Below, piece after piece: positions 1 through 64,000 of a DNA stretch of 64,000 nucleotides. Position 1 is the stretch's first letter, and each line of letters opens with the position of its first letter. Where the stretch lies: assembly GCF_036250755.1 (NCBI RefSeq), contig NZ_CP109583.1, forward strand, positions 2,170,001 to 2,234,000. Reading direction: 5' to 3'. Both the position numbers and the translations under genes were made by a program. Under the pieces are notes generated by a model, which did not search any database, was not told where the DNA came from, and worked only from the letters and a program-made list of their open reading frames with translations. The DNA is from Streptomyces uncialis (GTDB taxonomy: Bacteria > Actinomycetota > Actinomycetes > Streptomycetales > Streptomycetaceae).

Positions 1-2
1 AC

Positions 3-1127
3 TGGCTCAGCAAGGTCGAGCGGAACGTCATCCCGGTCGATTCACTCAGCATGCTGATCGCCATCGCCCGCGAAGTCGGACTCGACAACGTCGCCGACCT
101 CGTGGGCCCGACAGTCAGCCTGAGCCTCGCCGCCGGCGCCGAGCATCCGTCGGTGCCGGCCATTCGACGAGCCCTCAACACACCACCCTCGCTCCTCGGC
201 CTCGGCCTGCCCGGTGACGCCCTCACCGCCGAACAACTCGACGGACGTGTCGTCGAGGCATGGGACATCTACGAAACGCGGACCGAGCGGTACGGACCGG
301 TCGGTGAGCTGCTGCCCGGACTGCTCGCGGAAACGTACGCCACCCTCAGCGCCTCGACGGGTGAGGAGGAGCGGCGGGTCGCGGGGTGCCTGGTGTCGCT
401 GCTGCATCTGCACCAGGTGTTCCTGCGGCGGGTCGGTGAACGTCCCCTGTCCCTGCGGGCGGCCGACAGGGCGATGCAGATCGCTGACGAGACCGGGGAC
501 CGCGCGCTGATCGCCGCCGCCGCGTGGAACGTCGTCGGCATCCTCACGTCCAGTGGTGAGGTCTCGGACGCACTCGACCTGGCCCGCCGGATGATCGACC
601 ACTGCCACCCGGACGGCGACGCCACCCCCGAACACCTCTCCGCGTACGGCGCTCTGCACCTCGGTGCCGTCATCGCGGCGGTGCGGGACAGCAAGGCACC
701 CACAGCCTGGGACCTGCTTGCCAAGGCCCGGCTGGTCGCCGCGAGGCTCGGCACGGACCGGAACGACTTCCACACCTCGTTCGGACCGACCAATGTGTCG
801 ATGCACGGCGTGCACCTCGCGGCTGAGGAGGGAGACATAAGGGAGGCCCTGCGTCTGGCGGACGACGTCGACGTACCTGAGCCCGGAGGTGTGCTGCCAC
901 TGGAGCGCACCACCCGCTACCTGGTCGAGGTGATGCACGCCAACCGGCTTGCCGGTGACCAGTACGCCACCCTGCACATGCTGCGCGAGATCATGCAGGC
1001 GTCTCCCGAGGAGATCCGCTACTTCCCCCTCGTGTGGGAAGCCGTACAGAGCCTGCTCAAGCATTCCCGCCCGCAGATGCGGCGTGAGGTGCACGCGATC
1101 GCTGAGCATGTCGGAGTACTGGCGTAG
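3..1127 (+). CDS. XRE-family regulator with TPR-like C-terminus, 5' end outside the window
   Basis: The frame is open from base 3, and the first residues (WLSKVERNVIPVDSLSMLIA) look like the end of a helix-turn-helix region, so the DNA-binding part is mostly cut off by the window edge. About 374 residues are visible and end at TAG 1125-1127. The rest is a run of amphipathic helices of the TPR-like type found in Streptomyces XRE regulators, with the family signature FGPTNV near residue 262. The same motif occurs in the regulator at 24882-26066, so the two are paralogous. An internal ATG at 51 is not a credible start because the homologous frame continues upstream. Ligand and targets are unknown. 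It is followed by a second XRE regulator and then by cassette copy A. Confidence 0.8.
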   Translation, partial: WLSKVERNVIPVDSLSMLIAIAREVGLDNVADLVGPTVSLSLAAGAEHPSVPAIRRALNTPPSLLGLGLPGDALTAEQLDGRVVEAWDIYETRTERYGPVGELLPGLLAETYATLSASTGEEERRVAGCLVSLLHLHQVFLRRVGERPLSLRAADRAMQIADETGDRALIAAAAWNVVGILTSSGEVSDALDLARRMIDHCHPDGDATPEHLSAYGALHLGAVIAAVRDSKAPTAWDLLAKARLVAARLGTDRNDFHTSFGPTNVSMHGVHLAAEEGDIREALRLADDVDVPEPGGVLPLERTTRYLVEVMHANRLAGDQYATLHMLREIMQASPEEIRYFPLVWEAVQSLLKHSRPQMRREVHAIAEHVGVLA

Positions 1128-1441
1128 GCCACGACAGCCCACCCGGGTCGCTGCCGCATTCTTCCTCCAATGCCGGTGATATGACGGTTGATCAGAATCG
1201 ACCGGGCCATGGTCGGCCTCGCAGCCGCCCTGTATGCCGAAAGCGGCGGGTTCATCGTCGGCGCACCCGCCCCTGCGGACAACAGCGGGACAGGGGAGGA
1301 GGAGTGAAATCACCGATTTCTCGTACGCCAGGACAGACCTGCCGCAGCACCGAACGCAACTGCGCCAAGAGGCCGACTCGCCTCGCACGCAACCGTTTTG
1401 GGCGTACCGTTTCAAGCGACGAGCCAGAAACGGAGTTCGGC
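1128..1441. other. Intergenic gap between two XRE regulators
   Basis: This stretch of 314 bp has no reading frame with coding-like sequence and a usable ribosome binding site. I see no strong inverted repeat. It presumably holds the promoter of the 1442 gene, but no convincing -35/-10 pair stands out. Confidence 0.4.
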
Positions 1442-2644
1442 ATGAGCATGCACCAGTGGTCTGACTACAGCACCGGCGAGCGAATCAAGGCCCTTCGTGG
1501 CACGGAGATCACACAGGACGCCCTGGCCGGGATGACAGGGCTCTCCATCGCAACCATTCAGGCGGCCGAGCAGGACAAGCGGCTCTCCCTTCCGACCCTC
1601 CTGAAGATCACCGCGGCACTCGGCGTCGACACGGCAGTCACCCTTGGGCAGCAGCCGCCACGCCGGTCCCTGCAACAGGACGACCGCGCGATGCTGAAGA
1701 ACCTTTCGCACGCGGTGCACGACACAGCGGCCGGAATCACGCACGCCACCGCCCCTCCGCCGCTGACCGATCTGGAGAAGATCGAGAAACGGGCGTGGGA
1801 GCTGTACTGGCAGGGCCGCTACGCCGAGGTGGGAACGATCAGCGCGCCGCTGCTGCGTGACGCCGCCGCCCGGCTGCGCGCCCAGCCTGCCGGGGAGCAG
1901 GCGCGCGCCTGGGGTCTGGTGGCGGACGCGTACCGCCTGTGCGGCTACGTGGCGAACCTGATGGGAGTGCGTGACCTCGCCTATGCCGCGATCGGTCATG
2001 CCCAACAGGCAGCCGAGCGGGCCGGTGACGACCTGCGTCAGGCCCTCGTCGCCTCCGGGCGGTCCTGGGTGTACCTGCGTGACGCGCGTCTTCGTGACGC
2101 GCTGGAACTGGCTGAGAGGTCAGCGACCGACATCGAGCCGCTGTTCTCCAAAGCCACCCCGGAGCAACTCACGGTGTACGGATCGCACATCAACTTCGCC
2201 GCCGTCGTCGCCTCACGCATGGGCAACGCGGACCGGGCGTCCGACTATCTCTCCCAGTCCCACGCGACCGGTGCCCGGTTGGGCCGGGAGATGCGCGCTC
2301 ATGGAACCCTGTTCGGTCCGGTGACCGCGACCACTCAGGCCGTCGGTGTCAACCTGTCGCTCGGACAGGCCGGAAAGGCCCTGGCCCTGGTGAACTCCAT
2401 CCATGACGTCACGAGCCTGAGCGAAGCCGCGCAGAACCGCTACCAGCTCGACAAGGCACTCGCCCTGGCGGACGCGAAGATGTGGGACGCGAGCCTGGAC
2501 ACGTTGGAGGCGGCCGTACGGGCAGCACCGCACTGGGCTCGCCACCAAGCGCTCCCCCAGGTGATCGTGTCGAAGATCGGCCGCGCGTCCACTGTCCGGC
2601 TGCGCAGGGTGGCGAAGCTGATCGGCGCCAATCCGATCGTCTGA
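1442..2644 (+). CDS. XRE-family transcriptional regulator with TPR-like C-terminus
   Basis: This 400-residue protein has an N-terminal helix-turn-helix at about residues 12-65 (ERIKALRGTEITQDALAGM, then a recognition helix SIATIQAAEQDKR), followed by an all-helical TPR-like sensor region from about residue 110 to the end. The ATG at 1442 was chosen because GGAG lies 6-9 nt upstream and the HTH starts right after it; the frame stays open upstream to 1181 but without family-like sequence. It contains FGPVTATTQAVG where its relatives have FGPTNV. It lies 314 bp after the partial XRE gene and upstream of copy A of the three-gene cassette, the same order as the XRE pair at 23550-26066 and copy B. 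Target and effector are unknown. Confidence 0.85.
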   Translation: MSMHQWSDYSTGERIKALRGTEITQDALAGMTGLSIATIQAAEQDKRLSLPTLLKITAALGVDTAVTLGQQPPRRSLQQDDRAMLKNLSHAVHDTAAGITHATAPPPLTDLEKIEKRAWELYWQGRYAEVGTISAPLLRDAAARLRAQPAGEQARAWGLVADAYRLCGYVANLMGVRDLAYAAIGHAQQAAERAGDDLRQALVASGRSWVYLRDARLRDALELAERSATDIEPLFSKATPEQLTVYGSHINFAAVVASRMGNADRASDYLSQSHATGARLGREMRAHGTLFGPVTATTQAVGVNLSLGQAGKALALVNSIHDVTSLSEAAQNRYQLDKALALADAKMWDASLDTLEAAVRAAPHWARHQALPQVIVSKIGRASTVRLRRVAKLIGANPIV

Positions 2645-2796
2645 CCAATCACCCCGACTCGTACGTCGCGTACGACCCGAACCCCGAACGGTGCGGGGAA
2701 CTCGTACGCGACGGGCGGCTCCCACCGCGCAGCGATCGCAGAAGTCGTACAGCCCCGATCTGTACTGTCACCCGCTGTAGCGGAAGGGTTACGGGC

Positions 2797-3108
2797 ATGA
2801 GTGAGAGCCCTCTCCGGACACCGCGCCAGCGTCAGCGCCGCCGCGCCTTGCACAGCGCCGCCGCCGGTCGCACCGCCGTGATCCTCTACATCTGCCTGCG
2901 AGACCCGGACCATGGGGCGAACGAGACCGCAACCATCCTGCGCGGGTACGCGCTCGCCCGGGACTGGGAAGTCACCGAAATCGTCTTCTGCGAGGCCCCC
3001 ACACCGACACCGCTCAACGAGCGTGCCCAGTGGGCCCATGTCCGGCACGCGATCACCGAACATCACATCCAAGGCGTCATCAGCTTGGAGGGGCAACTCA
3101 CCCCGTAG
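2797..3108 (+). CDS. Small resolvase-N-domain-like hypothetical protein
   Basis: This 103-residue protein starts at ATG 2797, with GGAAGGG about 8 nt upstream. After a basic N-terminus (TPRQRQRRRALHS) it reads like the first alpha/beta half of a serine-recombinase N-terminal domain: a strand VILYICLRDP, a helix, a strand around WEVTEIVFCE, an NERAQW segment and a strand GVISL. The nucleophilic serine expected near the end of the first strand is absent and there is no DNA-binding half, so it is unlikely to be a working recombinase. Similar stand-alone proteins are seen in Streptomyces near XRE regulators, from general knowledge of the genus. It may belong with the cassette starting 91 bp downstream. 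Function unknown. Confidence 0.5.
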   Translation: MSESPLRTPRQRQRRRALHSAAAGRTAVILYICLRDPDHGANETATILRGYALARDWEVTEIVFCEAPTPTPLNERAQWAHVRHAITEHHIQGVISLEGQLTP

Positions 3109-3199
3109 AGTCTGCCGATCACGTCTGGATCGCTGAACACGGCGCATTCCTCTGCGAAGTATCGGCAGATGTCCAGCAGCCCGGATCGGACCTCGCGAC

Positions 3200-3589
3200 G
3201 TGATCGAACCCAACGCGGATTCGCCACCACTTGCGTCGCTCCTCACCGAGTGGGCCCAGCACCGGGCCCCACGCGAGCGGGCCGCCGTCGCCGCACTCGT
3301 CGCGGACGAGGAGCTCCTCCACCGCGACGAGATCCGCACCGCCCTGATCACCAAACAGGACGGCCACATGGCCTGCGACTGGGCCCGCCTCGCCCGGCGT
3401 CACGTACTCGTCCCCGATCTGTCGGCCTCCGACCGGGCCTTCCTCGTCCTGGTCCTCGCCATCGCCCAACGCACCGCCGCACCCCTCGGCCAACTCGACA
3501 CCCTCGGCGAACACCGGCTCACCCTCGTCCTACGCGCCCTCGCCCACCTCGGCGGATCCGACACCCCCGCCGCAGGAGAACGCGCATGA
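3200..3589 (+). CDS. Cassette copy A, gene 1: ~130-aa helical protein with CDW motif
   Basis: I do not recognise a named family. The 129-residue protein is predicted mostly helical and soluble. Key pieces are LLTEWAQHRAPRERAAVAAL, a central CDWARL motif around residue 61 and a C-terminal LTLVLRALAHLGG. It is paralogous to its downstream neighbour (shared LL..WA..R...E.AAV.AL, CDW.R, AFL.LV.A, LG..RLT..LRA..HL). The start is GTG 3200; copy B (26219-26641) has a longer, different N-terminus, so this start is the less certain end. It overlaps the next gene by 4 bp (ATGA). From base 3261 the DNA is almost identical to copy B, while upstream it is diverged, which suggests gene conversion. Codons are strongly C-ending. 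Confidence 0.7.
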   Translation: MIEPNADSPPLASLLTEWAQHRAPRERAAVAALVADEELLHRDEIRTALITKQDGHMACDWARLARRHVLVPDLSASDRAFLVLVLAIAQRTAAPLGQLDTLGEHRLTLVLRALAHLGGSDTPAAGERA

Positions 3590-4063
3590 CGACTGAGACA
3601 CCCCCGGCGGAACACCCGCAACTTCTCACCGACCGCCTCCTCATCTGGGCAGGCGGCCGAACCCCGGGCGAACAAGCCGCCGTCATCGCCCTCATCGACG
3701 AAGGCGACCTCCTCACCCGCCGAGAAGTCCAGCAACTCCTCATCAGCGACAACGGCACCACCCTCCACTGCGACTGGCCCCGCTTCGAAACCCGCTACCG
3801 CACCGCCCTCACCCTCGACGACGAGGAAGACGCCTTCCTCACCCTCGTCATCGCCACCGCCTTCCCCCGCCTCGTCGCCCTCTGGAAAGTCGAAGCACTC
3901 GGCAGACGCCGACTCACCATCATCCTCCGCGCCATCGAACACCTCGCCACAACCAGCACCACCGTCCAGGAGCCGACATGATCTGCTCCCACTGCGACCA
4001 ACCCATCCAGGACCACGAGGCATACGAGAGACAGTCGTCGCCCTCCGCGTCCGGGCCGGGGAC
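3239..4063 (+). repeat. Long direct repeat, copy A (offset 23,052 bp to copy B)
   Basis: Bases 3239-4063 match 26291-27115 without gaps. In the tract 3261-4063 I count only two differences (3392 G/A and 3927 C/G) in 803 bp. Just upstream three differences fall within five bases (3256, 3258, 3260), and at 4064 the copies diverge abruptly. The near-identical tract covers most of gene 1, all of gene 2 and the first codons of gene 3, whereas the outer parts of the same genes are homologous but diverged. This is the pattern left by gene conversion between older paralogous loci. Crossing-over between the copies would delete or duplicate about 23 kb. Confidence 0.92.
3586..3981 (+). CDS. Cassette copy A, gene 2: paralogue of gene 1 with CDW motif
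   Basis: This 131-residue helical protein of unknown function starts at ATG 3586, overlapping gene 1 by 4 bp, with GCAGGAG just upstream. It aligns along its whole length with gene 1: WAGGRTPGEQAAVIALID, then LLTRREVQQLLIS, a conserved CDWPRF around residue 67, DAFLTLVIATAFPRL and RRLTIILRAIEHLA. Two tandem paralogues with the same invariant Cys-Asp-Trp suggest a heterodimer or two halves of one activity; that is inference. The amino-acid sequence is the same as in copy B (26638-27033): the single base difference in this gene, at 3927, leaves CTC/CTG leucine unchanged. The gene overlaps the third cassette gene by 4 bp. Confidence 0.75.
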   Translation: MTTETPPAEHPQLLTDRLLIWAGGRTPGEQAAVIALIDEGDLLTRREVQQLLISDNGTTLHCDWPRFETRYRTALTLDDEEDAFLTLVIATAFPRLVALWKVEALGRRRLTIILRAIEHLATTSTTVQEPT

Positions 4064-4427
4064 GACCCTGTACCGGCACGCGGTGCCGTGCCGGGAGCGG
4101 ACCGGGCCCGCGCACGGGGGCGCCGACACGGACACGGTCGGACTCGCCTGGGGGCGGCTCCTCACCCATCTGGACAACTGTGCCGAATGCCTCGGCGACG
4201 ACCCCTGGGACTGCCGGACCGCGCACACGCTCCGCAGGGCATGGCGAGCGGCACGGTCCGCACCCCGGCGAACGCCTGCCGTCTGCGCGGGATGCCTGTC
4301 CGCCCGGCTCCTGGGACGCGCCGACGACATCCACATGTGCCACGGCGTCACCTGGATGCGGGTGGAGGGACGGCTCCTCGCGGTGGTCGCGGCGCGCGAG
4401 CCGTGTCCGTGTCCGTGCGCCTCGTGA
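3978..4427 (+). CDS. Cassette copy A, gene 3: Cys-rich (zinc-ribbon-like) protein
   Basis: This 149-residue protein starts at ATG 3978 inside the ATGA overlap with gene 2. It has CSHC at residues 3-6, a histidine and cysteine near residue 38 (RHAVPC), a middle segment with CAEC (about residues 68-71), then CAGC (about 109-112), MCHGVTW and a tail CPCPCAS. Such paired cysteines point to one or two structural zinc sites. The first ~29 codons are nearly identical in DNA to copy B gene 3; after base 4063 the two copies diverge but still align (CHGVTW.RVEGRLL, CPCPC). Copy B lacks about 35 residues present here, including the CAEC segment. Function unknown. Confidence 0.7.
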   Translation: MICSHCDQPIQDHEAYERQSSPSASGPGTTLYRHAVPCRERTGPAHGGADTDTVGLAWGRLLTHLDNCAECLGDDPWDCRTAHTLRRAWRAARSAPRRTPAVCAGCLSARLLGRADDIHMCHGVTWMRVEGRLLAVVAAREPCPCPCAS

Positions 4428-4638
4428 GCCGGGGGTCGCGGGCGGGTGCCCCTGGTCTCCGCCCGGGTCCGGCCCGGGTGGGGGCGCTGGGCCGGAGGGG
4501 GGCACCTGGGGGCCGGTCCCGGGGGAACCGGGCGTGCCGGAGGGGGAAACGGGTCGCGGGCTTATAGCAATGGCCCATGCGTGATGTCCGTGTTCCCGAC
4601 CCTGCCGCGGGGCTCGCTCCGTCGGCCGCCGGGGCCTG

Positions 4639-7557
4639 ATGGCGGCGCTGATCCTCGCTCATTTCCTGCTCGCCGCGTGCGCGGGGCCGCTCGTGGGGCG
4701 GCTGGGTCCACGGGCGTTTTTGGTACTGGCGGTGCCGCCCGCCGTGACCGTGGGGTGGGCCGCGTTCCAGTGGGGCACCGCCGCCGGGGGCGGTGCGGTC
4801 ACCTGGTCGCTGGCGTGGCTGCCCGCGTACGACGTGTGGCTCGCGCTGCGGATGGACGCGCTCGCGCTGCTGATGGTGCTGCTCGCGGCCGGGGTGGGTG
4901 CGCTGGTCCTGGTGTACTGCGTGCGGTACTTCGACGCCGGGACGCCGATGCTGGGGCGGTTCGCGGGGAATCTGCTGGCGTTCGCGGGGGCGATGCTCGG
5001 GCTGGTGCTCGCGGACGATCTGGTGGTGCTCTATGTGTTCTGGGAGCTGACCACCGTCTTCTCCTATCTGCTGATCGGGCACGGCAGCGAACGCAAGCAG
5101 AACCGGCGCTCCGCGCTCCAGGCGCTGACGGTGACGACGCTGGGCGGGCTCGCGATGCTCGTCGGGTTCCTGATGCTCGGTCGGGCGGCGGGCACGTACC
5201 GGATCTCGGAGCTGGTGGCGAACCCGCCGACGCCGTCCACCGCCGTGTCGGTGGCCGTGGTGCTGGTGCTGGTGGGCGCGCTGTCGAAGTCCGCGATCTG
5301 GCCGTTCAGTCTGTGGCTGCCGAACGCGATGGCCGCGCCGACGCCGGTGAGCGCGTATCTGCACGCGGCGGCGATGGTCAAGGCGGGGGTCTATCTGGTG
5401 GCGCGGCTGGCGCCCGCGTTCGCGGACGCGCCGCCGTGGCGGCCGATGCTGCTGGTGCTCGGTTCGGCGACGATGCTGCTCGGGGGCTGGCGGGCGCTGC
5501 GGCTCAACGATCTGAAGCTGGTGCTCGCGTACGGCACGGTCAGTCAGCTGGGGTTCCTCACCGTGCTGGCCGGGGCGGGGAACCGGGACGCCGCGCTGGC
5601 CGCCGCCGTGATGATCCTGGCGCACGCGCTGTTCAAGGCCCCGCTGTTCCTCGTCACCGGGATCGTGGACCACGCGACGGGCACCCGGGACCTGCGGCGG
5701 CTGTCCGGGGTGGGGCGGACGCTGCCGTGGGTGGCGGGCACGGCGTGTGTCGCGGGCGCGTCGATGGCGGCGCTGCCGCCGCTGCTCGGGTTCGCCGCGA
5801 AGGAAGCCGCGTTCGAGGCGCTGCTGCACGGCGGCACGGCGGACCGCTGGGCGCTGGCCGCCGCGACGGTGGGTTCGGCGCTGACCTGCGCGTACACCCT
5901 GCGTTTCCTGTGGGGGGCGTTCGCCCGTAAGCCCGGTCTCGCGGACACGCCCGCGCGCCGGGTGGACGTGGCGTTCCTCGGGGCGCCCGCGCTGCTGGCG
6001 GTGGCCTGTCTGGTGCTGGGGCCCGGGGTGCCCTGGCTGAACGGGCTGCTCGGCGCGTACGCGGACACCTTCCCGGCGCCCGCGCACCCCTATGAGCTGG
6101 CGCTGTGGCACGGGTTCGGCACCGCCCTGCTGCTGTCGGCGGCGGCCTGGGCGGGCGGTGTGGCGCTGTTCGTGCTGCGCGGGCCGGTGGTGCTGCTGTC
6201 GCGGCGGGTGGCCTGGCCGACGGCGGACCGGATGTTCGGGCTGGGGCTGCTGGGCCTGGAGCGGCTGGCGCTCCAGGTCACCGGGTTCTTCCAGCGCGGT
6301 TCGGTGTCCGTGTATCTGGCGACGGTCCTGCTGGTGCTGTTCGGCGGGCAGCTCGCCGTGCTGGTGGTGGACGAGCCGTGGACGGGGGCGGCGCCGCCCC
6401 GGCTGTGGGACTCGCCGGTGCAGGGCGGGGTCGCCCTGCTGACGTGCGCGGCGGCGCTGCTGTGTCTGCCGGTGCGGCGGCGGATGAAGGTCGTGGTGCT
6501 GGCGGGGCTCACCGGCTACGGCACGGCGCTGCTGTTCGTGGTGCACGGGGCGCCGGATCTGGCGCTCACCCAGTTCTGTGTGGAGACGGTCTCGCTGCTG
6601 GTGTTCGTGCTGGTGCTGCGGCGGATGCCGGTGTACTTCCAGGAGACGATCAGCCGCCGCCGGCTGCTGATGCGGGTGCCCTTCGCGCTGGCCGCGGCGG
6701 CGGTCGCCGGGACGTCGATGTGGGTGGTGGCCGCCGCGCGCGTGGCCGACCCGGCGGGCGGCGCGCTGGTCCGGGCCACCGCCGAGCACGGGGTGAAGGA
6801 CGTGGTGGCGACGATCCTGGTGGAGTACCGGGCGTGGGACACCCTGGGTGAGTCGGCGGTGCTCGCGGTCGCCGCCGTCGGGGTGACGAGTCTGATCTAT
6901 CTGCACCGCAGGACCGGGCCCGTCGAGGGCGGTGAGACGCTGCTCGCGCCGGGCGCCGCCGAGGCGCCCACCGCCCCGGCCGGTCCGACGGCGTGGTCGT
7001 ACGGCTCACGGTTCGTCACCCGGGGGCCGGTCGCGGAGGACACCGCTCCCGAGCGGACGTGGCTGGCCGCCGGGGGCACGCTGGCGCCCGAGTACCGGTC
7101 GGTGGTGTTCGAGGTCGTCGCGCGGCTGGTGTTCCACCCGATCCTCGTGCTGTCGGTGTATCTGCTGCTGTGCGCGGAGAACCTGCCGGGCGGCGGCTTC
7201 GTGGCCGGTCTGGTGGCGGGGCTCGCGATGATGGCGCGGTATCTGGCGGGCGGCCGGCACGAGCTGGCCGACGCGGCGCCCGGCCATCCCGGGCTGCTCA
7301 CCGGGCTCGGACTGCTGCTGTCCGCGTCGGTCGCCGTCGTCGGACTCGTCGACGGGACGGTGCTGCACGCGTTCTCCTACGACGGGCATATGCCGGTCGT
7401 GGGCCACTTCCACCTGGGCACCCCGGTCCTGTTCGACACGGGGGTGTATCTGCTGGTGCTCGGGGTGGTCCTGGACATCGTGCGGGCGCTCGGGGCCCGG
7501 GTCGACCGGCAGATCGAGCACGCGGCCCGCGCGGCGCACCGGGAGGCCGGCCGGTGA
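4639..7557 (+). CDS. mrpA: Na+/H+ antiporter subunit A with fused subunit B domain
   Basis: This 972-residue polytopic membrane protein is the large subunit of the multi-gene Mrp/Mnh cation/proton antiporter. Residues ~1-480 are the NuoL-like proton-channel part (FYVFWELTT-type helix at ~130-140, PTPVSAYLHAA at ~235-245, LKLVLAYGTVSQLGFL at ~295). The middle has further membrane segments, and residues ~815-960 are an MrpB-like domain (VFHPILVLSVYLLL, LPGGGFVAGL, GTPVLFDTGVYLLVLG). No separate mrpB exists, so A and B are fused, as in other actinobacteria. It opens the operon mrpA(B)-C-D-E-F-G and overlaps mrpC by 4 bp. The start at ATG 4639 has a weak ribosome binding site, so the exact start is uncertain. 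Confidence 0.92.
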   Translation: MAALILAHFLLAACAGPLVGRLGPRAFLVLAVPPAVTVGWAAFQWGTAAGGGAVTWSLAWLPAYDVWLALRMDALALLMVLLAAGVGALVLVYCVRYFDAGTPMLGRFAGNLLAFAGAMLGLVLADDLVVLYVFWELTTVFSYLLIGHGSERKQNRRSALQALTVTTLGGLAMLVGFLMLGRAAGTYRISELVANPPTPSTAVSVAVVLVLVGALSKSAIWPFSLWLPNAMAAPTPVSAYLHAAAMVKAGVYLVARLAPAFADAPPWRPMLLVLGSATMLLGGWRALRLNDLKLVLAYGTVSQLGFLTVLAGAGNRDAALAAAVMILAHALFKAPLFLVTGIVDHATGTRDLRRLSGVGRTLPWVAGTACVAGASMAALPPLLGFAAKEAAFEALLHGGTADRWALAAATVGSALTCAYTLRFLWGAFARKPGLADTPARRVDVAFLGAPALLAVACLVLGPGVPWLNGLLGAYADTFPAPAHPYELALWHGFGTALLLSAAAWAGGVALFVLRGPVVLLSRRVAWPTADRMFGLGLLGLERLALQVTGFFQRGSVSVYLATVLLVLFGGQLAVLVVDEPWTGAAPPRLWDSPVQGGVALLTCAAALLCLPVRRRMKVVVLAGLTGYGTALLFVVHGAPDLALTQFCVETVSLLVFVLVLRRMPVYFQETISRRRLLMRVPFALAAAAVAGTSMWVVAAARVADPAGGALVRATAEHGVKDVVATILVEYRAWDTLGESAVLAVAAVGVTSLIYLHRRTGPVEGGETLLAPGAAEAPTAPAGPTAWSYGSRFVTRGPVAEDTAPERTWLAAGGTLAPEYRSVVFEVVARLVFHPILVLSVYLLLCAENLPGGGFVAGLVAGLAMMARYLAGGRHELADAAPGHPGLLTGLGLLLSASVAVVGLVDGTVLHAFSYDGHMPVVGHFHLGTPVLFDTGVYLLVLGVVLDIVRALGARVDRQIEHAARAAHREAGR

Positions 7558-8225
7558 CCGTCAGTCTGACGCTGCTGGCGACCGGGTCACTGCTGTGCGC
7601 GGTGGGCGGGGTGCTGCTGCTGATGCGGGCGCTGACCCGCATCCTGACCGGTGCGGTGATCCTCAGCAACGGGATCAACGTCCTGATGCTGACGGCCGCC
7701 GGGGCCGCCGGTCCACCGCCGCTGCTCTACCCCCGGGTGGACATCGCGCGGGTCACCGATCCGCTGCCGCAGGCCATCGCGCTGACCGCGATCGTCATCA
7801 CCCTCGCGACCACGGCGTTCCTGCTGGCGATGGCGTACCGCAGCCAGCGTGTCAACGGCTCCGACGAGGTCATCGACGACATCGAGGACCGGCGGGTCGC
7901 GCTGCGCGCGGAGGTGCAGGAGCAGCGGGCCGCGCTGCGGGAGCTGCACGGGCCCCGGGGGCGGGGCCCGGAGGGCGACCGGGACGAGTACCTCTCGGAG
8001 CGCAAGCGGCTGCGGGCGATGCTGCGGGAGGACCGGGCCCTCCAGGCGCGGGCCCGGGACGCGTCGGGCGATCTGTGGAACGACATCCTCGGCGAGGACC
8101 CGGGCGACCACCCGGACCCGTCCGCGCCTCCCGCGGCCCCCGACCACCGCGACCCGTCCGAGCCCCCCGTACCCCCCGATCACCGTGAACCGCCGCCCGG
8201 CGGCGCCGAGGAGGGCCGTCCGTGA
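7554..8225 (+). CDS. mrpC: Na+/H+ antiporter subunit C with long charged tail
   Basis: MrpC is the NuoK-like small membrane subunit. Residues ~1-100 hold three membrane helices with the family features GAVILSNGINVLML and DPLPQAIALTAIVI. The protein is 223 residues, about twice the usual ~110-125. The extra ~120 residues are hydrophilic: an Arg/Glu-rich helix likely to be coiled coil (about 105-185), then a Pro/Asp-rich tail. GTG 7554 overlaps the mrpA stop as GTGA, and its own stop overlaps mrpD the same way, so translation is coupled. The tail faces the cytoplasm if the topology is as in the family. Confidence 0.9.
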   Translation: MTVSLTLLATGSLLCAVGGVLLLMRALTRILTGAVILSNGINVLMLTAAGAAGPPPLLYPRVDIARVTDPLPQAIALTAIVITLATTAFLLAMAYRSQRVNGSDEVIDDIEDRRVALRAEVQEQRAALRELHGPRGRGPEGDRDEYLSERKRLRAMLREDRALQARARDASGDLWNDILGEDPGDHPDPSAPPAAPDHRDPSEPPVPPDHREPPPGGAEEGRP

Positions 8226-9853
8226 ACGCGCTCGTGCCGCTGCCCGTCCTGCTGCCGCTGCTGGCCGCCGGGTCCGAACTCGTCCTCGGCACCCGCTACC
8301 CGCGCGCCCAGCGGTTCGTCGGTGTCGCCGTGCTGACGGCCGTGCTGGGGCTGTCGCTGACGCTGCTGGTGGCCGCCGACAGCCGGGGGCCGATCGTGAT
8401 GCACCTGGGGGACTTCGCGCCGCCGCTCGGCATCACGCTGGTCGCCGACCGGCTGTCCGCGCTGATGCTGACGGTGTCGGCGGCGGTCACACTGTGCGTG
8501 CTGGTCTACTCGGTCGGCCAGGGCATGGCCGACCGGGAGGAACAGTCGCCGCTCGCGGTCTTCCACCCCGCCTACATGGTGCTGGTCGCCGGGGTGTCGT
8601 GCACGTTCCTCGCCGGTGACCTGGTCAATCTGTACGTCGGCTTCGAGATCATGCTGGTGGCGAGCTTCGTGCTGCTGACCCTCGGCGGTACGGCGGCCCG
8701 GCTGCGCGCGGGAGCGACGTACGTCCTGGTGTCGCTGGTCTCGTCGATGGTGTTCTTCACGGCGGTCGCCCTGACCTACGCGGCGGCGGGCACGGTGAAC
8801 CTCGCGCAGCTCGCCGTCCGGCTGGCGGAGCTGCCGATCGGGGTGCGGACCCTGCTGGAGGCGACGCTGCTGACGGTGTTCGCCGTGAAGGCCGCCGTCT
8901 TCCCGCTCGCCGCCTGGCTGCCCGACTCGTACCCGACGACCCCGGCGCCGGTCACGGCGGTGTTCGCGGGACTGCTCACCAAGGTCGGCGTGTACTGCGT
9001 GCTGCGCACCGAGACCCTGCTGTTCCCCGGCAACCGGCTGGGAGACCTGCTGCTGGTGGCGGCCCTCGCGTCGCTGGTGGTCGGGGTGCTCGGCGCGGTC
9101 GCCCAGACCGATCTGAAGCGGGTGCTGTCCTTCGTCCTGATCAGCCACATCGGGTACATGATCTTCGGGATCGGGATCGGTACCCGGGCGGGACTGGGCG
9201 GCGCGATCGTGTACGTCGTCCATCACATCACCGTGCAGACCGCGCTGTTCCTGGTGGCCGGGCTGATCGAGCGGCGGACGGGCACCACCGAGCTCACCCG
9301 GGTCGGCGGACTCGCGGCGGCCGTCCCCGCGCTGGGGGCGCTGTTCCTGCTGCCCGCGCTGAACCTCGCCGGGATTCCGCCGATGTCCGGGTTCATCGGG
9401 AAGCTGGAGCTGCTGCGGGCGGGTGTCGCGGACGCCGGGGTCCTCGCGTACGTCCTGGTGGGGGCGGCCTCGCTGACCAGTCTGCTGACCCTGTACGTGA
9501 TGGCGAAGGTGTGGAACCTCGCGTTCTGGCGGGCGGCCCCGGCGGGAGCGGCCGAACGCGGGACGGTGCTGGAGGAACCCGACACCGACGACTCCGGCCC
9601 GGACCCGGACGACGTGGTGCGGCGGCCCGCGCCCGCCGGGCAGGCCGTGACCGCGACGCTGTCCGGGCGGGCCATCACCGTCACCACCACCACGGACCGG
9701 CTGCCGCGCACCATGACCTGGGCGACGGCCGCGCTGGTGCTGCTGTCCCTCGCGTACACGGTGCTGGGCGACCCGTTCACCGCGGTCACCGGGCGGGCGG
9801 CGGACGAGCTCCTGGAACGTTCCCCCTACATCGAGGCGGTGCTCGGCCAATGA
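8222..9853 (+). CDS. mrpD: Na+/H+ antiporter subunit D
   Basis: This 543-residue NuoN/NuoM-like proton-channel subunit starts at GTG 8222 in a GTGA overlap with mrpC. Family landmarks include LYVGFEIMLVASFVLLTLGG (~135-155), AAWLPDSYPTTPAPVTAVFAG (~225-245), QTDLKRVLSFVLISHIGYM (~295-315) and NLAGIPPMSGFIGK (~380). A hydrophilic loop of about 60 residues (TVLEEPDTDDSGPDPDDVV and following) sits before the last membrane helix, somewhat longer than usual. It is followed after 7 bp by mrpE. Confidence 0.93.
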   Translation: MNALVPLPVLLPLLAAGSELVLGTRYPRAQRFVGVAVLTAVLGLSLTLLVAADSRGPIVMHLGDFAPPLGITLVADRLSALMLTVSAAVTLCVLVYSVGQGMADREEQSPLAVFHPAYMVLVAGVSCTFLAGDLVNLYVGFEIMLVASFVLLTLGGTAARLRAGATYVLVSLVSSMVFFTAVALTYAAAGTVNLAQLAVRLAELPIGVRTLLEATLLTVFAVKAAVFPLAAWLPDSYPTTPAPVTAVFAGLLTKVGVYCVLRTETLLFPGNRLGDLLLVAALASLVVGVLGAVAQTDLKRVLSFVLISHIGYMIFGIGIGTRAGLGGAIVYVVHHITVQTALFLVAGLIERRTGTTELTRVGGLAAAVPALGALFLLPALNLAGIPPMSGFIGKLELLRAGVADAGVLAYVLVGAASLTSLLTLYVMAKVWNLAFWRAAPAGAAERGTVLEEPDTDDSGPDPDDVVRRPAPAGQAVTATLSGRAITVTTTTDRLPRTMTWATAALVLLSLAYTVLGDPFTAVTGRAADELLERSPYIEAVLGQ

Positions 9854-9860
9854 CGTCCCC

Positions 9861-10466
9861 GTGATCTCGGTCAGGTTCCATGACCCGGGGCTGCCCCCGT
9901 ACAGCTGTGTGGTGGTGGGGCGCCGGCGGCGGGTGCTCGATCTGCCGCTGATCGCCTGGCTCACCGTCGTATGGGTGCTGCTGTGGGGCAATCTCAGCGT
10001 CGCCAATGTGGTCGGCGGGGCGCTGGTCGCGGTGGTGGTGTGCCTGGTCTTCCCGCTGCCGCTGGTCAACATCGGGCTGCGGCTGCATCCGCTGGGCATC
10101 GCGCGGCTGGCGGTGCGGCTGGTGTGGGAGATGTACACGGCCGGGCTGAAGGTCTCGCACCAGATGCTCGACAACCGTCCGTTCCTCGCGGCCGTCCTCG
10201 CCGTCCCGCTGCGCTGCCGCGGCGATCTGATGCTCACCGCGACCGCGGTGGCCGTCTCCAACATCCCCGACGGCTCGGTGGTCGAGGTCCACCGGGCGCA
10301 GGCCACCCTCTTCGTGCACGTCCTGGAGGCCGACGACCCGCGGACCCCGGAGCGGACCCGGCAGGCCGTGTGGCGGATGGAGGAGCTGGTCGTACGCGCG
10401 TTCGGCGACCGGGACGAGATCGCCCGGGTCCGCGAAGCGCCGCCCCGGCCGGAGGGCGCCCGGTGA
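9861..10466 (+). CDS. mrpE: Na+/H+ antiporter subunit E
   Basis: This 201-residue protein starts at GTG 9861. It has two N-terminal membrane helices (IAWLTVVWVLLWGN and GGALVAVVVCLVFPL) followed by the soluble MrpE domain with DLMLTATAVAVSNIPDGSVVEV and TLFVHVLEADD. MrpE is needed for assembly of the antiporter in known systems; that is family knowledge. The N-terminus is about 25 residues longer than in many homologues, so an internal start is possible. The stop overlaps mrpF by 4 bp. Confidence 0.9.
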   Translation: MISVRFHDPGLPPYSCVVVGRRRRVLDLPLIAWLTVVWVLLWGNLSVANVVGGALVAVVVCLVFPLPLVNIGLRLHPLGIARLAVRLVWEMYTAGLKVSHQMLDNRPFLAAVLAVPLRCRGDLMLTATAVAVSNIPDGSVVEVHRAQATLFVHVLEADDPRTPERTRQAVWRMEELVVRAFGDRDEIARVREAPPRPEGAR

Positions 10467-10780
10467 GCGCCGCGCGGAACGTCGACCAGGTGCTGCTCAC
10501 GGCCGCCGCGGTGATGATCCTGCTCGCCGGGGCGCTGGTGCTGTACCGGGTGTGGCGCGGCCCCTCGATGCTGGACCGCGCGATGGCGCTGGACGTGTGC
10601 GCCGCGCTGATGATCGCGGGCATCGCGGTGCGCTCCGCGCTGAACCGGGACGCCTTCTACTTCCCGGTGATGCTGGTGCTGGCGTTCCTCGGCTTCACCG
10701 GGTCCGTCGGCATCGCGCGGTTCATCGCCGTCCGGGACCGGCCGCCGGACCCGACCCGGGCCGGGGAGGAGGGCCGGTGA
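10463..10780 (+). CDS. mrpF: Na+/H+ antiporter subunit F
   Basis: This 105-residue protein with three membrane helices starts at GTG 10463 in a GTGA overlap with mrpE. The MrpF signature is clear: RVWRGPSMLDRAMALDV, followed by the last helix ending in GSVGIARFIAVR. It overlaps mrpG by 4 bp. Confidence 0.92.
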   Translation: MSAARNVDQVLLTAAAVMILLAGALVLYRVWRGPSMLDRAMALDVCAALMIAGIAVRSALNRDAFYFPVMLVLAFLGFTGSVGIARFIAVRDRPPDPTRAGEEGR

Positions 10781-11169
10781 GCGCGGGCACGCAGATCGCG
10801 GACACCGCCGGGGCGGTGCTGCTGTTCCTCGGGGCGGCGGTGAGTCTGCTGGGCGCCATCGGGATGGTGCGGATGCCCGATGTCCTCTCCCGCAGCCACG
10901 CGGCCACCAACCCCCAGGCGCTGGGCATGCTGCTGGTGCTCGCGGGGGTCGCGCTGCGGCTGCGCAGCGGCATCGACCTGGGGACGCTCGGACTGGTCGG
11001 CTTCTTCCAGCTGCTGACCGGCCCGGTCTCGGCGCATCTGGTGGCCCGGGTCGCCTACCGCACCGGGTACGCGGGCCGCGAGGGCCTCGTCTTCGACGAT
11101 CTGGACGCGCAGCTGAGCGCGGTGCCGCAGGACGGGGAGGGGGGCACGGGGCCGGGTGGGGGACGGTGA
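10777..11169 (+). CDS. mrpG: Na+/H+ antiporter subunit G
   Basis: This 130-residue subunit starts at GTG 10777 (GTGA overlap with mrpF) and closes the operon. It has three membrane helices and the MrpG signature GAIGMVRMPDVLSRSHAATNPQALG. The C-terminal ~30 residues are hydrophilic and Gly-rich. The complete A(B)CDEFG set implies a working Mrp complex exporting Na+ (or K+) in exchange for protons, serving pH and salt tolerance. Confidence 0.92.
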   Translation: MSAGTQIADTAGAVLLFLGAAVSLLGAIGMVRMPDVLSRSHAATNPQALGMLLVLAGVALRLRSGIDLGTLGLVGFFQLLTGPVSAHLVARVAYRTGYAGREGLVFDDLDAQLSAVPQDGEGGTGPGGGR

Positions 11170-11263
11170 TCCGCCGGGACGGTGGGGCGGCCGGGGTGGG
11201 CGGTTCGCCGAGGCCGCCGGTCCCCCGGTGGCACTGCGGCCACAGTGGTGACATGTTCAAGCT

Positions 11264-12361
11264 ATGTTTGGCCGGGTGATTGCGGAAGCTACGGCACAGT
11301 CGATCGTGGACGACATCGCCGGCCGCCTCGGGGTCAGCGTGAACATCATGGACGAGCGCGGGGTGATCATCGCCAGCAGCGACCGTTCCCGGGTGGGCGG
11401 CGCGCACGGCGGGGCACTGCACGTGCTGTCCACCGGGATGCCGCTGTCGGTGACCGCCAAGGAGGCCCGTTCGCTGGACGGGACCCGGGCGGGCGTCAAT
11501 CTCCCGCTGTGGCTGAACGGGAACGTCGTCGGGGTCGTCGGGGTGCGGGGCGAACCGCGCGAGGTCGGGGAGATCGCGCGCGCGGTCGCGCGGCTGGCCG
11601 AACTGATGGTGATGCAGGAGGCGTTCCTCGGTGAGGCCGGCTGGCGCCACCGGGTGCGTCAGCAGATCATGGAGGACCTGCTCGCGGCCCGGCTGACCGA
11701 GGAGGGCTTCCGCCAGCGCCAGCAGCTCGCGGGGTGCCGGGTCGAGGCGCCGTACTCGCTGTTCGCGCTCCGGCACGCGCCCGCCGCCGCGTACACCGAG
11801 CCCCGGGACCTGTACCGGCTGCTGGAGGTGGACGAACGCTCCGCGCTGGTCGTGGCGGACGCCGCCGGGGTGGTGTGGACGGTGACCGGCGGCTCCACCT
11901 CCGTCGCGCTGCGGTACCGGCTGTCGGGACTGTGCGCGGCGCACCCCGACACGGGCGTCCTGGACGCGGGCCGGGTGGACGACTTCGGGGCGCTGACGGA
12001 ACTGACCGGGCAGGCCCGCTTCGCGCTGCGCCGCCGACTGGTCGGCGAGGTGCGGCTGGCGGACCTGGAGCTACCGGTGCTGCTGGCGCGGCTCGATCCG
12101 GGGGTACGGGTCGAGACCGCGGAACGTGTCCTCGGGGCGCTGTCCGCGGAGCTGCGCAACACCCTGCGGGCGTACTTCGCGCACGACTGCGGTGTGGTGG
12201 AGGCCGCCCAGGCCCTGAACGTGCACCGCAACACCCTCGCGTACCGGCTGGGCCGGGTCGCCGAGCTGACCGGCCGCGATCCGCGGGCGTTCCAGGACGC
12301 GGTGGTGCTCCAGGTCGCGCTGCACCTCGCCGAGATCGACCAGGACCAGCCGCCCCGCTGA
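11264..12361 (+). CDS. CdaR-type sugar-diacid/glycerate regulator
   Basis: This 365-residue protein has the three-part layout of CdaR: an N-terminal sugar-diacid recognition domain (residues ~1-130; AQSIVDDIAGRLGVSVNIMDERGVI and GVVGVRGEPREV), a linking domain, and a C-terminal PucR-type helix-turn-helix (~300-365; LRAYFAHDCGVVEAAQALNVHRNTLAYRLGR). In E. coli CdaR activates glucarate/galactarate/glycerate genes including garK. A glycerate kinase and a GntP permease follow on the same strand, which supports the same role here. The start ATG 11264 lacks a clear ribosome binding site; GTG 11276 is an alternative. Confidence 0.85.
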   Translation: MFGRVIAEATAQSIVDDIAGRLGVSVNIMDERGVIIASSDRSRVGGAHGGALHVLSTGMPLSVTAKEARSLDGTRAGVNLPLWLNGNVVGVVGVRGEPREVGEIARAVARLAELMVMQEAFLGEAGWRHRVRQQIMEDLLAARLTEEGFRQRQQLAGCRVEAPYSLFALRHAPAAAYTEPRDLYRLLEVDERSALVVADAAGVVWTVTGGSTSVALRYRLSGLCAAHPDTGVLDAGRVDDFGALTELTGQARFALRRRLVGEVRLADLELPVLLARLDPGVRVETAERVLGALSAELRNTLRAYFAHDCGVVEAAQALNVHRNTLAYRLGRVAELTGRDPRAFQDAVVLQVALHLAEIDQDQPPR

Positions 12362-12763
12362 GACGGTGTCCGGCGCCTTGGGCCGGGTCGGATCCGCCGC
12401 TTCGTCGAGGGGCCGGGTCCGCCGCCCCGCCGCGCGACCCGCCCCGCCGCGCGACCAGGTTCCGCCGCGCGACCAGGTTCCGCCGCGCGACCAGGTTCCG
12501 CCGCCCCGCTGAGACGGCGTCCGGCGCCTTGCCGGGCAGGGCCGCGCGAAGGGCCGCGGGGCGTCCAGCGGAACGGCCGTCACGCTGTGTCGTGCGCTGT
12601 TCTCGTGCGCGGTGCACAAATCCAGGGGTGCCCGGGGGCGGAAAATCCGGTCGCCCCGCCGATGCCGCCCCTGCCTTCCCGTACCTAAAGTGCCGACACA
12701 GCTCAAGCAGAGCCGCCCCTCCCCGGAGTTCCCCTCCGCCCGGGTGTTCTCCCACGAAAGGCC
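12362..12763. repeat. Intergenic region with 18-nt tandem repeats and a duplicated 31-nt gene tail
   Basis: Bases 12445-12498 are three exact tandem copies of an 18-nt unit (CGCCGCGCGACCAGGTTC). The 31-nt block 12350-12380, which spans the end of the CdaR gene and its stop codon, recurs with one mismatch at 12501-12531, just after the array. The duplicated block therefore carries a second copy of the gene's last bases and TGA. The rest of the gap to the kinase gene has no evident gene. This looks like slippage or a local duplication. Confidence 0.8.
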
Positions 12764-13897
12764 GTGGACGTGCGTGTCGTCATCGCTCCGGACTCCTTCA
12801 AGGGCAGTCTGACCGCCGCCGAGGTCTGTGCGGCCATCGAGAACGGGGTGCTGCGTGCCCTCCCCCACGCGGAAGTGGCCCGGGTGCCGATGGCCGACGG
12901 GGGTGAGGGCACCCTCGACTGCGTCGGCGCGGCGACCGGCGGCCGGGAGATCACCCTGACCGTCGGCGGTCCGATGGGCCGTCCCGTCGATGCCCGGTAC
13001 CTGCTGTCCGCCGACGGGACCTCCGCCGTCGTCGAACTCGCCGCCGCCTCGGGGCTGCCGCTGGTGGAGCCCGGCGAGGTCGACGCGCTGCGCGCCGACA
13101 CCACCGGCACCGGTGAGCTGATCGCGGACGCCGTGCGCCGGGGCGCCCGTGAGGTGCTGGTGTGCATCGGCGGCAGTGCCAGCACCGACGGCGGCACCGG
13201 GCTGATGCGGGCCCTCGGCGCCAGCTTCCTGGACGCCGACGGCGCCGAACTCCCGCCGGGCGGCGGCGCCCTCACCGAACTGGCCCGTATCGACCTGGAC
13301 GGGCTGGGCGACGAGGTCCGGGGCACCCGGTTCCGGATCGCCTGCGATGTGACCAATCCGCTGGTCGGGCCGGAGGGCGCCGCCGCGGTGTTCGGCCCGC
13401 AGAAGGGCGCCACCGCCGACCAGGTCCGGCGGCTGGACGAGGGGCTGACCCGCTTCGCGGACGTCCTCGACCGGCAGTTCGGCGTCCGGGTCCATGATCT
13501 GCCGGGCGCGGGCGCGGCGGGCGGCACCTGCGGCGGGATGCTCGCGGTACTGGACGCCGAGGCCGTCAGCGGCTGCGAACTGGTCGCCGACACGGTGGGC
13601 CTCGCCCGTCAACTGGACGGCGCGGAGCTGGTGTTCACCGGCGAGGGCCGGGTGGACCGGCAGAGCGCGGGCGGCAAGGTCGTCTCGCTGGTCGCCCGGC
13701 TCGCCGCGGAGCGCGGCATCCCCGTCGTCGCGCTCGCCGGTCAGCTCGTCCCCCCGCTCGACGATCTGCACGCGCTGGGTCTCACGGCCGCGTTCAGCAT
13801 CGCGGACGGTCCGCGCCCCCTCGCGGACATGACCGTCTCGGCCGCGGAGCTGCTGTCCGGCGCGGCCGAACAGATCGTCCGGCTGCGGGTCGGCTGA
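12764..13897 (+). CDS. Glycerate kinase
   Basis: This 377-residue enzyme belongs to the GlxK/GarK glycerate 2-kinase family and phosphorylates glycerate with ATP to feed glycolysis. Landmarks: VRVVIAPDSFKGSLTAAEVC at the N-terminus, PMADGGEGTLD (~45-55), CIGGSASTDGGTGLMRALG (~130-150), FTGEGRVDRQSAGGKVV (~290) and VVALAGQL (~325). The length is normal for the family. The start is GTG 12764 or GTG 12770; GAAAGG lies 5-11 nt upstream. It sits between a CdaR-type regulator and a GntP permease, forming a glycerate uptake and use set. Confidence 0.92.
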   Translation: MDVRVVIAPDSFKGSLTAAEVCAAIENGVLRALPHAEVARVPMADGGEGTLDCVGAATGGREITLTVGGPMGRPVDARYLLSADGTSAVVELAAASGLPLVEPGEVDALRADTTGTGELIADAVRRGAREVLVCIGGSASTDGGTGLMRALGASFLDADGAELPPGGGALTELARIDLDGLGDEVRGTRFRIACDVTNPLVGPEGAAAVFGPQKGATADQVRRLDEGLTRFADVLDRQFGVRVHDLPGAGAAGGTCGGMLAVLDAEAVSGCELVADTVGLARQLDGAELVFTGEGRVDRQSAGGKVVSLVARLAAERGIPVVALAGQLVPPLDDLHALGLTAAFSIADGPRPLADMTVSAAELLSGAAEQIVRLRVG

Positions 13898-14170
13898 CCC
13901 GGCCGGGCAGGCACCCGTACGACCGGTTCCGCCGGGCCCCGACGCCCCCGGGACGCTGCACGGCCCGTACCCCGCCCTGCCCCCGCTCCCCCACACCCGT
14001 CACCTCCCCCACATCCACGGCGTCCCCCCGCACCCGGACCGCCCAGGACTTCCCCGGTTCCCCACCCTGGGCGGTCCGGTCCTCCGCGCCAAGGCCCCAC
14101 CCGCCCCCCACAGCCCAAGGTCCCCACCGCCCCCACAGTCCCTTCCTCTCCGGTCCCTACGAGGAGTTCC

Positions 14171-15598
14171 ATGAGCACCGCCGGCCCCGCCCTGCTCGCA
14201 GCTCTGGCGGCGAGCATCGCCCTGATCATCTTTTTGTGCGGCCGCTTCAAGCTGCATCCGTTCCTCGCCATCGTCCTGTCCACCTACGCGTTCGGCATGA
14301 TGGCGATGGGCATCGGTGCCGCGACGGGCGCCGACGAGCGCTTCGTCGACAATCTCGGCACCACCATCGCCGAGGGCTTCGGGACGATCCTCGCCAGCAT
14401 CGGTCTGGTGATCCTCTTCGGCACGATCATCGGCAAGGTGCTGGAGCGCACCGGCGCGGCCGTCACCCTGGCCGAGGCCGTGCTGAAGGTGGTCGGCAAG
14501 CGGCATCCCGCGCTCGCCATGTCGCTGATCGGCTGGGTCGTCTCGATCCCCGTGTTCTGCGACTCGGGCTATGTGGTGCTGTCCCCGCTCCAGCGCTCGA
14601 TCGCCCGTAAGACGGGCAAGAACCCGGTGGTGCTCGGTACGGCGCTGGCCACCGGTCTGTACGCGTCGCACACCTTCGTCCCGCCGACGCCCGGCCCGAT
14701 CGCCGCCGCGGGGAACGTGGGCATCGGCTCCGACGGTCTCATCTGGGTGATCCTCTTCAGCATCCCGGTCTCGCTTGTCGCCGCGCTCGCCGGTCTCGCC
14801 TGGGCGCTGCGCCGTACGGGCAACCTGGAGAGCAAGCTGCCCGACGCGCACCAGACGTTCGAGGAGTACAAGGCCCAGTTCGACCGCCTGCCGAGCCTGA
14901 GCCGGGCGCTGACCCCGATCCTGCTGCCGATCGTGCTGATGGCCGTCGGTTCGGTCGCGGCGTTCCCCTCGGGTGACGGCACCCTGGTCGACGGGGCGTT
15001 CGGCAGTCTGCTCAAGGACCTGGGCAACCCGGTCAACGCGCTGCTGATCGGTGTGCTGCTGGCGCTGGTGCTGCTGCCCAGCAAGCTGGACGCGAAGGCG
15101 CTGACCACCTGGGTCGCCGAGGGTCTGGTGGACGCGGCCCCGATCCTGGTGATCACCGGTGCGGGCGGCGCGTTCGGCGCGGTGATCAAGGGCACCCCGA
15201 TCGCGGACTACATCGCCACGCTGATCGGCGACGGTTCGGCGGTCAGCGGTGTCACCGCGCTGCTGGTGCTGTTCGCGCTCGCCGCGCTGCTGAAGACGGC
15301 CCAGGGCAGCAGTACGGCGGCCCTGATCATCACCTCCACCCTGGCGCAGCCGCTGCTGCCCGCGCTGGGGCTGGACGGGAACCTCGGCTCCATACCCATC
15401 GGCCAGGTGATGGCCGTGATGGCGATCGGCGCCGGCGCGATGGTCGTCAGCCATGTCAACGACTCGTACTTCTGGGTGGTGTCGCAGTTCTCCGGGATGG
15501 ACGTGAAGACCGCGTACCGGGCCCAGACGGCGGCCACTCTCGTGCAGGGACTCTCCGCTCTGGTCGTGGTGCTTGTCATGGGTGCCTTGCTGCTGTAG
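14171..15598 (+). CDS. GntP-family permease, probably glycerate or gluconate
   Basis: This 475-residue membrane protein with about 12 helices belongs to the GntP family of H+/sugar-acid symporters. Visible landmarks are FGTIIGKVLERTGAAVTLAE (~80-100), SIPVFCDSGYVVLSPL (~125-140), HTFVPPTPGPIAAAGNVG (~165-180), KTAQGSSTAALIITST (~375-390) and SHVNDSYFWVVSQFSGM (~430). ATG 14171 follows GAGGAG. Because the upstream gene is a glycerate kinase and not gluconokinase, glycerate is the likeliest substrate, by inference. The 273-bp gap upstream is C-rich and holds no gene. Confidence 0.88.
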   Translation: MSTAGPALLAALAASIALIIFLCGRFKLHPFLAIVLSTYAFGMMAMGIGAATGADERFVDNLGTTIAEGFGTILASIGLVILFGTIIGKVLERTGAAVTLAEAVLKVVGKRHPALAMSLIGWVVSIPVFCDSGYVVLSPLQRSIARKTGKNPVVLGTALATGLYASHTFVPPTPGPIAAAGNVGIGSDGLIWVILFSIPVSLVAALAGLAWALRRTGNLESKLPDAHQTFEEYKAQFDRLPSLSRALTPILLPIVLMAVGSVAAFPSGDGTLVDGAFGSLLKDLGNPVNALLIGVLLALVLLPSKLDAKALTTWVAEGLVDAAPILVITGAGGAFGAVIKGTPIADYIATLIGDGSAVSGVTALLVLFALAALLKTAQGSSTAALIITSTLAQPLLPALGLDGNLGSIPIGQVMAVMAIGAGAMVVSHVNDSYFWVVSQFSGMDVKTAYRAQTAATLVQGLSALVVVLVMGALLL

Positions 15599-15751
15599 CC
15601 ATCGGCCGGGGGGTGGCAGGCCCGCCGCCCCCCGGGCCCAGGGAAGTGGAGGAGTCGGTCGTACGGCGGCGGGGCAGGGCGAGCCCCGCCGTTCGCTGTC
15701 CCCGGATGATCCGAGATTTCGTCGGTGCGTCACGCACCTGAGGAGGACGAC

Positions 15752-17809
15752 GTGCACGAACTGCTGCCGGTTCTGAGCACCCCGCGCCACGCGGGCGGCC
15801 GGTCCGCGCTCACCTGCCGCTACCGCTGCGGTGACGCGTGTTTCCAGGAGGTCCCCAACACCAGCGCCAACGCGTACGCCGGTGACATCATCGCCGGGGC
15901 GCTCTCCCGGCGTTCGATGATGCGGGCCGCCGCCGTGGTGACGGTCGCCGCCGCGGCCGGGGCCACCGCCGTCGGTCCGGGCGCGGGGCGGGCCGAGGCC
16001 GCTGCCGCCGCCCGGCCGACGAGTTCCCGGCACGGCCGGACGGACGGGGCCCGGGGCCTGCGCTTCACCCCGGTCGCCCCCAACGAGCACGACACGGTGA
16101 CCGTACCGGCGGGCCATGCGCAGAGCGTGGTGATCCGCTGGGGCGAACCGATCCTGCGCGGTGCGCCGGACTTCGACCCCGAACGCCAGAGCGCACGGGC
16201 GCAGTCCGGTCAATTCGGCTACAACAACGACTTCCTGTCCCTGCTGCCGCTGCGGGGCGAGCACGGGCGCCAGGTGATGGTGGCGAACCACGAATACACC
16301 ACCGAGACGCTGATGTTCCGCAACTACGACCCGGAGAACCCGACGCGCGAGCAGGTGGAGATCTCCTGGGCCGCGCACGGTCTGTCGGTGGTCGTGGTGG
16401 AGGAGCGGCGGCGGTCGGGCGCGCTGGCGCCGGTGCCCCGGCACCGGCTCAACCGGCGGATCACCGCGACCACCCCGTTCCGGATCACCGGCCCGGCGGC
16501 GGGCGCGCCCCTGCTGCGCACGGGCGCCGATCCGTCGGGGACCCGCGCGCTCGGTACGTTCAACAACTGCGCGGGCGGTACGACGCCGTGGGGCACCACG
16601 CTGCACGGCGAGGAGAACATCAACATCTACTTCGCCAACGGCTCCCGCCCCACGGACCAGCGGTACGGCATCGCGCCGGGTGCCACCGAGCGGAAATGGG
16701 AGCGGTTCGACCAGCGGTTCGACGTGGCCCGGGAGCCGAACGAGGCGCATCGTTTCGGCTGGGTGGTCGAGCTGGACCCGTTCGACCCGGACTCGGTGCC
16801 GCGCAAGCGGACCGCGCTGGGCCGCTTCAAGCACGAGGGGGCGCAGCCCCGGCTGACCGACGACGGCCGTCCGGTGGTGTACATGGGCGACGACGAGCGG
16901 TTCGAGTACTTCTACAAGTTCGTGTCGTCGCGGCGGATGATGCGGGGCACCTCGCGGGCGGCGCGGGAGCACAACCTCACGCTGCTGGACGAGGGCACCC
17001 TGTACGTGGCGAAGCTGACGGGCGACAGTCCCGGCGAGATCGACGGCAGCGGGCGGCATCCCGCCGACGGCGAGTTCGACGGCGCCGGTGAGTGGATCCC
17101 GCTGGCGACGGGTGAGGTCTCGCACGTACCGGGGATGACGGCGGAGGAGGTGTACGTGTTCACCCGGCTGGCGGCCGACCGGGCCGGGGCGACGAAGATG
17201 GACCGTCCCGAGGACGTGGAGCCGTCCCCGCGCACCGGGCGGGTGTACGTGGCGCTGACGAACAACACCGAGCGCGGCAAGCCGGGCAAGCCCGGCGCGG
17301 ACGAGGCCAATCCGCGCGTCCTCAACAAGCACGGGCAGATCCTGGAGCTGGCGGAGGAGCGCGACGACCCGGCGCGGGAACGTTTCGCGTGGCGGCTGTT
17401 CCTGGTGGCGGGCGATCCGGCGGACCCGGCGACGTACTTCGCGGGGTTCCCCAAGGAGCGGGTCTCCCCGATCTCGTGCCCGGACAATGTCGCGTTCGAC
17501 CCGCACGGCAATATGTGGATCTCCACCGACGGCAACAAGCTCGGTTCGAACGACGGGCTGTTCGGGGTGGCGACCCGGGGCGAGCGGCGCGGTGAGCTGA
17601 AGCAGTTCCTGACGGTGCCGGTGGGTGCGGAGACCTGCGGTCCCGTCATCCAGGACCGCAGGGTGCTGGTCGCCGTGCAGCACCCCGGGGAGCTGGACGG
17701 CGCGTCGGTCGAGAACCCGGCGAGCACCTGGCCCGACGGTCCGGGCCGGATCGTCCGCCCGGCCGTGGTCGCGGTGTGGCGCACCGACGGGCGTGACATC
17801 GGCGTCTGA
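15752..17809 (+). CDS. phoX: PhoX-family alkaline phosphatase, Tat-exported
   Basis: This 685-residue protein is of the PhoX (DUF839) type, a Ca/Fe-dependent secreted alkaline phosphatase that frees phosphate outside the cell. GTG 15752 follows a perfect AGGAGG. A long n-region precedes the twin-arginine motif SRRSMM at residues ~52-57 and a hydrophobic Ala-rich h-region, so export by Tat is expected. Conserved pieces include YNNDFLSLLP, ANHEYT, NNCAGGTTPWGT, HGEENINIYF, KHEGAQPRLTDDGRPVVYMGDD, MDRPEDVEPSPRTGRVYVALTNN and ISCPDNVAFDPHGNMWISTDG. Expression is probably under PhoP control, but I did not find clear PHO-box repeats in the short upstream gap. Confidence 0.93.
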   Translation: MHELLPVLSTPRHAGGRSALTCRYRCGDACFQEVPNTSANAYAGDIIAGALSRRSMMRAAAVVTVAAAAGATAVGPGAGRAEAAAAARPTSSRHGRTDGARGLRFTPVAPNEHDTVTVPAGHAQSVVIRWGEPILRGAPDFDPERQSARAQSGQFGYNNDFLSLLPLRGEHGRQVMVANHEYTTETLMFRNYDPENPTREQVEISWAAHGLSVVVVEERRRSGALAPVPRHRLNRRITATTPFRITGPAAGAPLLRTGADPSGTRALGTFNNCAGGTTPWGTTLHGEENINIYFANGSRPTDQRYGIAPGATERKWERFDQRFDVAREPNEAHRFGWVVELDPFDPDSVPRKRTALGRFKHEGAQPRLTDDGRPVVYMGDDERFEYFYKFVSSRRMMRGTSRAAREHNLTLLDEGTLYVAKLTGDSPGEIDGSGRHPADGEFDGAGEWIPLATGEVSHVPGMTAEEVYVFTRLAADRAGATKMDRPEDVEPSPRTGRVYVALTNNTERGKPGKPGADEANPRVLNKHGQILELAEERDDPARERFAWRLFLVAGDPADPATYFAGFPKERVSPISCPDNVAFDPHGNMWISTDGNKLGSNDGLFGVATRGERRGELKQFLTVPVGAETCGPVIQDRRVLVAVQHPGELDGASVENPASTWPDGPGRIVRPAVVAVWRTDGRDIGV

Positions 17810-17831
17810 GCCACGCCACGCCCGGTGCCCC

Positions 17832-17868
17832 GGCTCCCGCCGCCCCGCTGTCCGGGGTGGCGGGAGCC
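17832..17868 (+). terminator. Hairpin terminator after phoX
   Basis: A perfect 10-bp inverted repeat (GGCTCCCGCC at 17832-17841, GGCGGGAGCC at 17859-17868) encloses a smaller CCCC/GGGG hairpin. It begins 23 bp after the phoX stop. There is no U-tract, as is usual for Streptomyces. Confidence 0.75.
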
Positions 17869-18022
17869 TTCGTGGTCCCCGGACCCTTCGCCGGCGGACC
17901 GGCGGGACCCGCGCACCCGGGCCGGTCCGGCCCCGTCCGGACGGCGCGGGGGCGGGCCGGGGCTGGGGTAACGTACCGGGCGCGGGTGCCGGACCCGGGT
18001 CATGAGCGGTGGAGGTGGTCGC

Positions 18023-18790
18023 GTGACGCGTACGAAGCAACTGCCGCCGGACAGTCCCTGGCAGGCACTCCAGGGCATCGGCGCGGCCGGGCAGGACGGG
18101 GTCGCGCAGGAGATCGCCGCGCAGGTCCAGCAGCTGATCCTGTCCCGTGAGCTGAGCGACGGCTCGCGTATTCCGTCGGAGCGGGATCTCGCGGTGCTGC
18201 TGTCGACCAGCCGCCCCACGGTGAGCCAGGCCATCCGCATCCTGGTCGTCAAGGGTCTGGTGGAGTCGCGGCGCGGATCGGGCGCGTACGTACGGCTGCG
18301 GCCCGAGGTCAACCTGGCCGCCTCGATGAGCCTGATGCTGGAGGTGGACCCGGAGTCGGTGGGTTCGCTGGCCGAGCTGCGGCTGTCGCTGGAGTCGACC
18401 GGGGTCGTCCGGGCGATCGAGCGGGCGACACCGGAGGAGCTCGCGGAGGCGGAGCGGGCGCTGCGGCGGCTGGCGGGCAGCGCGGGCGACATCGCGAGCT
18501 GGATGAGCGCGGACACCTACTTCCACGCGACACTGATCGGCGCCTCGCACAACACGTACCTCGCGGCGATGTTCGACAGCGCGCACACCGCGCTGATCGA
18601 CTACGAGTACCGCGCGTGGGTCGACAGCGGCACGGTCCCCCGGTGGCTGGAGCCCGACCGGATCGGGGACCTGACGGCGATCCACGAGCCGATCCTGCGG
18701 GCGGTGCAGCGCCGGGACGTGGACGCGGCGCTGTACGCGGTGCGCCATCACCATGAGGTGATGAGCCGCCATCTGCGGCTGAGCGCGTGA
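18023..18790 (+). CDS. GntR-family regulator (FCD/FadR subfamily)
   Basis: This 255-residue regulator has an N-terminal winged helix (residues ~25-95; SRIPSERDLAVLLSTSRPTVSQAIRILVVKGLVESRRGSGAYV in full positions) and a C-terminal FCD helical ligand domain with the metal-site type residues around DTYFHATLIG and AVRHHHEVM. GTG 18023 was chosen because GGAGGTGG lies directly upstream; ATG 18002 is in frame but lacks a ribosome binding site. It is convergent with the crotonase gene and close to the divergent crotonase/transketolase promoters, where two TGGC-N3-[AG]CCA sites resemble FadR-subfamily operators. It is therefore the likely regulator of that operon pair, by inference. Confidence 0.88.
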   Translation: MTRTKQLPPDSPWQALQGIGAAGQDGVAQEIAAQVQQLILSRELSDGSRIPSERDLAVLLSTSRPTVSQAIRILVVKGLVESRRGSGAYVRLRPEVNLAASMSLMLEVDPESVGSLAELRLSLESTGVVRAIERATPEELAEAERALRRLAGSAGDIASWMSADTYFHATLIGASHNTYLAAMFDSAHTALIDYEYRAWVDSGTVPRWLEPDRIGDLTAIHEPILRAVQRRDVDAALYAVRHHHEVMSRHLRLSA

Positions 18791-18915
18791 GCCCCCTGAG
18801 ACGTGTGAGCCCGAGGCGCGTAGGCCGCTGAGCGCGTGGGCCCCGCGCCCGCCCCGGCCTGTGAGGGCGAGGGTCGGGGGCGGGGCCCATGGTCGCGCCG
18901 CACCGCGACGGAAAG

Positions 18916-18942
18916 GCGCGCCCCGGCCGGGCCGGGGCGCGC
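18916..18942. terminator. Strong hairpin between convergent genes
   Basis: A perfect 12-bp stem (18916-18927 with 18931-18942) closes a 3-nt loop, all G/C. It lies between the GntR gene and the convergent crotonase gene and can serve both. Just to its right two 15-nt repeats of the form GCGCGCGGGAACCGG follow in tandem. Confidence 0.75.
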
Positions 18943-18990
18943 GGGAACCGGGCGCGCGGGAACCGGGCGCGCGGGTCCTGGGTGCGCGGG

Positions 18991-19848
18991 TCAGTCGAAG
19001 TTGTTGGGACGGCCCTCACGCACATACGCGACGGTGTCCGCGATGTGCTTCTTGCTGTGGATGGACTTCTGCTTGGCCAGATGACCGAACATCTGGATGC
19101 CGAAACCGCCGTCGAGGTCGTCGGTGATCCGGCGGCGCCAGGGCCTGCGGACGATCTGGGTGGTCAGCCGCCGGGTGACCCGGGGCTTGGACATGATGTG
19201 GGCGGCGATCGTGCGGGCGCGCTCCAGCAGCTCCGCGCGCGGCAGCAGCTCGTTGACCATGCCCCACTCCAGCGCCTGCTGGGCGCTGATGGCCTCGCCG
19301 GTGAGCAGCGCGTACGCGGCGCGCTTGACGCCGAGGAGTTCCTGGAAGCAGCTGTGGATACCGTCACCGGGTACCGAGCTGATGTCGTAGTGCAGATCGA
19401 AGACGGTGGCGTCCTCGGCGCACAGGGTGATGTCGCACATCAGGACGATCTCGGAGTGGAACCCCGAGCCGTTGAAGATCCCGATGGTGGGGATCTCCAG
19501 GTCGTTGATCAGCGAGCTGACATTGATCCGGCCGTCCTTGTAGGCGTACTCGTACGCCCAGTGCGGCAGGTCCTCCTCCTCCAGCGCGAACCCTTCCGGG
19601 TCGGCGTCCATCATGAACTCCTCACCGCTGCCGGTGAGGATCAGGACCTCGTTCTCGGGGTCGGCGCCGATCGTCTTGAGCATCTGGCCGAGGGCCCGGT
19701 GGTTCTGGACGCTGAGCTGGATCGGGCCGCCGAGGGTGTGCGCGCGGGCGACGATGACACCGTCGGTCCGTTCGAGGTGGAAGAAGTCCTTGAACGTCTC
19801 GCGGTACTCCTCGAAATCCGGGGTGGGAATGAACTCCTGGAGCGACAT
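18991..19848 (-). CDS. Crotonase-fold hydrolase, 6-oxocamphor-hydrolase-like
   Basis: This 285-residue protein has the enoyl-CoA hydratase/isomerase fold. It resembles 6-oxocamphor hydrolase (OCH), which cleaves a C-C bond in a cyclic beta-diketone without CoA: GDGIHSCFQELLGVKRAAYALLTGE here fits the OCH region GDGAHVVWPHVLG...YFLLTG. His in GFHSEIVLMCDI, His in DLHYDISSVPGDG and the following Asp line up with OCH active-site positions as I remember them. ATG 19848 follows AAGGAGGGGGC on the minus strand. It is transcribed away from the transketolase pair. A carbon-carbon hydrolase acting on a diketone or related acid is the best guess; a true enoyl-CoA hydratase is possible. Confidence 0.75.
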   Translation of the reverse strand: MSLQEFIPTPDFEEYRETFKDFFHLERTDGVIVARAHTLGGPIQLSVQNHRALGQMLKTIGADPENEVLILTGSGEEFMMDADPEGFALEEEDLPHWAYEYAYKDGRINVSSLINDLEIPTIGIFNGSGFHSEIVLMCDITLCAEDATVFDLHYDISSVPGDGIHSCFQELLGVKRAAYALLTGEAISAQQALEWGMVNELLPRAELLERARTIAAHIMSKPRVTRRLTTQIVRRPWRRRITDDLDGGFGIQMFGHLAKQKSIHSKKHIADTVAYVREGRPNNFD

Positions 19849-19869
19849 CGGGTGCCCCCTCCTTGGCTG

Positions 19870-19990
19870 GCGTGCGGGTGGGTGGTGCTGCTGGGTGGCG
19901 CTTCGGGTGCTGCTGGTGGTGCCGGTGACACGCGTGGTGCCCGTGCTTCCGGTGGTGCTCGTGCTTCTGGTGGTGCTGTGGTGCGGCCGA
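19870..19990 (-). repeat. Low-complexity leader of the crotonase gene
   Basis: The 5' leader between the predicted minus-strand promoter and the start codon is built of irregular GGTGGTGCT/CTGGTGGTG-type repeats (as read on the plus strand). It has no gene. From the predicted promoter the untranslated leader would be about 175 nt, long for Streptomyces. Confidence 0.6.
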
Positions 19991-20014
19991 CAGCTGGCCG
20001 TACGGCAACTTAAT

Positions 20015-20025
20015 TGGCTTAACCA
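20015..20025. promoter_or_regulatory. GntR-type operator-like site 1
   Basis: The site TGGCTTAACCA lies in a longer block ATTGGCTTAACCACTTA that recurs, with four changes, at 20134-20150. It fits the TNGTNNNACNA pattern of FadR-subfamily GntR operators with one change. It sits just downstream of the predicted crotonase -10. Confidence 0.55.
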
Positions 20026-20031
20026 CTTACG

Positions 20032-20061
20032 ACCGTAGATCGACAGCAAACCCCCGGTCAA
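20032..20061 (-). promoter_or_regulatory. Predicted promoter of the crotonase gene
   Basis: On the minus strand a -35-like TTGACC (20056-20061) and a -10-like TACGGT (20032-20037) are 18 nt apart. The operator-like site at 20015-20025 would then cover the transcription start. Confidence 0.5.
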
Positions 20062-20107
20062 GGCCCTCTTCGCTCACCACTTGCCCTGAAAGGCCCTCGC
20101 AGGGCGA

Positions 20108-20136
20108 TTGACGACCCCCGCCACCCTCCCTACATT
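20108..20136 (+). promoter_or_regulatory. Predicted promoter of the split transketolase genes
   Basis: TTGACG (20108-20113) and TACATT (20131-20136) are 17 nt apart. The -10 touches operator-like site 2, so a bound GntR repressor would block it. This promoter also argues against the longer reading frame that would begin at 20108. Confidence 0.6.
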
Positions 20137-20146
20137 GGCTAGGCCA
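20136..20146. promoter_or_regulatory. GntR-type operator-like site 2
   Basis: TGGCTAGGCCA is a perfect TGGC-TAG-GCCA palindrome within ATTGGCTAGGCCACTCA. It overlaps the -10 region of the predicted transketolase promoter and lies 121 bp centre to centre from site 1. Confidence 0.6.
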
Positions 20147-20182
20147 CTCAGTGCTCCATGTCTTCTGGAGGGATCACCACCG

Positions 20183-21031
20183 ATGCTGATGCCCACCGTG
20201 CGGCGCTTCTCCGACCCGGGAAGCCGCTGGACAGTCACCGATCCCGTGGAGCTGGCGCTGCGCGTCCGGCTCAACGCGGTCCGCATGGTCGCCCCGCAGG
20301 GCTTCGGCTATCTCGGACAGGCCCTTTCCTCCGCCGAGCAGGTCGCCGCGCTGTTCAGCGCCGCGCGGCCCGGCCGGGACCGGCTGGTCTGCTCACCCGG
20401 CCACTACGTCATCGGCCCGTTCGCCGCCGCCGTCGCGCTCGGGCTGCTGGACGAGAGCGCGCTCAGGGACTACGGGAAGAACGGCTCCGGGGTCGAGGCC
20501 ATCGGCAGCGAGCGCTCCCCGGTCGTCGACCACACCTGCGGCTCGCTCGGGCAGGGGCTGTCCGCCGCCGCCGGCTTCGCCCTGTCGGACCGGATGCGCG
20601 GACGGGACGTCCGCACCTTCGCGATGGTCAGCGACGGCGAGCTGGAGGAAGGCCAGGTATGGGAGGCCGCCATGTTCGCCGCGCACCACGGGCTCGCCTC
20701 GCTCACGGTGCTGGTGGACGCCAACAACTCGCAGGTCGACGGGCCCGTCGACACCGTCACCACCCTGGAGCCGATCGCCGCGAAGTGGGAGTCCTTCGGC
20801 TGGCACACGGCCGATGTCGACGGTCATGACCCGGTGGCCCTGGCCGCCGCGCTGGCGGACGCGGACGCGGAGCCGGACCGCCCGAGCGTGGTCGTGTGCC
20901 GGACCTCCACCAGCCATGGACTGGACTGTCTGCCGCCGGACGCCGACGGCCACTTCATCAAACTGTCCCCGGAGCTGGCCTGGCGGGCGATCGACGAGCT
21001 GACCCGCGAGCTGGAGGCACTCCATGCGTAG
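20183..21031 (+). CDS. Transketolase-like protein, N-terminal (ThDP-binding) subunit
   Basis: This 282-residue protein is the thiamine-diphosphate-binding half of a transketolase. It shows FGYLGQALSSAEQVAALF, DRLVCSPGHYVIGPFAAAVALG, DHTCGSLGQGLSAAAGFAL and the ThDP-motif region SDGELEEGQVWEAAMFAAHHGLASLTVLVDANN given here as positions ~130-190. ATG 20183 was chosen because GGAGGG lies 10 nt upstream. Its stop overlaps the C-terminal gene by 8 bp, so the two halves are made together. Split transketolases occur in several sugar and carbocycle pathways and are not the housekeeping enzyme. The substrate is unknown; the divergent diketone-hydrolase-like gene suggests a catabolic pathway of an unusual ketose or cyclic ketone. 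Confidence 0.85.
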   Translation: MLMPTVRRFSDPGSRWTVTDPVELALRVRLNAVRMVAPQGFGYLGQALSSAEQVAALFSAARPGRDRLVCSPGHYVIGPFAAAVALGLLDESALRDYGKNGSGVEAIGSERSPVVDHTCGSLGQGLSAAAGFALSDRMRGRDVRTFAMVSDGELEEGQVWEAAMFAAHHGLASLTVLVDANNSQVDGPVDTVTTLEPIAAKWESFGWHTADVDGHDPVALAAALADADAEPDRPSVVVCRTSTSHGLDCLPPDADGHFIKLSPELAWRAIDELTRELEALHA

Positions 21032-22037
21032 GCCCCCTTACCCCGTACGCACCAAGCCGTACGGCACCGCGTTCCTCGAACTGGCCCGGGAGCGGCCCGA
21101 GATCGTGTGCCTCAGCGGGGATCTGACCCGGCAGTGCGAGATCGATCTGTTCCAGGCGGAGTTCCCCGAACGGTTCGTGCACGCGGCGATGGCCGAGGCG
21201 AACATGATGGGTGTCGCCGGGGCCCTGGCGCGCTCCGGTCATCTGCCGTTCGTCCACACCTTCGGCGTCTTCGCGACCCGCCGCGCCTACGACCAGATCG
21301 CCAACGCCATCGCCTACCCGGCGCTGCCGGTGCGGATCATCGGCTTCATGCCCGGGGTGTCCACCCCCGGCGGACCGAGCCACCAGGCCATCGACGATGT
21401 GGCGCTGATGCGGGCCCTGCCCAACATGACGGTCGTCGATGTGGCGGACGCGGTGGAGACGGCGCAGGTGGCACGCGCCGTGGCCGACCTCCCCGGACCG
21501 GTGTACGTCCGGCTCAAGCGCGGGGAGATCCCCGTGGTGTTCGACGACGGACACCGGCTGTCGCTCCAGCACGCGGAGGTGCTGGCGCGCGGCATCGACG
21601 TCGCGCTGTTCTCCAGCGGGATGATGCTCGCGACCACGCTGGCCGCGGCGCGCACGCTGGAGGAGGCCGGGGTCTCGGTCTCCGTGGTCCACGTCCCCAC
21701 CCTCAAACCCCTGGACGGCGCGACCGTACGGGAGGTGGCGGGCGGGGTCCGGGCCCTGGTCACGGCGGAGAACCACTCGGTCGTCGGCGGCCTCGGATCG
21801 GCGGTCGCGGAGACCCTCGCCGAGGCGGGCATCGGACGGCCGCTGCGCCGGATCGGCATCCAGGACACCTTCGCCGAGGGCTCCTTGACCGCGCCGTACC
21901 TCTTCGAACGCTACGGACTGTCGGTACGGCACGTGGTGGACGCCGCGTGGTCCGCCCTCGACCGCCCCGGCCCCGCACCCGAGACACCCGACACCCCGGA
22001 GACGACCACGGGGAGCGGGGCGTACTCCCCTGTCTGA
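21024..22037 (+). CDS. Transketolase-like protein, C-terminal subunit
   Basis: This 337-residue protein is the pyrimidine-binding plus C-terminal domain of a transketolase. Visible features are AFLELARERPEIVCLSGDLT, FPERFVHAAMAEANMMGVAGALA with the glutamate that activates ThDP (the E of AEAN, ~residue 58), HTFGVFATRRAYDQI, MPGVSTPGGPSHQAIDD, and the C-terminal domain VVHVPTLKPLD and VTAENHSVVGGLGSAV. ATG 21024 overlaps the upstream gene. Together the two genes encode a complete heteromeric enzyme. The last ~20 residues are Pro/Thr-rich and dispensable-looking. Confidence 0.88.
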   Translation: MRRPPYPVRTKPYGTAFLELARERPEIVCLSGDLTRQCEIDLFQAEFPERFVHAAMAEANMMGVAGALARSGHLPFVHTFGVFATRRAYDQIANAIAYPALPVRIIGFMPGVSTPGGPSHQAIDDVALMRALPNMTVVDVADAVETAQVARAVADLPGPVYVRLKRGEIPVVFDDGHRLSLQHAEVLARGIDVALFSSGMMLATTLAAARTLEEAGVSVSVVHVPTLKPLDGATVREVAGGVRALVTAENHSVVGGLGSAVAETLAEAGIGRPLRRIGIQDTFAEGSLTAPYLFERYGLSVRHVVDAAWSALDRPGPAPETPDTPETTTGSGAYSPV

Positions 22038-22064
22038 GCGGTGTCCGCCGGAGGTTCTCCGGCT

Positions 22065-22769
22065 TCAGTCCGACGCCACCAGCTGCTTGTGGCCGCCCCG
22101 GACGCCCCGGACGAGCAATGTGCCCGTGGTGCGCCGGGAACCCGGGGGCGCGGCGATCACGGAGGCGGACACGTCCACGTACCCGTGCTCCTTGAGGATC
22201 AGCGCCCAGACATCCGGTTCGTGGTCCCACCGCTTGACGACGGCGGGGTCCTCGTCGGCCCCGCGAGGGATGTACGACGCCTGGCACCCGTAGCACCCCT
22301 CGATCGGAGGGCGCTGGGACATCGCGAACACGCCGCCGGGCCTGAGGTTCGCATGCACGACCGGCAGCAGCAGGCCCGGGGCGGAGAACCAACCCGCGCC
22401 GAAGACGCTGTAGATCGCGTCGAAGACCGTGCGGCTCTCTCGCAGGTAGGCGAGCGCGTCGCCCTGGTGCAGCTCCATCCCGTCCACATCGGCCCACCGC
22501 TCCCGTGCCTTCGCGAGCTGCTCGGGGGAAAGGTCGATGCCCACAGCCCGCACACCGAGACCAGCGAGGTGGGCGGCGTTCCCGCCCGCACCACAGCCGA
22601 GGTCGAGCGCGGTCCCACCCGGTTCCAACGCCAGCACCTCGGCCCCGGGTCCGTGGTCGGCGTACTGGGTCCAGTTGAACCACGTGGTCTCACCACGTGC
22701 GTTCGTCGTACGCCGCTGGGGCTTGGTCCGCGCGTACTCGTCCCAGGCAGCACTACGGGTGTCGGTCAC
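22065..22769 (-). CDS. Class I SAM-dependent methyltransferase
   Basis: This 234-residue protein carries motif I of class I methyltransferases, TALDLGCGAGGNAAHLAGLG (~residues 50-70), then VGIDLSPEQLAKARERW and GDALAYL. GTG 22769 was chosen because the upstream frame is not family-like; GGAAC precedes it. The sequence around RPPIEGCYGCQASYIPRG is typical of Streptomyces proteins annotated only as methyltransferase domain proteins, so the substrate is unknown. It is convergent with the transketolase operon (27 bp apart) and on the same strand as the SLOG-like gene, 80 bp downstream of it. Confidence 0.85.
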   Translation of the reverse strand: MTDTRSAAWDEYARTKPQRRTTNARGETTWFNWTQYADHGPGAEVLALEPGGTALDLGCGAGGNAAHLAGLGVRAVGIDLSPEQLAKARERWADVDGMELHQGDALAYLRESRTVFDAIYSVFGAGWFSAPGLLLPVVHANLRPGGVFAMSQRPPIEGCYGCQASYIPRGADEDPAVVKRWDHEPDVWALILKEHGYVDVSASVIAAPPGSRRTTGTLLVRGVRGGHKQLVASD

Positions 22770-22849
22770 TGCGGTTCCGTTCCGTTCTCGTTCATGGGCA
22801 CAGCCGCCCGGTACGGGTTCCGTCCGAGGCACGAGGCGGGACGGTCGGG

Positions 22850-23335
22850 TCACCCGCGCCGGGCCGCGCCGTCCGGCCAGATCCGGTCGACGGGGACGCC
22901 CGCCGTCCGCGCTTCGAGCACGGTGTCCGCGGTGCCGCCGCCCTTTCCGGTGGGCGGCTCACCGTTCCATACGGCGACCAGGCGATCGGCACGTTCCAGG
23001 AGCACGGAGTTCGCCGCCTCGTACGCCTGCCGGTTCGCGGTCTCGTGCGGAAGGACGACGACCTCGTCGGCCGCCTTGACGAGACGGTCGAAGGTCTCGG
23101 CGTGATCGGGGCGGACCTTCCGCTCCCGGTAGTCCCGCGACGGGATCACCACGACGAGACGGCCCCCGGCCTCCAGCACGGCCTCGGCGAAGAGGGAGTC
23201 CGAGCCCTTGGCGATACAGGACACCCCGACCAGGCCGCCGGTGTGCGGTGCCAGCGTCTCCGCCAGAGCGGCCCGTACGAGCGGCACGCTGGCATCGGTC
23301 AGGTCCATGTGTCCCGTGACCGCGATGGTCGTCAT
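22850..23335 (-). CDS. SLOG/YpsA-like nucleotide-binding hypothetical protein
   Basis: This 161-residue protein has the Rossmann-like features of the SLOG superfamily: IAVTGHMDLTDA at the start, GVSCIAKGSDSLFAEAVLEAGGRLVVVIP with positions ~37-66, and ADRLVAVWNGEPPTGKGGGTADTV at ~115-140, where the GGxxxT stretch would bind a nucleotide phosphate. SLOG proteins sense or process nucleotide-derived ligands, often in conflict or signalling systems (family knowledge). ATG 23335 follows AAGGAG. It is divergent from the XRE regulator at 23550 and close to its shared leader, so a link to that regulator is possible. Confidence 0.65.
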   Translation of the reverse strand: MTTIAVTGHMDLTDASVPLVRAALAETLAPHTGGLVGVSCIAKGSDSLFAEAVLEAGGRLVVVIPSRDYRERKVRPDHAETFDRLVKAADEVVVLPHETANRQAYEAANSVLLERADRLVAVWNGEPPTGKGGGTADTVLEARTAGVPVDRIWPDGAARRG

Positions 23336-23472
23336 GTCTCTCCTTGAGCTCGTCGGTAATTCGTGGGCTGAGGCCCGCACTTCGGAGACCGTACGCGATG
23401 CGGAACGAGCCACCATGTACACGCGGCGGAAGGCGAGTTGACGATGAAGCCGTACCGGGGCGCCGACCGCCG

Positions 23473-23509
23473 GGCCTCCGTCATCAGGCAGGGCCCGATG
23501 ACGGAGGCC
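23473..23509. promoter_or_regulatory. Perfect 13-bp inverted repeat upstream of XRE regulator
   Basis: GGCCTCCGTCATC (23473-23485) and GATGACGGAGGCC (23497-23509) are perfect arms around an 11-nt spacer. The repeat lies between two divergent genes, so it is not an ordinary terminator for either, and it ends one base before the 32-nt leader shared with the next regulator. It may be an operator or a leader hairpin. Confidence 0.6.
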
Positions 23510-23510
23510 G

Positions 23511-23542
23511 GGTACCGTTCTGATGTCGACTCGGAATGGAGC
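23511..23542 (+). promoter_or_regulatory. Shared 32-nt leader element, copy 1
   Basis: Bases 23511-23542 (GGTACCGTTCTGATGTCGAC and on to GGAGC) match 24845-24876 at 29 of 32 positions. Both copies end in the ribosome binding site of an XRE/TPR-type regulator gene. Conservation of the whole stretch, not just GGAG, suggests a common promoter or control site. Confidence 0.65.
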
Positions 23543-23549
23543 TCCCCGT

Positions 23550-24797
23550 ATGACCGAGGCCACGGACCAGCACATCGGTACTCGTGTGCGTATCGCCCGA
23601 ACAGCTTCAGGACTCACCCAAGTCGAGATGGCAGGGTTCCTGGGCCGCTCCGAGCATTGGGTGCAGGACATCGAGCGCGGGCGGCTGGCCCTCGACCGGT
23701 ACTCGGTGATCTCGTCGATCGCGGACCTGACCGATGTTGACGTGGTGTGGCTGCTGGGTCAGCCGTACCGGCTGCGGGGCGACGGCGGGTCCCTCGCACA
23801 CGCTCACATCCCCGCACTCCGCACCGGACTGCGCCGGGCCGGACTCGTCCTGTCCGGCCACCCGGGGCTCACCCCGCAGGGCACCCCCTTGGCCACAAGG
23901 GACCTGCACGCACGTGCCGCCGCGGCGAATCGGGCGAGGCAGGCGGCGGACCTTCCCGCCGTCGCGGTCGAACTGCCGCTCCTGATCGAGGACCTGACCA
24001 CGGCGATCATGACCGAGGGCGGACGGCCGCGCGGCGAGGCGCTGCGACTGATGGCCGACGCGGCACGCACGGCCCGCATGTGTCTCAACAAGCTCGGCTA
24101 CCCCGATCTCGCGTGGGTGGCCGCCGAGGTCGCGGCGGGCGCCGCCACCGTTCTGGACGATCCGCTGGTGCGGGCCGCTGTCGCGTGGGACCGCTGTGGC
24201 GCACTCCTGCACCAGGGCTCCTTGCCGGAGGCCGCGGCAGTGGCCGAGGCGGCTTTGCGGGACCTGGAGCCGCTGGCCGCCGCCCGCACGCCCGAGCCCC
24301 AGGCTCTCTCGATGCGCGGAGCCCTGCATCTGCGCGCGGCGGTCGCGTTCGCCCGGGGCGCGGGCACCAGTGGTGACGCGTGGGCACGCATCAACGAGGC
24401 GTTGACGGACGCCGACTGGCTCGGCCCCGACTGGCACGACGTGGACCAGCAGACCGTGTTCGGACGCGGCACCGTCGCCGTCCACGCCGCCGAGGTCGGG
24501 GTCGAGGTCGAGGAACCGGACACCGGGCTGACCAAAGTGCCCGACGCCGATATCACCAGCGTGCCCAGCAAGGAACGCCGCACCCACTACGAGATCGACC
24601 GGGCGCGCGCGTTCGAACGGATGGGGCGACTGTCGGCGGCGGTCGCCACCCTGAAGGGAGCGGCGAGTTCCGCCCCCTATTACGTCTATGCCGACCCCAT
24701 GTCACGAGCTCTGGTGTCGACGCTCGCGTCGAAGGGCGTTCCCTCACAGGCATCGGCTCTGTCATCGCTGGTCAGGGGGATGGAGCTCGTGCGCTGA
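23550..24797 (+). CDS. XRE-family regulator with helical-repeat C-terminus
   Basis: This 415-residue protein has an N-terminal HTH (residues ~9-60: GTRVRIARTASGLTQVEMAGF, then SEHWVQDIERGRLAL) followed by a long helical TPR-like sensor region. ATG 23550 was chosen because GGAG lies 9-12 nt upstream; ATG 23523 is in frame but would fall inside the shared leader element. It is followed after 84 bp by another XRE regulator and then copy B of the cassette. Family relatives respond to unknown signals, so the function is not assigned. Confidence 0.85.
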   Translation: MTEATDQHIGTRVRIARTASGLTQVEMAGFLGRSEHWVQDIERGRLALDRYSVISSIADLTDVDVVWLLGQPYRLRGDGGSLAHAHIPALRTGLRRAGLVLSGHPGLTPQGTPLATRDLHARAAAANRARQAADLPAVAVELPLLIEDLTTAIMTEGGRPRGEALRLMADAARTARMCLNKLGYPDLAWVAAEVAAGAATVLDDPLVRAAVAWDRCGALLHQGSLPEAAAVAEAALRDLEPLAAARTPEPQALSMRGALHLRAAVAFARGAGTSGDAWARINEALTDADWLGPDWHDVDQQTVFGRGTVAVHAAEVGVEVEEPDTGLTKVPDADITSVPSKERRTHYEIDRARAFERMGRLSAAVATLKGAASSAPYYVYADPMSRALVSTLASKGVPSQASALSSLVRGMELVR

Positions 24798-24844
24798 GGC
24801 GGAGCGGCCCGCCCATTGCGACGCGGAGACGGTCCCGAGCTCCA

Positions 24845-24876
24845 GGTACCGTTCTGGTGTCGAGTCGGAACGGAGC
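24845..24876 (+). promoter_or_regulatory. Shared 32-nt leader element, copy 2
   Basis: This is the second copy of the element at 23511-23542, with three differences. It starts 47 bp after the previous stop codon and ends in the GGAG of the 24882 gene. Confidence 0.65.
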
Positions 24877-24881
24877 CCACC

Positions 24882-26066
24882 ATGCCTGCACTTCCGTATG
24901 ACCACACAGCCGCGCGTATCAAGCGCCTCCGCCTGGAACGCCACCTCACGCAAAAGGCCCTCGCCGATCTGTCCGGGGTCGCCTACTCCACGCTCACCAA
25001 GACGGAGCAGGGGGTCATCCCCGCCACTCCCTACGTCCTCGGGTGCCTGGCCCGCGCCCTCCGGATCGATGTCAGCACGCTCAACGGCCAGCCCTACGCG
25101 GCGGAACTGCGCGCCGACGAGCTGGACATACTGATCCTGCCGATCCGTGAGGCGCTGGACGTGTACGACCTCGGCGCCGACCCCGACATCACACCCCGCC
25201 CGCGTGACCGGATCGCGGCCGACGCCGAGGCACTGTGTGCGGCCGTCCGCCACGGAGACCTCAAGCTCGCCGCCGCATGTGTGTCCGCCCTGATCCCCGA
25301 GGCCACCACGGCGGCGCACCTGGACGGCGCCACCGAGGACTGGCTGACGCTCGCCAGCACCTACCGCACCGCCTACGACGTCACCACGAAGCTGGGGTAC
25401 ACCGACCTGGCCACGCTCGCCCTCGCCCGGATGGACTGGGCGGCACAGCGCGGCTCCAGCGCCGTGGTCGGCGGCATCCACCGGTACATGCGGGCCCTGA
25501 CCTATCTGCGGTCCGGCCACTACAGGACCGGACGGCGCCTGGTGGACCTCGGCCTGGAAGCCCTCGGACAGGCCGACCCGGGGAGGGAACGGGACGTCGC
25601 CACCGGCCAGTTGCACCTGGGCGCGGCGGTCGTCGCCGGACGGTCCCAGAACCGTGGCCAGGCGGAGGAACATCTGACGGCGGCCGAACACATCGCACAA
25701 CGGACGGGCGAGGCAGTCCAGGTGTGGTGGCTCGCGTTCGGACCCACCAACGTCGCCGTGCACCGGGTGAGCGTCCTCGCGGAGATCAACGAGTACGAAG
25801 CCGCCGTCACGGCCGGACGCGGCCTGACCCTTCCGGAGGACTGGCCCGCCTCCCGGAAGAGCCACCACCACGCGGAACTGGCCCGCTCCCGCATGTGGAC
25901 CGGCGACACCGACGGGTCGTACCGCAGCCTCGTCCGCGCCCGGAAGTCCGCCCCGCAGCAAGCTCGTTACTCCCCGACGGTCCGCCAGACCTACCAGGGC
26001 CTGGAGACCGCGAAGCGCCGCCTCCCGGGCGACTTCCTGTCCTACGGGACATGGCTGGGCGTCTGA
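24882..26066 (+). CDS. XRE-family regulator with TPR-like C-terminus
   Basis: This 394-residue regulator has an HTH at residues ~10-65 (ARIKRLRLERHLTQKALADL, SGVAYSTLTKTEQGV) and a TPR-like C-terminal region containing the signature FGPTNVAVH, shared with the partial gene at the window start. ATG 24882 follows GGAGCCCACC. It ends 152 bp before cassette copy B, from which it is separated by a perfect 14-bp terminator hairpin. The arrangement of an XRE pair followed by the cassette repeats that at 1-4.4 kb. Confidence 0.87.
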   Translation: MPALPYDHTAARIKRLRLERHLTQKALADLSGVAYSTLTKTEQGVIPATPYVLGCLARALRIDVSTLNGQPYAAELRADELDILILPIREALDVYDLGADPDITPRPRDRIAADAEALCAAVRHGDLKLAAACVSALIPEATTAAHLDGATEDWLTLASTYRTAYDVTTKLGYTDLATLALARMDWAAQRGSSAVVGGIHRYMRALTYLRSGHYRTGRRLVDLGLEALGQADPGRERDVATGQLHLGAAVVAGRSQNRGQAEEHLTAAEHIAQRTGEAVQVWWLAFGPTNVAVHRVSVLAEINEYEAAVTAGRGLTLPEDWPASRKSHHHAELARSRMWTGDTDGSYRSLVRARKSAPQQARYSPTVRQTYQGLETAKRRLPGDFLSYGTWLGV

Positions 26067-26097
26067 CCCGCCAACCCCTCGCGCACGGCCACCCTTT

Positions 26098-26133
26098 GGC
26101 CCCAACTATCAAAAACCACTGATAGTTGGGGCC
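26098..26133 (+). terminator. Perfect 14-bp terminator hairpin
   Basis: GGCCCCAACTATCA (26098-26111) pairs with TGATAGTTGGGGCC (26120-26133) around an 8-nt A-rich loop. It follows the XRE gene by 31 bp and should end its transcript, separating it from cassette copy B. The A/T content of the stem is unusual for this genome. Confidence 0.85.
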
Positions 26134-26165
26134 TTGCGCTGCCCTCATCCTGGTGCATGCGAAGA

Positions 26166-26196
26166 GCCCCGGCGACCGCGTGAACGGTCCCGGGGC
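26166..26196 (+). promoter_or_regulatory. Hairpin in the leader of cassette copy B
   Basis: GCCCCGG plus GACCG (26166-26178, one bulged base) pairs with CGGTC plus CCGGGGC (26185-26196) around a 6-nt loop. It ends 11 nt before the AAGGAG of the first cassette gene, so it could attenuate transcription or protect the message. Copy A has no counterpart. Confidence 0.5.
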
Positions 26197-26218
26197 GTGG
26201 CCGACCCAAGGAGTCGAC

Positions 26219-26641
26219 ATGCAGCACCGTACAACCGTGCCCACCCCAACCGGAACGGCACCCCCATTCGCACCTCCGTCCCTCGGGGAACTCCTCACCG
26301 AGTGGGCGCGGTACCGGGCCCCACGCGAGCGGGCCGCCGTCGCCGCACTCGTCGCGGACGAGGAGCTCCTCCACCGCGACGAGATCCGCACCGCCCTGAT
26401 CACCAAACAGGACGGCCACATGGCCTGCGACTGGGCCCGCCTCACCCGGCGTCACGTACTCGTCCCCGATCTGTCGGCCTCCGACCGGGCCTTCCTCGTC
26501 CTGGTCCTCGCCATCGCCCAACGCACCGCCGCACCCCTCGGCCAACTCGACACCCTCGGCGAACACCGGCTCACCCTCGTCCTACGCGCCCTCGCCCACC
26601 TCGGCGGATCCGACACCCCCGCCGCAGGAGAACGCGCATGA
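26219..26641 (+). CDS. Cassette copy B, gene 1: ~140-aa helical protein with CDW motif
   Basis: This is the copy B counterpart of 3200-3589 and is 140 residues long. ATG 26219 has a good AAGGAG upstream. Its first ~20 residues (QHRTTVPTPTGTAPPFAPPS) differ from copy A; from LLTEWARYRAPRE on it aligns without gaps, and after base 26313 the only difference in this gene is one codon (Ala to Thr, base 26444). The CDWARL motif is intact. It overlaps gene 2 by 4 bp. Function unknown. Confidence 0.75.
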   Translation: MQHRTTVPTPTGTAPPFAPPSLGELLTEWARYRAPRERAAVAALVADEELLHRDEIRTALITKQDGHMACDWARLTRRHVLVPDLSASDRAFLVLVLAIAQRTAAPLGQLDTLGEHRLTLVLRALAHLGGSDTPAAGERA

Positions 26642-27115
26642 CGACTGAGACACCCCCGGCGGAACACCCGCAACTTCTCACCGACCGCCTCCTCATCTGG
26701 GCAGGCGGCCGAACCCCGGGCGAACAAGCCGCCGTCATCGCCCTCATCGACGAAGGCGACCTCCTCACCCGCCGAGAAGTCCAGCAACTCCTCATCAGCG
26801 ACAACGGCACCACCCTCCACTGCGACTGGCCCCGCTTCGAAACCCGCTACCGCACCGCCCTCACCCTCGACGACGAGGAAGACGCCTTCCTCACCCTCGT
26901 CATCGCCACCGCCTTCCCCCGCCTCGTCGCCCTCTGGAAAGTCGAAGCACTCGGCAGACGCCGACTCACCATCATCCTGCGCGCCATCGAACACCTCGCC
27001 ACAACCAGCACCACCGTCCAGGAGCCGACATGATCTGCTCCCACTGCGACCAACCCATCCAGGACCACGAGGCATACGAGAGACAGTCGTCGCCCTCCGC
27101 GTCCGGGCCGGGGAC
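26291..27115 (+). repeat. Long direct repeat, copy B
   Basis: This is the partner of 3239-4063 at a constant offset of 23,052 bp; the tract 26313-27115 has two differences in 803 bp. See the copy A entry for the boundaries and the reasoning for gene conversion. Confidence 0.92.
26638..27033 (+). CDS. Cassette copy B, gene 2: paralogue with CDW motif
   Basis: This 131-residue protein has the same amino-acid sequence as copy A gene 2 (3586-3981); the single base change (26979) leaves a leucine codon for leucine. It carries CDWPRF and the RRLTIILRAIEHLA tail. ATGA overlaps join it to genes 1 and 3, so the three proteins are expected in fixed proportion. Function unknown. Confidence 0.78.
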   Translation: MTTETPPAEHPQLLTDRLLIWAGGRTPGEQAAVIALIDEGDLLTRREVQQLLISDNGTTLHCDWPRFETRYRTALTLDDEEDAFLTLVIATAFPRLVALWKVEALGRRRLTIILRAIEHLATTSTTVQEPT

Positions 27116-27377
27116 AACGCTCCACCGGCACGCCCTGCCATGCGACGAACGACGCCCCGCACCCCGGCGGGCCATCGCCGTGTGCGCCGCGTGCCTCACG
27201 GCCCGGATCTCGGGGCGCGCCGAGGACTCTCACGCATGCCACGGGGTCACCTGGCTGCGGGTGGAGGGGCGGCTCCTCACGATGGGCGCCGTAGCGGACC
27301 GGTGTCCCTGCCCCTGCCCCTCGGGCACCGGGCGCCACCGCGTCACCCCGGACAACTCCCCTACACCCAGGGGTTGA
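27030..27377 (+). CDS. Cassette copy B, gene 3: Cys-rich (zinc-ribbon-like) protein, shorter form
   Basis: This 115-residue protein starts like copy A gene 3 (CSHC at residues 3-6, RHALPC near 38) but lacks the ~35-residue segment with CAEC. It keeps CAAC, ACHGVTWLRVEGRLL and CPCPCPS, then adds a different ~18-residue tail. Near-identity with copy A stops at base 27115. The two zinc-ribbon halves that remain in both copies are probably the functional core. Confidence 0.7.
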   Translation: MICSHCDQPIQDHEAYERQSSPSASGPGTTLHRHALPCDERRPAPRRAIAVCAACLTARISGRAEDSHACHGVTWLRVEGRLLTMGAVADRCPCPCPSGTGRHRVTPDNSPTPRG

Positions 27378-27498
27378 TGTCCGGGCCACGGGATACCGCC
27401 AGGGGACGACGGTTCCCGCCGACGCGGAGGATTCGCCGGATGCCGGGGATCGGGCAGGGTCGGACGTGTTCGTGCGGCGACCCGGAAGGAACCCCTTC

Positions 27499-29055
27499 GT
27501 GCAGGTAAGACGACTCGTGCCCGTGCTCGCGGTGAGTGTGCTGGCGACCCTGATCCCTACGGCGGCCGGCGCGGCCACGGAACGGGCGCGGGCGCCCGTC
27601 ACCGACCCGCTGCTGCCGTTCACCCAGCAGCGCCCCGACTTCGCCCGCTGCGGGCCCGGCACCCCGGCCGACTTCGAGTGCGCCACCGTCCGGGTGCCGC
27701 TGGACTATCGGGCGCCGGGCGGGGACACCCTCGGGATCGCGGTGTCCCGGATCAAGGCGGCCGACCCCGCGGCCCGACGTGGTGTGCTGCTCACCAATCC
27801 CGGCGGCCCCGGCGGACCCGGTCTTGAGATACCGCTGGACCTGTCCGAGATGCTTCCCGGGTCCGTGAAGGACCGTTACGACCTCATCGGGTTCGACCCC
27901 CGGGGCGTGGGCCGCAGCGCTCCCGTCAGCTGCGGTCTCACCGACGAGGAGAAGCCCTGGCCCCGGCACTCGGACCGGACCACGTTCGATGCGTCGGAGC
28001 GCTGGGCGCGGACGGTCGCCGACAAGTGCCGTACCGCCGAGCGGAAGACGCTGCGGCACATCACCACCCGCAACACCGCCCGGGACATGGACATCGTCCG
28101 GGCGGCGCTCGGGGAGAAGCGGATCAGCTATCTCGGCTACTCGTACGGCACCTACCTCGGGGCCGTGTACACCCAGATGTTCCCGCGCCGGGCCGACCGG
28201 TTCGTCCTGGACAGCGCCGTCGATCCGGCGCAGGTCTGGCGCCAGTTCTTCCGCGGCTGGGCGCCCGAGTCCGAGAAGGCGTTCCACCGGTGGGCGCGCT
28301 GGACGGCGCGGCATCACGACCGGTACGCGCTCGGCGGGACGGCCGCCGAGGTCAGCCGTACCTTCCATGATCTGATGCGCCGCGCCGACCGCGAGCCGGT
28401 GACCATCGGCGGTGTCCGCTACGACGGTGTCGCGCTCAGGGAGATTCTGCGGGCCCCGTTCTTCACCCCGGTCGTGGCCGCCGACGCGGTGGCGACCGTG
28501 CGGGACGCCTCGGCGGGACGCGCGACGAGTTCCGCTCTCCTCGCCCCGGAGTATCCGTCGGACAACGAACTGTCCTCCGTGTGGGCGATCCTGTGCGGCG
28601 ATGTCGCCTGGGAACGCGACCCCGCCCGCTACCGCGCCGACTCCCTGCGGGACGCCGTCCGCTACCCCGTGTACGGGGACTTCGCCGCCGGGATCACCCC
28701 GTGCGCCCACTGGGACCGGCCCGTCGAGCCGGTCACCCGGGTCTCCAACCACGTCAAGGCGCTGATCGTCCAGAACGAGTGGGACTCGCAGACCCCGCTC
28801 GCCCTGGGCCAGGGCATGCGCCGGGCCCTGAAGGGTGCCCGGATGGTCACGGTCGACGAGGGCGAGGGGCACGGTGTCTACGGCTACGGCACCAGTGAGT
28901 GCGCCGAGCGCGCGGGGACCGCGTACCTCACCACGGGGCGGCTGCCCGCGAAGGATCTGCACTGCGACGTGAACCCGGCCCCCGCCGGGTCGGACCCGGG
29001 TGGGCGGTCCGGCCCCAAGAAGGTTCCGGGACCGCTGGGCGTCGGGCCACGCTGA
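27499..29055 (+). CDS. Secreted alpha/beta-hydrolase, tripeptidyl-aminopeptidase type
   Basis: This 518-residue protein is like the Streptomyces Tap/SlpD/SlpE mycelium-associated or secreted peptidases that release N-terminal tripeptides. GTG 27499 follows GGAAGGAA and opens a signal peptide (RRLVPVLAVSVLATLIPTAAGA). The hydrolase core shows NPGGPGGPG (oxyanion region, ~110), FDPRGVGRS (~145), the nucleophile elbow GYSYGTYLG (~215), the acid in QNEWDSQTPL (~440) and the base in EGHGVYGYG (~465), then the C-terminal TAP-like domain. The frame is open to GTG 27466 without a better signal. Substrate specificity cannot be read from the sequence. Confidence 0.87.
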   Translation: MQVRRLVPVLAVSVLATLIPTAAGAATERARAPVTDPLLPFTQQRPDFARCGPGTPADFECATVRVPLDYRAPGGDTLGIAVSRIKAADPAARRGVLLTNPGGPGGPGLEIPLDLSEMLPGSVKDRYDLIGFDPRGVGRSAPVSCGLTDEEKPWPRHSDRTTFDASERWARTVADKCRTAERKTLRHITTRNTARDMDIVRAALGEKRISYLGYSYGTYLGAVYTQMFPRRADRFVLDSAVDPAQVWRQFFRGWAPESEKAFHRWARWTARHHDRYALGGTAAEVSRTFHDLMRRADREPVTIGGVRYDGVALREILRAPFFTPVVAADAVATVRDASAGRATSSALLAPEYPSDNELSSVWAILCGDVAWERDPARYRADSLRDAVRYPVYGDFAAGITPCAHWDRPVEPVTRVSNHVKALIVQNEWDSQTPLALGQGMRRALKGARMVTVDEGEGHGVYGYGTSECAERAGTAYLTTGRLPAKDLHCDVNPAPAGSDPGGRSGPKKVPGPLGVGPR

Positions 29056-29094
29056 ACCCTCTCCGCTGAGGTCGCTCAGGTCGCTCAGGACAGA

Positions 29095-29136
29095 CACGTC
29101 CCTGCCGCTCGGTGTTCCCCCGGCGGCAGGGACGTG
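29095..29136. terminator. Bidirectional terminator hairpin
   Basis: A perfect 14-bp stem (29095-29108 with 29123-29136) and a 14-nt loop lie between the convergent peptidase and siderophore-interacting-protein genes. Confidence 0.82.
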
Positions 29137-29166
29137 CGTGTGGGCCGGCGGCTTGCCGGACCACCG

Positions 29167-31044
29167 TTACCGGGGTTTGGTCAGAACCCACAGGCGGTGG
29201 TCCCAGCCCACGTCCCGGCCGTCGGTGACGGCCAGCCCCGCTCGGACCGCCAGCGTGGTCAACTCGCCGGCGGTCCGTACCCCCGATCCGAAGGCGCACT
29301 TGAGGCGCAGATGATGCAGGGCCGCGTCGGTGTCCTCGAACGCGTCGGGACCCTCCGGGCGGACCTGCTCGACCATGAGAAGCGTGCCGCCCTCGGGCAG
29401 TCCGGCGGCGGCGTCGGACAGCGCCTGCACCGCGTCCTCGTCGGGCAGCCAGTCGAGGAGCCGGGAGACGAGGACGGCGTCGCCGCCGGTCGGCACCGGG
29501 CCGCTCTGGGCGATCAGCTCGACCCGGGGCAGGGCGTCCGTGTCCAGGATCCGCTCGCGCAGCACCCGCAGCGCGGAGGGCAGCGCGGCGATCCGTATCC
29601 GCAGCTCCGGCACCGCCTTGACCAGCGCGTTCGCCAGGGCGCCGACCCCGTGACCGGCCGCCGTGAGGGTGCCCACCGACGTCCAGTCGTAGGCGCCGAC
29701 CACACCGGGGGCGAACCACAGCGCGTCCTCCTCGATGAGGACGCGGGCGGAACCGCCGAGGCGTTCGTCGTCGCGCATCGCCACCCCGAGCGGGACACCG
29801 GACGGGCCGCGCCGGCCCGCCGCTCCGGTGCGGACGGTGTCGAGCAGGCCCGCCAGCGACAGGTCCAGGGCGGCCTGGGCGCCGTCGAGTCGGTACTCGT
29901 CAAAGGAGTGGTCGTCCTCGACGAGTTCCTCGGAGACCGGGGTCAGCCGGATGCCGTCGGTGTCGGCGTCGAGCAGGCCGATGCCGGTCAGATAGGACAG
30001 CAGCGCGCCGAACGTGTCCGGATGGGCGGCGCAGCGGCGGGCCAGCTCGGTCTCGTCGCGCACCCCTTGCCGTACGAGTTCGAAGAGGCCGAGGGTCACG
30101 GCCGTGCGGATCGCGAAGCCGGGGGCCAGATCGGTCAGCTCATGCAGCCGCTCATGGGCCTCGTCCTCGTCGTCGTCCGGTTCGGGGGCCGGGGCCAGCT
30201 CGCCGGACGGGGTGTCCGGGCCCGGTACGGGCGCGGTGGCCGCGCGCCGCCAGTAGCCGGTGATGTCGGTCAGCTCGCGGGGGACCTCGCGGTCGACGCG
30301 CAGATGACGGCGGATGGCCTTGAGGGTGACGCTCTCCCCGGCGGCCCAGACGAAGGCCGTGCCGGGCAGCCACTCCAGGTCGCGCAGTGCGCGTTCCAGC
30401 AGATCGGTGGTGCCGGCCGGGGCACCGTCGCGGGACAGCCAGACGATCTCGGCGTCCGCGCGGGTCGGCAGTTCCTGGCGGTGGCTGTCCTCGCCGACCT
30501 CGATCAGGACGCGGGCCCGGGTGCCCCCGGGCATCTCCGCAAGCCAGCGGCCGATCGCGGGCAGGGCGGTCTCGTCACCGATCGCCAGCAGCCAGTCGGC
30601 GCCCTCGGGGTGACCGGCGGACATCTTCGGGCCCGCGATCCAGGTCACGGACCCCGGCTCGACGGACTCGGCCCACGAGGAGGCGATCCCGCCTTCGTGC
30701 CGGACGAAGTCGAAGTCGATCTCCCCGGCCTCCGGGTCGAACCGGACGGGCGTGTAGTCCTTGGCGACGGGGCGCTCGTCCTCGGGCCAGTCGAGGCTGC
30801 CGAACTTCTGGCGGGGCAGCACCGGCGGGGCGTCGCCCTCGGCGAAGAAGAACTTGACGTGGTCGTCGAAGCCGTCGGTGCGCAGCGCGGGCAGATCGAG
30901 ACCGTCCCGGTGGAACGCCCCCAGTTGCGCGCCGCCCAGCGTCACCCGGCGCATCCCGGGGGTGACGTCCGCGACGCGCAGCACCGTGAGCTCCCTCAGC
31001 ACGATGGGGAAGGTCGCGACAGGACGGGGACTGCGGGCCGGCAT
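29167..31044 (-). CDS. Siderophore-interacting protein fused to a methyltransferase-like domain
   Basis: This 625-residue protein is a fusion. Residues ~1-265 are a siderophore-interacting/ViuB-type FAD domain that reduces ferric siderophores: DHVKFFF, KDYTPVRFDPEAGEIDFDF (flavin-binding R/Y-T region), GDETALPAIGRWL, VWAAGESVTLKAIRRHLR and GYWRR. An acidic Pro-rich linker (~270-295) leads to ~330 residues like dimeric O-methyltransferases: a winged-helix dimerisation region (LAPGFAIRTAVTLGLFELV) and a Rossmann-like part. The usual motif I DxGGGxG is replaced by TLTAAGHGVGALANAL, so SAM binding is doubtful. Ordinary family members are ~250-300 residues. It is divergent from an ABC exporter-type pair. 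Confidence 0.85.
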   Translation of the reverse strand: MPARSPRPVATFPIVLRELTVLRVADVTPGMRRVTLGGAQLGAFHRDGLDLPALRTDGFDDHVKFFFAEGDAPPVLPRQKFGSLDWPEDERPVAKDYTPVRFDPEAGEIDFDFVRHEGGIASSWAESVEPGSVTWIAGPKMSAGHPEGADWLLAIGDETALPAIGRWLAEMPGGTRARVLIEVGEDSHRQELPTRADAEIVWLSRDGAPAGTTDLLERALRDLEWLPGTAFVWAAGESVTLKAIRRHLRVDREVPRELTDITGYWRRAATAPVPGPDTPSGELAPAPEPDDDEDEAHERLHELTDLAPGFAIRTAVTLGLFELVRQGVRDETELARRCAAHPDTFGALLSYLTGIGLLDADTDGIRLTPVSEELVEDDHSFDEYRLDGAQAALDLSLAGLLDTVRTGAAGRRGPSGVPLGVAMRDDERLGGSARVLIEEDALWFAPGVVGAYDWTSVGTLTAAGHGVGALANALVKAVPELRIRIAALPSALRVLRERILDTDALPRVELIAQSGPVPTGGDAVLVSRLLDWLPDEDAVQALSDAAAGLPEGGTLLMVEQVRPEGPDAFEDTDAALHHLRLKCAFGSGVRTAGELTTLAVRAGLAVTDGRDVGWDHRLWVLTKPR

Positions 31045-31074
31045 ACGTGACTCCTCAGGGACGGGCGGTACGGG

Positions 31075-31093
31075 TCAGGTTACGTACAGCGGA
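31075..31093. promoter_or_regulatory. Weak iron-box-like sequence (half site)
   Basis: TCAGGTTACGTACAGCGGA keeps the left half (T.AGGTTA) of the DmdR1/IdeR box but little of the right; I count 11 of 19 matches to the palindromic consensus. It lies in the divergent gap upstream of the siderophore-interacting-protein gene. Confidence 0.25.
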
Positions 31094-31307
31094 GAGTCCG
31101 CGATCCAACCGGCGGGTCATTGTCGTGGCACCACGAGCACGGCCGCGCCGGGGTCCGCCGGTGGACGGGACGGGACCCCCGCCGGCTGCCCGGTGGACGG
31201 CCGCCCGCTTCGACGGGTCCGCGCTGTCCCTTGGACCGCGCGCCGCGTACCGCTCCTAGCGTGGCCGGAGATCGTGCCTTCGCCCTGCTCGTGACAAGGA
31301 CCGCCCC

Positions 31308-33026
31308 GTGAAACGCCGCCGTGCCGCGCCCGCCCCCCGACTGCTCAGGCAGTGTCTCGCCGAGGTCAGGGGGGAGTTCGCGCGGTCGGTCGGCTGGGCC
31401 GCGCTGCGTCAGTGCGCGTTTCTCGCGCTGCCCTGGCTGCTGGGCCGTGCGGTGGACGCGGGGGTGGCGCGGTCCTCGCCGGGGGTCGCCGCCGGGTGGG
31501 CGCTGGCGTTCGTCGCGGTGGCCGCCGTGGAGTACGCGGGGATGCGGGGCTGGCAGCTGTGGTCCAACCTCGCGGAGGCGCGGGCGGGGACGTGGCTGCG
31601 GGGGCGGCTGCTGAAGGCGGTCCTCACCACCGGCACGGAGACCCTGCGCGGGCGGACCGACGGCTCCGGGGACCTCACCACCCGGGCGACCCGCGATGTG
31701 GACACCGTGCTGACCTGGGTGCACGGGCTGACGACCTGGGTGGTCATCGGGCTCACCGGGCTCGTCCTGGTGCCCGCGATCGGCGGTCTCGACCCGCTGC
31801 TGCTGCTGGTGGCCGCGCTGACGGTGCCGGTGCTGATGGTGCTGAACCGGGTGTTCCCGCCGGTGTTCGCGCGGCGCGCGGAGGAGCTCTCCGAGGCGCA
31901 CGGGCGGCGGGCGTCCGTCACGGGGGAGCTGCTGGCGGCGCTGCTGCCGCTGCGCGGGGTCGGCGCGGAGGGGCGGATGGTGGAGCGTCATCATCTGCGC
32001 AGCGCGGAGGTCACCCGGCGGACCCGGCGGCTGGCGTCGGTGAGTTCGGTGTGGGAGGCGGCGGCGGCCGTGGTGCCGCTGCTGGCGGTGGCGGCGGGGC
32101 TGCTGGCCGGTGGGCACGCCGTCGTGGACGGCCGTATCACGGTGGGCGCGCTGACGACGTTCGTGCTGTGGATGGGCACGGTGTCGCTGGCGGTCACGGT
32201 GATGATCGCGCGGCTCGGCGACCGCGGCGAGGCCCTGGTCGCGGCGGGGCGGATCTCCGCCGTCCTGGCGCCGGTGCCCGTGCCCGGCGCGGGGGTGGCA
32301 CTGCCGGGCGCGGGTGCGCTGCGGGTGCGGGGGCTCACGGTCCGGCGCCCGGGACGGCCGCCGGTCGGTCCGCTGGACCTCGACGCGGTACCCGGTGAGT
32401 GGATCGCGCTGACCGGGCCGACGGGCTGCGGCAAGTCCACGCTGCTGCGGGCGCTGGCCCGGCTCGTCCCGTACGAGGGTGAGGCGGGGTTCGGGGGTGT
32501 GCCGCTGGCGGACGCCGGCGGCGACGAGCTGTACGACACGGTGGGGCTCGTCCCGGACGGGCCGCTGCTGCTGCACGGCACCGTCCGGGAGAACCTGCTG
32601 CTGACCGGTGACCACGACGACGCGGTGCTCGACGCGGTGGCGCGCGTCGCGGGGCTGGACCTGGCGCTCGCGCCGCTGTCCGAGGGCTGGGACACCCAGG
32701 TCGGGGAGCGCGGCCGGGCCCTGTCGGGGGGCCAGCGGCATCTGGTGGCGCTGGCGCGGGCCCTGCTGCGGGACGGTCCGGTGCTGCTGCTGGACGACGT
32801 GACCGCCGCGCTGGACGCGCGGACCGAGGCCGTGGTGCTGGCCCGGCTGCGGGAGGCGACCGCCGGCCGGATCGTCGTCCTCGCGACCCACTCCCCCGCC
32901 GTCCGGGCGCTCGCCGACCGGGAGATCGTCCTGCCCCACGCCGTACCGCCGGACGGCGCCGCCGATGTCCCGGCGCCCCGCCGTGCGGGCCCCGCCCCGT
33001 CCGATCAGGAAGCGTGCCATGGCTGA
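31308..33026 (+). CDS. ABC transporter, exporter-type fused permease/ATPase, subunit 1
   Basis: This 572-residue half transporter has an N-terminal six-helix membrane domain (~15-300) and a C-terminal nucleotide-binding domain with Walker A GPTGCGKST (~370), signature LSGGQRH (~475) and Walker B VLLLDDVTAALD (~495), where Asp replaces the catalytic Glu. GTG 31308 follows AAGGA. It overlaps the second half gene by 8 bp, so they form a heterodimer. Next to a siderophore-interacting protein this resembles the mycobacterial IrtAB system, in which an exporter-fold pair imports ferric siderophore; export of a siderophore or drug is the alternative. Confidence 0.85.
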   Translation: MKRRRAAPAPRLLRQCLAEVRGEFARSVGWAALRQCAFLALPWLLGRAVDAGVARSSPGVAAGWALAFVAVAAVEYAGMRGWQLWSNLAEARAGTWLRGRLLKAVLTTGTETLRGRTDGSGDLTTRATRDVDTVLTWVHGLTTWVVIGLTGLVLVPAIGGLDPLLLLVAALTVPVLMVLNRVFPPVFARRAEELSEAHGRRASVTGELLAALLPLRGVGAEGRMVERHHLRSAEVTRRTRRLASVSSVWEAAAAVVPLLAVAAGLLAGGHAVVDGRITVGALTTFVLWMGTVSLAVTVMIARLGDRGEALVAAGRISAVLAPVPVPGAGVALPGAGALRVRGLTVRRPGRPPVGPLDLDAVPGEWIALTGPTGCGKSTLLRALARLVPYEGEAGFGGVPLADAGGDELYDTVGLVPDGPLLLHGTVRENLLLTGDHDDAVLDAVARVAGLDLALAPLSEGWDTQVGERGRALSGGQRHLVALARALLRDGPVLLLDDVTAALDARTEAVVLARLREATAGRIVVLATHSPAVRALADREIVLPHAVPPDGAADVPAPRRAGPAPSDQEACHG

Positions 33027-34719
33027 CCAGCCCGTTCTCGGTGAACTGCCCGACCAGCGCGCGGTGTTCCGGCGCGCCGCCCCCTGGCTGCGGGGGCATC
33101 GCGTGGCGCTCGCGGCGGCCGTCCTGCTCAATCTGGCGGGCGCGGCGCTCGCCGTCGGGGTGACGGCCGCGATCGGCCGGGTGGTCGACGCGGCGGACGA
33201 CGGCGACCGGGAGGCGCTGGTCGGGCGGGTCCTGCTGCTGCTCGTGGCTGTGGCGGCGACGGGGGTGCTGACCTGGGCGTCGCGGTACTGGCTGATCCGG
33301 GTCGGGGAGCGGGTGCTCGCGGGGCTGCGGGAGCACGCGACGGCCGCGGTGGGCGGTGCGCCGCTGCGGTTCGTGGAGGCGCACCGCGGGGGTGAGCTGC
33401 TGCGGCGGCTGACCGGGGAGCTGGACGGGCTGGCGCGGTTCGCCGGGGGCACCCTGCCCGATCTGGTGGCGGCGGCGCTGGTGCTGGTGTTCACGGTGGT
33501 GATGCTGGCGCTGTACTCCTGGCCGCTGACGCTGGCGCTGCTGATCGGGTTCCTGCCGCCCGCCGTGCTGATCGTCCGGCGTTTCCAGCGCCGGGCGGGC
33601 GACGCGTACGCGGGGGTGGCCGCGGCGGAGACGGCGGTCGCGGCCCGGTTCGCGGAGTCGCTGCCCGCGCGGGAGCAGTTGCGGATCTCCGGTGCGGTGC
33701 CGCGCTGGCTGAAGCGTTTCCGCGCCGACAACGACCGGTTGCGGGCGGCCCGGGAGCGGGAGGTCGTCACGGAGCTGACCCTGAATCTGCTGACGCTGCT
33801 CCAGGCGGGGTGTGTCGCGGGGCTGCTGGTGCTGAGCGCGCTGTTCGTGGGGTACGGGCGGCTGAGTGTGGGGGTGGCGGTGGTGTTCGTCCTCGCGACC
33901 CGGGACATCCTGGGCCGGTTCGAGGATCTGGCGGCGTCGCTCGGTGAGGCGCGCTCCGCGCACGTACGCCTGGCCCGGCTGCTGGACCTGGTGCGGGCCA
34001 CGGGCGCCTCCCCGGCAGGTGGGGTGGCCGGCGGTGTCGATCCGGTGGGGCTGCCCGCGCGGGGGCGGCTGGTGCTGACGGGGGTCGGGTTCACGTACGG
34101 TCCGGGGGCCCCGGTGGTGGACGGGCTGTCGCTGACGGTGGCGCCCGGGGAGCGGCTGGTGGTCGTCGGCCCGACCGGCGCGGGCAAGTCCACGGTCGGG
34201 AAGCTGCTGGCGGGGCTGTATCCGCCGGACCGGGGCACGGTCACGTACGGGGGACATGAGCTGACGGCGCTCACCGCCCGGTCGCTGCGGTCGCGGATCG
34301 TGCTGGTGCCGCAGGAGGTGACGCTGGTCGCGGGGACCCTGGGCGAGAACCTGGCGATGGTGGCCGGGCGGCCCGGTCCCGACCGGGTCGCGGCGGTGCT
34401 GGACACGCTGGGGCTGTCCGGGTGGGTGGCGTCGCTGCCCGGGGGGCTCGGTACCCCGCTGGAGGCGGACTCGCTGTCGACCGGGGAGCGGCAGCTGGTC
34501 GCGATCGCGCGGGCGGTGCTGGCCGATCCGGCGGTGCTGGTGCTGGACGAGGCGACCGCCGGGGTGGACCGGGAGACGGCCGCGCGGATCGAGGACGCGC
34601 TGTCGGCGGCGGCCGGGGACCGGGCGCTGGTGGTGATCGCCCATCGCGCGGAGACCGTCGCGCGGGGGCACCGGGTGCTGACCATGCCGGAGGGGACGGT
34701 CGGCGGCGTCCGCCGCTGA
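33019..34719 (+). CDS. ABC transporter, exporter-type fused permease/ATPase, subunit 2
   Basis: This 566-residue partner starts at ATG 33019 (overlap with the upstream stop, AGGAAG upstream). It has a membrane domain (~20-300) and an ATPase domain with Walker A GPTGAGKST (~390), the degenerate signature LSTGERQL (~490) and Walker B VLVLDEATAGVD (~512) with the catalytic Glu. One subunit has a non-catalytic Walker B and the other a changed signature, the asymmetric pairing typical of heterodimeric ABC exporters: only one of the two ATP sites would be fully active. Confidence 0.86.
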   Translation: MADQPVLGELPDQRAVFRRAAPWLRGHRVALAAAVLLNLAGAALAVGVTAAIGRVVDAADDGDREALVGRVLLLLVAVAATGVLTWASRYWLIRVGERVLAGLREHATAAVGGAPLRFVEAHRGGELLRRLTGELDGLARFAGGTLPDLVAAALVLVFTVVMLALYSWPLTLALLIGFLPPAVLIVRRFQRRAGDAYAGVAAAETAVAARFAESLPAREQLRISGAVPRWLKRFRADNDRLRAAREREVVTELTLNLLTLLQAGCVAGLLVLSALFVGYGRLSVGVAVVFVLATRDILGRFEDLAASLGEARSAHVRLARLLDLVRATGASPAGGVAGGVDPVGLPARGRLVLTGVGFTYGPGAPVVDGLSLTVAPGERLVVVGPTGAGKSTVGKLLAGLYPPDRGTVTYGGHELTALTARSLRSRIVLVPQEVTLVAGTLGENLAMVAGRPGPDRVAAVLDTLGLSGWVASLPGGLGTPLEADSLSTGERQLVAIARAVLADPAVLVLDEATAGVDRETAARIEDALSAAAGDRALVVIAHRAETVARGHRVLTMPEGTVGGVRR

Positions 34720-34752
34720 CCGTCCCCTCGTTGCCCGCTGCCGCGCCGTGTT

Positions 34753-34785
34753 CCCGGCCGCCCGCCCCCCGCGCGGGCGGCCGGG
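34753..34785. terminator. Bidirectional terminator hairpin
   Basis: A perfect 13-bp stem (34753-34765 with 34773-34785) and a 7-nt loop lie between the convergent ABC pair and the siderophore importer operon. Confidence 0.82.
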
Positions 34786-34792
34786 TCCTCGG

Positions 34793-35842
34793 CTACTCGC
34801 CGCGGGCGGCCTTCGCCAGGATCGGCGTCAGCTCCTCGACGACCCAGGACGCGCTGAGGGCGTCGGGGTAGGCGATGGAGGAGGACAGGGTGTTCTCCGC
34901 GGGGATGACGGCGAAGTGGCCCTTCTGCACGGCGTTCAGGGAGCGGAAGAGCTTGTTGCCCTCCAGTTCGGCGGAGCTGAGCAGCCCTTCGTCACCGAAC
35001 GGGTAGGTGACCAGCAGGACGTCCGCCTCCAACTGGTCCAGGTTCTCCAGGCTGACGCCGTTCTTGGTGGCGGAGTAGTCCTTCGCGTTGGCCGTCTTGC
35101 GCAGGCCCAGGTCCTCGAAGACACCGGGGTCCTGGTCGCCGTACGACATGAAGGTGACCTGCTCGGGGTGGACGACGGTGTACGTGTACGTCTTGCCCTT
35201 GAGGATCGGGTTGGCGGTGGCCGCGTCGCGGACCGCCTTGCTGTTGGCGGCGATCACCTTGGCGGCCCGGTCCTCCAGGCCGAGGGCCTTCGCGGCGGTG
35301 GTGAGCCGGTCCTGCCAGGTGAGGGTGTCGGCGTGCTTCTTGTCCTTGAAGGTGACGACGGGCGCGATGGGCGTCAGCTTGGCGTAGTCGGCGTCCATCT
35401 CCCAGGTGTTCATCCCGAGGATGAGGTCCGGGTCCTCGGCGGCGATCGCCTCGTAGTCGGTGCCGTCGGTGTCGTCGTACGTCTTCAGCTTGCCGACGCC
35501 GAGGTCGTCGAGGGCGCGCTGCTTGTACTCGGCGGTCCTGTCGCCGTCCTCGACATCGGGGGTGATCACCGGGACCAGGCCGAGGGCCAGGGCGATGGAC
35601 GTGTCCCCGTCGGAGACGGTGGCGACGCGCACCGGCTTCTCACCGACCTTGGTGGTGCCCCACGCGTTGGTGAGGCTCACGGGGAAGCCCTTGGCGGACC
35701 CCGGCGCGGAGTCCTTGGAGTCGCCGCCGGAGCCGCCGTCGTCCTGCGCGCCGCAGCCGGTGACCAGGGCGAGGGTGGTGGCGGAGGCCAGCAGCAGCCG
35801 GACCGCGCCACGGCGGCGGATCGGGGTGTTCGGGCGGTTCAT
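34793..35842 (-). CDS. Iron-siderophore ABC importer, substrate-binding lipoprotein
   Basis: This 349-residue FecB/FhuD-type binding protein has a lipoprotein signal with lipobox LVTGC (Cys ~30). The mature part shows PVRVATVSDGDTSIALALGLVPVI, YEAIAAEDPDLILGM and the C-terminal WVVEELTPILAK of class III binding proteins. ATG 35842 overlaps the stop of the ATPase gene (ATGA). It is the last gene of the operon permease-permease-ATPase-binding protein. The siderophore is not identifiable from sequence. Confidence 0.9.
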   Translation of the reverse strand: MNRPNTPIRRRGAVRLLLASATTLALVTGCGAQDDGGSGGDSKDSAPGSAKGFPVSLTNAWGTTKVGEKPVRVATVSDGDTSIALALGLVPVITPDVEDGDRTAEYKQRALDDLGVGKLKTYDDTDGTDYEAIAAEDPDLILGMNTWEMDADYAKLTPIAPVVTFKDKKHADTLTWQDRLTTAAKALGLEDRAAKVIAANSKAVRDAATANPILKGKTYTYTVVHPEQVTFMSYGDQDPGVFEDLGLRKTANAKDYSATKNGVSLENLDQLEADVLLVTYPFGDEGLLSSAELEGNKLFRSLNAVQKGHFAVIPAENTLSSSIAYPDALSASWVVEELTPILAKAARGE

Positions 35843-36705
35843 CGTGTCTCCTGGATGGATGGAACGGGTGGTGCGGTGGTGGTCGCGGGGGTCCGGCCGC
35901 CCATATGGCGGCCGAGGGGGAAGATCTGCGGCCGGTCGGCGCGGGGGTGGGGGACGACGACGCAGTCGAGGCCGAACACCTCCGCGACGGTCTCCTCGGT
36001 GAGGACCTCCTCGGGCGTGCCCTGGCGGACGATCCGGCCGTCGCGCATCGCGACGATGACGGAGGCGTACAGGGCGGCCTGGTTGAGGTCGTGGGAGACG
36101 AGGACGATCGTCTTGCCGGTGCGGTCGTTGAGGTCGGCCAGCAGATCCATGACCTCGATCTGATGGGCGACGTCGAGATACGTGGTGGGTTCGTCGAGCA
36201 GCAGGGTCGGGGTGTCCTGGGCGAGCGCGAGGGCGATCCACACCCGCTGGCGCTGGCCGCCGGACAGTTCCTCGACCGGGCGGTCGATGAGTTCGGCGGT
36301 GCCGGTGGCGGTCAGCGCCCGGGCGATGACGGTCTCGTCGGCGGCGGTCCTGCGGTGGCCGAACCGCTGGTGCGGGTGGCGGCCCCGCCACACGAGGTCC
36401 CCGACGGTGATGGACTCGGGGGCGATCGGTGACTGCGGGAGGATGCCGAGTCCGCGGGCGACCTCACGGGTGGGCATCCGGTGGATGTCGGCGCCGTCGA
36501 GGAGGACCGATCCGGCGGCCAGCGGCAGCAGCCGGGCGATCGACTTCAGCAGTGTCGACTTGCCGCAGGCGTTGGGGCCGACGAGCGCGGTGATCCGTCC
36601 GTCGGCGATACCGAGGGACAGTTCCTCGATGATCAGGGACGTGCCGTATCCGGCGCTGACGCCGCGGGCTTCGAGCCGGGAGTCCTTGGGCTGTTCGGTT
36701 CTCAC
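35839..36705 (-). CDS. Iron-siderophore ABC importer, ATPase (FecE/FhuC-type)
   Basis: This 288-residue ATPase has Walker A GPNACGKST (~42-50), the Q-loop GILPQSP, the signature ELSGGQRQRVWIALALAQD (~145) and Walker B LLLDEPTTYLD, the variant typical of Fe-siderophore importers, then the H-loop LVSHDLN. GTG 36705 lies in a GTGA overlap with the upstream permease. The last ~20 residues are Pro/Thr-rich. Confidence 0.92.
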   Translation of the reverse strand: MRTEQPKDSRLEARGVSAGYGTSLIIEELSLGIADGRITALVGPNACGKSTLLKSIARLLPLAAGSVLLDGADIHRMPTREVARGLGILPQSPIAPESITVGDLVWRGRHPHQRFGHRRTAADETVIARALTATGTAELIDRPVEELSGGQRQRVWIALALAQDTPTLLLDEPTTYLDVAHQIEVMDLLADLNDRTGKTIVLVSHDLNQAALYASVIVAMRDGRIVRQGTPEEVLTEETVAEVFGLDCVVVPHPRADRPQIFPLGRHMGGRTPATTTAPPVPSIQETR

Positions 36706-37796
36706 GTGGTGGCTTTCTGTCCGCGCCGCAGGAGCAGCCGGACGAAGTAGGGCGCGCCGAGCAGCGCGGTGAGGACGCCGGTGGGGACCGGGCTGATGAG
36801 GGGCGCGTTGCGGGCGAGGACGTCGGCGGCGAGGACGACGACCGCGCCGACGAGGGCGGAGAGCGCGACCGAGCGGTCGGCGCCGACGAGCCGGGCGGCG
36901 ATCGGTCCGCTGATGAGGGAGACGAAGCCGATGGGTCCGACGATGCTGGTGGCGAGCGCCGCGGCGGCGGCGCCGAGCAGCAGACAGCCGACCCGGGCCC
37001 AGGAGACCCGGGCGCCGAGCCCGGTGGCGAGCGAGTCGCCGAGGGTCATGGCCCGCAGCGACGGGGACAGCAGCGCGGCACACACCCCGCAGCCGGCGAC
37101 GGCGACGGCGAGGGTGGTGACGCCCTCCCAGGTGACGTCGTTGACGCTGCCGACCAGCCAGCGCAGCGCGACGGCGATGCTGTGCTGGTCGGCGACGGTG
37201 AACAGGTAGTTGGTGTACGCGACGCAGATCCCGCTGAGTCCGATACCGACGAGGACCAGCCGGTAGGTGTCGACCCCGCCGCGCCAGCTCAGCAGATGGA
37301 CGAGCCCGACGAGGGCGAACGAGCCGACGATCGCGGCGATCGGCGCCCCGTACGGCAGGGCGGGCGCGAACAGCAGCACGGTGACGGCACCGGCTCCGGC
37401 GCCCGCCGAGATCCCGACGATGTCGGGGGTGGCGAGCGGATTGCGGATCAGCCGCTGGTAGAGGGCTCCGGAGAGACCGAACAGGGCGCCGGACAGCAGG
37501 GCGGCGAGGGCGCGGGGCATCCGGGTCTGGAAGATCATGTAGTCGGCGAGCCCGGTCCGCAGCCCGAAGGCGGCGGGCAGGATGTCGGCGGTGGCGACCC
37601 GTCCGACCCCGCCGAGCAGGACCGAGGCGGCGAACAGGGCCACCAGCAGGGCGACGAGGACGGCCGACACGACGGTCAGCCGCCGGTTGCGCCGCCGGTG
37701 ACCGGCGCGCAGGGCCGCGACCGTCACGGCGACCTGGTCGGGGGCGCGGGTCGCGGCGGGGCGGGTGTCCGGCTCGGTGGTGCGGGACGCGGTCAT
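36702..37796 (-). CDS. Iron-siderophore ABC importer, FecCD-type permease 2
   Basis: This 364-residue permease has about nine to ten membrane helices and the FecCD landmarks RMPRALAALLSGALFGLSGALYQRLIRNPLATPDIVGISAGAG (~95-140 by position) and GPIGFVSLISGPIAARLVGADRS (~290-315). ATG 37796 follows AGGG by 10 nt; GTG 37805, in a GTGA overlap with permease 1, is also possible. It pairs with permease 1 to form the membrane channel. Confidence 0.9.
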   Translation of the reverse strand: MTASRTTEPDTRPAATRAPDQVAVTVAALRAGHRRRNRRLTVVSAVLVALLVALFAASVLLGGVGRVATADILPAAFGLRTGLADYMIFQTRMPRALAALLSGALFGLSGALYQRLIRNPLATPDIVGISAGAGAGAVTVLLFAPALPYGAPIAAIVGSFALVGLVHLLSWRGGVDTYRLVLVGIGLSGICVAYTNYLFTVADQHSIAVALRWLVGSVNDVTWEGVTTLAVAVAGCGVCAALLSPSLRAMTLGDSLATGLGARVSWARVGCLLLGAAAAALATSIVGPIGFVSLISGPIAARLVGADRSVALSALVGAVVVLAADVLARNAPLISPVPTGVLTALLGAPYFVRLLLRRGQKATT

Positions 37797-37801
37797 GGCG
37801 C

Positions 37802-38848
37802 TCACACCCTGACCAGGTCGCGGCGGCGGGCGAGCCAGATGAAGAACGGGGTGCCGACGACCGCGGTCATCACCGCGACCTGCACCTCGCCGTGGTCGAT
37901 GACGAGGCGTCCGGCGGTGTCGGCGGCCAGCAGCAGGATCGCCCCCACGGTCATGGACAGCGGCAGCGACCAGCGGTGGTCGGCGCCGACGAGGAGCCGG
38001 GCGCAGTGCGCGGCGACCAGTCCGACGAACGCGACGGGCCCGACGGCGGCGGTGGCGGCCGCGCACAGCAGTACGGCGACGGCCGCGACACCGAGCCGCG
38101 CCCGTCCGACCTTGACGCCGAGGCCGCGGGCCGCGTCGTCGCCCATGCCGAGGATGTTGAGGGTGCGGCCCAGCGGCAGGGCGAGCAGCAGTCCGGCGAC
38201 GGCGAACGGCAGGATCTCGTCGATGACCTTGGCCCGGCCGGTGAGCTGGCCCATGGACCAGAACCGCAGACTCGCGAAGACGGCCTCGTCCCGGACCACC
38301 AGCAGGGTGATCAGCGAGGACATCACGGCCGCGACGGCGACGCCCGCGAGCACGAGTCCGACGGTGGAACTGCCCGCGTTGGTACGGGTGCCGATGAGGT
38401 AGACCAGGGCCGAGGTGACCGCGGCGCCGACGAGGGCCAGCCAGAAGTAGCCGGTGGGTCCGCTGACATCGAGGAACAGGATGCCGAGGACGACGGTCAT
38501 GGCCGCGCCCTGCTCGATCCCGAGGACGCCGGGGTCGGCGAGCGGGTTCAGGGTGACGGCCTGGAGCAGGAGTCCGGAGGCGCCGAGCGCGGCGCCGACC
38601 ATCAGTCCGAGGAAGGTGCGCGGGACGCGTTCGGTCCACAGGACATGGGAGTTGTACGCGCCACCGTCAGGATCGAGGAGGATACGGACCACCTCGGCCG
38701 GCGAGATGTCACGGGCGCCGAGCCCGATACTGGCGACGAGCACCGCGGCCAGGACGAGGACGGAGCCGGTCACCATCGCCGTACCGCGCGAGGACCGGGT
38801 CCTCGTCGGTGGCGGTGGTGTCGACACCGTCGGGGACGTGTCAATCAT
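37802..38848 (-). CDS. Iron-siderophore ABC importer, FecCD-type permease 1
   Basis: This 348-residue permease is the first gene of the importer operon. It has a Pro/Thr-rich cytoplasmic N-terminus, then ~9-10 membrane helices with RVPRTFLGLMVGAALGASGLLLQAVTLNPLADPGVLG (~75-110 by position) and GPVAFVGLVAAHCARLLVGADHR (~270-290). The promoter region upstream holds an iron-box-like site (38882-38900), so iron repression by DmdR1/IdeR is likely. Confidence 0.91.
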   Translation of the reverse strand: MIDTSPTVSTPPPPTRTRSSRGTAMVTGSVLVLAAVLVASIGLGARDISPAEVVRILLDPDGGAYNSHVLWTERVPRTFLGLMVGAALGASGLLLQAVTLNPLADPGVLGIEQGAAMTVVLGILFLDVSGPTGYFWLALVGAAVTSALVYLIGTRTNAGSSTVGLVLAGVAVAAVMSSLITLLVVRDEAVFASLRFWSMGQLTGRAKVIDEILPFAVAGLLLALPLGRTLNILGMGDDAARGLGVKVGRARLGVAAVAVLLCAAATAAVGPVAFVGLVAAHCARLLVGADHRWSLPLSMTVGAILLLAADTAGRLVIDHGEVQVAVMTAVVGTPFFIWLARRRDLVRV

Positions 38849-38881
38849 GGGTGTTCCTCGGACTCCTCACCTGGACAAGCG

Positions 38882-38900
38882 ACGAGTTAGGCTACCCTTA
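38882..38900. promoter_or_regulatory. Iron box (DmdR1/IdeR-type) upstream of importer operon
   Basis: ACGAGTTAGGCTACCCTTA matches the consensus TTAGGTTAGGCTAACCTAA at 13 of 19 positions by my count, with the core GTTAGGCTA.CC intact. It lies between the importer operon (minus strand) and the AraC gene (plus strand), so it may control both. Confidence 0.6.
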
Positions 38901-38982
38901 CCTGGCCGGGGACCGATCCAAGGCCGGGGGCGGAACGCTCACAATCAGGGGTCGGACCGGGCCCGAGTGATGGGGAGAAGAA

Positions 38983-39786
38983 GTGGCCGGAGAAGTGGCC
39001 GGAACCATACGCCCGACCGCGGTCGGCACGATCGGCGGCGAGCCTTCACCGCCGGACGACCGCTTCGCGGACGACGACTTCACCGCGGCGGCGGGGCACC
39101 CGACGCACGCCCACGACTACCACCAGTTCCTGTACGTGCCGGTGGGCCGCATCGTGATCAGCGCGGAGGGCCGTGACCACGAACTGTCCCCGTCGGTCGC
39201 CTTGTGGGTGCCCGCCGGGCTGCCGCACAGCGCCCGCTTCGACAGCGAGTCGCTGATCGTATCGGAGACGTTCGATCCGGACCAGCACCATCTGCCCTAC
39301 ACGGACGCCGTCCCCGTGAACGTCACCGACGAGCAGCGCCGGCTGCTGCTGGGGCGGATGCGCTCCTCGGAGGCGCAGGAGGACGACCCGGTGGTGTTCG
39401 CCGCGCTGTCGTCGGGCCACGAGGACTGTCTGCCGCTGCCGCAGCCCACCGGGCACGCGGCCAGGAGCGTGGCGGTCGCGCTCGGGCGCGACCCGGGCGA
39501 CCCCCGGACGGCCACCGAGTGGGCGGACGAGTTCTACACCAGCTCCACCAGTCTGCGGCGGGCGTTCCGCGCGGAGACCGGGCTCGCGTTCTCCGAGTGG
39601 CGCACCCGGCTGCGGCTCAACCACTCGCTGGATCTGCTGGCGCAGGGGCATCTGGTCAGCGCGGTCGCCGCCCGGGTCGGCTTCGTCAGCACGAACGGCT
39701 ACATCCTGGCCTTCCGCCGCTACTTCGGGCAGACGCCCGGCGCCTATGTGAAGAAGGCGGCGGCGCACCAGGCGCCGGCCGCGTAG
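38983..39786 (+). CDS. AraC-family regulator of the iron locus
   Basis: This 267-residue regulator has an N-terminal cupin sensor (~35-110: HPTHAHDYHQFLYVPVGRIVISAEGRDH by position, WVPAGLPHSARF) and a C-terminal double HTH (~170-260: FYTSSTSLRRAFRAETGLAFSEWRTRLRL, VAARVGFVSTNGYILAFRRYFGQTPGAYV by position). GTG 38983 follows GGGAGAAG. It is divergent from the importer operon, convergent with the second binding-protein gene, and sits next to an iron-box-like site. AraC regulators of siderophore loci often activate in response to the siderophore itself; that is inference here. Confidence 0.87.
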   Translation: MAGEVAGTIRPTAVGTIGGEPSPPDDRFADDDFTAAAGHPTHAHDYHQFLYVPVGRIVISAEGRDHELSPSVALWVPAGLPHSARFDSESLIVSETFDPDQHHLPYTDAVPVNVTDEQRRLLLGRMRSSEAQEDDPVVFAALSSGHEDCLPLPQPTGHAARSVAVALGRDPGDPRTATEWADEFYTSSTSLRRAFRAETGLAFSEWRTRLRLNHSLDLLAQGHLVSAVAARVGFVSTNGYILAFRRYFGQTPGAYVKKAAAHQAPAA

Positions 39787-39816
39787 GCCGTTCGCCGGTG
39801 CGCCGCCGCCGGGGCG

Positions 39817-40806
39817 TCACTTGGTGAGCGCGGCCTCCAGCTCGTCCAGGATCTTCGCGGCGCCGGTGTAGCCGATGGCCTGGATCCACACCTCGTCCTT
39901 GACGGGGTGGACATCGCCGCGCTTCACCGCGTCGAGGTTCTTCCACAGCGGGCTGCCGAGGACCTGGGTGGCCTTGGCCTTCTCCGGGTCACCGATGGTG
40001 GAGTGGAAGATGACATCGGCCTCGGCCATGTCGATCTTCTCGGGGCTCACATTCAGCATGAAGCCCTCCTCCGCCTTGTCCGTGACGGCCGGACGGCCGA
40101 GACCGACGTCCTTGAAGATGGTGCCGACGTAGTTCTCCTTGCCGTAGATGCGGATGTCCGCACCCTCGACGAAGCGGACCAGGTTGACCTCGATCCCCGC
40201 GGCCTTGTCCTTGCCGCCGAGCGCGGTGGTGACCTCGGCGGTACGCGCGGAGTACTCGGTGACGGCCTTCGCTGCCTCGTCCTTCTTGCCGAGGGCGTCG
40301 GCGTGCACCAGGAAGTTCTCCTTCCAGGGCAGCCCGGTGGACTCCGTCATGACCGTCGGGGCTATCGCCTTCAGCTCGTCGTACTTGTCGCCGTGGCGCA
40401 GCTTGCTGGTCAGGATCAGATCCGGGTCGAGGGCGGCGATGGCCTCCATGTTGGGCGCCGCCATCTCACCGACGAGCTTCACGCCCGCGACCTGGTCCGC
40501 CGGGAGATGCGCGGGGAAACCGGACGGCGAGTCCGTGCGGGTCGCGCCGACCGGCTTCACCCCGAGGGTGATCAGCGAGTCGAGCTCGGCGGTGTCGAGG
40601 GCGACGACCCGCTTCGGTTCGACGGGCACCTTGACGTCACCCATGACCGTCTTGACCGTACGGTCGCCCTTCGCCGCGGCCGACTTGTCGCCGCTCGCGC
40701 TCTTGTCGCCGTCCGAGCCCGATCCGCAGGCGGTCAGGGCGAGGGCACCGGCGAGAACGGCCGCGAGGGCGGCACCCGAGCGGCGCGCTGTGGTCTTCGG
40801 CGTCAT
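39817..40806 (-). CDS. Iron-siderophore ABC importer, second substrate-binding lipoprotein
   Basis: This 329-residue lipoprotein has a signal peptide with lipobox ALTAC (Cys ~27) and a mature class III binding protein: EPKRVVALDTAELDSLITLGVKPVG, MEAIAALDPDLILTSKLRHG and the C-terminal IGYTGAAKILDELEAAL. It is a stand-alone gene without its own permease, so it may feed the FecCD importer next door. ATG 40806 follows a purine-rich AGAAAGAAGA. A clear iron box lies about 90 bp upstream. Confidence 0.9.
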   Translation of the reverse strand: MTPKTTARRSGAALAAVLAGALALTACGSGSDGDKSASGDKSAAAKGDRTVKTVMGDVKVPVEPKRVVALDTAELDSLITLGVKPVGATRTDSPSGFPAHLPADQVAGVKLVGEMAAPNMEAIAALDPDLILTSKLRHGDKYDELKAIAPTVMTESTGLPWKENFLVHADALGKKDEAAKAVTEYSARTAEVTTALGGKDKAAGIEVNLVRFVEGADIRIYGKENYVGTIFKDVGLGRPAVTDKAEEGFMLNVSPEKIDMAEADVIFHSTIGDPEKAKATQVLGSPLWKNLDAVKRGDVHPVKDEVWIQAIGYTGAAKILDELEAALTK

Positions 40807-40894
40807 GGTCTTCTTTCTCTGCTTCCTACGGGGGCCGTTGGGGGCCCTGGGGTGGGGAACGGGCGGCACGCTCCACCCCCGGCACACGGCCAGG

Positions 40895-40913
40895 TTTGGT
40901 TAGCCTTGGCTAA
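40895..40913. promoter_or_regulatory. Iron box (DmdR1/IdeR-type) upstream of second binding protein
   Basis: TTTGGTTAGCCTTGGCTAA matches the 19-bp palindromic consensus TTAGGTTAGCCTAACCTAA at 15 positions. It is 89 bp upstream of the start codon on the minus strand, in the expected promoter zone. Confidence 0.75.
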
Positions 40914-41452
40914 GTCTAGAACGACCGGCGCCCGACCCCCGCCCGATTAAGCCGATATGCACCTGTACACCACGAATACACGTGCCACTCACATCAGTTG
41001 ATCTCCTGGTGACGCCCCGAAGAAAATGGCTCGCCGGGCCCCGAACCGCACTGTTAGCGTGCACGCGTGCCCCGACGGCGGGCACCCCGGTGCGGCTCAT
41101 GCCGTCCCGGACGATTCCCGGGCTCCCGAGCCCTAGAAAGCAGTGATGTATGCCCCGGCCCGTGCCGAGCGAGCCTCGGAAGACCGAGCGCCTTTCCGGC
41201 TGCTGATCCCCGTCACGCCCCGGTGAACCCGTGGGCCGCTCCCCGCGACCCTTCCGTTCACCGTGTCCGTACGCGGTCCCGCACGCCGTGCGCCCCGGTC
41301 CGCCGGTCCGTCCGCCCCACCCGCATCCCCCGCCGGTGCCCTTCGCACCGCGCCCGCGCATGCCCTGGGGCGTTCCTCCCGCTGCTTTCCCCGAGTACCG
41401 CTCGGCCGACTCCTGCTGCCTTCACCACCTCACCCAGCCAGGAGAACGCCCG
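40914..41452. other. Long gap before the RNHCP genes
   Basis: This stretch holds no gene I can support. A short A/T-richer block at ~40950-41010 and GGGCTC/GAGCCC arms near 41120 are visible. One open frame crosses the region but reads as Pro/Arg-rich noise. It may hold a leader for the RNHCP genes. Confidence 0.4.
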
Positions 41453-41857
41453 GTGTCACACCACCACCGCCCGGCCCACGAACCGTCCGGCACCCCGTCC
41501 CATGAACCGAGTCCCGTCCTGCGGACCAGCACCTTCCCCTGTGTCCGCTGCGGACTGACCGTCGGCACGCTCGACCCCGACGGCGCCGTCCGCAACCACT
41601 GCCCCAGCTGTCTGCACTCACGGCATCTGCACGACCACGCCGACGACGGCCCCTCGGACTGCCGCTCACGGATGACCCCCATCTCCATCGCCGTCCTGCG
41701 CACCGGCGCCTGGACGGTCATCCACCGCTGCACCCGCTGCGACGAGCTGACCTCCAGCCCGCTGAGCCCCGACGACAACCAGCTGATCCTGATGCGGATG
41801 GCCGTCCGGCCGCTCGCCCAGCCCCCGTTCCCGCTCGAAGCGTTCGCCGGACTGTGA
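41453..41857 (+). CDS. RNHCP domain protein 1
   Basis: This 134-residue protein belongs to the RNHCP family, named for its motif. It shows FPCVRCGLTV (CxxC, ~residues 29-38), RNHCPSCLHSRHLHD (~50) and HRCTRCDEL (~95), which together suggest two zinc-binding knuckles. GTG 41453 follows AGGAGAA. Its molecular role is not established; in Streptomyces such proteins are often linked to zinc economy. It is followed after 12 bp by a paralogue. Confidence 0.82.
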   Translation: MSHHHRPAHEPSGTPSHEPSPVLRTSTFPCVRCGLTVGTLDPDGAVRNHCPSCLHSRHLHDHADDGPSDCRSRMTPISIAVLRTGAWTVIHRCTRCDELTSSPLSPDDNQLILMRMAVRPLAQPPFPLEAFAGL

Positions 41858-41869
41858 GGAGAGGACGTC

Positions 41870-42301
41870 ATGCCACGACGAGCGAGCACCACCAAGGGGG
41901 GCCGGCGCGGGGGCGGCCGGCCGCAGCGGCGCAAGGATGTCCTGCACGGCAGGGGCGGCGAGCGCGGTGACGCGTTCCGCTGTGTCGGCTGCCGTCTCGA
42001 CGTGCCGCTGATCGCGCCCGGTACCGCCCATCGCAACCACTGTCCGCACTGTCTGGCCAGCCTGCATGTGGACGGCCGGACCCCGGGTGACCGGGCCTCC
42101 CGGTGCCGGGGGCGGATGGACCCGCTGAGTCTGTCCGTCCGGGCGGACGGGGAATGGCTGGTCATCCATCAGTGCGGGGCCTGCGGTGAGCTGAGCGCCA
42201 ACCGGATCGCCGGGGACGACAACCCCCTCCCCCTGCTCCGCCTGGCAACCCGCCCCCTGACCGCCCCACCCACACCACTCCGAGCCCTCCTGTCCCTGTA
42301 G
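41870..42301 (+). CDS. RNHCP domain protein 2
   Basis: This 143-residue paralogue of the preceding protein has a basic Gly/Arg-rich N-terminus (RRASTTKGGRRGGGRPQRRK) that could bind nucleic acid, followed by FRCVGCRLDV, HRNHCPHCLASLHVD and HQCGACGEL, i.e. the same pattern of cysteine pairs. ATG 41870 follows GAGGAGAGGA. The two genes form a short operon before a repeat-rich kilobase. Confidence 0.85.
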   Translation: MPRRASTTKGGRRGGGRPQRRKDVLHGRGGERGDAFRCVGCRLDVPLIAPGTAHRNHCPHCLASLHVDGRTPGDRASRCRGRMDPLSLSVRADGEWLVIHQCGACGELSANRIAGDDNPLPLLRLATRPLTAPPTPLRALLSL

Positions 42302-42393
42302 AACGCGGGCCGCCTTCGCTCGCGCCCCTGGGCTACCTGTGCTGAACGCACTTGTTCCCGCACAGGTCACTCGTGCCCCGCGCCCCTGGGTTA

Positions 42394-42527
42394 CCTGTGC
42401 TGGGCGTACGTCGTTCCTGCACAGGTACTCGTCGTTTTCGCGCAGTTCCCCGCGCCCCTTTTGGGGCGCCCCTTGCGGTAGCTGTTCGGGTGCGGGTCGC
42501 CCTTGGTTGCTCGCGCAGTTCCCCGCA
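42394..42527 (+). repeat. ~133-bp direct repeat, unit 1
   Basis: The unit runs from CCTGTGCTGGGCGTACGTCG to TTCCCCGC and is repeated at 42557-42688 with only a few changes (for example one T fewer in the CCTTTTGG stretch). Each unit contains a CCTGTGC/GCACAGG inverted repeat and a GGCGCCCC hairpin. Confidence 0.85.
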
Positions 42528-42556
42528 GGTCGCCTTCGCTCGCGCCCCCGAGGTTT

Positions 42557-42688
42557 CCTGTGCTGGGCGTACGTCGTTCCTGCACAGGTACTCGTCGTTT
42601 TCGCGCAGTTCCCCGCGCCCCTTTGGGGCGCCCCTTGCGGTAGCTGTTCGGGTGCGGGTCGCCCTTGGTCGCTCGCGCAGTTCCCCGC
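42557..42688 (+). repeat. ~133-bp direct repeat, unit 2
   Basis: This is the second unit, about 161-163 bp after the first. It ends next to a further GCGCAGTTCCCC element. Confidence 0.85.
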
Positions 42689-42738
42689 GCCCCTGAAGGG
42701 GCGCCCACCTGGGGCTGTCCTGAGTCTGCTGGGACGGG

Positions 42739-42934
42739 GTTGAACCATCCTCCTCGTGCAGGCGCTTGGCTGCGGGAGGGGGTGGGCGGGAATCTCTGCC
42801 CGCAGACTCCGATGCTCTTCAGTAGAGCAACTGGACGTCGTACCGAGCGCGTTGGAGCGAGGACGGAGAATCCCGACCGGCCCCGCCCCGAAGAACAAAC
42901 AGGACGCGCCCCAAAGGGGCGCGGGGAACTGCGC
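42739..42934 (+). repeat. Dispersed core repeat, copy 1
   Basis: This ~196-bp core runs from GTTGAACC to GGGGAACTGCGC. It is found again as its reverse complement at 60173-60369 with about the same length. The best-conserved stretch includes CTGCGGGAGGGGGTGGGCGG, AATCTCTGC, CGCAGACTCCGATGCTCTTC and GAGGACGGAGAATCCCGACC. Conservation exceeds that of the flanks, so it may be a small mobile or RNA-coding element. Confidence 0.75.
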
Positions 42935-43385
42935 AAAAACGAGAACAGGCCCGCACCCGAAAAGCGACAGCAAGGGGGCAGCATCCAGGGGCGCGGGGAA
43001 CTGCGCAAAACCACCGAGCGACAGCACAGGAACAAGCGCGTCCACCCGGACAGACCTAGGAAGCGCAAGCAAAGGCGACCCGCGGGGAACCGCGAAACCA
43101 CCGAGCGACGGCACAGCAAGGAAGGACGCCCAGCACAGGGCGACCTCGGAAGCGCAAGCGAAGGCGACCCGCGCCCGCCACCGTCGCCACGACCCCGTGA
43201 CCGGTGTCCGCGCCCCCGCACAGAGGGCACGACCACCATCGCCGGGCGCGGCCCGACTGCCATACCCGGTTGATGTTGGCCCAGGCTTGGGCGATACTCC
43301 ACATCTTCCGCCTTCTTTTGCTATGCCCTGATCAGCTTTTTAGATCGCTTTTGGTGATCCCCGTCCCCTGGGAGACAACTGCCCG

Positions 43386-45023
43386 ATGGGCGCCACCCTG
43401 CGTGCCGCGCGAGCCCTGCTGCTGCTCGTCGGCTTCCACCTCCTCGGGTTCGCCCTCCTGGCGATCCTCGCGGGGGCCAACGCCGTACTGCTCCTGTGGG
43501 AGCCCACGGTCGTCACCCTCCTGCTGCACGCGGTCACCGTCGTGCTCGCCGTACCCGTGCTGCGGGGCGTGTTCCTGCTGCGGCTGCCCCGGCGGGACGA
43601 GCCGGGGGGACTGCGGGTCACCGCCGAGGACGAGCCGCGGCTGTGGCGCGTGGTCGGGGAGCTGGCGGAGCGGCTGGACACGGGCGCGCCCTCGGAGATC
43701 GTGCTGACCGGCGAGGTCGCCGCGACCGTACGGGAGCGTTCCCGGCTGCTCGGGCTGCTGCCGGGCAAGCGGCGGCTGGAGCTCGGGCTGCCGCTCGTCC
43801 AGGGCCTCGGGGAGGCCCAGTTGCGGGCCGTCCTCGCCCATGAGCTGGGGCATTTCGCGGAGCACGGCACCCGGTTCGCCCCGGCCACGGTCCGCACCCG
43901 GACCCGGTTGCTGCGTACGGTCGCGCACTTCGGTACCCGGGAACGCGCGAAGCGGGAACGCGACCGCGAGCGGGCGACACGCAAGGCCGCGGAAGCCGCG
44001 GCCCAGGGCAACGAGGACGGACGGCTGCGCCAGGAGCGCAAGGCGGAGCGGGCGGAGCGCGGCTCCCGCAGGACGTACCGGGTGATGACGCGGATGTACA
44101 CGCTGTACGCGCGGCTGGGCCTGCGGGCAACCCTGGCCGCGGCCCGCCGCCATGAGCTCGCCGCGGACCTGGCCGCCGCGCGGATCGCCGGCCGGGACGC
44201 GAGCGTGTCGGCGCTGCGGGAGATCCCCGTGCTGGAGGCGGCGTACGAGCATTACACCGGCCGCTATCTGTCGCTGGGCGTGGACTCGGAGCTGCTGCCC
44301 CCGCGCGGTGAGGTGTTCGGCGGTTTCGGTGCGCTGCTGTCGGCCCGCACCCTGGATCTGCTGCGGATGCGCGACGGGCTCGGGACACCCGCCCCGGCAC
44401 GCCACGACGCCCATCCGCCGCTCGCGGAGCGGGTGCGCCGGATCGGGGAGCTGCCCGCCGACGGCAGGACCGACGAGGGCGCGGGCGCCGCGCTGGACCT
44501 GCTGGCCGACCCGGGCCGCACCCTCGCGGAGCTGGAGGACGCGGCGCTGACGCCGGAACTGCTGGCGCTGCCGCGCACGGACAGCTGGCAGGACCTCCTG
44601 GAGCGGTCCATGGAGCGCGAGATGCGCGAGTTCGACTCCCCGCTGCACCACGCCCTGGCCCGCTACACCGGCCGTCCGCCGACCCTGTCCGCGCTGCTCG
44701 GGGTGATCGACGAGGGCAGGCTGTGGCGGGTCGCGCAGCGGCTGCCGCTGTCGGACGAGGCGACGGCCGCGCGCGGCCGGGCCTTCCGGGAGTTCGTCCG
44801 GCCCTCGCTGCGGGACGCGATGAGCGGGATGGCGCTGGCGGAGCTGGCCGCGCACGGGCTGCTGCGCTGGGAGTTCTCCTGGGAGACGGCACCCCGGGTG
44901 CTGGTGCCCGGCGACGGCCCCGATCTGGACGCGGCCGTCGAGGCGGCCCTCGCCGATGTCCCGGACACCGGCCCGCTGCGGGCCCTGCTGCCGCACGCGG
45001 GCACCGCGGACCCCCTGCACTGA
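43386..45023 (+). CDS. M48-type membrane metalloprotease
   Basis: This 545-residue protein has two N-terminal membrane helices (~5-60) and an M48-like protease domain with the zinc motif HELGHF (~155-160). A long basic, Arg/Glu-rich helix (~180-225), probably coiled coil, follows, and RRHELAADLAAA (~255) supplies the glutamate third ligand of the M48 type. The C-terminal ~250 residues are helical without a recognised domain. ATG 43386 follows GGGAGA. Such proteins take part in membrane-protein quality control in known cases; the substrate here is unknown. Confidence 0.8.
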   Translation: MGATLRAARALLLLVGFHLLGFALLAILAGANAVLLLWEPTVVTLLLHAVTVVLAVPVLRGVFLLRLPRRDEPGGLRVTAEDEPRLWRVVGELAERLDTGAPSEIVLTGEVAATVRERSRLLGLLPGKRRLELGLPLVQGLGEAQLRAVLAHELGHFAEHGTRFAPATVRTRTRLLRTVAHFGTRERAKRERDRERATRKAAEAAAQGNEDGRLRQERKAERAERGSRRTYRVMTRMYTLYARLGLRATLAAARRHELAADLAAARIAGRDASVSALREIPVLEAAYEHYTGRYLSLGVDSELLPPRGEVFGGFGALLSARTLDLLRMRDGLGTPAPARHDAHPPLAERVRRIGELPADGRTDEGAGAALDLLADPGRTLAELEDAALTPELLALPRTDSWQDLLERSMEREMREFDSPLHHALARYTGRPPTLSALLGVIDEGRLWRVAQRLPLSDEATAARGRAFREFVRPSLRDAMSGMALAELAAHGLLRWEFSWETAPRVLVPGDGPDLDAAVEAALADVPDTGPLRALLPHAGTADPLH

Positions 45024-45193
45024 CCACGCCCCACCGCGCACTCCCCGCACCGCCCGCGTCACCCGCCGCCCACCCCCGCGCTGAACCCGCGTCACCACCG
45101 CGCACGACCGCCCCACTCACCCCGCCTCGCCCCGTCCCCACCCCGCCGCGCCCCCGAACGCCGTACCCCCGCTCTCACGAAAGCGATCCACCC

Positions 45194-46309
45194 TTGTCAA
45201 CTCTCACCTGGGTTCTGCTCATCGTCCTGGTCCCCGTCGCGCTCGTGGTGGTCGGATTCGGGCTGTACATGCTGAAGGCCGTCGTCCAGGGCGCCCTCGA
45301 AGGCTGGCGCTCCGGGAAGGAGGACGACGACGACGCGTACGAGTCCCCCGACGAGGTGCTGGCGCAGGGTTTCCTGCCCATGGAGCGGCAGAACACCGAC
45401 CGGCGCGAGGCCGACTCCCCCGAGCGGTCCCGGGCGCTCGCCGCCGTGAAGGGCGGCGACTGGAAGGCCGCCGCCGCGCTGATGGACGCGGCCGGCCGTG
45501 ACTGGCAGGCCCGCACCGACCTCACGTACCAGCTGGGCGATCTCGCGGCGGACGACGACAGCTGGCTGCTGGCCTGGGAGAACGAGCGGCCCGACGACCC
45601 GACGGCCGCGCTGCTGCGGGCCAGGAGCACGGTGGGGCTCGCCTGGAACATCCGGGGCAGCAGACGCGCCAAGTACACGACCGGTGAGCAGTTCGAGGGC
45701 TTCCACCGCACGCTGGCCCGCTCCCGGGAGGAGCACGCGCGGGCGGCCGAGCTGGCGCCCGACGACCCGACGCCGTACATCAGCGAGTTGGACACGGCGA
45801 AGGGGCTCGGCTATCCGAACGCCGAGGTGGACCGGCTCTGGGACGAGATCGCGGCCCGGGCCCCGCACCACTTCATGGCGCACTACTCGGCGCTCCAGTA
45901 CTGGTGCAAGAAGTGGGGCGGTTCGGAGACCCTGGCGCGGGACTTCGCGGCGCGGGCGGCCGAGAGCGCCCCGCTGGGCAGTCTGCTGACGGCGCTGCCG
46001 CTGTTCGCGCACTTCGAGCACGACGAGTCGGAGGACACCGAGGCGGACCGCACCCCCCGGATGCGGGCGCTGGTCGACGCGGCCCTCGCGGACGCGGCGG
46101 CGGCCGACCCGGCGCATCCCCAGCTGTCCGGGGTGCGGCACATCCTGGCGTTCTATCTCTCGATCCAGGACCGGGACAAGGCGGCGGCGGAGCTGTTCCG
46201 GCTGGTGGACGGGCATGTCGGGGTCGTCCCGTGGAGCTACCGGGGCGACCCGGCGCTGGCGTACGTGAAGCTGCGGGACGCCACGGTGCTCGCGGCGGCG
46301 GAGGACTGA
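45194..46309 (+). CDS. Membrane-anchored helical-repeat protein (DUF4034-like)
   Basis: This ~371-residue protein has one N-terminal membrane helix (LTWVLLIVLVPVALVVVGFG) and a soluble helical part. Stretches such as LLRARSTVGLAWNIRG, HARAAELAPDDPTPYISEL and WCKKWGGSETLARDFAARAAE resemble DUF4034 proteins. The start is uncertain: TTG 45194 precedes the membrane helix but has only a weak ribosome binding site. It lies 170 bp after the M48-type protease gene and may be coexpressed with it. The function is unknown. Confidence 0.65.
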   Translation: MSTLTWVLLIVLVPVALVVVGFGLYMLKAVVQGALEGWRSGKEDDDDAYESPDEVLAQGFLPMERQNTDRREADSPERSRALAAVKGGDWKAAAALMDAAGRDWQARTDLTYQLGDLAADDDSWLLAWENERPDDPTAALLRARSTVGLAWNIRGSRRAKYTTGEQFEGFHRTLARSREEHARAAELAPDDPTPYISELDTAKGLGYPNAEVDRLWDEIAARAPHHFMAHYSALQYWCKKWGGSETLARDFAARAAESAPLGSLLTALPLFAHFEHDESEDTEADRTPRMRALVDAALADAAAADPAHPQLSGVRHILAFYLSIQDRDKAAAELFRLVDGHVGVVPWSYRGDPALAYVKLRDATVLAAAED

Positions 46310-46326
46310 GCCGGGGAGAGGTCCGC

Positions 46327-46381
46327 CGACGGCCGTCCGGTACGGGTTCCCACCGCGGGGGCCCGTACCGGACGGCCGTCG
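46327..46381. terminator. 20-bp perfect terminator hairpin between convergent genes
   Basis: Arms 46327-46346 and 46362-46381 pair without mismatch (CGACGGCCGTCCGGTACGGG and its complement) around a 15-nt loop. It sits in the 75-bp gap between the helical-repeat gene and aztD and can stop transcription from both sides. Confidence 0.9.
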
Positions 46382-46384
46382 TCG

Positions 46385-47578
46385 TCAGGCGCCCGTCAGT
46401 TCGTTGGGGATGTGCGGGAGCCGTACCGGGGTGCCGCGTTCGGCGGATTCGAGGTCGACGGTGTGCAGCCGCTTGCCCGCCGGGTCGGTGATGTACGCGG
46501 TGTGGTCGCGGACGAACAGGGACGGGCGGGGACGCTGCCAGTCGAGGGGCTCGCGCCACGGGTCGAGGACCGGGACGCGCCGGGTGACCTTGCCGGTGCC
46601 GGGGTCGATGATGTGCAGCGCGCCGTCGGTGCCGAGGACCAGCGCCTCACCGTGCGGTCCCCGGCCCAGCGAGCGGAAGGTGTAGCTGGTGCCGAGGTCG
46701 ACGAGGGTGAGACGGCCGGTGGCGGTGTCGATGAGGGACACCTTCTCGGGGCGTTCGAGTTCGGCGTCGGGGTCCTGCTTGTAGTCGCCGAGGACGACCG
46801 CGGAGTGCTCGCTCCCGGCCTGGTTGCCGATCCTGCCGTACGGGGTGGGGCTGTCGACCTTGGTGATCCGGCCGTCACGCACGACGAGCGCGCCGTCCTC
46901 GCAGCCGACGACGACGGCTCCGCCCCGGGCGGTGGCCTCGCCGTGCACCCCGGGGCACTTGTCGCTGCGGGCGATCACCGCACGGTCCTTGTCGAGGAGT
47001 TCGATCCCGGTGCGTTCCTCCTCGGTGCCGAGGGTGCTGACGAGTTCCCCGCCGGGGAGGGTGACGGCCACCCCGTGGTGCGGCCGGGCGGCGCGGTAGG
47101 TGTCGGTGGGGGGCTTCTTCTCCCCGGCGGGCAGATCGCGCAGCGCGGCGGGGTCGAACAGGGTGACCTCGCCGGAGCCGTCCGCGAACAGGGCGGTGCG
47201 GCCCGCGTGATGGACGACATGGCCCGGGTCGGCGGCCGGGAAGCGGATACCGGTGAGCGCGGGCGCGGCGGCGTCGAGGGCGCGGAAGCCGTCGGCCTCG
47301 GAGACGAGGACATGGCGGCCGTCACCGGCCGGGTTGACCCGCAGGAACCCGGGCAGCGGCAGATCGGCGGCGACCTTCAGGGTGTCGCCGCGCAGGACGA
47401 GGAGGCCGCCGTCGTAGCTGGCGACGAGCGGGTCGGGCACGGTCGCGGCGGGTGCCTTGGCGGCGGGCCGCTGAGCGCGGGAGCCGCCGTCCTGTTCGCC
47501 GCAGGCGGTCAGGGTGAGGGAGAGGGCGAGCAGCGCGGAGAGTCCGGCGGCCGTCCGGGGGGTCGTTGGATGACGCAT
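46385..47578 (-). CDS. aztD: AztD-like zinc metallochaperone lipoprotein (1)
   Basis: This 397-residue lipoprotein (lipobox TLTAC, Cys ~26) has the beta-propeller sequence pattern of AztD, the chaperone that hands zinc to the binding protein AztC. It keeps the AztD segment KCPGVHGEATARGGAVVVGCEDG (by position ~205-227), with a Cys pair and a HisGly, but lacks a His-rich N-terminal stretch. It is the last gene of the operon aztB-aztD2-aztC-aztD. The second AztD-like protein at 48557-49801 has the complementary set of features. Confidence 0.82.
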   Translation of the reverse strand: MRHPTTPRTAAGLSALLALSLTLTACGEQDGGSRAQRPAAKAPAATVPDPLVASYDGGLLVLRGDTLKVAADLPLPGFLRVNPAGDGRHVLVSEADGFRALDAAAPALTGIRFPAADPGHVVHHAGRTALFADGSGEVTLFDPAALRDLPAGEKKPPTDTYRAARPHHGVAVTLPGGELVSTLGTEEERTGIELLDKDRAVIARSDKCPGVHGEATARGGAVVVGCEDGALVVRDGRITKVDSPTPYGRIGNQAGSEHSAVVLGDYKQDPDAELERPEKVSLIDTATGRLTLVDLGTSYTFRSLGRGPHGEALVLGTDGALHIIDPGTGKVTRRVPVLDPWREPLDWQRPRPSLFVRDHTAYITDPAGKRLHTVDLESAERGTPVRLPHIPNELTGA

Positions 47579-47621
47579 GGTCGGGTGTTTCCTTTCGGGC
47601 CGCCCGGCGGGCGGCGAGGGG

Positions 47622-48560
47622 TCAGCGGGAGGTCAGGGCGGCGGTGATCGCGCGGGTGTTGGCGCGCATCATGGCCAGGTAGGTGGGGGCGCCGCCGTCG
47701 GGTCCGGTGAGGGACTCGGTGTACAGCGGGACCACGGAGACGCCGAGTCCGGTCTCGTCGCGCAGCACCCGGGCGAGCCGGTCGGGCTGCGCGGCGCCGG
47801 TGAAGACGGCGGGTACGTCCGCCGCGCGGATCGCGTCGGCGAGGGACTTCAGGTCGGACGCGCTGGGTGAGGCGAGGGTGCTGCCGCCGGGGATGACGGC
47901 GCCGACGACGGTGAAGCCGAAGCGCTGGGCGAGATAGCCGAAGACATGGTGGTCGGTGACGAGCCGGCGGCGTTCGGCGGGCAGCGCGCCGAAGGCGGTA
48001 CGCATCTCGGAGCCGAGCTGGTCGATGTCCCGTCCGTAGCGTGCCGCGTTGTCCCGTACCCGGCCGGGGTCGACGCCTTCGACATCGGCGGCGATCCGGT
48101 CGGCGATGAGCGTCACGGCGGTGCGGACCCGCTGGGGGTCGGTCCAGAAGTGCGGGTCGGGCTGTCCGGCCCCGTCACCGCCCCGGTGGTCGATGGGGTC
48201 GACGGCGGGGGCGACGGCGAGCACGGGGACGCCGTCGTCCTGGGCGGCGCGGACATGGTGCTGGACGTTCTCCTCCAGGCCGAGTCCGTTGTGGACGACG
48301 AGGTCGGCCTGTTCGAGGCGGGCGGCCTGCGGGGCGGACACCCCGAACGAGTGGGGGTCGGTGCCGGTCGGCATCAGGACGGTGACCTCGGCCTCGTCAC
48401 CGGCGATCTCCCGGGTGATGTCCCCGAGGATGTCGGTGGTGACCACGACGCCGGGCCGGTCCTGCCGTTCGGTGGCGCAGGAGGTGAGCGTGGCGGCGGT
48501 GACCGCGCACAGCAGCGCGGCGAGGGCGGTACGGCGGCCGGGGAGGCGGGGGCGGGTCAT
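47622..48560 (-). CDS. aztC: Zinc ABC importer, substrate-binding lipoprotein
   Basis: This 312-residue cluster A-I (ZnuA/AztC-type) binding protein has a lipobox TLTSC (Cys ~28). Metal ligands are visible: His in GTDPHSFGVS (~68), His in DPHFWTDP (~137), His in VTDHHVFGYLAQRFGF (~200) and an acidic residue near the C-terminus. The loop around 120-130 (DPIDHRGGDGAGQ) is short and has only one His. ATG 48560 overlaps the stop of the upstream AztD-like gene by 4 bp. Confidence 0.9.
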   Translation of the reverse strand: MTRPRLPGRRTALAALLCAVTAATLTSCATERQDRPGVVVTTDILGDITREIAGDEAEVTVLMPTGTDPHSFGVSAPQAARLEQADLVVHNGLGLEENVQHHVRAAQDDGVPVLAVAPAVDPIDHRGGDGAGQPDPHFWTDPQRVRTAVTLIADRIAADVEGVDPGRVRDNAARYGRDIDQLGSEMRTAFGALPAERRRLVTDHHVFGYLAQRFGFTVVGAVIPGGSTLASPSASDLKSLADAIRAADVPAVFTGAAQPDRLARVLRDETGLGVSVVPLYTESLTGPDGGAPTYLAMMRANTRAITAALTSR

Positions 48561-49801
48561 CGTCCGGTCTCCACGAGGTGGGTGGGGCTGAAGCCGAGCC
48601 GCAGGACGCGGGCGACCCGCAGTCCGTCACTGAAGTCGATCTCGTGGACGCGGTCGCCCCCGGGGTCGTTGACGTAGGCGCGGTCGGAGTCGACGGCGAC
48701 GACGGCGGTGGCCCCCGCGCCGGAGGGGTCCTTCAGCAGCGCGCGGGACGCCGTGCGGCGGCCGGTCGCGGGGTCGTACGCCCGCAGCACGCCGTCCGTG
48801 CCGAGCGCGAGCACCGGGGTGCCCTCGCCCGCCGTGTTGACGGCGGCGACGGGTCCGGTGCGGATCAGGGTCCACCGGCGGGCCGTCACATCGAGGACCC
48901 ACACCGCGTCCTCGCCGGAGCGTGCGGTGAGGGTGGTGGCGCCGGGCCGGTGGTCGAAGCGGGTCGCGCGCTCGCCGGGCGCGACGGGCCGTCCGTACGG
49001 GACGCGTTGGGCGGTGAGGTCGCCGTCCTCGCCGCTGACGATCAGCGCGCCGTCGGCGCAGCCGAGGACCGCGCCGCGGCGGGTGACGGTGGCCGCGCGC
49101 GGTGCGCGGCAGCGCTCGTCGAGGACGGTGACGGTCTTCCCGGTGCGGTCGCGTACCTCGACGGTGTCCCGGCCGGGGCCCGTGCCGGGTACGAGGAGGT
49201 GACCTTGGTAGGGCACGACGGGGGCCGCCGTACCGAGCCGCAGCGCGCGCTCCCCGCCGGGGGCGGCGGAGGTCGGCGCGGGGCGGGTGAGGAGTCGGGT
49301 GGTGCCGTCCGCGCCGGTGACGGCGGTGACCGTGGCGTCGGTGTGGATCCGGTGCGGGGGCCGGACGGGTACGGGGTCCAGGGCGCGGGGCGTGGCCCGG
49401 TAGTGATGGACGTGGTCGCCGTGGTCGACGGTCCAGCCGCCGCTGTCGACGACCGTGAGGCCCTTCGGGGTGCTCAGATACGCGTAGCGGCCGTCGCCGG
49501 TCATCGCGCGCACCCCGGGCGCGCGGCCGGTCGCGGTGACCTCGCCGGTGACGAGGTCCAGGACATGGACGGCGCCGCTGCCGCCGTCGGCGAGCACCAG
49601 CCGGGACTGGGCCTCGCCGGTCTCCTCGGCCCCTTCGACGTGGCCGTGCGGCCGGGCTCCGGCGGATTCGGTGCGGTCGGTGCCGGGCGGGGTGGGGGTG
49701 GTCCCGCAGGCGGTGAGGGCGGTCAGGGTGGTCAGGGCGAGGCCGAGCGCGAGGGTGCGTGCGCGGGGACCCGCCGTACGTATCCGGTGCGTGGTGGTCA
49801 T
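48557..49801 (-). CDS. AztD-like zinc metallochaperone lipoprotein (2)
   Basis: This 414-residue lipoprotein (lipobox ALTAC, Cys ~32) is a second AztD-like beta-propeller. Unlike its neighbour it carries histidine clusters: HGHVEG (~52) and DHGDHVHHY (~127), likely zinc sites. In the segment where AztD has CPGVHGEA it has CRAPRAAT, so the HisGly is lost while the Cys pair (with GCADGALIV) remains. ATG 49801 overlaps the permease stop (ATGA), and its own stop overlaps aztC. A split of zinc-binding features between two paralogues is unusual. Confidence 0.78.
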   Translation of the reverse strand: MTTTHRIRTAGPRARTLALGLALTTLTALTACGTTPTPPGTDRTESAGARPHGHVEGAEETGEAQSRLVLADGGSGAVHVLDLVTGEVTATGRAPGVRAMTGDGRYAYLSTPKGLTVVDSGGWTVDHGDHVHHYRATPRALDPVPVRPPHRIHTDATVTAVTGADGTTRLLTRPAPTSAAPGGERALRLGTAAPVVPYQGHLLVPGTGPGRDTVEVRDRTGKTVTVLDERCRAPRAATVTRRGAVLGCADGALIVSGEDGDLTAQRVPYGRPVAPGERATRFDHRPGATTLTARSGEDAVWVLDVTARRWTLIRTGPVAAVNTAGEGTPVLALGTDGVLRAYDPATGRRTASRALLKDPSGAGATAVVAVDSDRAYVNDPGGDRVHEIDFSDGLRVARVLRLGFSPTHLVETGR

Positions 49802-50868
49802 CGGTCGGTACCGGTGTTCCTTCCCGGGAGCCGTGACGGTCCCGTTCGTACGTGTTCCTGAGCGGGTCGCTCGGGCGGTCGCGCGGTTTCCCGGTCCTCC
49901 GGTCCGCGCTCCTGGACGTGGCTGTCGGGTGCGGGTCGCTGGTGGGTGCGCGGTTCCTCGGGGCCCTGGGTCGTCGGCGCCCGGCCCGCCCGTTCCGGCG
50001 AAGCGCGCGGGAACACGTACGTCCGCACGCGCGGCGCCGCGGACCCGACGCCCGGACGGCCGCGTACCGCGAGGACCGCGGTCGACACCAGGAACTGGAG
50101 CACCGCGACCGCCGCGACACTCGCCCCCGCGGCGGTGCCGAGGTGCCACGACAGCAGCAGTCCGAGAAACGTCGCGCTCGCCCCGAGGCACGCCGCCGTC
50201 GCCATCACGGCCGGGATGCGCCGCGCCCAGGGCAGCGCGGTCGCGGGCGGTGCGATGAGCAGCCCGAGCACCAGCAGGGTTCCGACGACATGGAACGAGG
50301 CCACGATGGCGACGGTCAGCAGCCCGAGCAGGGCGGCGTGGGCGGCCCGGGGCCGCAGTCCGAGGGTGCGGGCCTTGCGTTCGTCGAAGGCGAGGGCGAC
50401 GAAGGCCCGGTGCCCCAGCGCGGTGACCGTCAGGGCGAGGACCGCCGCGAGGGCGAGCCGGACGAGGTCGGCGTCCCGGACGGCGAGCACGTCACCGAAG
50501 AGGAAGCCGGTCAGATCGACGGCGAAGGACGGCGAGCGGGACACCACGATGACCCCGAGGGAGAGCATCCCGACGAACAGCAGACCGATGCTGGTGTCCT
50601 GGGAGAGCCGGGGCACCCGTCCGACGGCGGTGACCCCGAGCGCCATGACCACCGCGCTGACGGCGGCCCCGGCGGCCGGCGGGCCGCCGAGCAGCGCGGC
50701 GACGGCGACACCGGGCAGCAGCCCGTGGGCCATCGCGTCCCCGAGGAACGCCATGCCCCGCAGCACGACCCAGGTGCCCGCCAGGGCGCAGATCAGTGAC
50801 ACGAGGATGCCGCCCCACAGGGCGCGTTGCACGAAGGCCACCTCGAAGGGCGCCGTGAGCCAGTCCAT
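49798..50868 (-). CDS. aztB: Zinc ABC importer, permease
   Basis: This 356-residue ZnuB/AztB-type permease has about eight membrane helices: WGGILVSLICALAGTWVVLRGMAFLGDAMAHGLLPGVAVA (~18-57 by position), QDTSIGLLFVGMLSLGVIV and VGTLLVLGLLIAPPATA. After the last helix (~275) comes a hydrophilic tail of ~80 residues rich in Arg/Pro/Glu with a few His, longer than usual. ATG 50868 was chosen; the longer frame would start inside the Zur operator. It heads the minus-strand operon. Confidence 0.88.
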   Translation of the reverse strand: MDWLTAPFEVAFVQRALWGGILVSLICALAGTWVVLRGMAFLGDAMAHGLLPGVAVAALLGGPPAAGAAVSAVVMALGVTAVGRVPRLSQDTSIGLLFVGMLSLGVIVVSRSPSFAVDLTGFLFGDVLAVRDADLVRLALAAVLALTVTALGHRAFVALAFDERKARTLGLRPRAAHAALLGLLTVAIVASFHVVGTLLVLGLLIAPPATALPWARRIPAVMATAACLGASATFLGLLLSWHLGTAAGASVAAVAVLQFLVSTAVLAVRGRPGVGSAAPRVRTYVFPRASPERAGRAPTTQGPEEPRTHQRPAPDSHVQERGPEDRETARPPERPAQEHVRTGPSRLPGRNTGTDR

Positions 50869-50885
50869 GAACCGGGACCCTATAA

Positions 50886-50900
50886 TGAAAATGATTATCA
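50886..50900. promoter_or_regulatory. Zur operator
   Basis: TGAAAATGATTATCA with its flanks (ATAATGAAAATGATTATCACTT) is a near-perfect Zur box, an A/T-rich palindrome of the TGAAAATCATTTTCA type that stands out in this GC-rich DNA. It lies between aztB (minus strand) and aztA (plus strand), so zinc-loaded Zur would repress both directions. Confidence 0.88.
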
Positions 50901-50975
50901 CTTCAACATAGCTTCGTCATGACTTCGTCCGACTTCGGCATGACAGGGCACGGCTTCGACATGGAGGTGCGGCGG

Positions 50976-51791
50976 ATGCGCCGACGGAACACGGCCACGG
51001 ACCGGACGACGACGGGAACGACGGGAGCGCCGACGGACGCGCGGACGAACGCGGCCGGGCCGGTGGCACCGAAGGAGCCCGGCGGCGACGGCACCTGGCG
51101 GATCGGTCTCGACGAGGTGGCGGCGGGCTATCCCGGACATCCTGTGCTGTCGAGGCTCACCGCACGGCTCCCGGCGGCGGCGAACACGGTCCTGGTCGGC
51201 CCGAACGGCTCGGGCAAGTCGACGCTGCTCGCCGTCTTGGCGGGGGTGCGTCCCGTGACCTCGGGCACGGTCACCCATCACGCGGGCGGGCGGCCCGCGT
51301 TCGTCGCACAGCGGGCCGCGGTGCCGGACGCGCTGCCGCTCACCGTCCGGGACACCGTCGCGATGGGCCGCTGGGACCGGCTCGGCCCCTGGCGGCGGAT
51401 GTCCGCGCGCGACCGTTCGGTGGTGGACGCGTGCATGGCACGGCTCGGGATCACCGGCCTCGCCGACCGCCGGCTGGGGGATCTGTCGGGCGGTCAGCGG
51501 CAGCGGGCGCTGGTGGCCCAGGGCCTCGCCCAGGAGTCCGGCCTGCTGCTCCTGGACGAGCCGACGACGGGCCTGGACGCGGCGGCCCGGCGGATCATCA
51601 CGGAGGTCCTGGCGGACGCGGTGGCCGACGGGGTGACGGTGGTCCAGGCGACCCACGACATGACGGCGGCCCGCCGCGCGGACCACTGCCTGCTCCTCGA
51701 CCAGGGCCGGCTCGCGGCCACCGGCCCCCCGGCCACGGTCCTGTCGGACGCGGCGCTGGTACGGGTCTGGGGGCTGGACGGCGACCGATGA
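50976..51791 (+). CDS. aztA: Zinc ABC importer, ATPase
   Basis: This 271-residue ATPase has Walker A GPNGSGKST (~74), the Q-loop AFVAQRAAVP, the signature LSGGQRQRALVAQGLAQE (~172) and Walker B LLLLDEPTTGLD (~192), then H-loop QATHD. ATG 50976 follows GGAGG by 8 nt; ATG 50919 and 50940 are in frame but without a ribosome binding site. It is divergent from the rest of the importer across the Zur box. The first ~40 residues are hydrophilic and Thr/Ala-rich, not typical of the family. Confidence 0.87.
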   Translation: MRRRNTATDRTTTGTTGAPTDARTNAAGPVAPKEPGGDGTWRIGLDEVAAGYPGHPVLSRLTARLPAAANTVLVGPNGSGKSTLLAVLAGVRPVTSGTVTHHAGGRPAFVAQRAAVPDALPLTVRDTVAMGRWDRLGPWRRMSARDRSVVDACMARLGITGLADRRLGDLSGGQRQRALVAQGLAQESGLLLLDEPTTGLDAAARRIITEVLADAVADGVTVVQATHDMTAARRADHCLLLDQGRLAATGPPATVLSDAALVRVWGLDGDR

Positions 51792-51891
51792 GCCGACCGC
51801 GCGACGGTGTTCATCCGGTGCCCGCACCGGTGTTCATCCAGCGCCCGCCACCGTGTCCAGGAGGATTCCCGCCGGTCCCATGTCTCCTGTC

Positions 51892-54432
51892 TCATGGAGC
51901 GGCGGGGTGCTCCGGGGCCGGTCCGGGGCGGGCGGCGGCCTTGAGGGACAGCACCATGGTGAGGCCGCCGCCGGGGGTGTCCTCGGCGGCGAGGGTACCG
52001 CCGACTGCCTCGGTGAACCCCCGGGCGACGGCGAGCCCGAGTCCGACCCCGGCACCGCGCGGGGCGTCACCGTAGCGCTGGAAGGGCTCGAAGATACGGT
52101 CCTTGACCGGGTCGGGCACCCCGGGCCCCCGGTCCACCACCCGGATCTCGACCCGGTCGGCCATCGCGCTGGCCGACACCAGGACGAGCTCGCCGTCCGG
52201 GCTGTACTTGACGGCGTTCTCCACGACGTTGGCGACGGCGCGTTCCAGCAGACCCTTGTCGACGGACACCATCGGCAGCCGCTCCGGTATGTCGAGCAGC
52301 ACGCTCCGCTCCGGGTCCGGCAGCCCGCCGAGGGCCATCGGGACGACCTCCTCCAGGTCGATGTCCCGGATCAGCGGCTGGACGGTGCCGGTCTGGAGGC
52401 GGGACATGTCGAGGAGGTTGCCCACGAGGTGGTCGAGCCGGTCGGCGCCCTCCTCGATCGCGGCGAGGAGTTCCGCCTGGTCGGCGGCCGACCACTCGAC
52501 GTCGTCCGAACGCAGGCTGGACACCGACGCCTTGATCCCGGCGAGCGGAGTGCGCAGATCATGGCTGACGGCGGCGAGCAGCGCGGTACGGATGCGGTTG
52601 CCCTCGTCCAGGGTGCGGGCGCGTCCGGCCTCCTGTTCCAGTCGCTGGCGGTCGAGGAGCACGACGGACTGCGCGGCGAACGCGGCGAGGACCCGGCGGT
52701 CCTCGGCGGGCAGGACCCGTCCGGAGAGCGCGAGCGCCATATGGTCGCCGACCGGCATGTCGACGTCGGCGTCCTCGGGCCGTTCCACCGGGGCGGGGCC
52801 GACGCTGCCCGCGCAGGTCCATGGCTCGCCGTCCCCGGCGCGTTCCAGCAGGGCCACCGACTCCATCGCGAACGTCTCGCGCACCCGCTGGAGCAGTGCG
52901 TCGAGGGTGGTCTCGCCGCGCAGCACACTGCCCGCGAGGAAGGACAGGATCTCCGACTCGGCGCGCAGCCGGGCCGCCTGATGGGTGCGCCGCGCCGCGA
53001 GATCCACCACGGACGCCACCGCCACCGCGACCCCTATGAAGATCACGATGGCGACGATGTTCTCGGGATCCGCGATGGTGAGGGCGCTCAGGGGCGGGGT
53101 GAAGAACCAGTTGAGCAGCAGCGAGCCGAGGACGGCGGAGGTGAGCGCGGGCCACAGCCCGCCGAGCAGGGCCGCGCCGACCGTCAGCGACAGATACAGC
53201 AGCATGTCGTTGGCGAGGCCGACCTCGGGGGCCGCGCTGTGGAGGAGCAGCGTCAGCAGCGCGGGTCCGAGGACCCCGACGAGCCAGCCCTGGACGACCC
53301 GTCGGCGTCCGAGGCGGGCGCCCCGGGCGCCGGGCAGTCCGCGGCCCTTGCCCATCGCGGCATGGGTGACGAGGTGGACGTCGAGGTCGGGGCCCGAGTC
53401 CCGGGCGACGGTGGCGCTGACCCCGGGGCCGAACATGTACTGCCAAGGTCTGCGCCGGGACACCCCGAGGACGATCTGGGTGGCGTTGACCCCGCGCGCG
53501 AAGGCGAGGATGGCGGTGGACACGTCGTCCCCGACGACCTGGTGGTAGGTGCCGCCCATGTCCTCCACGAGGGCGCGCTGGTCCGCGAGTTCCTTCGGGG
53601 AGGCGGCGGTGAGGCCGTCGCTGCGGGAGATGTAGACGGCGAGCACCTCACCGCCCGCGCCCTTCTCCGCGAGCCGCGCGGCACGCCGTATCAACGTCCG
53701 CCCCTCCGGACCGCCCGTGATACCGACCACGATCCGCTCCCGGGAGCCCCATATCTTGGAGACCCGGTGGGCGCTGCGGTACTCCTGGAGGTATTCGTCG
53801 ACCCGGTCGGCGACCCACAGCAGCGCCAGCTCACGCAGCGCCGTCAGGTTCCCCGGCCGGAAATAGTTCGACAACGCCGCGTCGACCTTGTCCGACTTGT
53901 AGATGTTCCCGTGCGCCATCCGACGCCGCAACGCCTGCGGCGACATGTCCACCAACTCGATCTGATCCGCCCGCCGCACCACCTCATCAGGCACCGTCTC
54001 CCGCTGCCGCACCCCCGTGATCGACTCCACCACATCACCCAACGACTCCAGATGCTGGATGTTCACCGTCGACACCACATCAATACCCGCGCCCAGCAAC
54101 TCCGCCACGTCCTGCCACCGCTTGCCGTTCCGCGAACCCGGCACATTCGAATGCGCCAACTCGTCCACCAGCACCACCGCAGGACCCCGCGCCAGCACCG
54201 CGTCCACATCCATCTCCGTGAACACCGCACCCCGATACGAAAGCTCCCGACGCCCCACCTCCTCCAGGCCGTGCAGCATCACCTCCGTACGCGGGCGGCC
54301 GTGATGCTCCACAAAACCCACCACACAGTCCGTACCCCGCTCCACCCGACGATGCGCCTCCGACAACATCGCGTACGTCTTGCCCACACCCGGCGCCGCA
54401 CCGAGATAGATCCGAAGCTTGCCGCGTCCCAT
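51892..54432 (-). CDS. kdpD: Osmosensitive K+ channel sensor histidine kinase KdpD
   Basis: This 846-residue kinase has the full KdpD layout: an N-terminal KdpD domain with Walker A GAAPGVGKT (~11-19) and VVLVDELAH (~86), a USP-like domain (~230-365), four membrane helices (~380-480), a GAF-like region, and a kinase core with the phospho-acceptor in AVSHDLRTPLAG (~620) and the ATP lid VVENAVKYSPDGE and GVGLGLAVARGF. The first ~225 codons use many TTG, GGG, GAT and GTG codons, whereas the rest uses CTG/GGC like its neighbours. It is the last gene of the kdp group, 13 bp after kdpE. Confidence 0.95.
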   Translation of the reverse strand: MGRGKLRIYLGAAPGVGKTYAMLSEAHRRVERGTDCVVGFVEHHGRPRTEVMLHGLEEVGRRELSYRGAVFTEMDVDAVLARGPAVVLVDELAHSNVPGSRNGKRWQDVAELLGAGIDVVSTVNIQHLESLGDVVESITGVRQRETVPDEVVRRADQIELVDMSPQALRRRMAHGNIYKSDKVDAALSNYFRPGNLTALRELALLWVADRVDEYLQEYRSAHRVSKIWGSRERIVVGITGGPEGRTLIRRAARLAEKGAGGEVLAVYISRSDGLTAASPKELADQRALVEDMGGTYHQVVGDDVSTAILAFARGVNATQIVLGVSRRRPWQYMFGPGVSATVARDSGPDLDVHLVTHAAMGKGRGLPGARGARLGRRRVVQGWLVGVLGPALLTLLLHSAAPEVGLANDMLLYLSLTVGAALLGGLWPALTSAVLGSLLLNWFFTPPLSALTIADPENIVAIVIFIGVAVAVASVVDLAARRTHQAARLRAESEILSFLAGSVLRGETTLDALLQRVRETFAMESVALLERAGDGEPWTCAGSVGPAPVERPEDADVDMPVGDHMALALSGRVLPAEDRRVLAAFAAQSVVLLDRQRLEQEAGRARTLDEGNRIRTALLAAVSHDLRTPLAGIKASVSSLRSDDVEWSAADQAELLAAIEEGADRLDHLVGNLLDMSRLQTGTVQPLIRDIDLEEVVPMALGGLPDPERSVLLDIPERLPMVSVDKGLLERAVANVVENAVKYSPDGELVLVSASAMADRVEIRVVDRGPGVPDPVKDRIFEPFQRYGDAPRGAGVGLGLAVARGFTEAVGGTLAAEDTPGGGLTMVLSLKAAARPGPAPEHPAAP

Positions 54433-54445
54433 GTTCCGCTGGCCC

Positions 54446-55126
54446 TCAATTCTCGAAGCGGTAGCCCATGCCGGGTTCGGTGATCAGATAGCGGGGGTGC
54501 GAGGGGTCGGGTTCCAGTTTGCGCCGGAGCTGGGCCAGATAGACCCGGAGGTAGTGCGACTTCCCGCTGTGTGAGGGACCCCAGACCTCGCGCAGCAGTT
54601 CCCGTTGGGCGACGAGACGGCCGGGATTGGTCACCAGGATCTCCAGCAGATGCCATTCGGTGGGGGTGAGACGGATGTCGCGGCCGTCGCGTGCCGCCTT
54701 CTTCGCGACCAGGTCGACGGTGAAGTCGGGGGTCGTGACGACCGGGACGGGCCCCGGGGGCGCGGCGCGGGTGCGGCGGACGGCGGCCCGTAAGCGGGCG
54801 AGGAGTTCGTCCATGCTGAACGGTTTGGTGATGTAGTCGTCAGCGCCCGCGTCCAGGGCGGCGACCTTCTCCTCGGGGGCCCGGCGCGCCGACACCACGA
54901 GCACCGGGGCCGGGCTCCGGCCGCGCAGGGCGCGCAGTACGGCGACCCCGCTCATGTCGGGCAGTCCGAGATCGAGGAGGACGGCGTCCGGGGGGCGCGC
55001 CGCGGCGCGCCGGATCGCGGTGGCGCCGTCCGGTGCGGCGTCGGTGTCGTAGCCGCGGGCTCTCAGGGTGATGACCAGCGCCCGCACGAGTTGGGGATCG
55101 TCCTCCACCACCAGCACCCGGGTCAT
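54446..55126 (-). CDS. kdpE: Response regulator KdpE
   Basis: This 226-residue OmpR-type regulator has a receiver domain with DD at ~9-10, the phospho-acceptor Asp in VLLDLGLPDMSG (~52), and Lys in YITKPF (~101), then a winged helix (~130-226; LTPTEWHLLEILVTNPGRLVAQRELLREVWG by position, LRVYLAQLRRKLE). It activates kdpFABC in known systems. It precedes kdpD, the reverse of the E. coli order. A 12-bp hairpin separates it from kdpC. Confidence 0.94.
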   Translation of the reverse strand: MTRVLVVEDDPQLVRALVITLRARGYDTDAAPDGATAIRRAAARPPDAVLLDLGLPDMSGVAVLRALRGRSPAPVLVVSARRAPEEKVAALDAGADDYITKPFSMDELLARLRAAVRRTRAAPPGPVPVVTTPDFTVDLVAKKAARDGRDIRLTPTEWHLLEILVTNPGRLVAQRELLREVWGPSHSGKSHYLRVYLAQLRRKLEPDPSHPRYLITEPGMGYRFEN

Positions 55127-55172
55127 CGGTGTGCGGCCTCCTCCGTGCGTGTTCGTGTGGGGGGTGTGCGCG

Positions 55173-55200
55173 GCCCGGGGAACCGTGGGGTTCCCCGGGC
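55173..55200 (-). terminator. Strong hairpin between kdpC and kdpE
   Basis: GCCCGGGGAACC (55173-55184) pairs with GGTTCCCCGGGC (55189-55200) around GTGG. Lying inside the operon, it may partly stop transcription or protect the kdpFABC message so that kdpED are made at a lower level. Confidence 0.75.
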
Positions 55201-55208
55201 GTACGCGG

Positions 55209-55874
55209 TCAGCGCCGGGTCAGTTCCCGTAGCGCGATGTTCAGTTCGAGGACGTTCACGGTGGGTTCGCCCATGAAGCCGAGAATGCGGCCGTCCGTGT
55301 GGTCGTCCACGAGCCGCCGTACCTGGTCGACGGGCAGCTTGTTGCGTTCGGCGACCCGGTGGACCTGGAGGTCCGCGTACCGGGGGGAGATCGCCGGGTC
55401 GAGGCCGGAGCCGGAGGAGGTGACCGCTTCGGCGGGCACGTCGGAGGGCCGCACCCGGTGGGTGGCCGTGGAGTTGTCCGCGACGACGGCGGCCCGCGCT
55501 TCCTTGACCTGCTTGATCAGCTCGGGGTTGTCGCCGGCGAGGTTGGTCGCGCCGGACAGCAGCAGCGAGTACTGGGTGTTGACGGAGTTGGTGCCGAGGC
55601 CGTTCTGGGGGCGGCCCTGGAACCAGCGGAGGTCGGCGGCCGGGGTCTCCTCGCCCTTCTTCAGCGGCAGGTTGTACGCCTGGCCGATGAGCGAGGAGCC
55701 GACGACCTTGCCCTCGGAGGTGAGCTCGGAGCCGTTCGCCTTGTCGCGGAACAGGCCCTGGGCCACCCCGGTGACGGCGAGCGGGTAGAGGACGCCGGTG
55801 ATCACGGTCAGCACCAGCAGGGCGCGCAGTCCGGCGCCGAGCAGCCGTGCGGTGTTCGAGACGGATTTGTTCAT
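55209..55874 (-). CDS. kdpC: K+-transporting ATPase subunit C
   Basis: This 221-residue single-span protein has an N-terminal membrane helix (LRALLVLTVITGVLYPLAVTG) and the KdpC domain with SLIGQAYN, YFQ-region variant LRWFQGRPQ, SGATNLAGDNPEL, VPAEAVTSSGSGLDPAISP and NKLPVDQVRRLVDDHT by position. It is the assembly subunit of the high-affinity K+ pump. It starts 6 bp after the kdpB stop. Confidence 0.94.
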   Translation of the reverse strand: MNKSVSNTARLLGAGLRALLVLTVITGVLYPLAVTGVAQGLFRDKANGSELTSEGKVVGSSLIGQAYNLPLKKGEETPAADLRWFQGRPQNGLGTNSVNTQYSLLLSGATNLAGDNPELIKQVKEARAAVVADNSTATHRVRPSDVPAEAVTSSGSGLDPAISPRYADLQVHRVAERNKLPVDQVRRLVDDHTDGRILGFMGEPTVNVLELNIALRELTRR

Positions 55875-55879
55875 GACGG

Positions 55880-58033
55880 TCAGCCGATCCCGGGGATGGT
55901 CGAGATGATCATGTCGATGACCTTGATGCCGATGAAGGGGGCGATCAGTCCGCCGAGTCCGTAGATCCCGAGGTTGCGCCGCAGCAGCTTGTCCGCGCTG
56001 ACCGGCCGGTAGCGGACGCCCTTGAGGGCGAGCGGGACCAGCGCGATGATGACGACCGCGTTGAAGACGACGGCGGACAGGATCGCCGAGTCGGGTGACG
56101 ACAGCCGCATGATGTTCAGGGTGTCGAGGCCCGGGTACACCGCCGCGAACAGTGCCGGGATGATCGCGAAGTACTTCGCGACGTCGTTGGCGATGGAGAA
56201 GGTGGTGAGCGCGCCCCGGGTGATGAGGAGCTGTTTGCCGATCTCCACGATCTCGATGAGCTTGGTGGGGTTGGAGTCCAGGTCCACCATGTTCCCGGCC
56301 TCCTTGGCGGCCGAGGTCCCGGTGTTCATCGCGACGCCCACGTCGGCCTGGGCCAGGGCGGGCGCGTCGTTGGTGCCGTCCCCGGTCATCGCGACGAGTT
56401 TGCCGCCGGCCTGCTCGCGTTTGATGAGGGCCATCTTGTCCTCGGGGGTGGCCTCCGCGAGGAAGTCGTCCACCCCGGCCTCGTCCGCGATGGCCTTGGC
56501 GGTCAGCGGGTTGTCGCCGGTGATCATGACGGTTCTGATGCCCATACGGCGCAGTTCGGCGAACCGTTCGCGCATACCGTCCTTGACGACGTCCTTGAGG
56601 TGGATGACCCCCAGGACCCGGGCCCCTTCGGCGTCCTCGACGGCGACCAGCAGGGGGGTGCCGCCCGCCTCGGAGATCCGCCGGGCGGCGGCGTCGGCGT
56701 CGGGCTGGGCGGTGCCGCCCTGCTCCTGGACCCAGGCGAGTACGGAGCCGGTGGCGCCCTTGCGGATCCTGCGGCCGTCGGTGTCGACGCCGGACATCCG
56801 GGTCTGGGCGGTGAACGCGACCCAGTCGGCGCCGGTCAGCTCGCCCTGATGGCGTTCACGCAGACCGTACTTCTCCTTGGCGAGGACGACGATCGAGCGG
56901 CCCTCGGGGGTCTCGTCGGCGAGCGAGGAGAGCTGTGCCGCGTCCGCGACCTCGGCCTCGGTGGTCCCGGCGACGGGCACGAACTCGGCGGCCTGACGGT
57001 TGCCGAGGGTGATGGTGCCGGTCTTGTCGAGGAGCAGCGTCGACACATCGCCCGCGGCCTCGACCGCGCGGCCGGACATGGCGAGGACGTTGCGCTGCAC
57101 CAGCCGGTCCATGCCCGCGATACCGATCGCGGACAGCAGCGCCCCGATGGTGGTGGGGATCAGACAGACGAGCAGTGCCACGAGGACGACCATGGAGAGG
57201 TCGGCGCCGGCGTGGGCGGCGAACGGCTGGAGGGTCGCGACGGCGAGCAGGAAGACGATGGTGAGCGAGGCGAGCAGGATGTTCAGCGCGATCTCGTTCG
57301 GGGTCTTCTGCCGGGCCGCGCCCTCGACCAGGGCGATCATCCGGTCGATGAAGGTCTCGCCGGGCTTGGTCGTGATCTTGATGACGATCCGGTCGGAGAG
57401 GACCTTGGTGCCGCCGGTGACGGCCGAGCGGTCGCCGCCGGACTCCCGGATGACGGGCGCGGACTCGCCGGTGATGGCGGACTCGTCGACCGAGGCGACC
57501 CCTTCGACGACGTCCCCGTCGCCGGGGATGATGTCGCCGGCCTCGCACACCACCAGGTCACCGACGCGCAGGTCGGTGCCGGGCACCCGCTCCTCGTAGC
57601 GGCCCTCCGCGCCGAGGCGGCGGGCGACGGTGTCGGTCTTCGCCTTGCGCAGCGTGTCGGCCTGGGCCTTGCCGCGCCCCTCGGCGACGGCTTCGGCGAG
57701 GTTGGCGAAGACGACGGTGAGCCACAGCCAGGCGGAGATGGCCCAGCCGAACCAGTCGCCGGGGTCCGCCAGGGAGAACCCGGTGGTCAGCACCGAGCCG
57801 ACGAGGACCACGAACATCACGGGCGACTTGACCATCACCCGGGGGTCGAGCTTGCGGAAGGCGTCGGGCAGCGACTTCAGGACCTGGCGCGGGTCGAACA
57901 GACCCGCGCCGACGCGCCCCGCGTCCTTGTGTCCGGTGGTGACGTCCTGGTGGGGCGCCCGGGTCGGGGATGCGCCGGGGGGCGCGGGAGCTGTCATGGG
58001 GTCACCTGGGAGGTCATCGGTACGGGTGTTCAT
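55880..58033 (-). CDS. kdpB: K+-transporting P-type ATPase subunit B
   Basis: This 717-residue P-type ATPase couples ATP hydrolysis to K+ uptake. It shows [13 protein letters not shown], the phosphorylated Asp in [14 protein letters not shown] (~residue 340), [18 protein letters not shown] and [24 protein letters not shown] 58033 shares one base with the kdpA stop (TGATG) and follows GAAGGGC. The first ~50 residues are hydrophilic (Asp/Pro/Ala-rich) and longer than in E. coli. Confidence 0.95.
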
Positions 58034-59694
58034 CACGCCAGCCCTTCGGCCAGCGGGCCGAGGGCCAGCGCCGGGAAGTAGGTCAGACCGGTGATGATGA
58101 GGACGGTTCCGGCGAGCAGCCCGGTGAACAGCGGCTTCTCGGTGCGGAGGGTGCCGGCCGTGGCCGGTACGGGCTGCTGCTCGGCGAGCGATCCGGCGAG
58201 CGCGAGGACGAACACCATGGGGAGGAAGCGGCCGAGCAGCATCGCGAGGCCGATCGTGGTGTTGTACCAGGGGGTGTCGGCGCCGAGTCCGGCGAACGCG
58301 GAGCCGTTGTTGTTGGCGCCGGAGGTGTACGCGTAGAGGACCTCGGAGAAGCCGTGCGCGCCGGGGTTGAGCATCGAGTCGGCCGGGGTCGGCAGGGCCA
58401 TCGCGGCGGCGGTGAAGCCGAGGACGAGTGCCGGGGTGACGAGGATGTACAGGGCCGCGAACTTGATCTGGCGGGTGCCGATCTTCTTGCCCAGGTACTC
58501 GGGGGTGCGGCCGACCATCAGTCCGGCGATGAACACGGCGATGATCGCCATGATGAGCATCCCGTACAGCCCGGAGCCGACCCCGCCGGGCGCGATCTCG
58601 CCGAGCATCATGCCGAGCATGGTGATGCCGCCGCCGAGCCCGGTGTACGAGGAGTGGAAGGAGTCGACCGCGCCGGTGGAGGTGAGGGTCGTGGACACCG
58701 CGAAGATCGCGGAGGCGCCGATCCCGAACCGGGTCTCCTTGCCCTCCATCGCGCCGCCCGCGATCTCGTAGGCGGGCGAGCGGTGGGCGAACTCGGTCCA
58801 CCACATCAGGGCGATGAAGGCGACCCAGATGGTGACCATCGTGCCGAGGATCGCGTAGCCCTGGCGCACCGAGCCGACCATGGTGCCGAAGGTGCGGGTG
58901 ATCGAGAAGGGGATCACCAGGATCAGGAAGATCTCGAAGAGGTTCGAGAACGCGTCGGGGTTCTCGAAGGGATGCGCGGAGTTGGCGTTGAAGTAGCCGC
59001 CGCCGTTGGTGCCGAGTTCCTTGATCGCTTCCTGCGAGGCGACGGCACCGCCGTTCCACTGCTGGCTGCCGCCGGTGAACTGGCCCACCTCGTGGATACC
59101 GGCGAAGTTCTGGAGGGCGCCGCAGGCCACGAGCACGATCGCGCCGACCGCGGCGAGCGGCAGCAGGATACGGACCACGCCGCGCACCAGGTCGGCCCAG
59201 AAGTTGCCGAGTTCACCGGTGCGGGAGCGGGCGAAGCCGCGTACCAGGGCGACCGCGACGGCCATGCCGACGGCGGCGGACACGAAGTTCTGCACGGCGA
59301 GGCCGCCGGTCTGCACGACATGGCCCATGGCCTGTTCGCCGTAGTACGACTGCCAGTTGGTGTTGGAGACGAACGAGGCGGCCGTGTTGAACGCCTGGTC
59401 CGGGTCGATCGAGGCGAAGCCGAGGGAGCCGGGCAGGCTGCCCTGGACGCGTTGCAGCAGATAGAGGAAGAGGACGCCCACGGCCGAGAAGGCGAGGACC
59501 CCGCGCAGATAGGCGGGCCAGCGCATCTCGGCGCTCGGGTTGGCGCCGATGCCTTTGTAGATCCACTTCTCGACGCGCAGATGTCTGCCGGAGGAGTAGA
59601 CCCGGGCCATGTGGTCGCCCAGGGGGCGGTGGACCAGTGCGAGCGCGGCCATCAGCGCCAGCAACTGGAGCACTCCGGCGAGTTCGGAGCTCAT
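58033..59694 (-). CDS. kdpA: K+-transporting ATPase subunit A
   Basis: This 553-residue channel-like subunit has about ten membrane helices and the four K+-filter-type repeats, seen at [39 protein letters not shown], a third near [19 protein letters not shown] and a fourth near [20 protein letters not shown] 59694 is 7 bp after kdpF. It forms the ion path of the Kdp complex. Confidence 0.95.
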
Positions 59695-59701
59695 ATCCGT
59701 C

Positions 59702-59791
59702 TCAGAACCTCTCCGGGTAGATGAGGGCGAGGACGAGATAGCCCAGCAGGGCGGCGGCCACGAGCAGGCCGACGATGTTCTCGGCGGTCAC
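59702..59791 (-). CDS. kdpF: Kdp complex small subunit F
   Basis: This 29-residue peptide, [19 protein letters not shown] followed by [10 protein letters not shown], is a single membrane helix with the KdpF C-terminal YPERF. GTG 59791 overlaps the stop of the upstream 27-residue peptide (GTGA). KdpF stabilises the Kdp complex in E. coli. Confidence 0.9.
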
Positions 59792-59871
59792 AGCTTCGCC
59801 ACCCCCTTGGCGACGAGTGCCACCAGTGCGAAGACAGCGATCGTGGTGACGACGAAGGCCACGTCGGCCAT
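59788..59871 (-). CDS. 27-residue membrane peptide ahead of kdpF
   Basis: ATG 59871 opens a 27-residue frame, MADVAFVVTTIAVFALVALV followed by AKGVAKL, with a good AGGAG 8 nt upstream and a GTGA overlap with kdpF. It is a single membrane helix with an acidic N-terminus and basic C-terminus. By position it is the first gene of the kdp operon and is translationally coupled to kdpF, so it may be an extra Kdp subunit or a regulator of the complex. It is easily missed because of its size. Confidence 0.75.
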   Translation of the reverse strand: MADVAFVVTTIAVFALVALVAKGVAKL

Positions 59872-60172
59872 CGTGAACTCCTGAGTGAGAGACAAATGCG
59901 TCAGCCGGATGAGCGGACTTTCCGAGGAAACCGCCTTCCCGGGCGTCGGCGGTCCGCGTTGACGCGCCTCTTACGGCGCTGTGCACCGTATTGACGGCTC
60001 CCATACGGGTCGCCTTCGCTCGCGCTTGTGAGGTCCGTCCGGCTGGACGCACTCGTCCCTGTGCCGTCGCTTCCTCGGTCCGTCCGGCTGGACGCGCTTG
60101 CGCCTGTGCCGTCGCTTCCTAGGTCTGTCCGGGTGGACGGACTTCGTTCCTGTGCCGTCGCTCGGTGGGTTC

Positions 60173-60369
60173 GCGCAGTTCCCCGCGCCCCTTTTGGGGC
60201 GCCTCCTGTCGGTTCTTCGGGTCGGTGCCGGTCGGGATTCTCCGTCCTCGATCCGACACGCTCGGTAACACGTCCAGTGGTCCGACTGAAGAGCATCGGA
60301 GTCTGCGAGCAGAGATTCCCGCCCACCCCCTCCCGCAGCAGGGCGAGTCCGCGAGGAGGGTGGTTCAAC
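60173..60369 (-). repeat. Dispersed core repeat, copy 2 (inverted)
   Basis: Read on the minus strand it matches copy 1 from GTTGAACC to GGGGAACTGCGC, including CTGCGGGAGGGGGTGGGCGG, GCAGACTCCGATGCTCTTCA and GAGGACGGAGAATCCCGACC. The two copies are inverted relative to each other and about 17.2 kb apart, so recombination between them would invert the M48, azt and kdp genes. Confidence 0.75.
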
Positions 60370-60750
60370 CCCACCCGGGGCTGATGCCGGCCACCCGCAG
60401 CCTGAGAACAGCCCCAGGCGGGCGCCCCCAAAGGGGCGCGGGGAACTGCGCGAAGACGAGGGCGGACCCGCACCCGAAGAGCGACCGCAAGGGGGCACCA
60501 CCCAGGGGCGCGAGGAACTGCGCACCCACGAACGGCCCGCACGGGAACAGGTACGTCCAGGTGGGGAACCCCAGGGGCGCGGGGAACTGCGCACCCACCG
60601 AGCGACGGCACAGGAACGAAGTGCGTCCACCCGGACGGACCTCAGAAGCGCAAGCGAAGGCGACCCGCGGGGAACTGCGCACCCCACGCACGACCCGGGC
60701 CCGCAAGATCGTCCCGGGTGGTGCCGAGCGGTGCTCTCGAATCCCGTATC

Positions 60751-60782
60751 CGCTGATCAGAGGCTTGCGGCCTTGATCAGCG
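60751..60782. repeat. 9-bp inverted repeat at the edge of the accessory cluster
   Basis: CGCTGATCA (60751-60759) and TGATCAGCG (60774-60782) are perfect arms around 14 nt. It marks the end of the repeat-rich kilobase and lies shortly before a gene remnant. Confidence 0.5.
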
Positions 60783-60924
60783 TGACCTCTGGTCCACCCC
60801 GTGCACCTCCGTCCGCTCACGCACGGCTCACGCACGCTGGACGCGTCAGCGCGGACGCCGCACGCGACGCGGCTTCCTTCGCCCTCTACGTCGACAGTTA
60901 CAGCACGGGAGCGCGCGCTGCCTG

Positions 60925-61086
60925 ATGCGGATCGAGATCAAGCATGTCAGTGAGATCAAGTGGGCAGGCAAGAAGGATCTCGCATTTCTCCCCGATGCTG
61001 CCAGAAAGGGTTTCGCGACCTTCCTGACCAGAGACGCCCGACAGCTGGAGGATCTCCGTCGGAGACGGAAGCCATCGAGAAGTTGA
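60925..61086 (+). pseudogene. Truncated PIN-like protein remnant
   Basis: ATG 60925 opens a 53-residue frame (MRIEIKHVSEIKWAGKKDLA, FLPDAARKGFATFLTRDARQ, then an Arg-rich end) that stops at 61084-61086. The middle resembles the first half of PIN-like proteins, in which an Asp follows the threonine-rich strand (FLTRDARQL). It lacks the remaining acidic residues and has no clear ribosome binding site, so it is likely a decayed gene. It is A/T-richer than the surroundings. Confidence 0.4.
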
Positions 61087-61130
61087 CCCAGTGCGACTGG
61101 CGACCAGCCTTTCCGGGCAGGTAGAAGGCT

Positions 61131-61694
61131 ATGAAGGAGGCGATGGTCGACTGGGCCAGGCAGATCGCGGAAGCTGAACTTGGTGATGTGCTCTCTCGAC
61201 GGTGGGCGCATAGCCAGGGAGTCGCAGGCCGAGCGGGCAGAGTCGGGCGAGTCTTGGGAAAGGATTCCGATCTGTTGGCGGCAGCTGCTGTGCTCCATGA
61301 CGTCGGGTACGCACCCCGGCTCGCGGTGACCGGCTTCCACCCGCTCGACGGCGCCCGGTTCCTCCGTGACGAGCACGGTGCTGACGAGCGGCTGGTCCGG
61401 TTGGTGGCGAACCACTCCTTCGCGCTGCTGGAGGCCGAAGAACGCGGACTGCGGAAGACACTGGAGGCGGAGTTCCCCTTGCTGGAGGAGCCCCTGCTGG
61501 TGGATGCGCTGGTGTACTGCGACATGACGACCACACCCGACGGGGAACAGACCACCGCCCGGGAGCGGGTAGCGGAGATCTTGGGCCGCTACGGGACGGA
61601 CAGTCTCGTCGTGCGGTTCATTCGTCGGGCGGCACCTGAGATCTTCTCTGCCGTGGAGCGGGTGGAAGCAGCCCTGGCGAGTCAGCCGAGATAG
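61131..61694 (+). CDS. HD-domain phosphohydrolase
   Basis: This 187-residue protein has an HD domain with His in RRWAHSQGVAGRAGRV (~28), the HD pair in AAAVLHDVGYAPRL (~56), and later His in LVANHSFALL (~95) and Asp in DALVYCDMTTT. HD enzymes cleave phosphate esters, often of nucleotides. The start is either ATG 61131 or ATG 61143; the AAGGAGG between them is too close to 61143 for certainty. It is convergent with the NUDIX gene and the 3' ends overlap by 13 bp. A role in nucleotide metabolism with NUDIX is possible. Confidence 0.85.
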   Translation: MKEAMVDWARQIAEAELGDVLSRRWAHSQGVAGRAGRVGRVLGKDSDLLAAAAVLHDVGYAPRLAVTGFHPLDGARFLRDEHGADERLVRLVANHSFALLEAEERGLRKTLEAEFPLLEEPLLVDALVYCDMTTTPDGEQTTARERVAEILGRYGTDSLVVRFIRRAAPEIFSAVERVEAALASQPR

Positions 61695-62149
61695 GGGTAC
61701 GTGCCGGCCAGGTAGTCGCCGAGCTGCTGGCGCATGCTCGGGTGGATGTCGTACGCGTCGAGATCGTCCGGCTGGATGAAGCGGACTCCATCGGCCTCGT
61801 CGTTGATCGTGGGCTCGCCGCCGACCTGGCGGCCGATGTAGGTGTTCTCGTACTGCTGGCGGATCTCGCCGTCGGTGTAGGCGACGATGTGGTTCGGGTT
61901 GGTGTAGACACCGAGGAAGCCGGTGACCTCGGCGACGATGCCGGTCTCCTCCAGGCATTCCCGTACCGCGCACTGTGCCGCCGTCTCGCCGATGTCCTGG
62001 GCTCCGCCGGGCAGGGCCCACTGGCCGGTGTCGCGGCGGCGCTGGAGCAGGATGGCGCCCTGGTCGTCGACGACCAAGAGGTTGCTGGCCGGGATGAGGG
62101 TGTTCGCCTTCGGGGCGGTGGGTTCGTTGTAGTACTCAGTTCTGCCCAT
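61682..62149 (-). CDS. NUDIX hydrolase
   Basis: This 155-residue protein has the full NUDIX box GGAQDIGETAAQCAVRECLE followed by ETGI, matching GX5EX7REUXEEXGU. It hydrolyses a nucleoside diphosphate linked to X. The ligand is unknown. ATG 62149 lies inside the end of the XRE/PLD gene (14-bp overlap), so the two are cotranscribed. Confidence 0.92.
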   Translation of the reverse strand: MGRTEYYNEPTAPKANTLIPASNLLVVDDQGAILLQRRRDTGQWALPGGAQDIGETAAQCAVRECLEETGIVAEVTGFLGVYTNPNHIVAYTDGEIRQQYENTYIGRQVGGEPTINDEADGVRFIQPDDLDAYDIHPSMRQQLGDYLAGTYPYLG

Positions 62150-62918
62150 GTGTGACGGTCCCCTCCTGATCGGGTGTCCAGGGCCGCGCGGCGGCCCAGA
62201 CGGCGTCGAAACTCTGAGCGTAGTTGTCGAACCACCCAGTGGCGTCAGCCCTTCTGAGGTGGAGAAGCGGGTTGGCGCTCGCCGGCTGGCCCCAGACGTG
62301 CGGGTTGATCAGCAGGTCGTCGTCATAGCGGAACATGGAGGTGTAGAGCGTCGTGTCGTGCAGCCGCACCTCGCACCCTGTCTCGGAGAGCAGAGAGCGG
62401 TAGTAGGTAAGGGAGGCGCGGATCTTGGCGGACAGGGTGTCGCCGATGCCTTCCTCACGGCCCCGGATGGCGACCGCCGTGCCGGTGGGATCGCCGAAGC
62501 ACAGCCGTACCCGGACCCCTTCGGCCGCCCTCTCGGCGAGCATCTTCGCCACGTGTGGGTTGGACTGGGCGAAGAAGGTGCCGGAGAAGACAAGGACCCC
62601 GATCTGCTGCCGGGACTCCCGGAGCAGCGAGAGCCAGGTGTCCCGGGGAACGCTGGCCCGGTTCTGATAGGTACCGACGAGCTCGGGACCGAGTCCGGTG
62701 CCGGGTCGGCTGACGCGCGGGTGAGAGGCGGGCCAGAGGAAGGTCTCCTCCACCCGCAGGTGCTGCGCGACGCTGAATCGGTGCCGAGGGTGGGGCAGGC
62801 GCCCGCCGAGCCAGCGGCCGACGGTCTTGGGATCCACCTCGCAGAGTTCCGCGAGCGACTCGGGGGAGACGCCACGCTGGGCGAGTACGGAGTGCAGTCG
62901 CTCGTTCACGGGTCTCAT
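62136..62918 (-). CDS. XRE-family regulator with phospholipase-D-like C-terminal domain
   Basis: This 260-residue protein has an N-terminal HTH (~5-60: LAQRGVSPESLAELCEVDPK, TVGRWLGGRLPHPRH) and a C-terminal region (~90-245) resembling the PLD-like fold found in a group of Streptomyces XRE regulators: LLRESRQQIGVLVFSGTFFAQSNPH and VRVRLCFGDPTGTAVAIRG. The PLD HxK motif is not evident, so it is likely a sensor and not an enzyme. ATG 62918 was chosen over TTG 62936. It is divergent from the HAD gene, with a tandem GGACGT site between them that is its likely operator. Confidence 0.82.
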   Translation of the reverse strand: MRPVNERLHSVLAQRGVSPESLAELCEVDPKTVGRWLGGRLPHPRHRFSVAQHLRVEETFLWPASHPRVSRPGTGLGPELVGTYQNRASVPRDTWLSLLRESRQQIGVLVFSGTFFAQSNPHVAKMLAERAAEGVRVRLCFGDPTGTAVAIRGREEGIGDTLSAKIRASLTYYRSLLSETGCEVRLHDTTLYTSMFRYDDDLLINPHVWGQPASANPLLHLRRADATGWFDNYAQSFDAVWAAARPWTPDQEGTVTHGQN

Positions 62919-62946
62919 CGAAGGCGAGACGGCCAAGATCGGACAA

Positions 62947-62962
62947 GGACGTTTTGGGACGT
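62947..62962. promoter_or_regulatory. Tandem GGACGT operator-like site 1
   Basis: GGACGTTTTGGGACGT contains two GGACGT hexamers exactly 10 bp apart, i.e. on the same face of the helix. It lies in the divergent gap between the XRE/PLD regulator and the HAD gene. The same arrangement occurs on the other strand at 63699-63714. Confidence 0.6.
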
Positions 62963-63003
62963 TCTTTGGAACCGAGGCAGAGACGGATCCCTACCCTGGC
63001 GGC

Positions 63004-63696
63004 ATGCAGCTCATCGTTCTGTGGGACATCGACCACACGCTCATCGACAACGCCGGGGTGAGCAAGGAGATCTACGCGGCGGCTTTCTCGGCATTGGCGG
63101 GGCGTGTACCGGCCGGGCCTGCACGGACAGAGGGACGTACGGATCGTCTGATCATGCGGGAGATGTTCATCCGGCACAGCTTGCCCGAACCGAGCTGGCC
63201 CGCCCTTGAGGCCGCCCTCGCTCAGGCCGGAGAGGAGCGTCTTGCCGAGCTCCGCAAGCGGGGTACCGCCCTGCCCGGAGTGCGTGACGCCCTCAAAGCG
63301 GCCTCGACGCGCGATGGCTGGGTGTCCTCGGTCCTGACGGGGAACATCACGGCCAACGCCGACGTGAAACTGTCCGCCTTCGGTCTCGATTCCCTGCTGG
63401 ACCTGGCTGTTGGCGCCTTCGGCGCCGACGCCGAACAGCGTCCCGATCTTGTGGGTGTCGCCCGGGAGCGGGCCCAGCGCCTTCGCGGTGTGAAGGGTGA
63501 CGTGCCCGTGGTGCTTGTCGGGGACACCCCGCGCGACGTTGAGGCCGCCCTGGCCACGGGTTCCGGAATCGTCGCGGTCGCCTCGGGCATCCACAGCTCC
63601 GAAGAACTTGCTGCCGCTGGGGCGACCACCGTACTCGCCGACCTCTCCGACACATCGAGCCTCGTCCGGATCCTGGAGTCCTTCTCGGCACGCTGA
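63004..63696 (+). CDS. HAD-superfamily phosphatase
   Basis: This 230-residue protein has all HAD motifs: DIDHTL (motif I, D8 and D10), VLTGN (motif II, ~120), and VGDTPRDVEAALATG (motif IV, ~178-192), with a basic residue R near AQRLRG. The cap is of the helical C1 type. ATG 63004 begins just before motif I; no good ribosome binding site is visible. The phosphatase substrate is unknown. Between a regulator and a radical SAM enzyme it may remove phosphate from a biosynthetic intermediate. Confidence 0.9.
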   Translation: MQLIVLWDIDHTLIDNAGVSKEIYAAAFSALAGRVPAGPARTEGRTDRLIMREMFIRHSLPEPSWPALEAALAQAGEERLAELRKRGTALPGVRDALKAASTRDGWVSSVLTGNITANADVKLSAFGLDSLLDLAVGAFGADAEQRPDLVGVARERAQRLRGVKGDVPVVLVGDTPRDVEAALATGSGIVAVASGIHSSEELAAAGATTVLADLSDTSSLVRILESFSAR

Positions 63697-63698
63697 AA

Positions 63699-63714
63699 AC
63701 GTCCCAGGACGTCC
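63699..63714. promoter_or_regulatory. Tandem GGACGT operator-like site 2
   Basis: ACGTCCCAGGACGTCC is the complement of GGACGTCCTGGGACGT, again two GGACGT hexamers 10 bp apart. It lies just after the HAD stop codon and upstream of the radical SAM gene, so the same regulator may control it. Confidence 0.6.
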
Positions 63715-63802
63715 CAGCGCCGTCCGTATACGCGGTGATGCTGTCCCCGCCCGCTCGGCCACCATCAGGTCTCCAGTCAAGCGACCGGCCAAGGAGGCTC
63801 AT

Positions 63803-64000
63803 GTGAGCGGGGAAGTCACCGGAATTCGCAGGATCCGGATGCTGTACCTGCAGTTGCTGTATCGCTGCAACTTCGAGTGCCTGCACTGCTTCCACGGCAA
63901 GCGTCTCCAGCATGCCGACGCCTTCACCACCGACGAGGCGATCAACCTGCTCACACTCATGCGCGACCAGTACGGCACCGAGTCGGTCACCCTCCTCGGC
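63803..64000 (+). CDS. Radical SAM enzyme, 3' end outside the window
   Basis: GTG 63803 follows a perfect AAGGAGG at 63791-63797. The visible 66 residues include the [4Fe-4S] motif in LYRCNFECLHCFHG (CX3CX2C, ~22-29), the mark of radical SAM enzymes, followed by a helix and the strand SVTLLG. The order of Cys residues and the short N-terminus resemble radical SAM/SPASM peptide-modifying enzymes; the end that would decide is missing. It is the last element of the cluster NUDIX-XRE/PLD-HAD-rSAM. Confidence 0.85.
   Translation, partial: MSGEVTGIRRIRMLYLQLLYRCNFECLHCFHGKRLQHADAFTTDEAINLLTLMRDQYGTESVTLLG

Follow-up and report, generated by a model that had tools for sequence, protein, structure and literature searches.

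How can two gene cassettes that lie about 23 kb apart, and whose ends have clearly diverged, share a central stretch of DNA that is the same almost base for base? The question is raised by a 64,000-nucleotide stretch of the Streptomyces uncialis genome (NZ_CP109583.1, positions 2,170,001 to 2,234,000), referred to here as the window and numbered from its first letter. The contig that contains it accounts for 9.12 Mb of a 9.26-Mb genome. The two cassettes, A (3200–4427) and B (26219–27377), are both on the plus strand, and each is found downstream of a regulator gene of the XRE (helix-turn-helix) type:

1181–2644, plus strand: XRE-type regulator gene at A (Pfam HTH_3, E 5.6e-6; HTH_26, E 5.8e-5)
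3200–3589, plus strand: cassette A gene 1 (A1), an open reading frame of 129 aa with a GTG start and no obvious ribosome site
3586–3981, plus strand: cassette A gene 2 (A2), 131 aa, protein identical to B2
3978–4427, plus strand: cassette A gene 3 (A3), 149 aa, Cys-rich, modules M1-M2-M3
24816–26066, plus strand: XRE-type regulator gene at B (HTH_3, E 4.2e-8; HTH_31, E 4.1e-7), start codon uncertain
26098–26133, no strand assigned: perfect 14-bp inverted repeat (loop of 8 bases) in the gap from the regulator gene to B1; folding energy -33.1 kcal/mol, z -5.9
26219–26641, plus strand: cassette B gene 1 (B1), 140 aa
26638–27033, plus strand: cassette B gene 2 (B2), 131 aa
27030–27377, plus strand: cassette B gene 3 (B3), 115 aa, modules M1-M3

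Within both cassettes the gene junctions are ATGA overlaps. The module names M1, M2 and M3 were coined in this analysis. A1 and B1 are 93% identical over residues 17–140. Genes 1 and 2 of each cassette are in addition tandem paralogues of one another (60% DNA identity at a 395-bp shift, 38–39% protein identity), a relationship absent from the first-pass annotation of this DNA. The two regulators are 25% identical to each other; 555 bp separate the end of the regulator gene from the downstream cassette at A, and 152 bp at B. The regulator at A has a TPR-like C-terminus with weak support (TPR_12, E 0.073), and that at B matches a transcriptional regulator family (phrog_5823, E 3.5e-58). The inverted repeat upstream of B1 is also present in a second strain, DCA2648, and may be an operator or a terminator. 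A further XRE-type regulator gene (23523–24797; HTH_31, E 1.6e-10) was observed directly upstream of the regulator at B, to which it is 27% identical.

A near-identical tract with diverged flanks

The first-pass annotation had described the cassette as repeated at an offset of 23,052 bp with an 803-bp tract differing at two bases. Base-by-base comparison at this offset showed the description to be exact, with positions 3392 and 3927 as the only differences:

3261–4063, no strand assigned: near-identical tract, copy A (2 differences in 803 bp; similarity detectable over 3239–4091)
26313–27115, no strand assigned: near-identical tract, copy B (offset 23,052 from copy A)

The same pair was recovered by whole-genome blast as an 853-bp match of 99% identity (98.6% in a second search), and the run of identity between window A and window B was matched in 25 of 20,000 shuffles. 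The right border of the tract is sharp, at 4063/4064; the left border falls between 3239 and 3261, where homology itself runs out. Within 3240–4080, the differences that flank the tract are at 3256, 3258 and 3260 on the left and at 4064, 4067, 4070 and 4071 on the right. Between the copies, dS is 0 in inner gene 1 and 0.01 in gene 2. The outer parts of genes 1 and 3 proved to be homologous but diverged, as had been claimed. Right of 4063, gene 3 differs at 56 of 211 aligned sites, its last 55 codons giving a dS of 0.60 and a dN of 0.22, and 51 residues of A3 are missing from B3. The first 20–30 residues of gene 1, left of 3239, can barely be aligned.

According to Pfam, the genes between the two repeats encode Mrp subunits, a PucR-type regulator with a sugar-diacid domain, a GntP permease, PhoX and part of a transketolase, which bears out the earlier identification of mrp, phoX and transketolase genes there. 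It is possible for the 853-bp direct repeats to delete this 23-kb interval; DCA2648 retains it. Elsewhere in the window, related direct and inverted repeats rich in GGGGCGCGGGGAACTGCGC were noted at 42358–43007 and 60091–60662, about 17.5 kb apart.

Inner and outer genealogies in a second strain

A search for relatives with gene B1 returned 129 stretches matching the pattern, one of which was confirmed, in S. uncialis DCA2648 (records of the window's own genome may have been left out). The DNA comparison is therefore with this one other strain, further strains entering through protein representatives. DCA2648 is about 99% identical to the window strain over 32 kb (249 mismatches in 31,674 aligned bases), and its independent assembly contains both loci, with other alleles and with locus-specific outer parts. 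Locus B is complete in DCA2648, and locus A lacks gene 1 and the start of gene 2:

3176–3735, no strand assigned: segment absent from DCA2648 locus A (560 bp; 1 bp of microhomology at the joint)

We considered the short locus A as an ancestral form and rejected this reading. It is most likely a deletion, because the 63 bp at 3176–3238 have no blast match at B and because a protein from another genome, P0005, has a similar gene-1 start.

With four copies at hand, the inner and outer parts of the cassettes could be compared as genealogies. In outer gene 3, outside the tract, 47 of 47 informative sites pair orthologues across strains, as against 0 of 3 inside it, where 3746 and 3805 pair the copies within each strain and 3927 is crossed. 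The inner test covers the 329 bp common to all four copies (3735–4063). Here the number of differences is 1 between window A and B, 8 between DCA2648 A and B, 6 between the two A copies, 7 between the two B copies, 6 between window A and DCA2648 B, and 5 between DCA2648 A and window B. For outer gene 3, both alternatives to the orthologue tree were rejected (AU p < 1e-70). For the inner 329 bp, the orthologue tree is rejected by the AU test (p = 0.036) but not by the KH (0.164) or SH (0.302) tests, and with three informative sites only, the inner tree conflict is weak when taken alone. A conflict between inner and outer trees was what the first-pass annotation had expected from conversion, and it was obtained with one relative. 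The tract, its borders, its diverged flanks and this conflict of genealogies can all be read directly from the alignments.

The shuffling test gave a similar result for DCA2648 A against window B (20 of 20,000) as for the two window copies, and was not significant for DCA2648 A against B (16,737 of 20,000) or for window A against DCA2648 B (18,665 of 20,000). The right half of window B is thus A-like in general, and because DCA2648 A resembles it almost as much as window A does, a single event confined to the window strain is disfavored.

Signs of transfer in both directions

From the protein database, 8 relatives were obtained for B1, 4 for A3 and 10 for gene 2, all of them representatives of 90% clusters, and the labels A and B given to copies in other strains are assigned from their sequences. 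Two pairs of gene-2 relatives share a contig, P0013/P0014 (114 of 131 residues identical) and P0016/P0018 of strain SID4919 (110 of 130). The window pair A2/B2 is identical at 131 of 131 residues, compared with 85–87% in these two other genomes. The locus tags of the SID4919 pair are 100 apart; locus tags usually step by five, which would place the two genes about 20 genes from each other. If P0014 and P0018 are both A copies, locus A is intact in their genomes. P0017 would be a B copy, since P0005 and P0010, which appear to be A-type pieces, come from a contig of the same length, and P0005 looks like a deletion fusion of genes 1 and 2 at an A-type locus.

These relatives bear on the direction of copying. 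The gene-2 start MTTETPPAEHPQ is found at DCA2648 locus B and in P0017, and a different start is found in the other pair members P0014 and P0018. Since window A2 has this B-type start, the beginning of gene 2 seems to have been transferred from B to A. The other end of the gene tells of the opposite direction. The A-like P0018 and P0005 end in ...QEPT and the B-like P0016 and P0017 in ...EQHT; since ...QEPT is found on both window copies and both DCA2648 copies, an older transfer from A to B is suggested. Both the end of gene 2 and the right half of the tract thus seem to stem from A. In P0011, a B-type gene 3 from another S. uncialis genome, A-type residues reach further right than in window B, and the tract border therefore differs between strains. 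There are signs of both transfer directions at A and B, and the tract probably built up through several events, some running each way.

A divergence island at locus B

Divergence between the window strain and DCA2648 is raised around locus B:

24001–28000, no strand assigned: region of raised divergence between the window strain and DCA2648 (7–18 mismatches per 500 bp)

Elsewhere there are 0–7 mismatches per 500 bp between 4501 and 24000 and 0–4 after 28000. Expressed as percentages, the strains differ by 0.41% over 1–3175, by 0.71% over 4428–26218 (a segment that includes the regulator at B) and by 0.37% over 27378–32290. At locus B the values are 2.56% for the regulator, 3.6% for the tract (29 of 803 bases) and 6.1% for outer B3; at locus A they are 1.8–2.5%. 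Similarly, dS between the strains is 0.07–0.09 for the regulator at B and for B1, B2 and B3, and 0.004–0.02 in four other genes. With dN/dS at 0.08–0.39, the reading frames at locus B behave as real genes on which selection acts. The changes in A3 between the strains, 8 non-synonymous and 2 synonymous, are too few for judging selection, and 8 of the 9 A3 differences outside the tract fall between 4066 and 4147. The island at locus B suggests that one of the strains has taken up a diverged allele in place of its own. Since the regulator and locus B together form a divergent island, import from other strains also appears to have acted, and the island is the main rival source for part of the pattern.

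Interlocus gene conversion as the probable explanation

Taken together, we consider interlocus gene conversion between older paralogues to be the probable and best explanation of the tract. The paralogous loci are older than the tract, being present in both strains and having an outer dS of 0.60. The conflicting genealogies and the occurrence of both loci in DCA2648 likewise sustain the first-pass annotation in its proposal of conversion between older paralogous loci. It had also called the conversion recent, a claim that holds only in part: allele sharing within strains favors it, but the molecular clock does not, the 2 differences observed comparing with 5.0–6.3 expected at the strain background (P = 0.12–0.05), and dating is therefore not decisive.

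A and B would then be old paralogues in the S. uncialis lineage, each downstream of its XRE-type regulator gene, and homologous recombination between them would have repeatedly overwritten genes 1 and 2 together with 86 bp at the beginning of gene 3. Poor homology at the outer ends would have kept these locus-specific. The simplest route would be repair in which one copy serves as template for the other, without crossover; the direction of transfer, this RecA-type repair route and the number of events are the parts of the explanation that we infer. In Streptomyces ambofaciens, according to the passages cited from (PMC5869714), double-strand breaks are handled by homologous repair as well as by end joining, and scars in the form of deletions result from the latter. 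By analogy, the 1-bp joint at DCA2648 locus A fits end joining.

Several other explanations must be weighed. A donor allele from another strain, delivered by conjugation, could have recombined into both loci, or an already homogenized segment could have been imported, the copying between loci having occurred elsewhere. The high divergence of the regulator and cassette B from DCA2648 (2.6–6.1%, against 0.4–0.7% around them), the raised dS there relative to the four other genes and the clustering of A3 differences at 4066–4147 all speak for such import, as does the high within-species recombination described for Streptomyces in the cited part of (PMC4239341). However, no matching signal is seen in the surroundings (1–3175 and 4428–24000), and a transfer between loci would still be required somewhere, so we regard import as an unlikely source of the whole pattern. 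Near-identical repeats are also a known source of assembly error, and the evidence here is assembled sequence; one copy might have been filled in part by reads of the other. Such an artefact is very unlikely, as the two internal differences were kept, the borders are sharp, both loci recur in the independent DCA2648 assembly and the window contig spans 9.12 Mb. A recent duplication that placed a copy of one cassette at the other site would account for 803 bp of near-identity, but it is highly improbable: DCA2648 already holds both loci with diverged, locus-specific outer parts, outer gene 3 has a dS of 0.60, and an A-type gene 1 start also exists in the genome of P0005. The earlier rejection of a simple recent duplication therefore stands. 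Strong nucleotide-level constraint that keeps the copies alike without recombination has nothing but the identity itself in its favor and is practically negligible, the same interval varying between strains at locus B (29 of 803 bases; dS 0.07–0.09 in B1 and B2).

A larger family of rare genes

Gene 2 matches 11 places in the window genome. Four of these are genes 1 and 2 of A and B; the other seven, one of them partial, include five that are followed by a gene-3 relative. Besides A3 and B3, five gene-3 relatives from this genome were aligned, and these have modules M1-M2. Other family copies also resemble each other closely, those near 5.003 and 5.077 Mb being 91% identical over 676 bp and those near 6.170 and 6.174 Mb 78% identical over 1.86 kb. 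In DCA2648, about 100 bp are missing from within the gene that corresponds to the 6.174-Mb copy. Counting the loss at locus A as the first, the shortened family gene of 78 aa at L075:986-1219 gives a second internal deletion of the family in DCA2648. The last gene-3 module was also seen to match alone near 4.419, 2.982 and 3.185 Mb (genome C1), like a separate part. As a separate observation, two CRISPR-like arrays, which may be type I-E-like, are located downstream of the family copies near 6.170 and 6.174 Mb (L065:7244-7760 and L065:11446-12573; genome C1 about 6,171,243-6,171,759 and 6,175,445-6,176,572), inside an apparent 1.9-kb segmental repeat. Their period is 61 bp, the repeat is about GGACCACCCCCGCG[C/T]GTGCGGGGnCnAC, and the spacers differ between the arrays.

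Among the genomes examined the family is rare. A gene-1 relative was found in 4 of 150 genomes searched, the window genome included. A DNA search of the genus with each cassette (392 genomes including its own, E <= 1e-50, two candidates scored per listed genome) returned the window genome only, a weak negative at so strict a setting. Among 61 genomes (own included), the flanking hydrolase gene was found in 22 (best other match 59%) and the Mrp protein gene in 10 (others 53–77%), matches that we judged too distant for placing an empty site.

Possible role of the cassette proteins

None of the six cassette proteins has a Pfam match up to E 0.5. A1, A2, A3 and B3 have weak, unrelated matches at best in NCBIfam (best 0.054) and PADLOC (A1 to JetD, 0.012); B1 was covered by Pfam and NCBIfam only and B2 by Pfam only. 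Three candidate identities were considered. Phage genes were rejected, as PHROGs gave nothing better than E 0.043 for A1, A2, A3 and B3. The same four proteins match no recognisable toxin or antitoxin family in NCBIfam or PADLOC, as would be expected of type II toxin-antitoxin genes. Genes 1–3 do not fall into DUF397 (BldB-type) in Pfam at E values up to 0.5. The ten proteins scanned at the two loci matched neither DUF397 nor HATPase_c.

Two described systems are nevertheless similar in layout. The bldB-hpb (DUF397-XRE) pairs of S. pratensis, in the part of the study cited (PMC4239341), likewise place an XRE gene beside small genes in many copies per genome; they are among the most divergent core genes within the species, and horizontal acquisition or conversion was suggested for one pair. 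Unlike these pairs, genes 1–3 lack DUF397, and the exchange is here resolved to single bases. The WhiJ/BldB/AbaA clusters of S. venezuelae, as presented in the cited sections of (PMC10294661), also combine an XRE regulator with small partner genes in many paralogues, and other small genes such as iosA can replace the partner; the difference is that no DUF397 or HATPase_c was detected among the ten A and B proteins. Near gene-1/2 relatives elsewhere, DUF5753 XRE genes were found at L066 (window genome) and L072, DUF6879 at L070 and L072, and a HATPase_c gene at L070, which is the neighborhood of clusters of the WhiJ/BldB/AbaA type as the same sections describe it. No DUF5753 XRE, DUF6879 or HATPase_c gene was found at A or B themselves. 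By analogy of position and behavior, we tentatively suggest that genes 1–3 might encode putative small partner or effector proteins under the adjacent XRE regulator, like WhiJ-type partners.

Implications

The process described here, interlocus gene conversion, is already known; the setting and the proteins are undescribed within the literature searched. No paper on the cassettes was among the matches listed, in a search of open-access literature only, which does not establish their absence from print. In the cited portion of work on tuf-type concerted evolution (PMC6053082), paralogues within a strain are also closer than orthologues between strains, the tract is bounded and synonymous sites are included. 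That case concerns conserved pathway genes, whereas here the genes are fast-changing and accessory, and the cassette is homogenized in part, with its outer ends kept distinct.

A broader reading is speculative and rather unlikely. The cassettes might form a network that exchanges central parts by conversion, loses parts through end-joining deletion and regains them from a sister copy, with gene 3 varying by whole modules (M1-M2-M3, M1-M3, M1-M2). If this were true, new regulator-partner combinations would arise faster than by point mutation.

The cassettes provide a base-level example of interlocus copying in an XRE-linked small-gene locus, a kind of locus that ranks among the most divergent core genes in the cited within-species comparison of S. 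pratensis (PMC4239341). A known process is seen here in an undescribed, fast-changing family of small genes near regulator genes, whose proteins are rare among the genomes examined and found nothing in the four family libraries searched. If such copying is general, orthology calls and trees for regulator loci of this kind would be unreliable, and copying between paralogues could make strains differ in development or antibiotic control.
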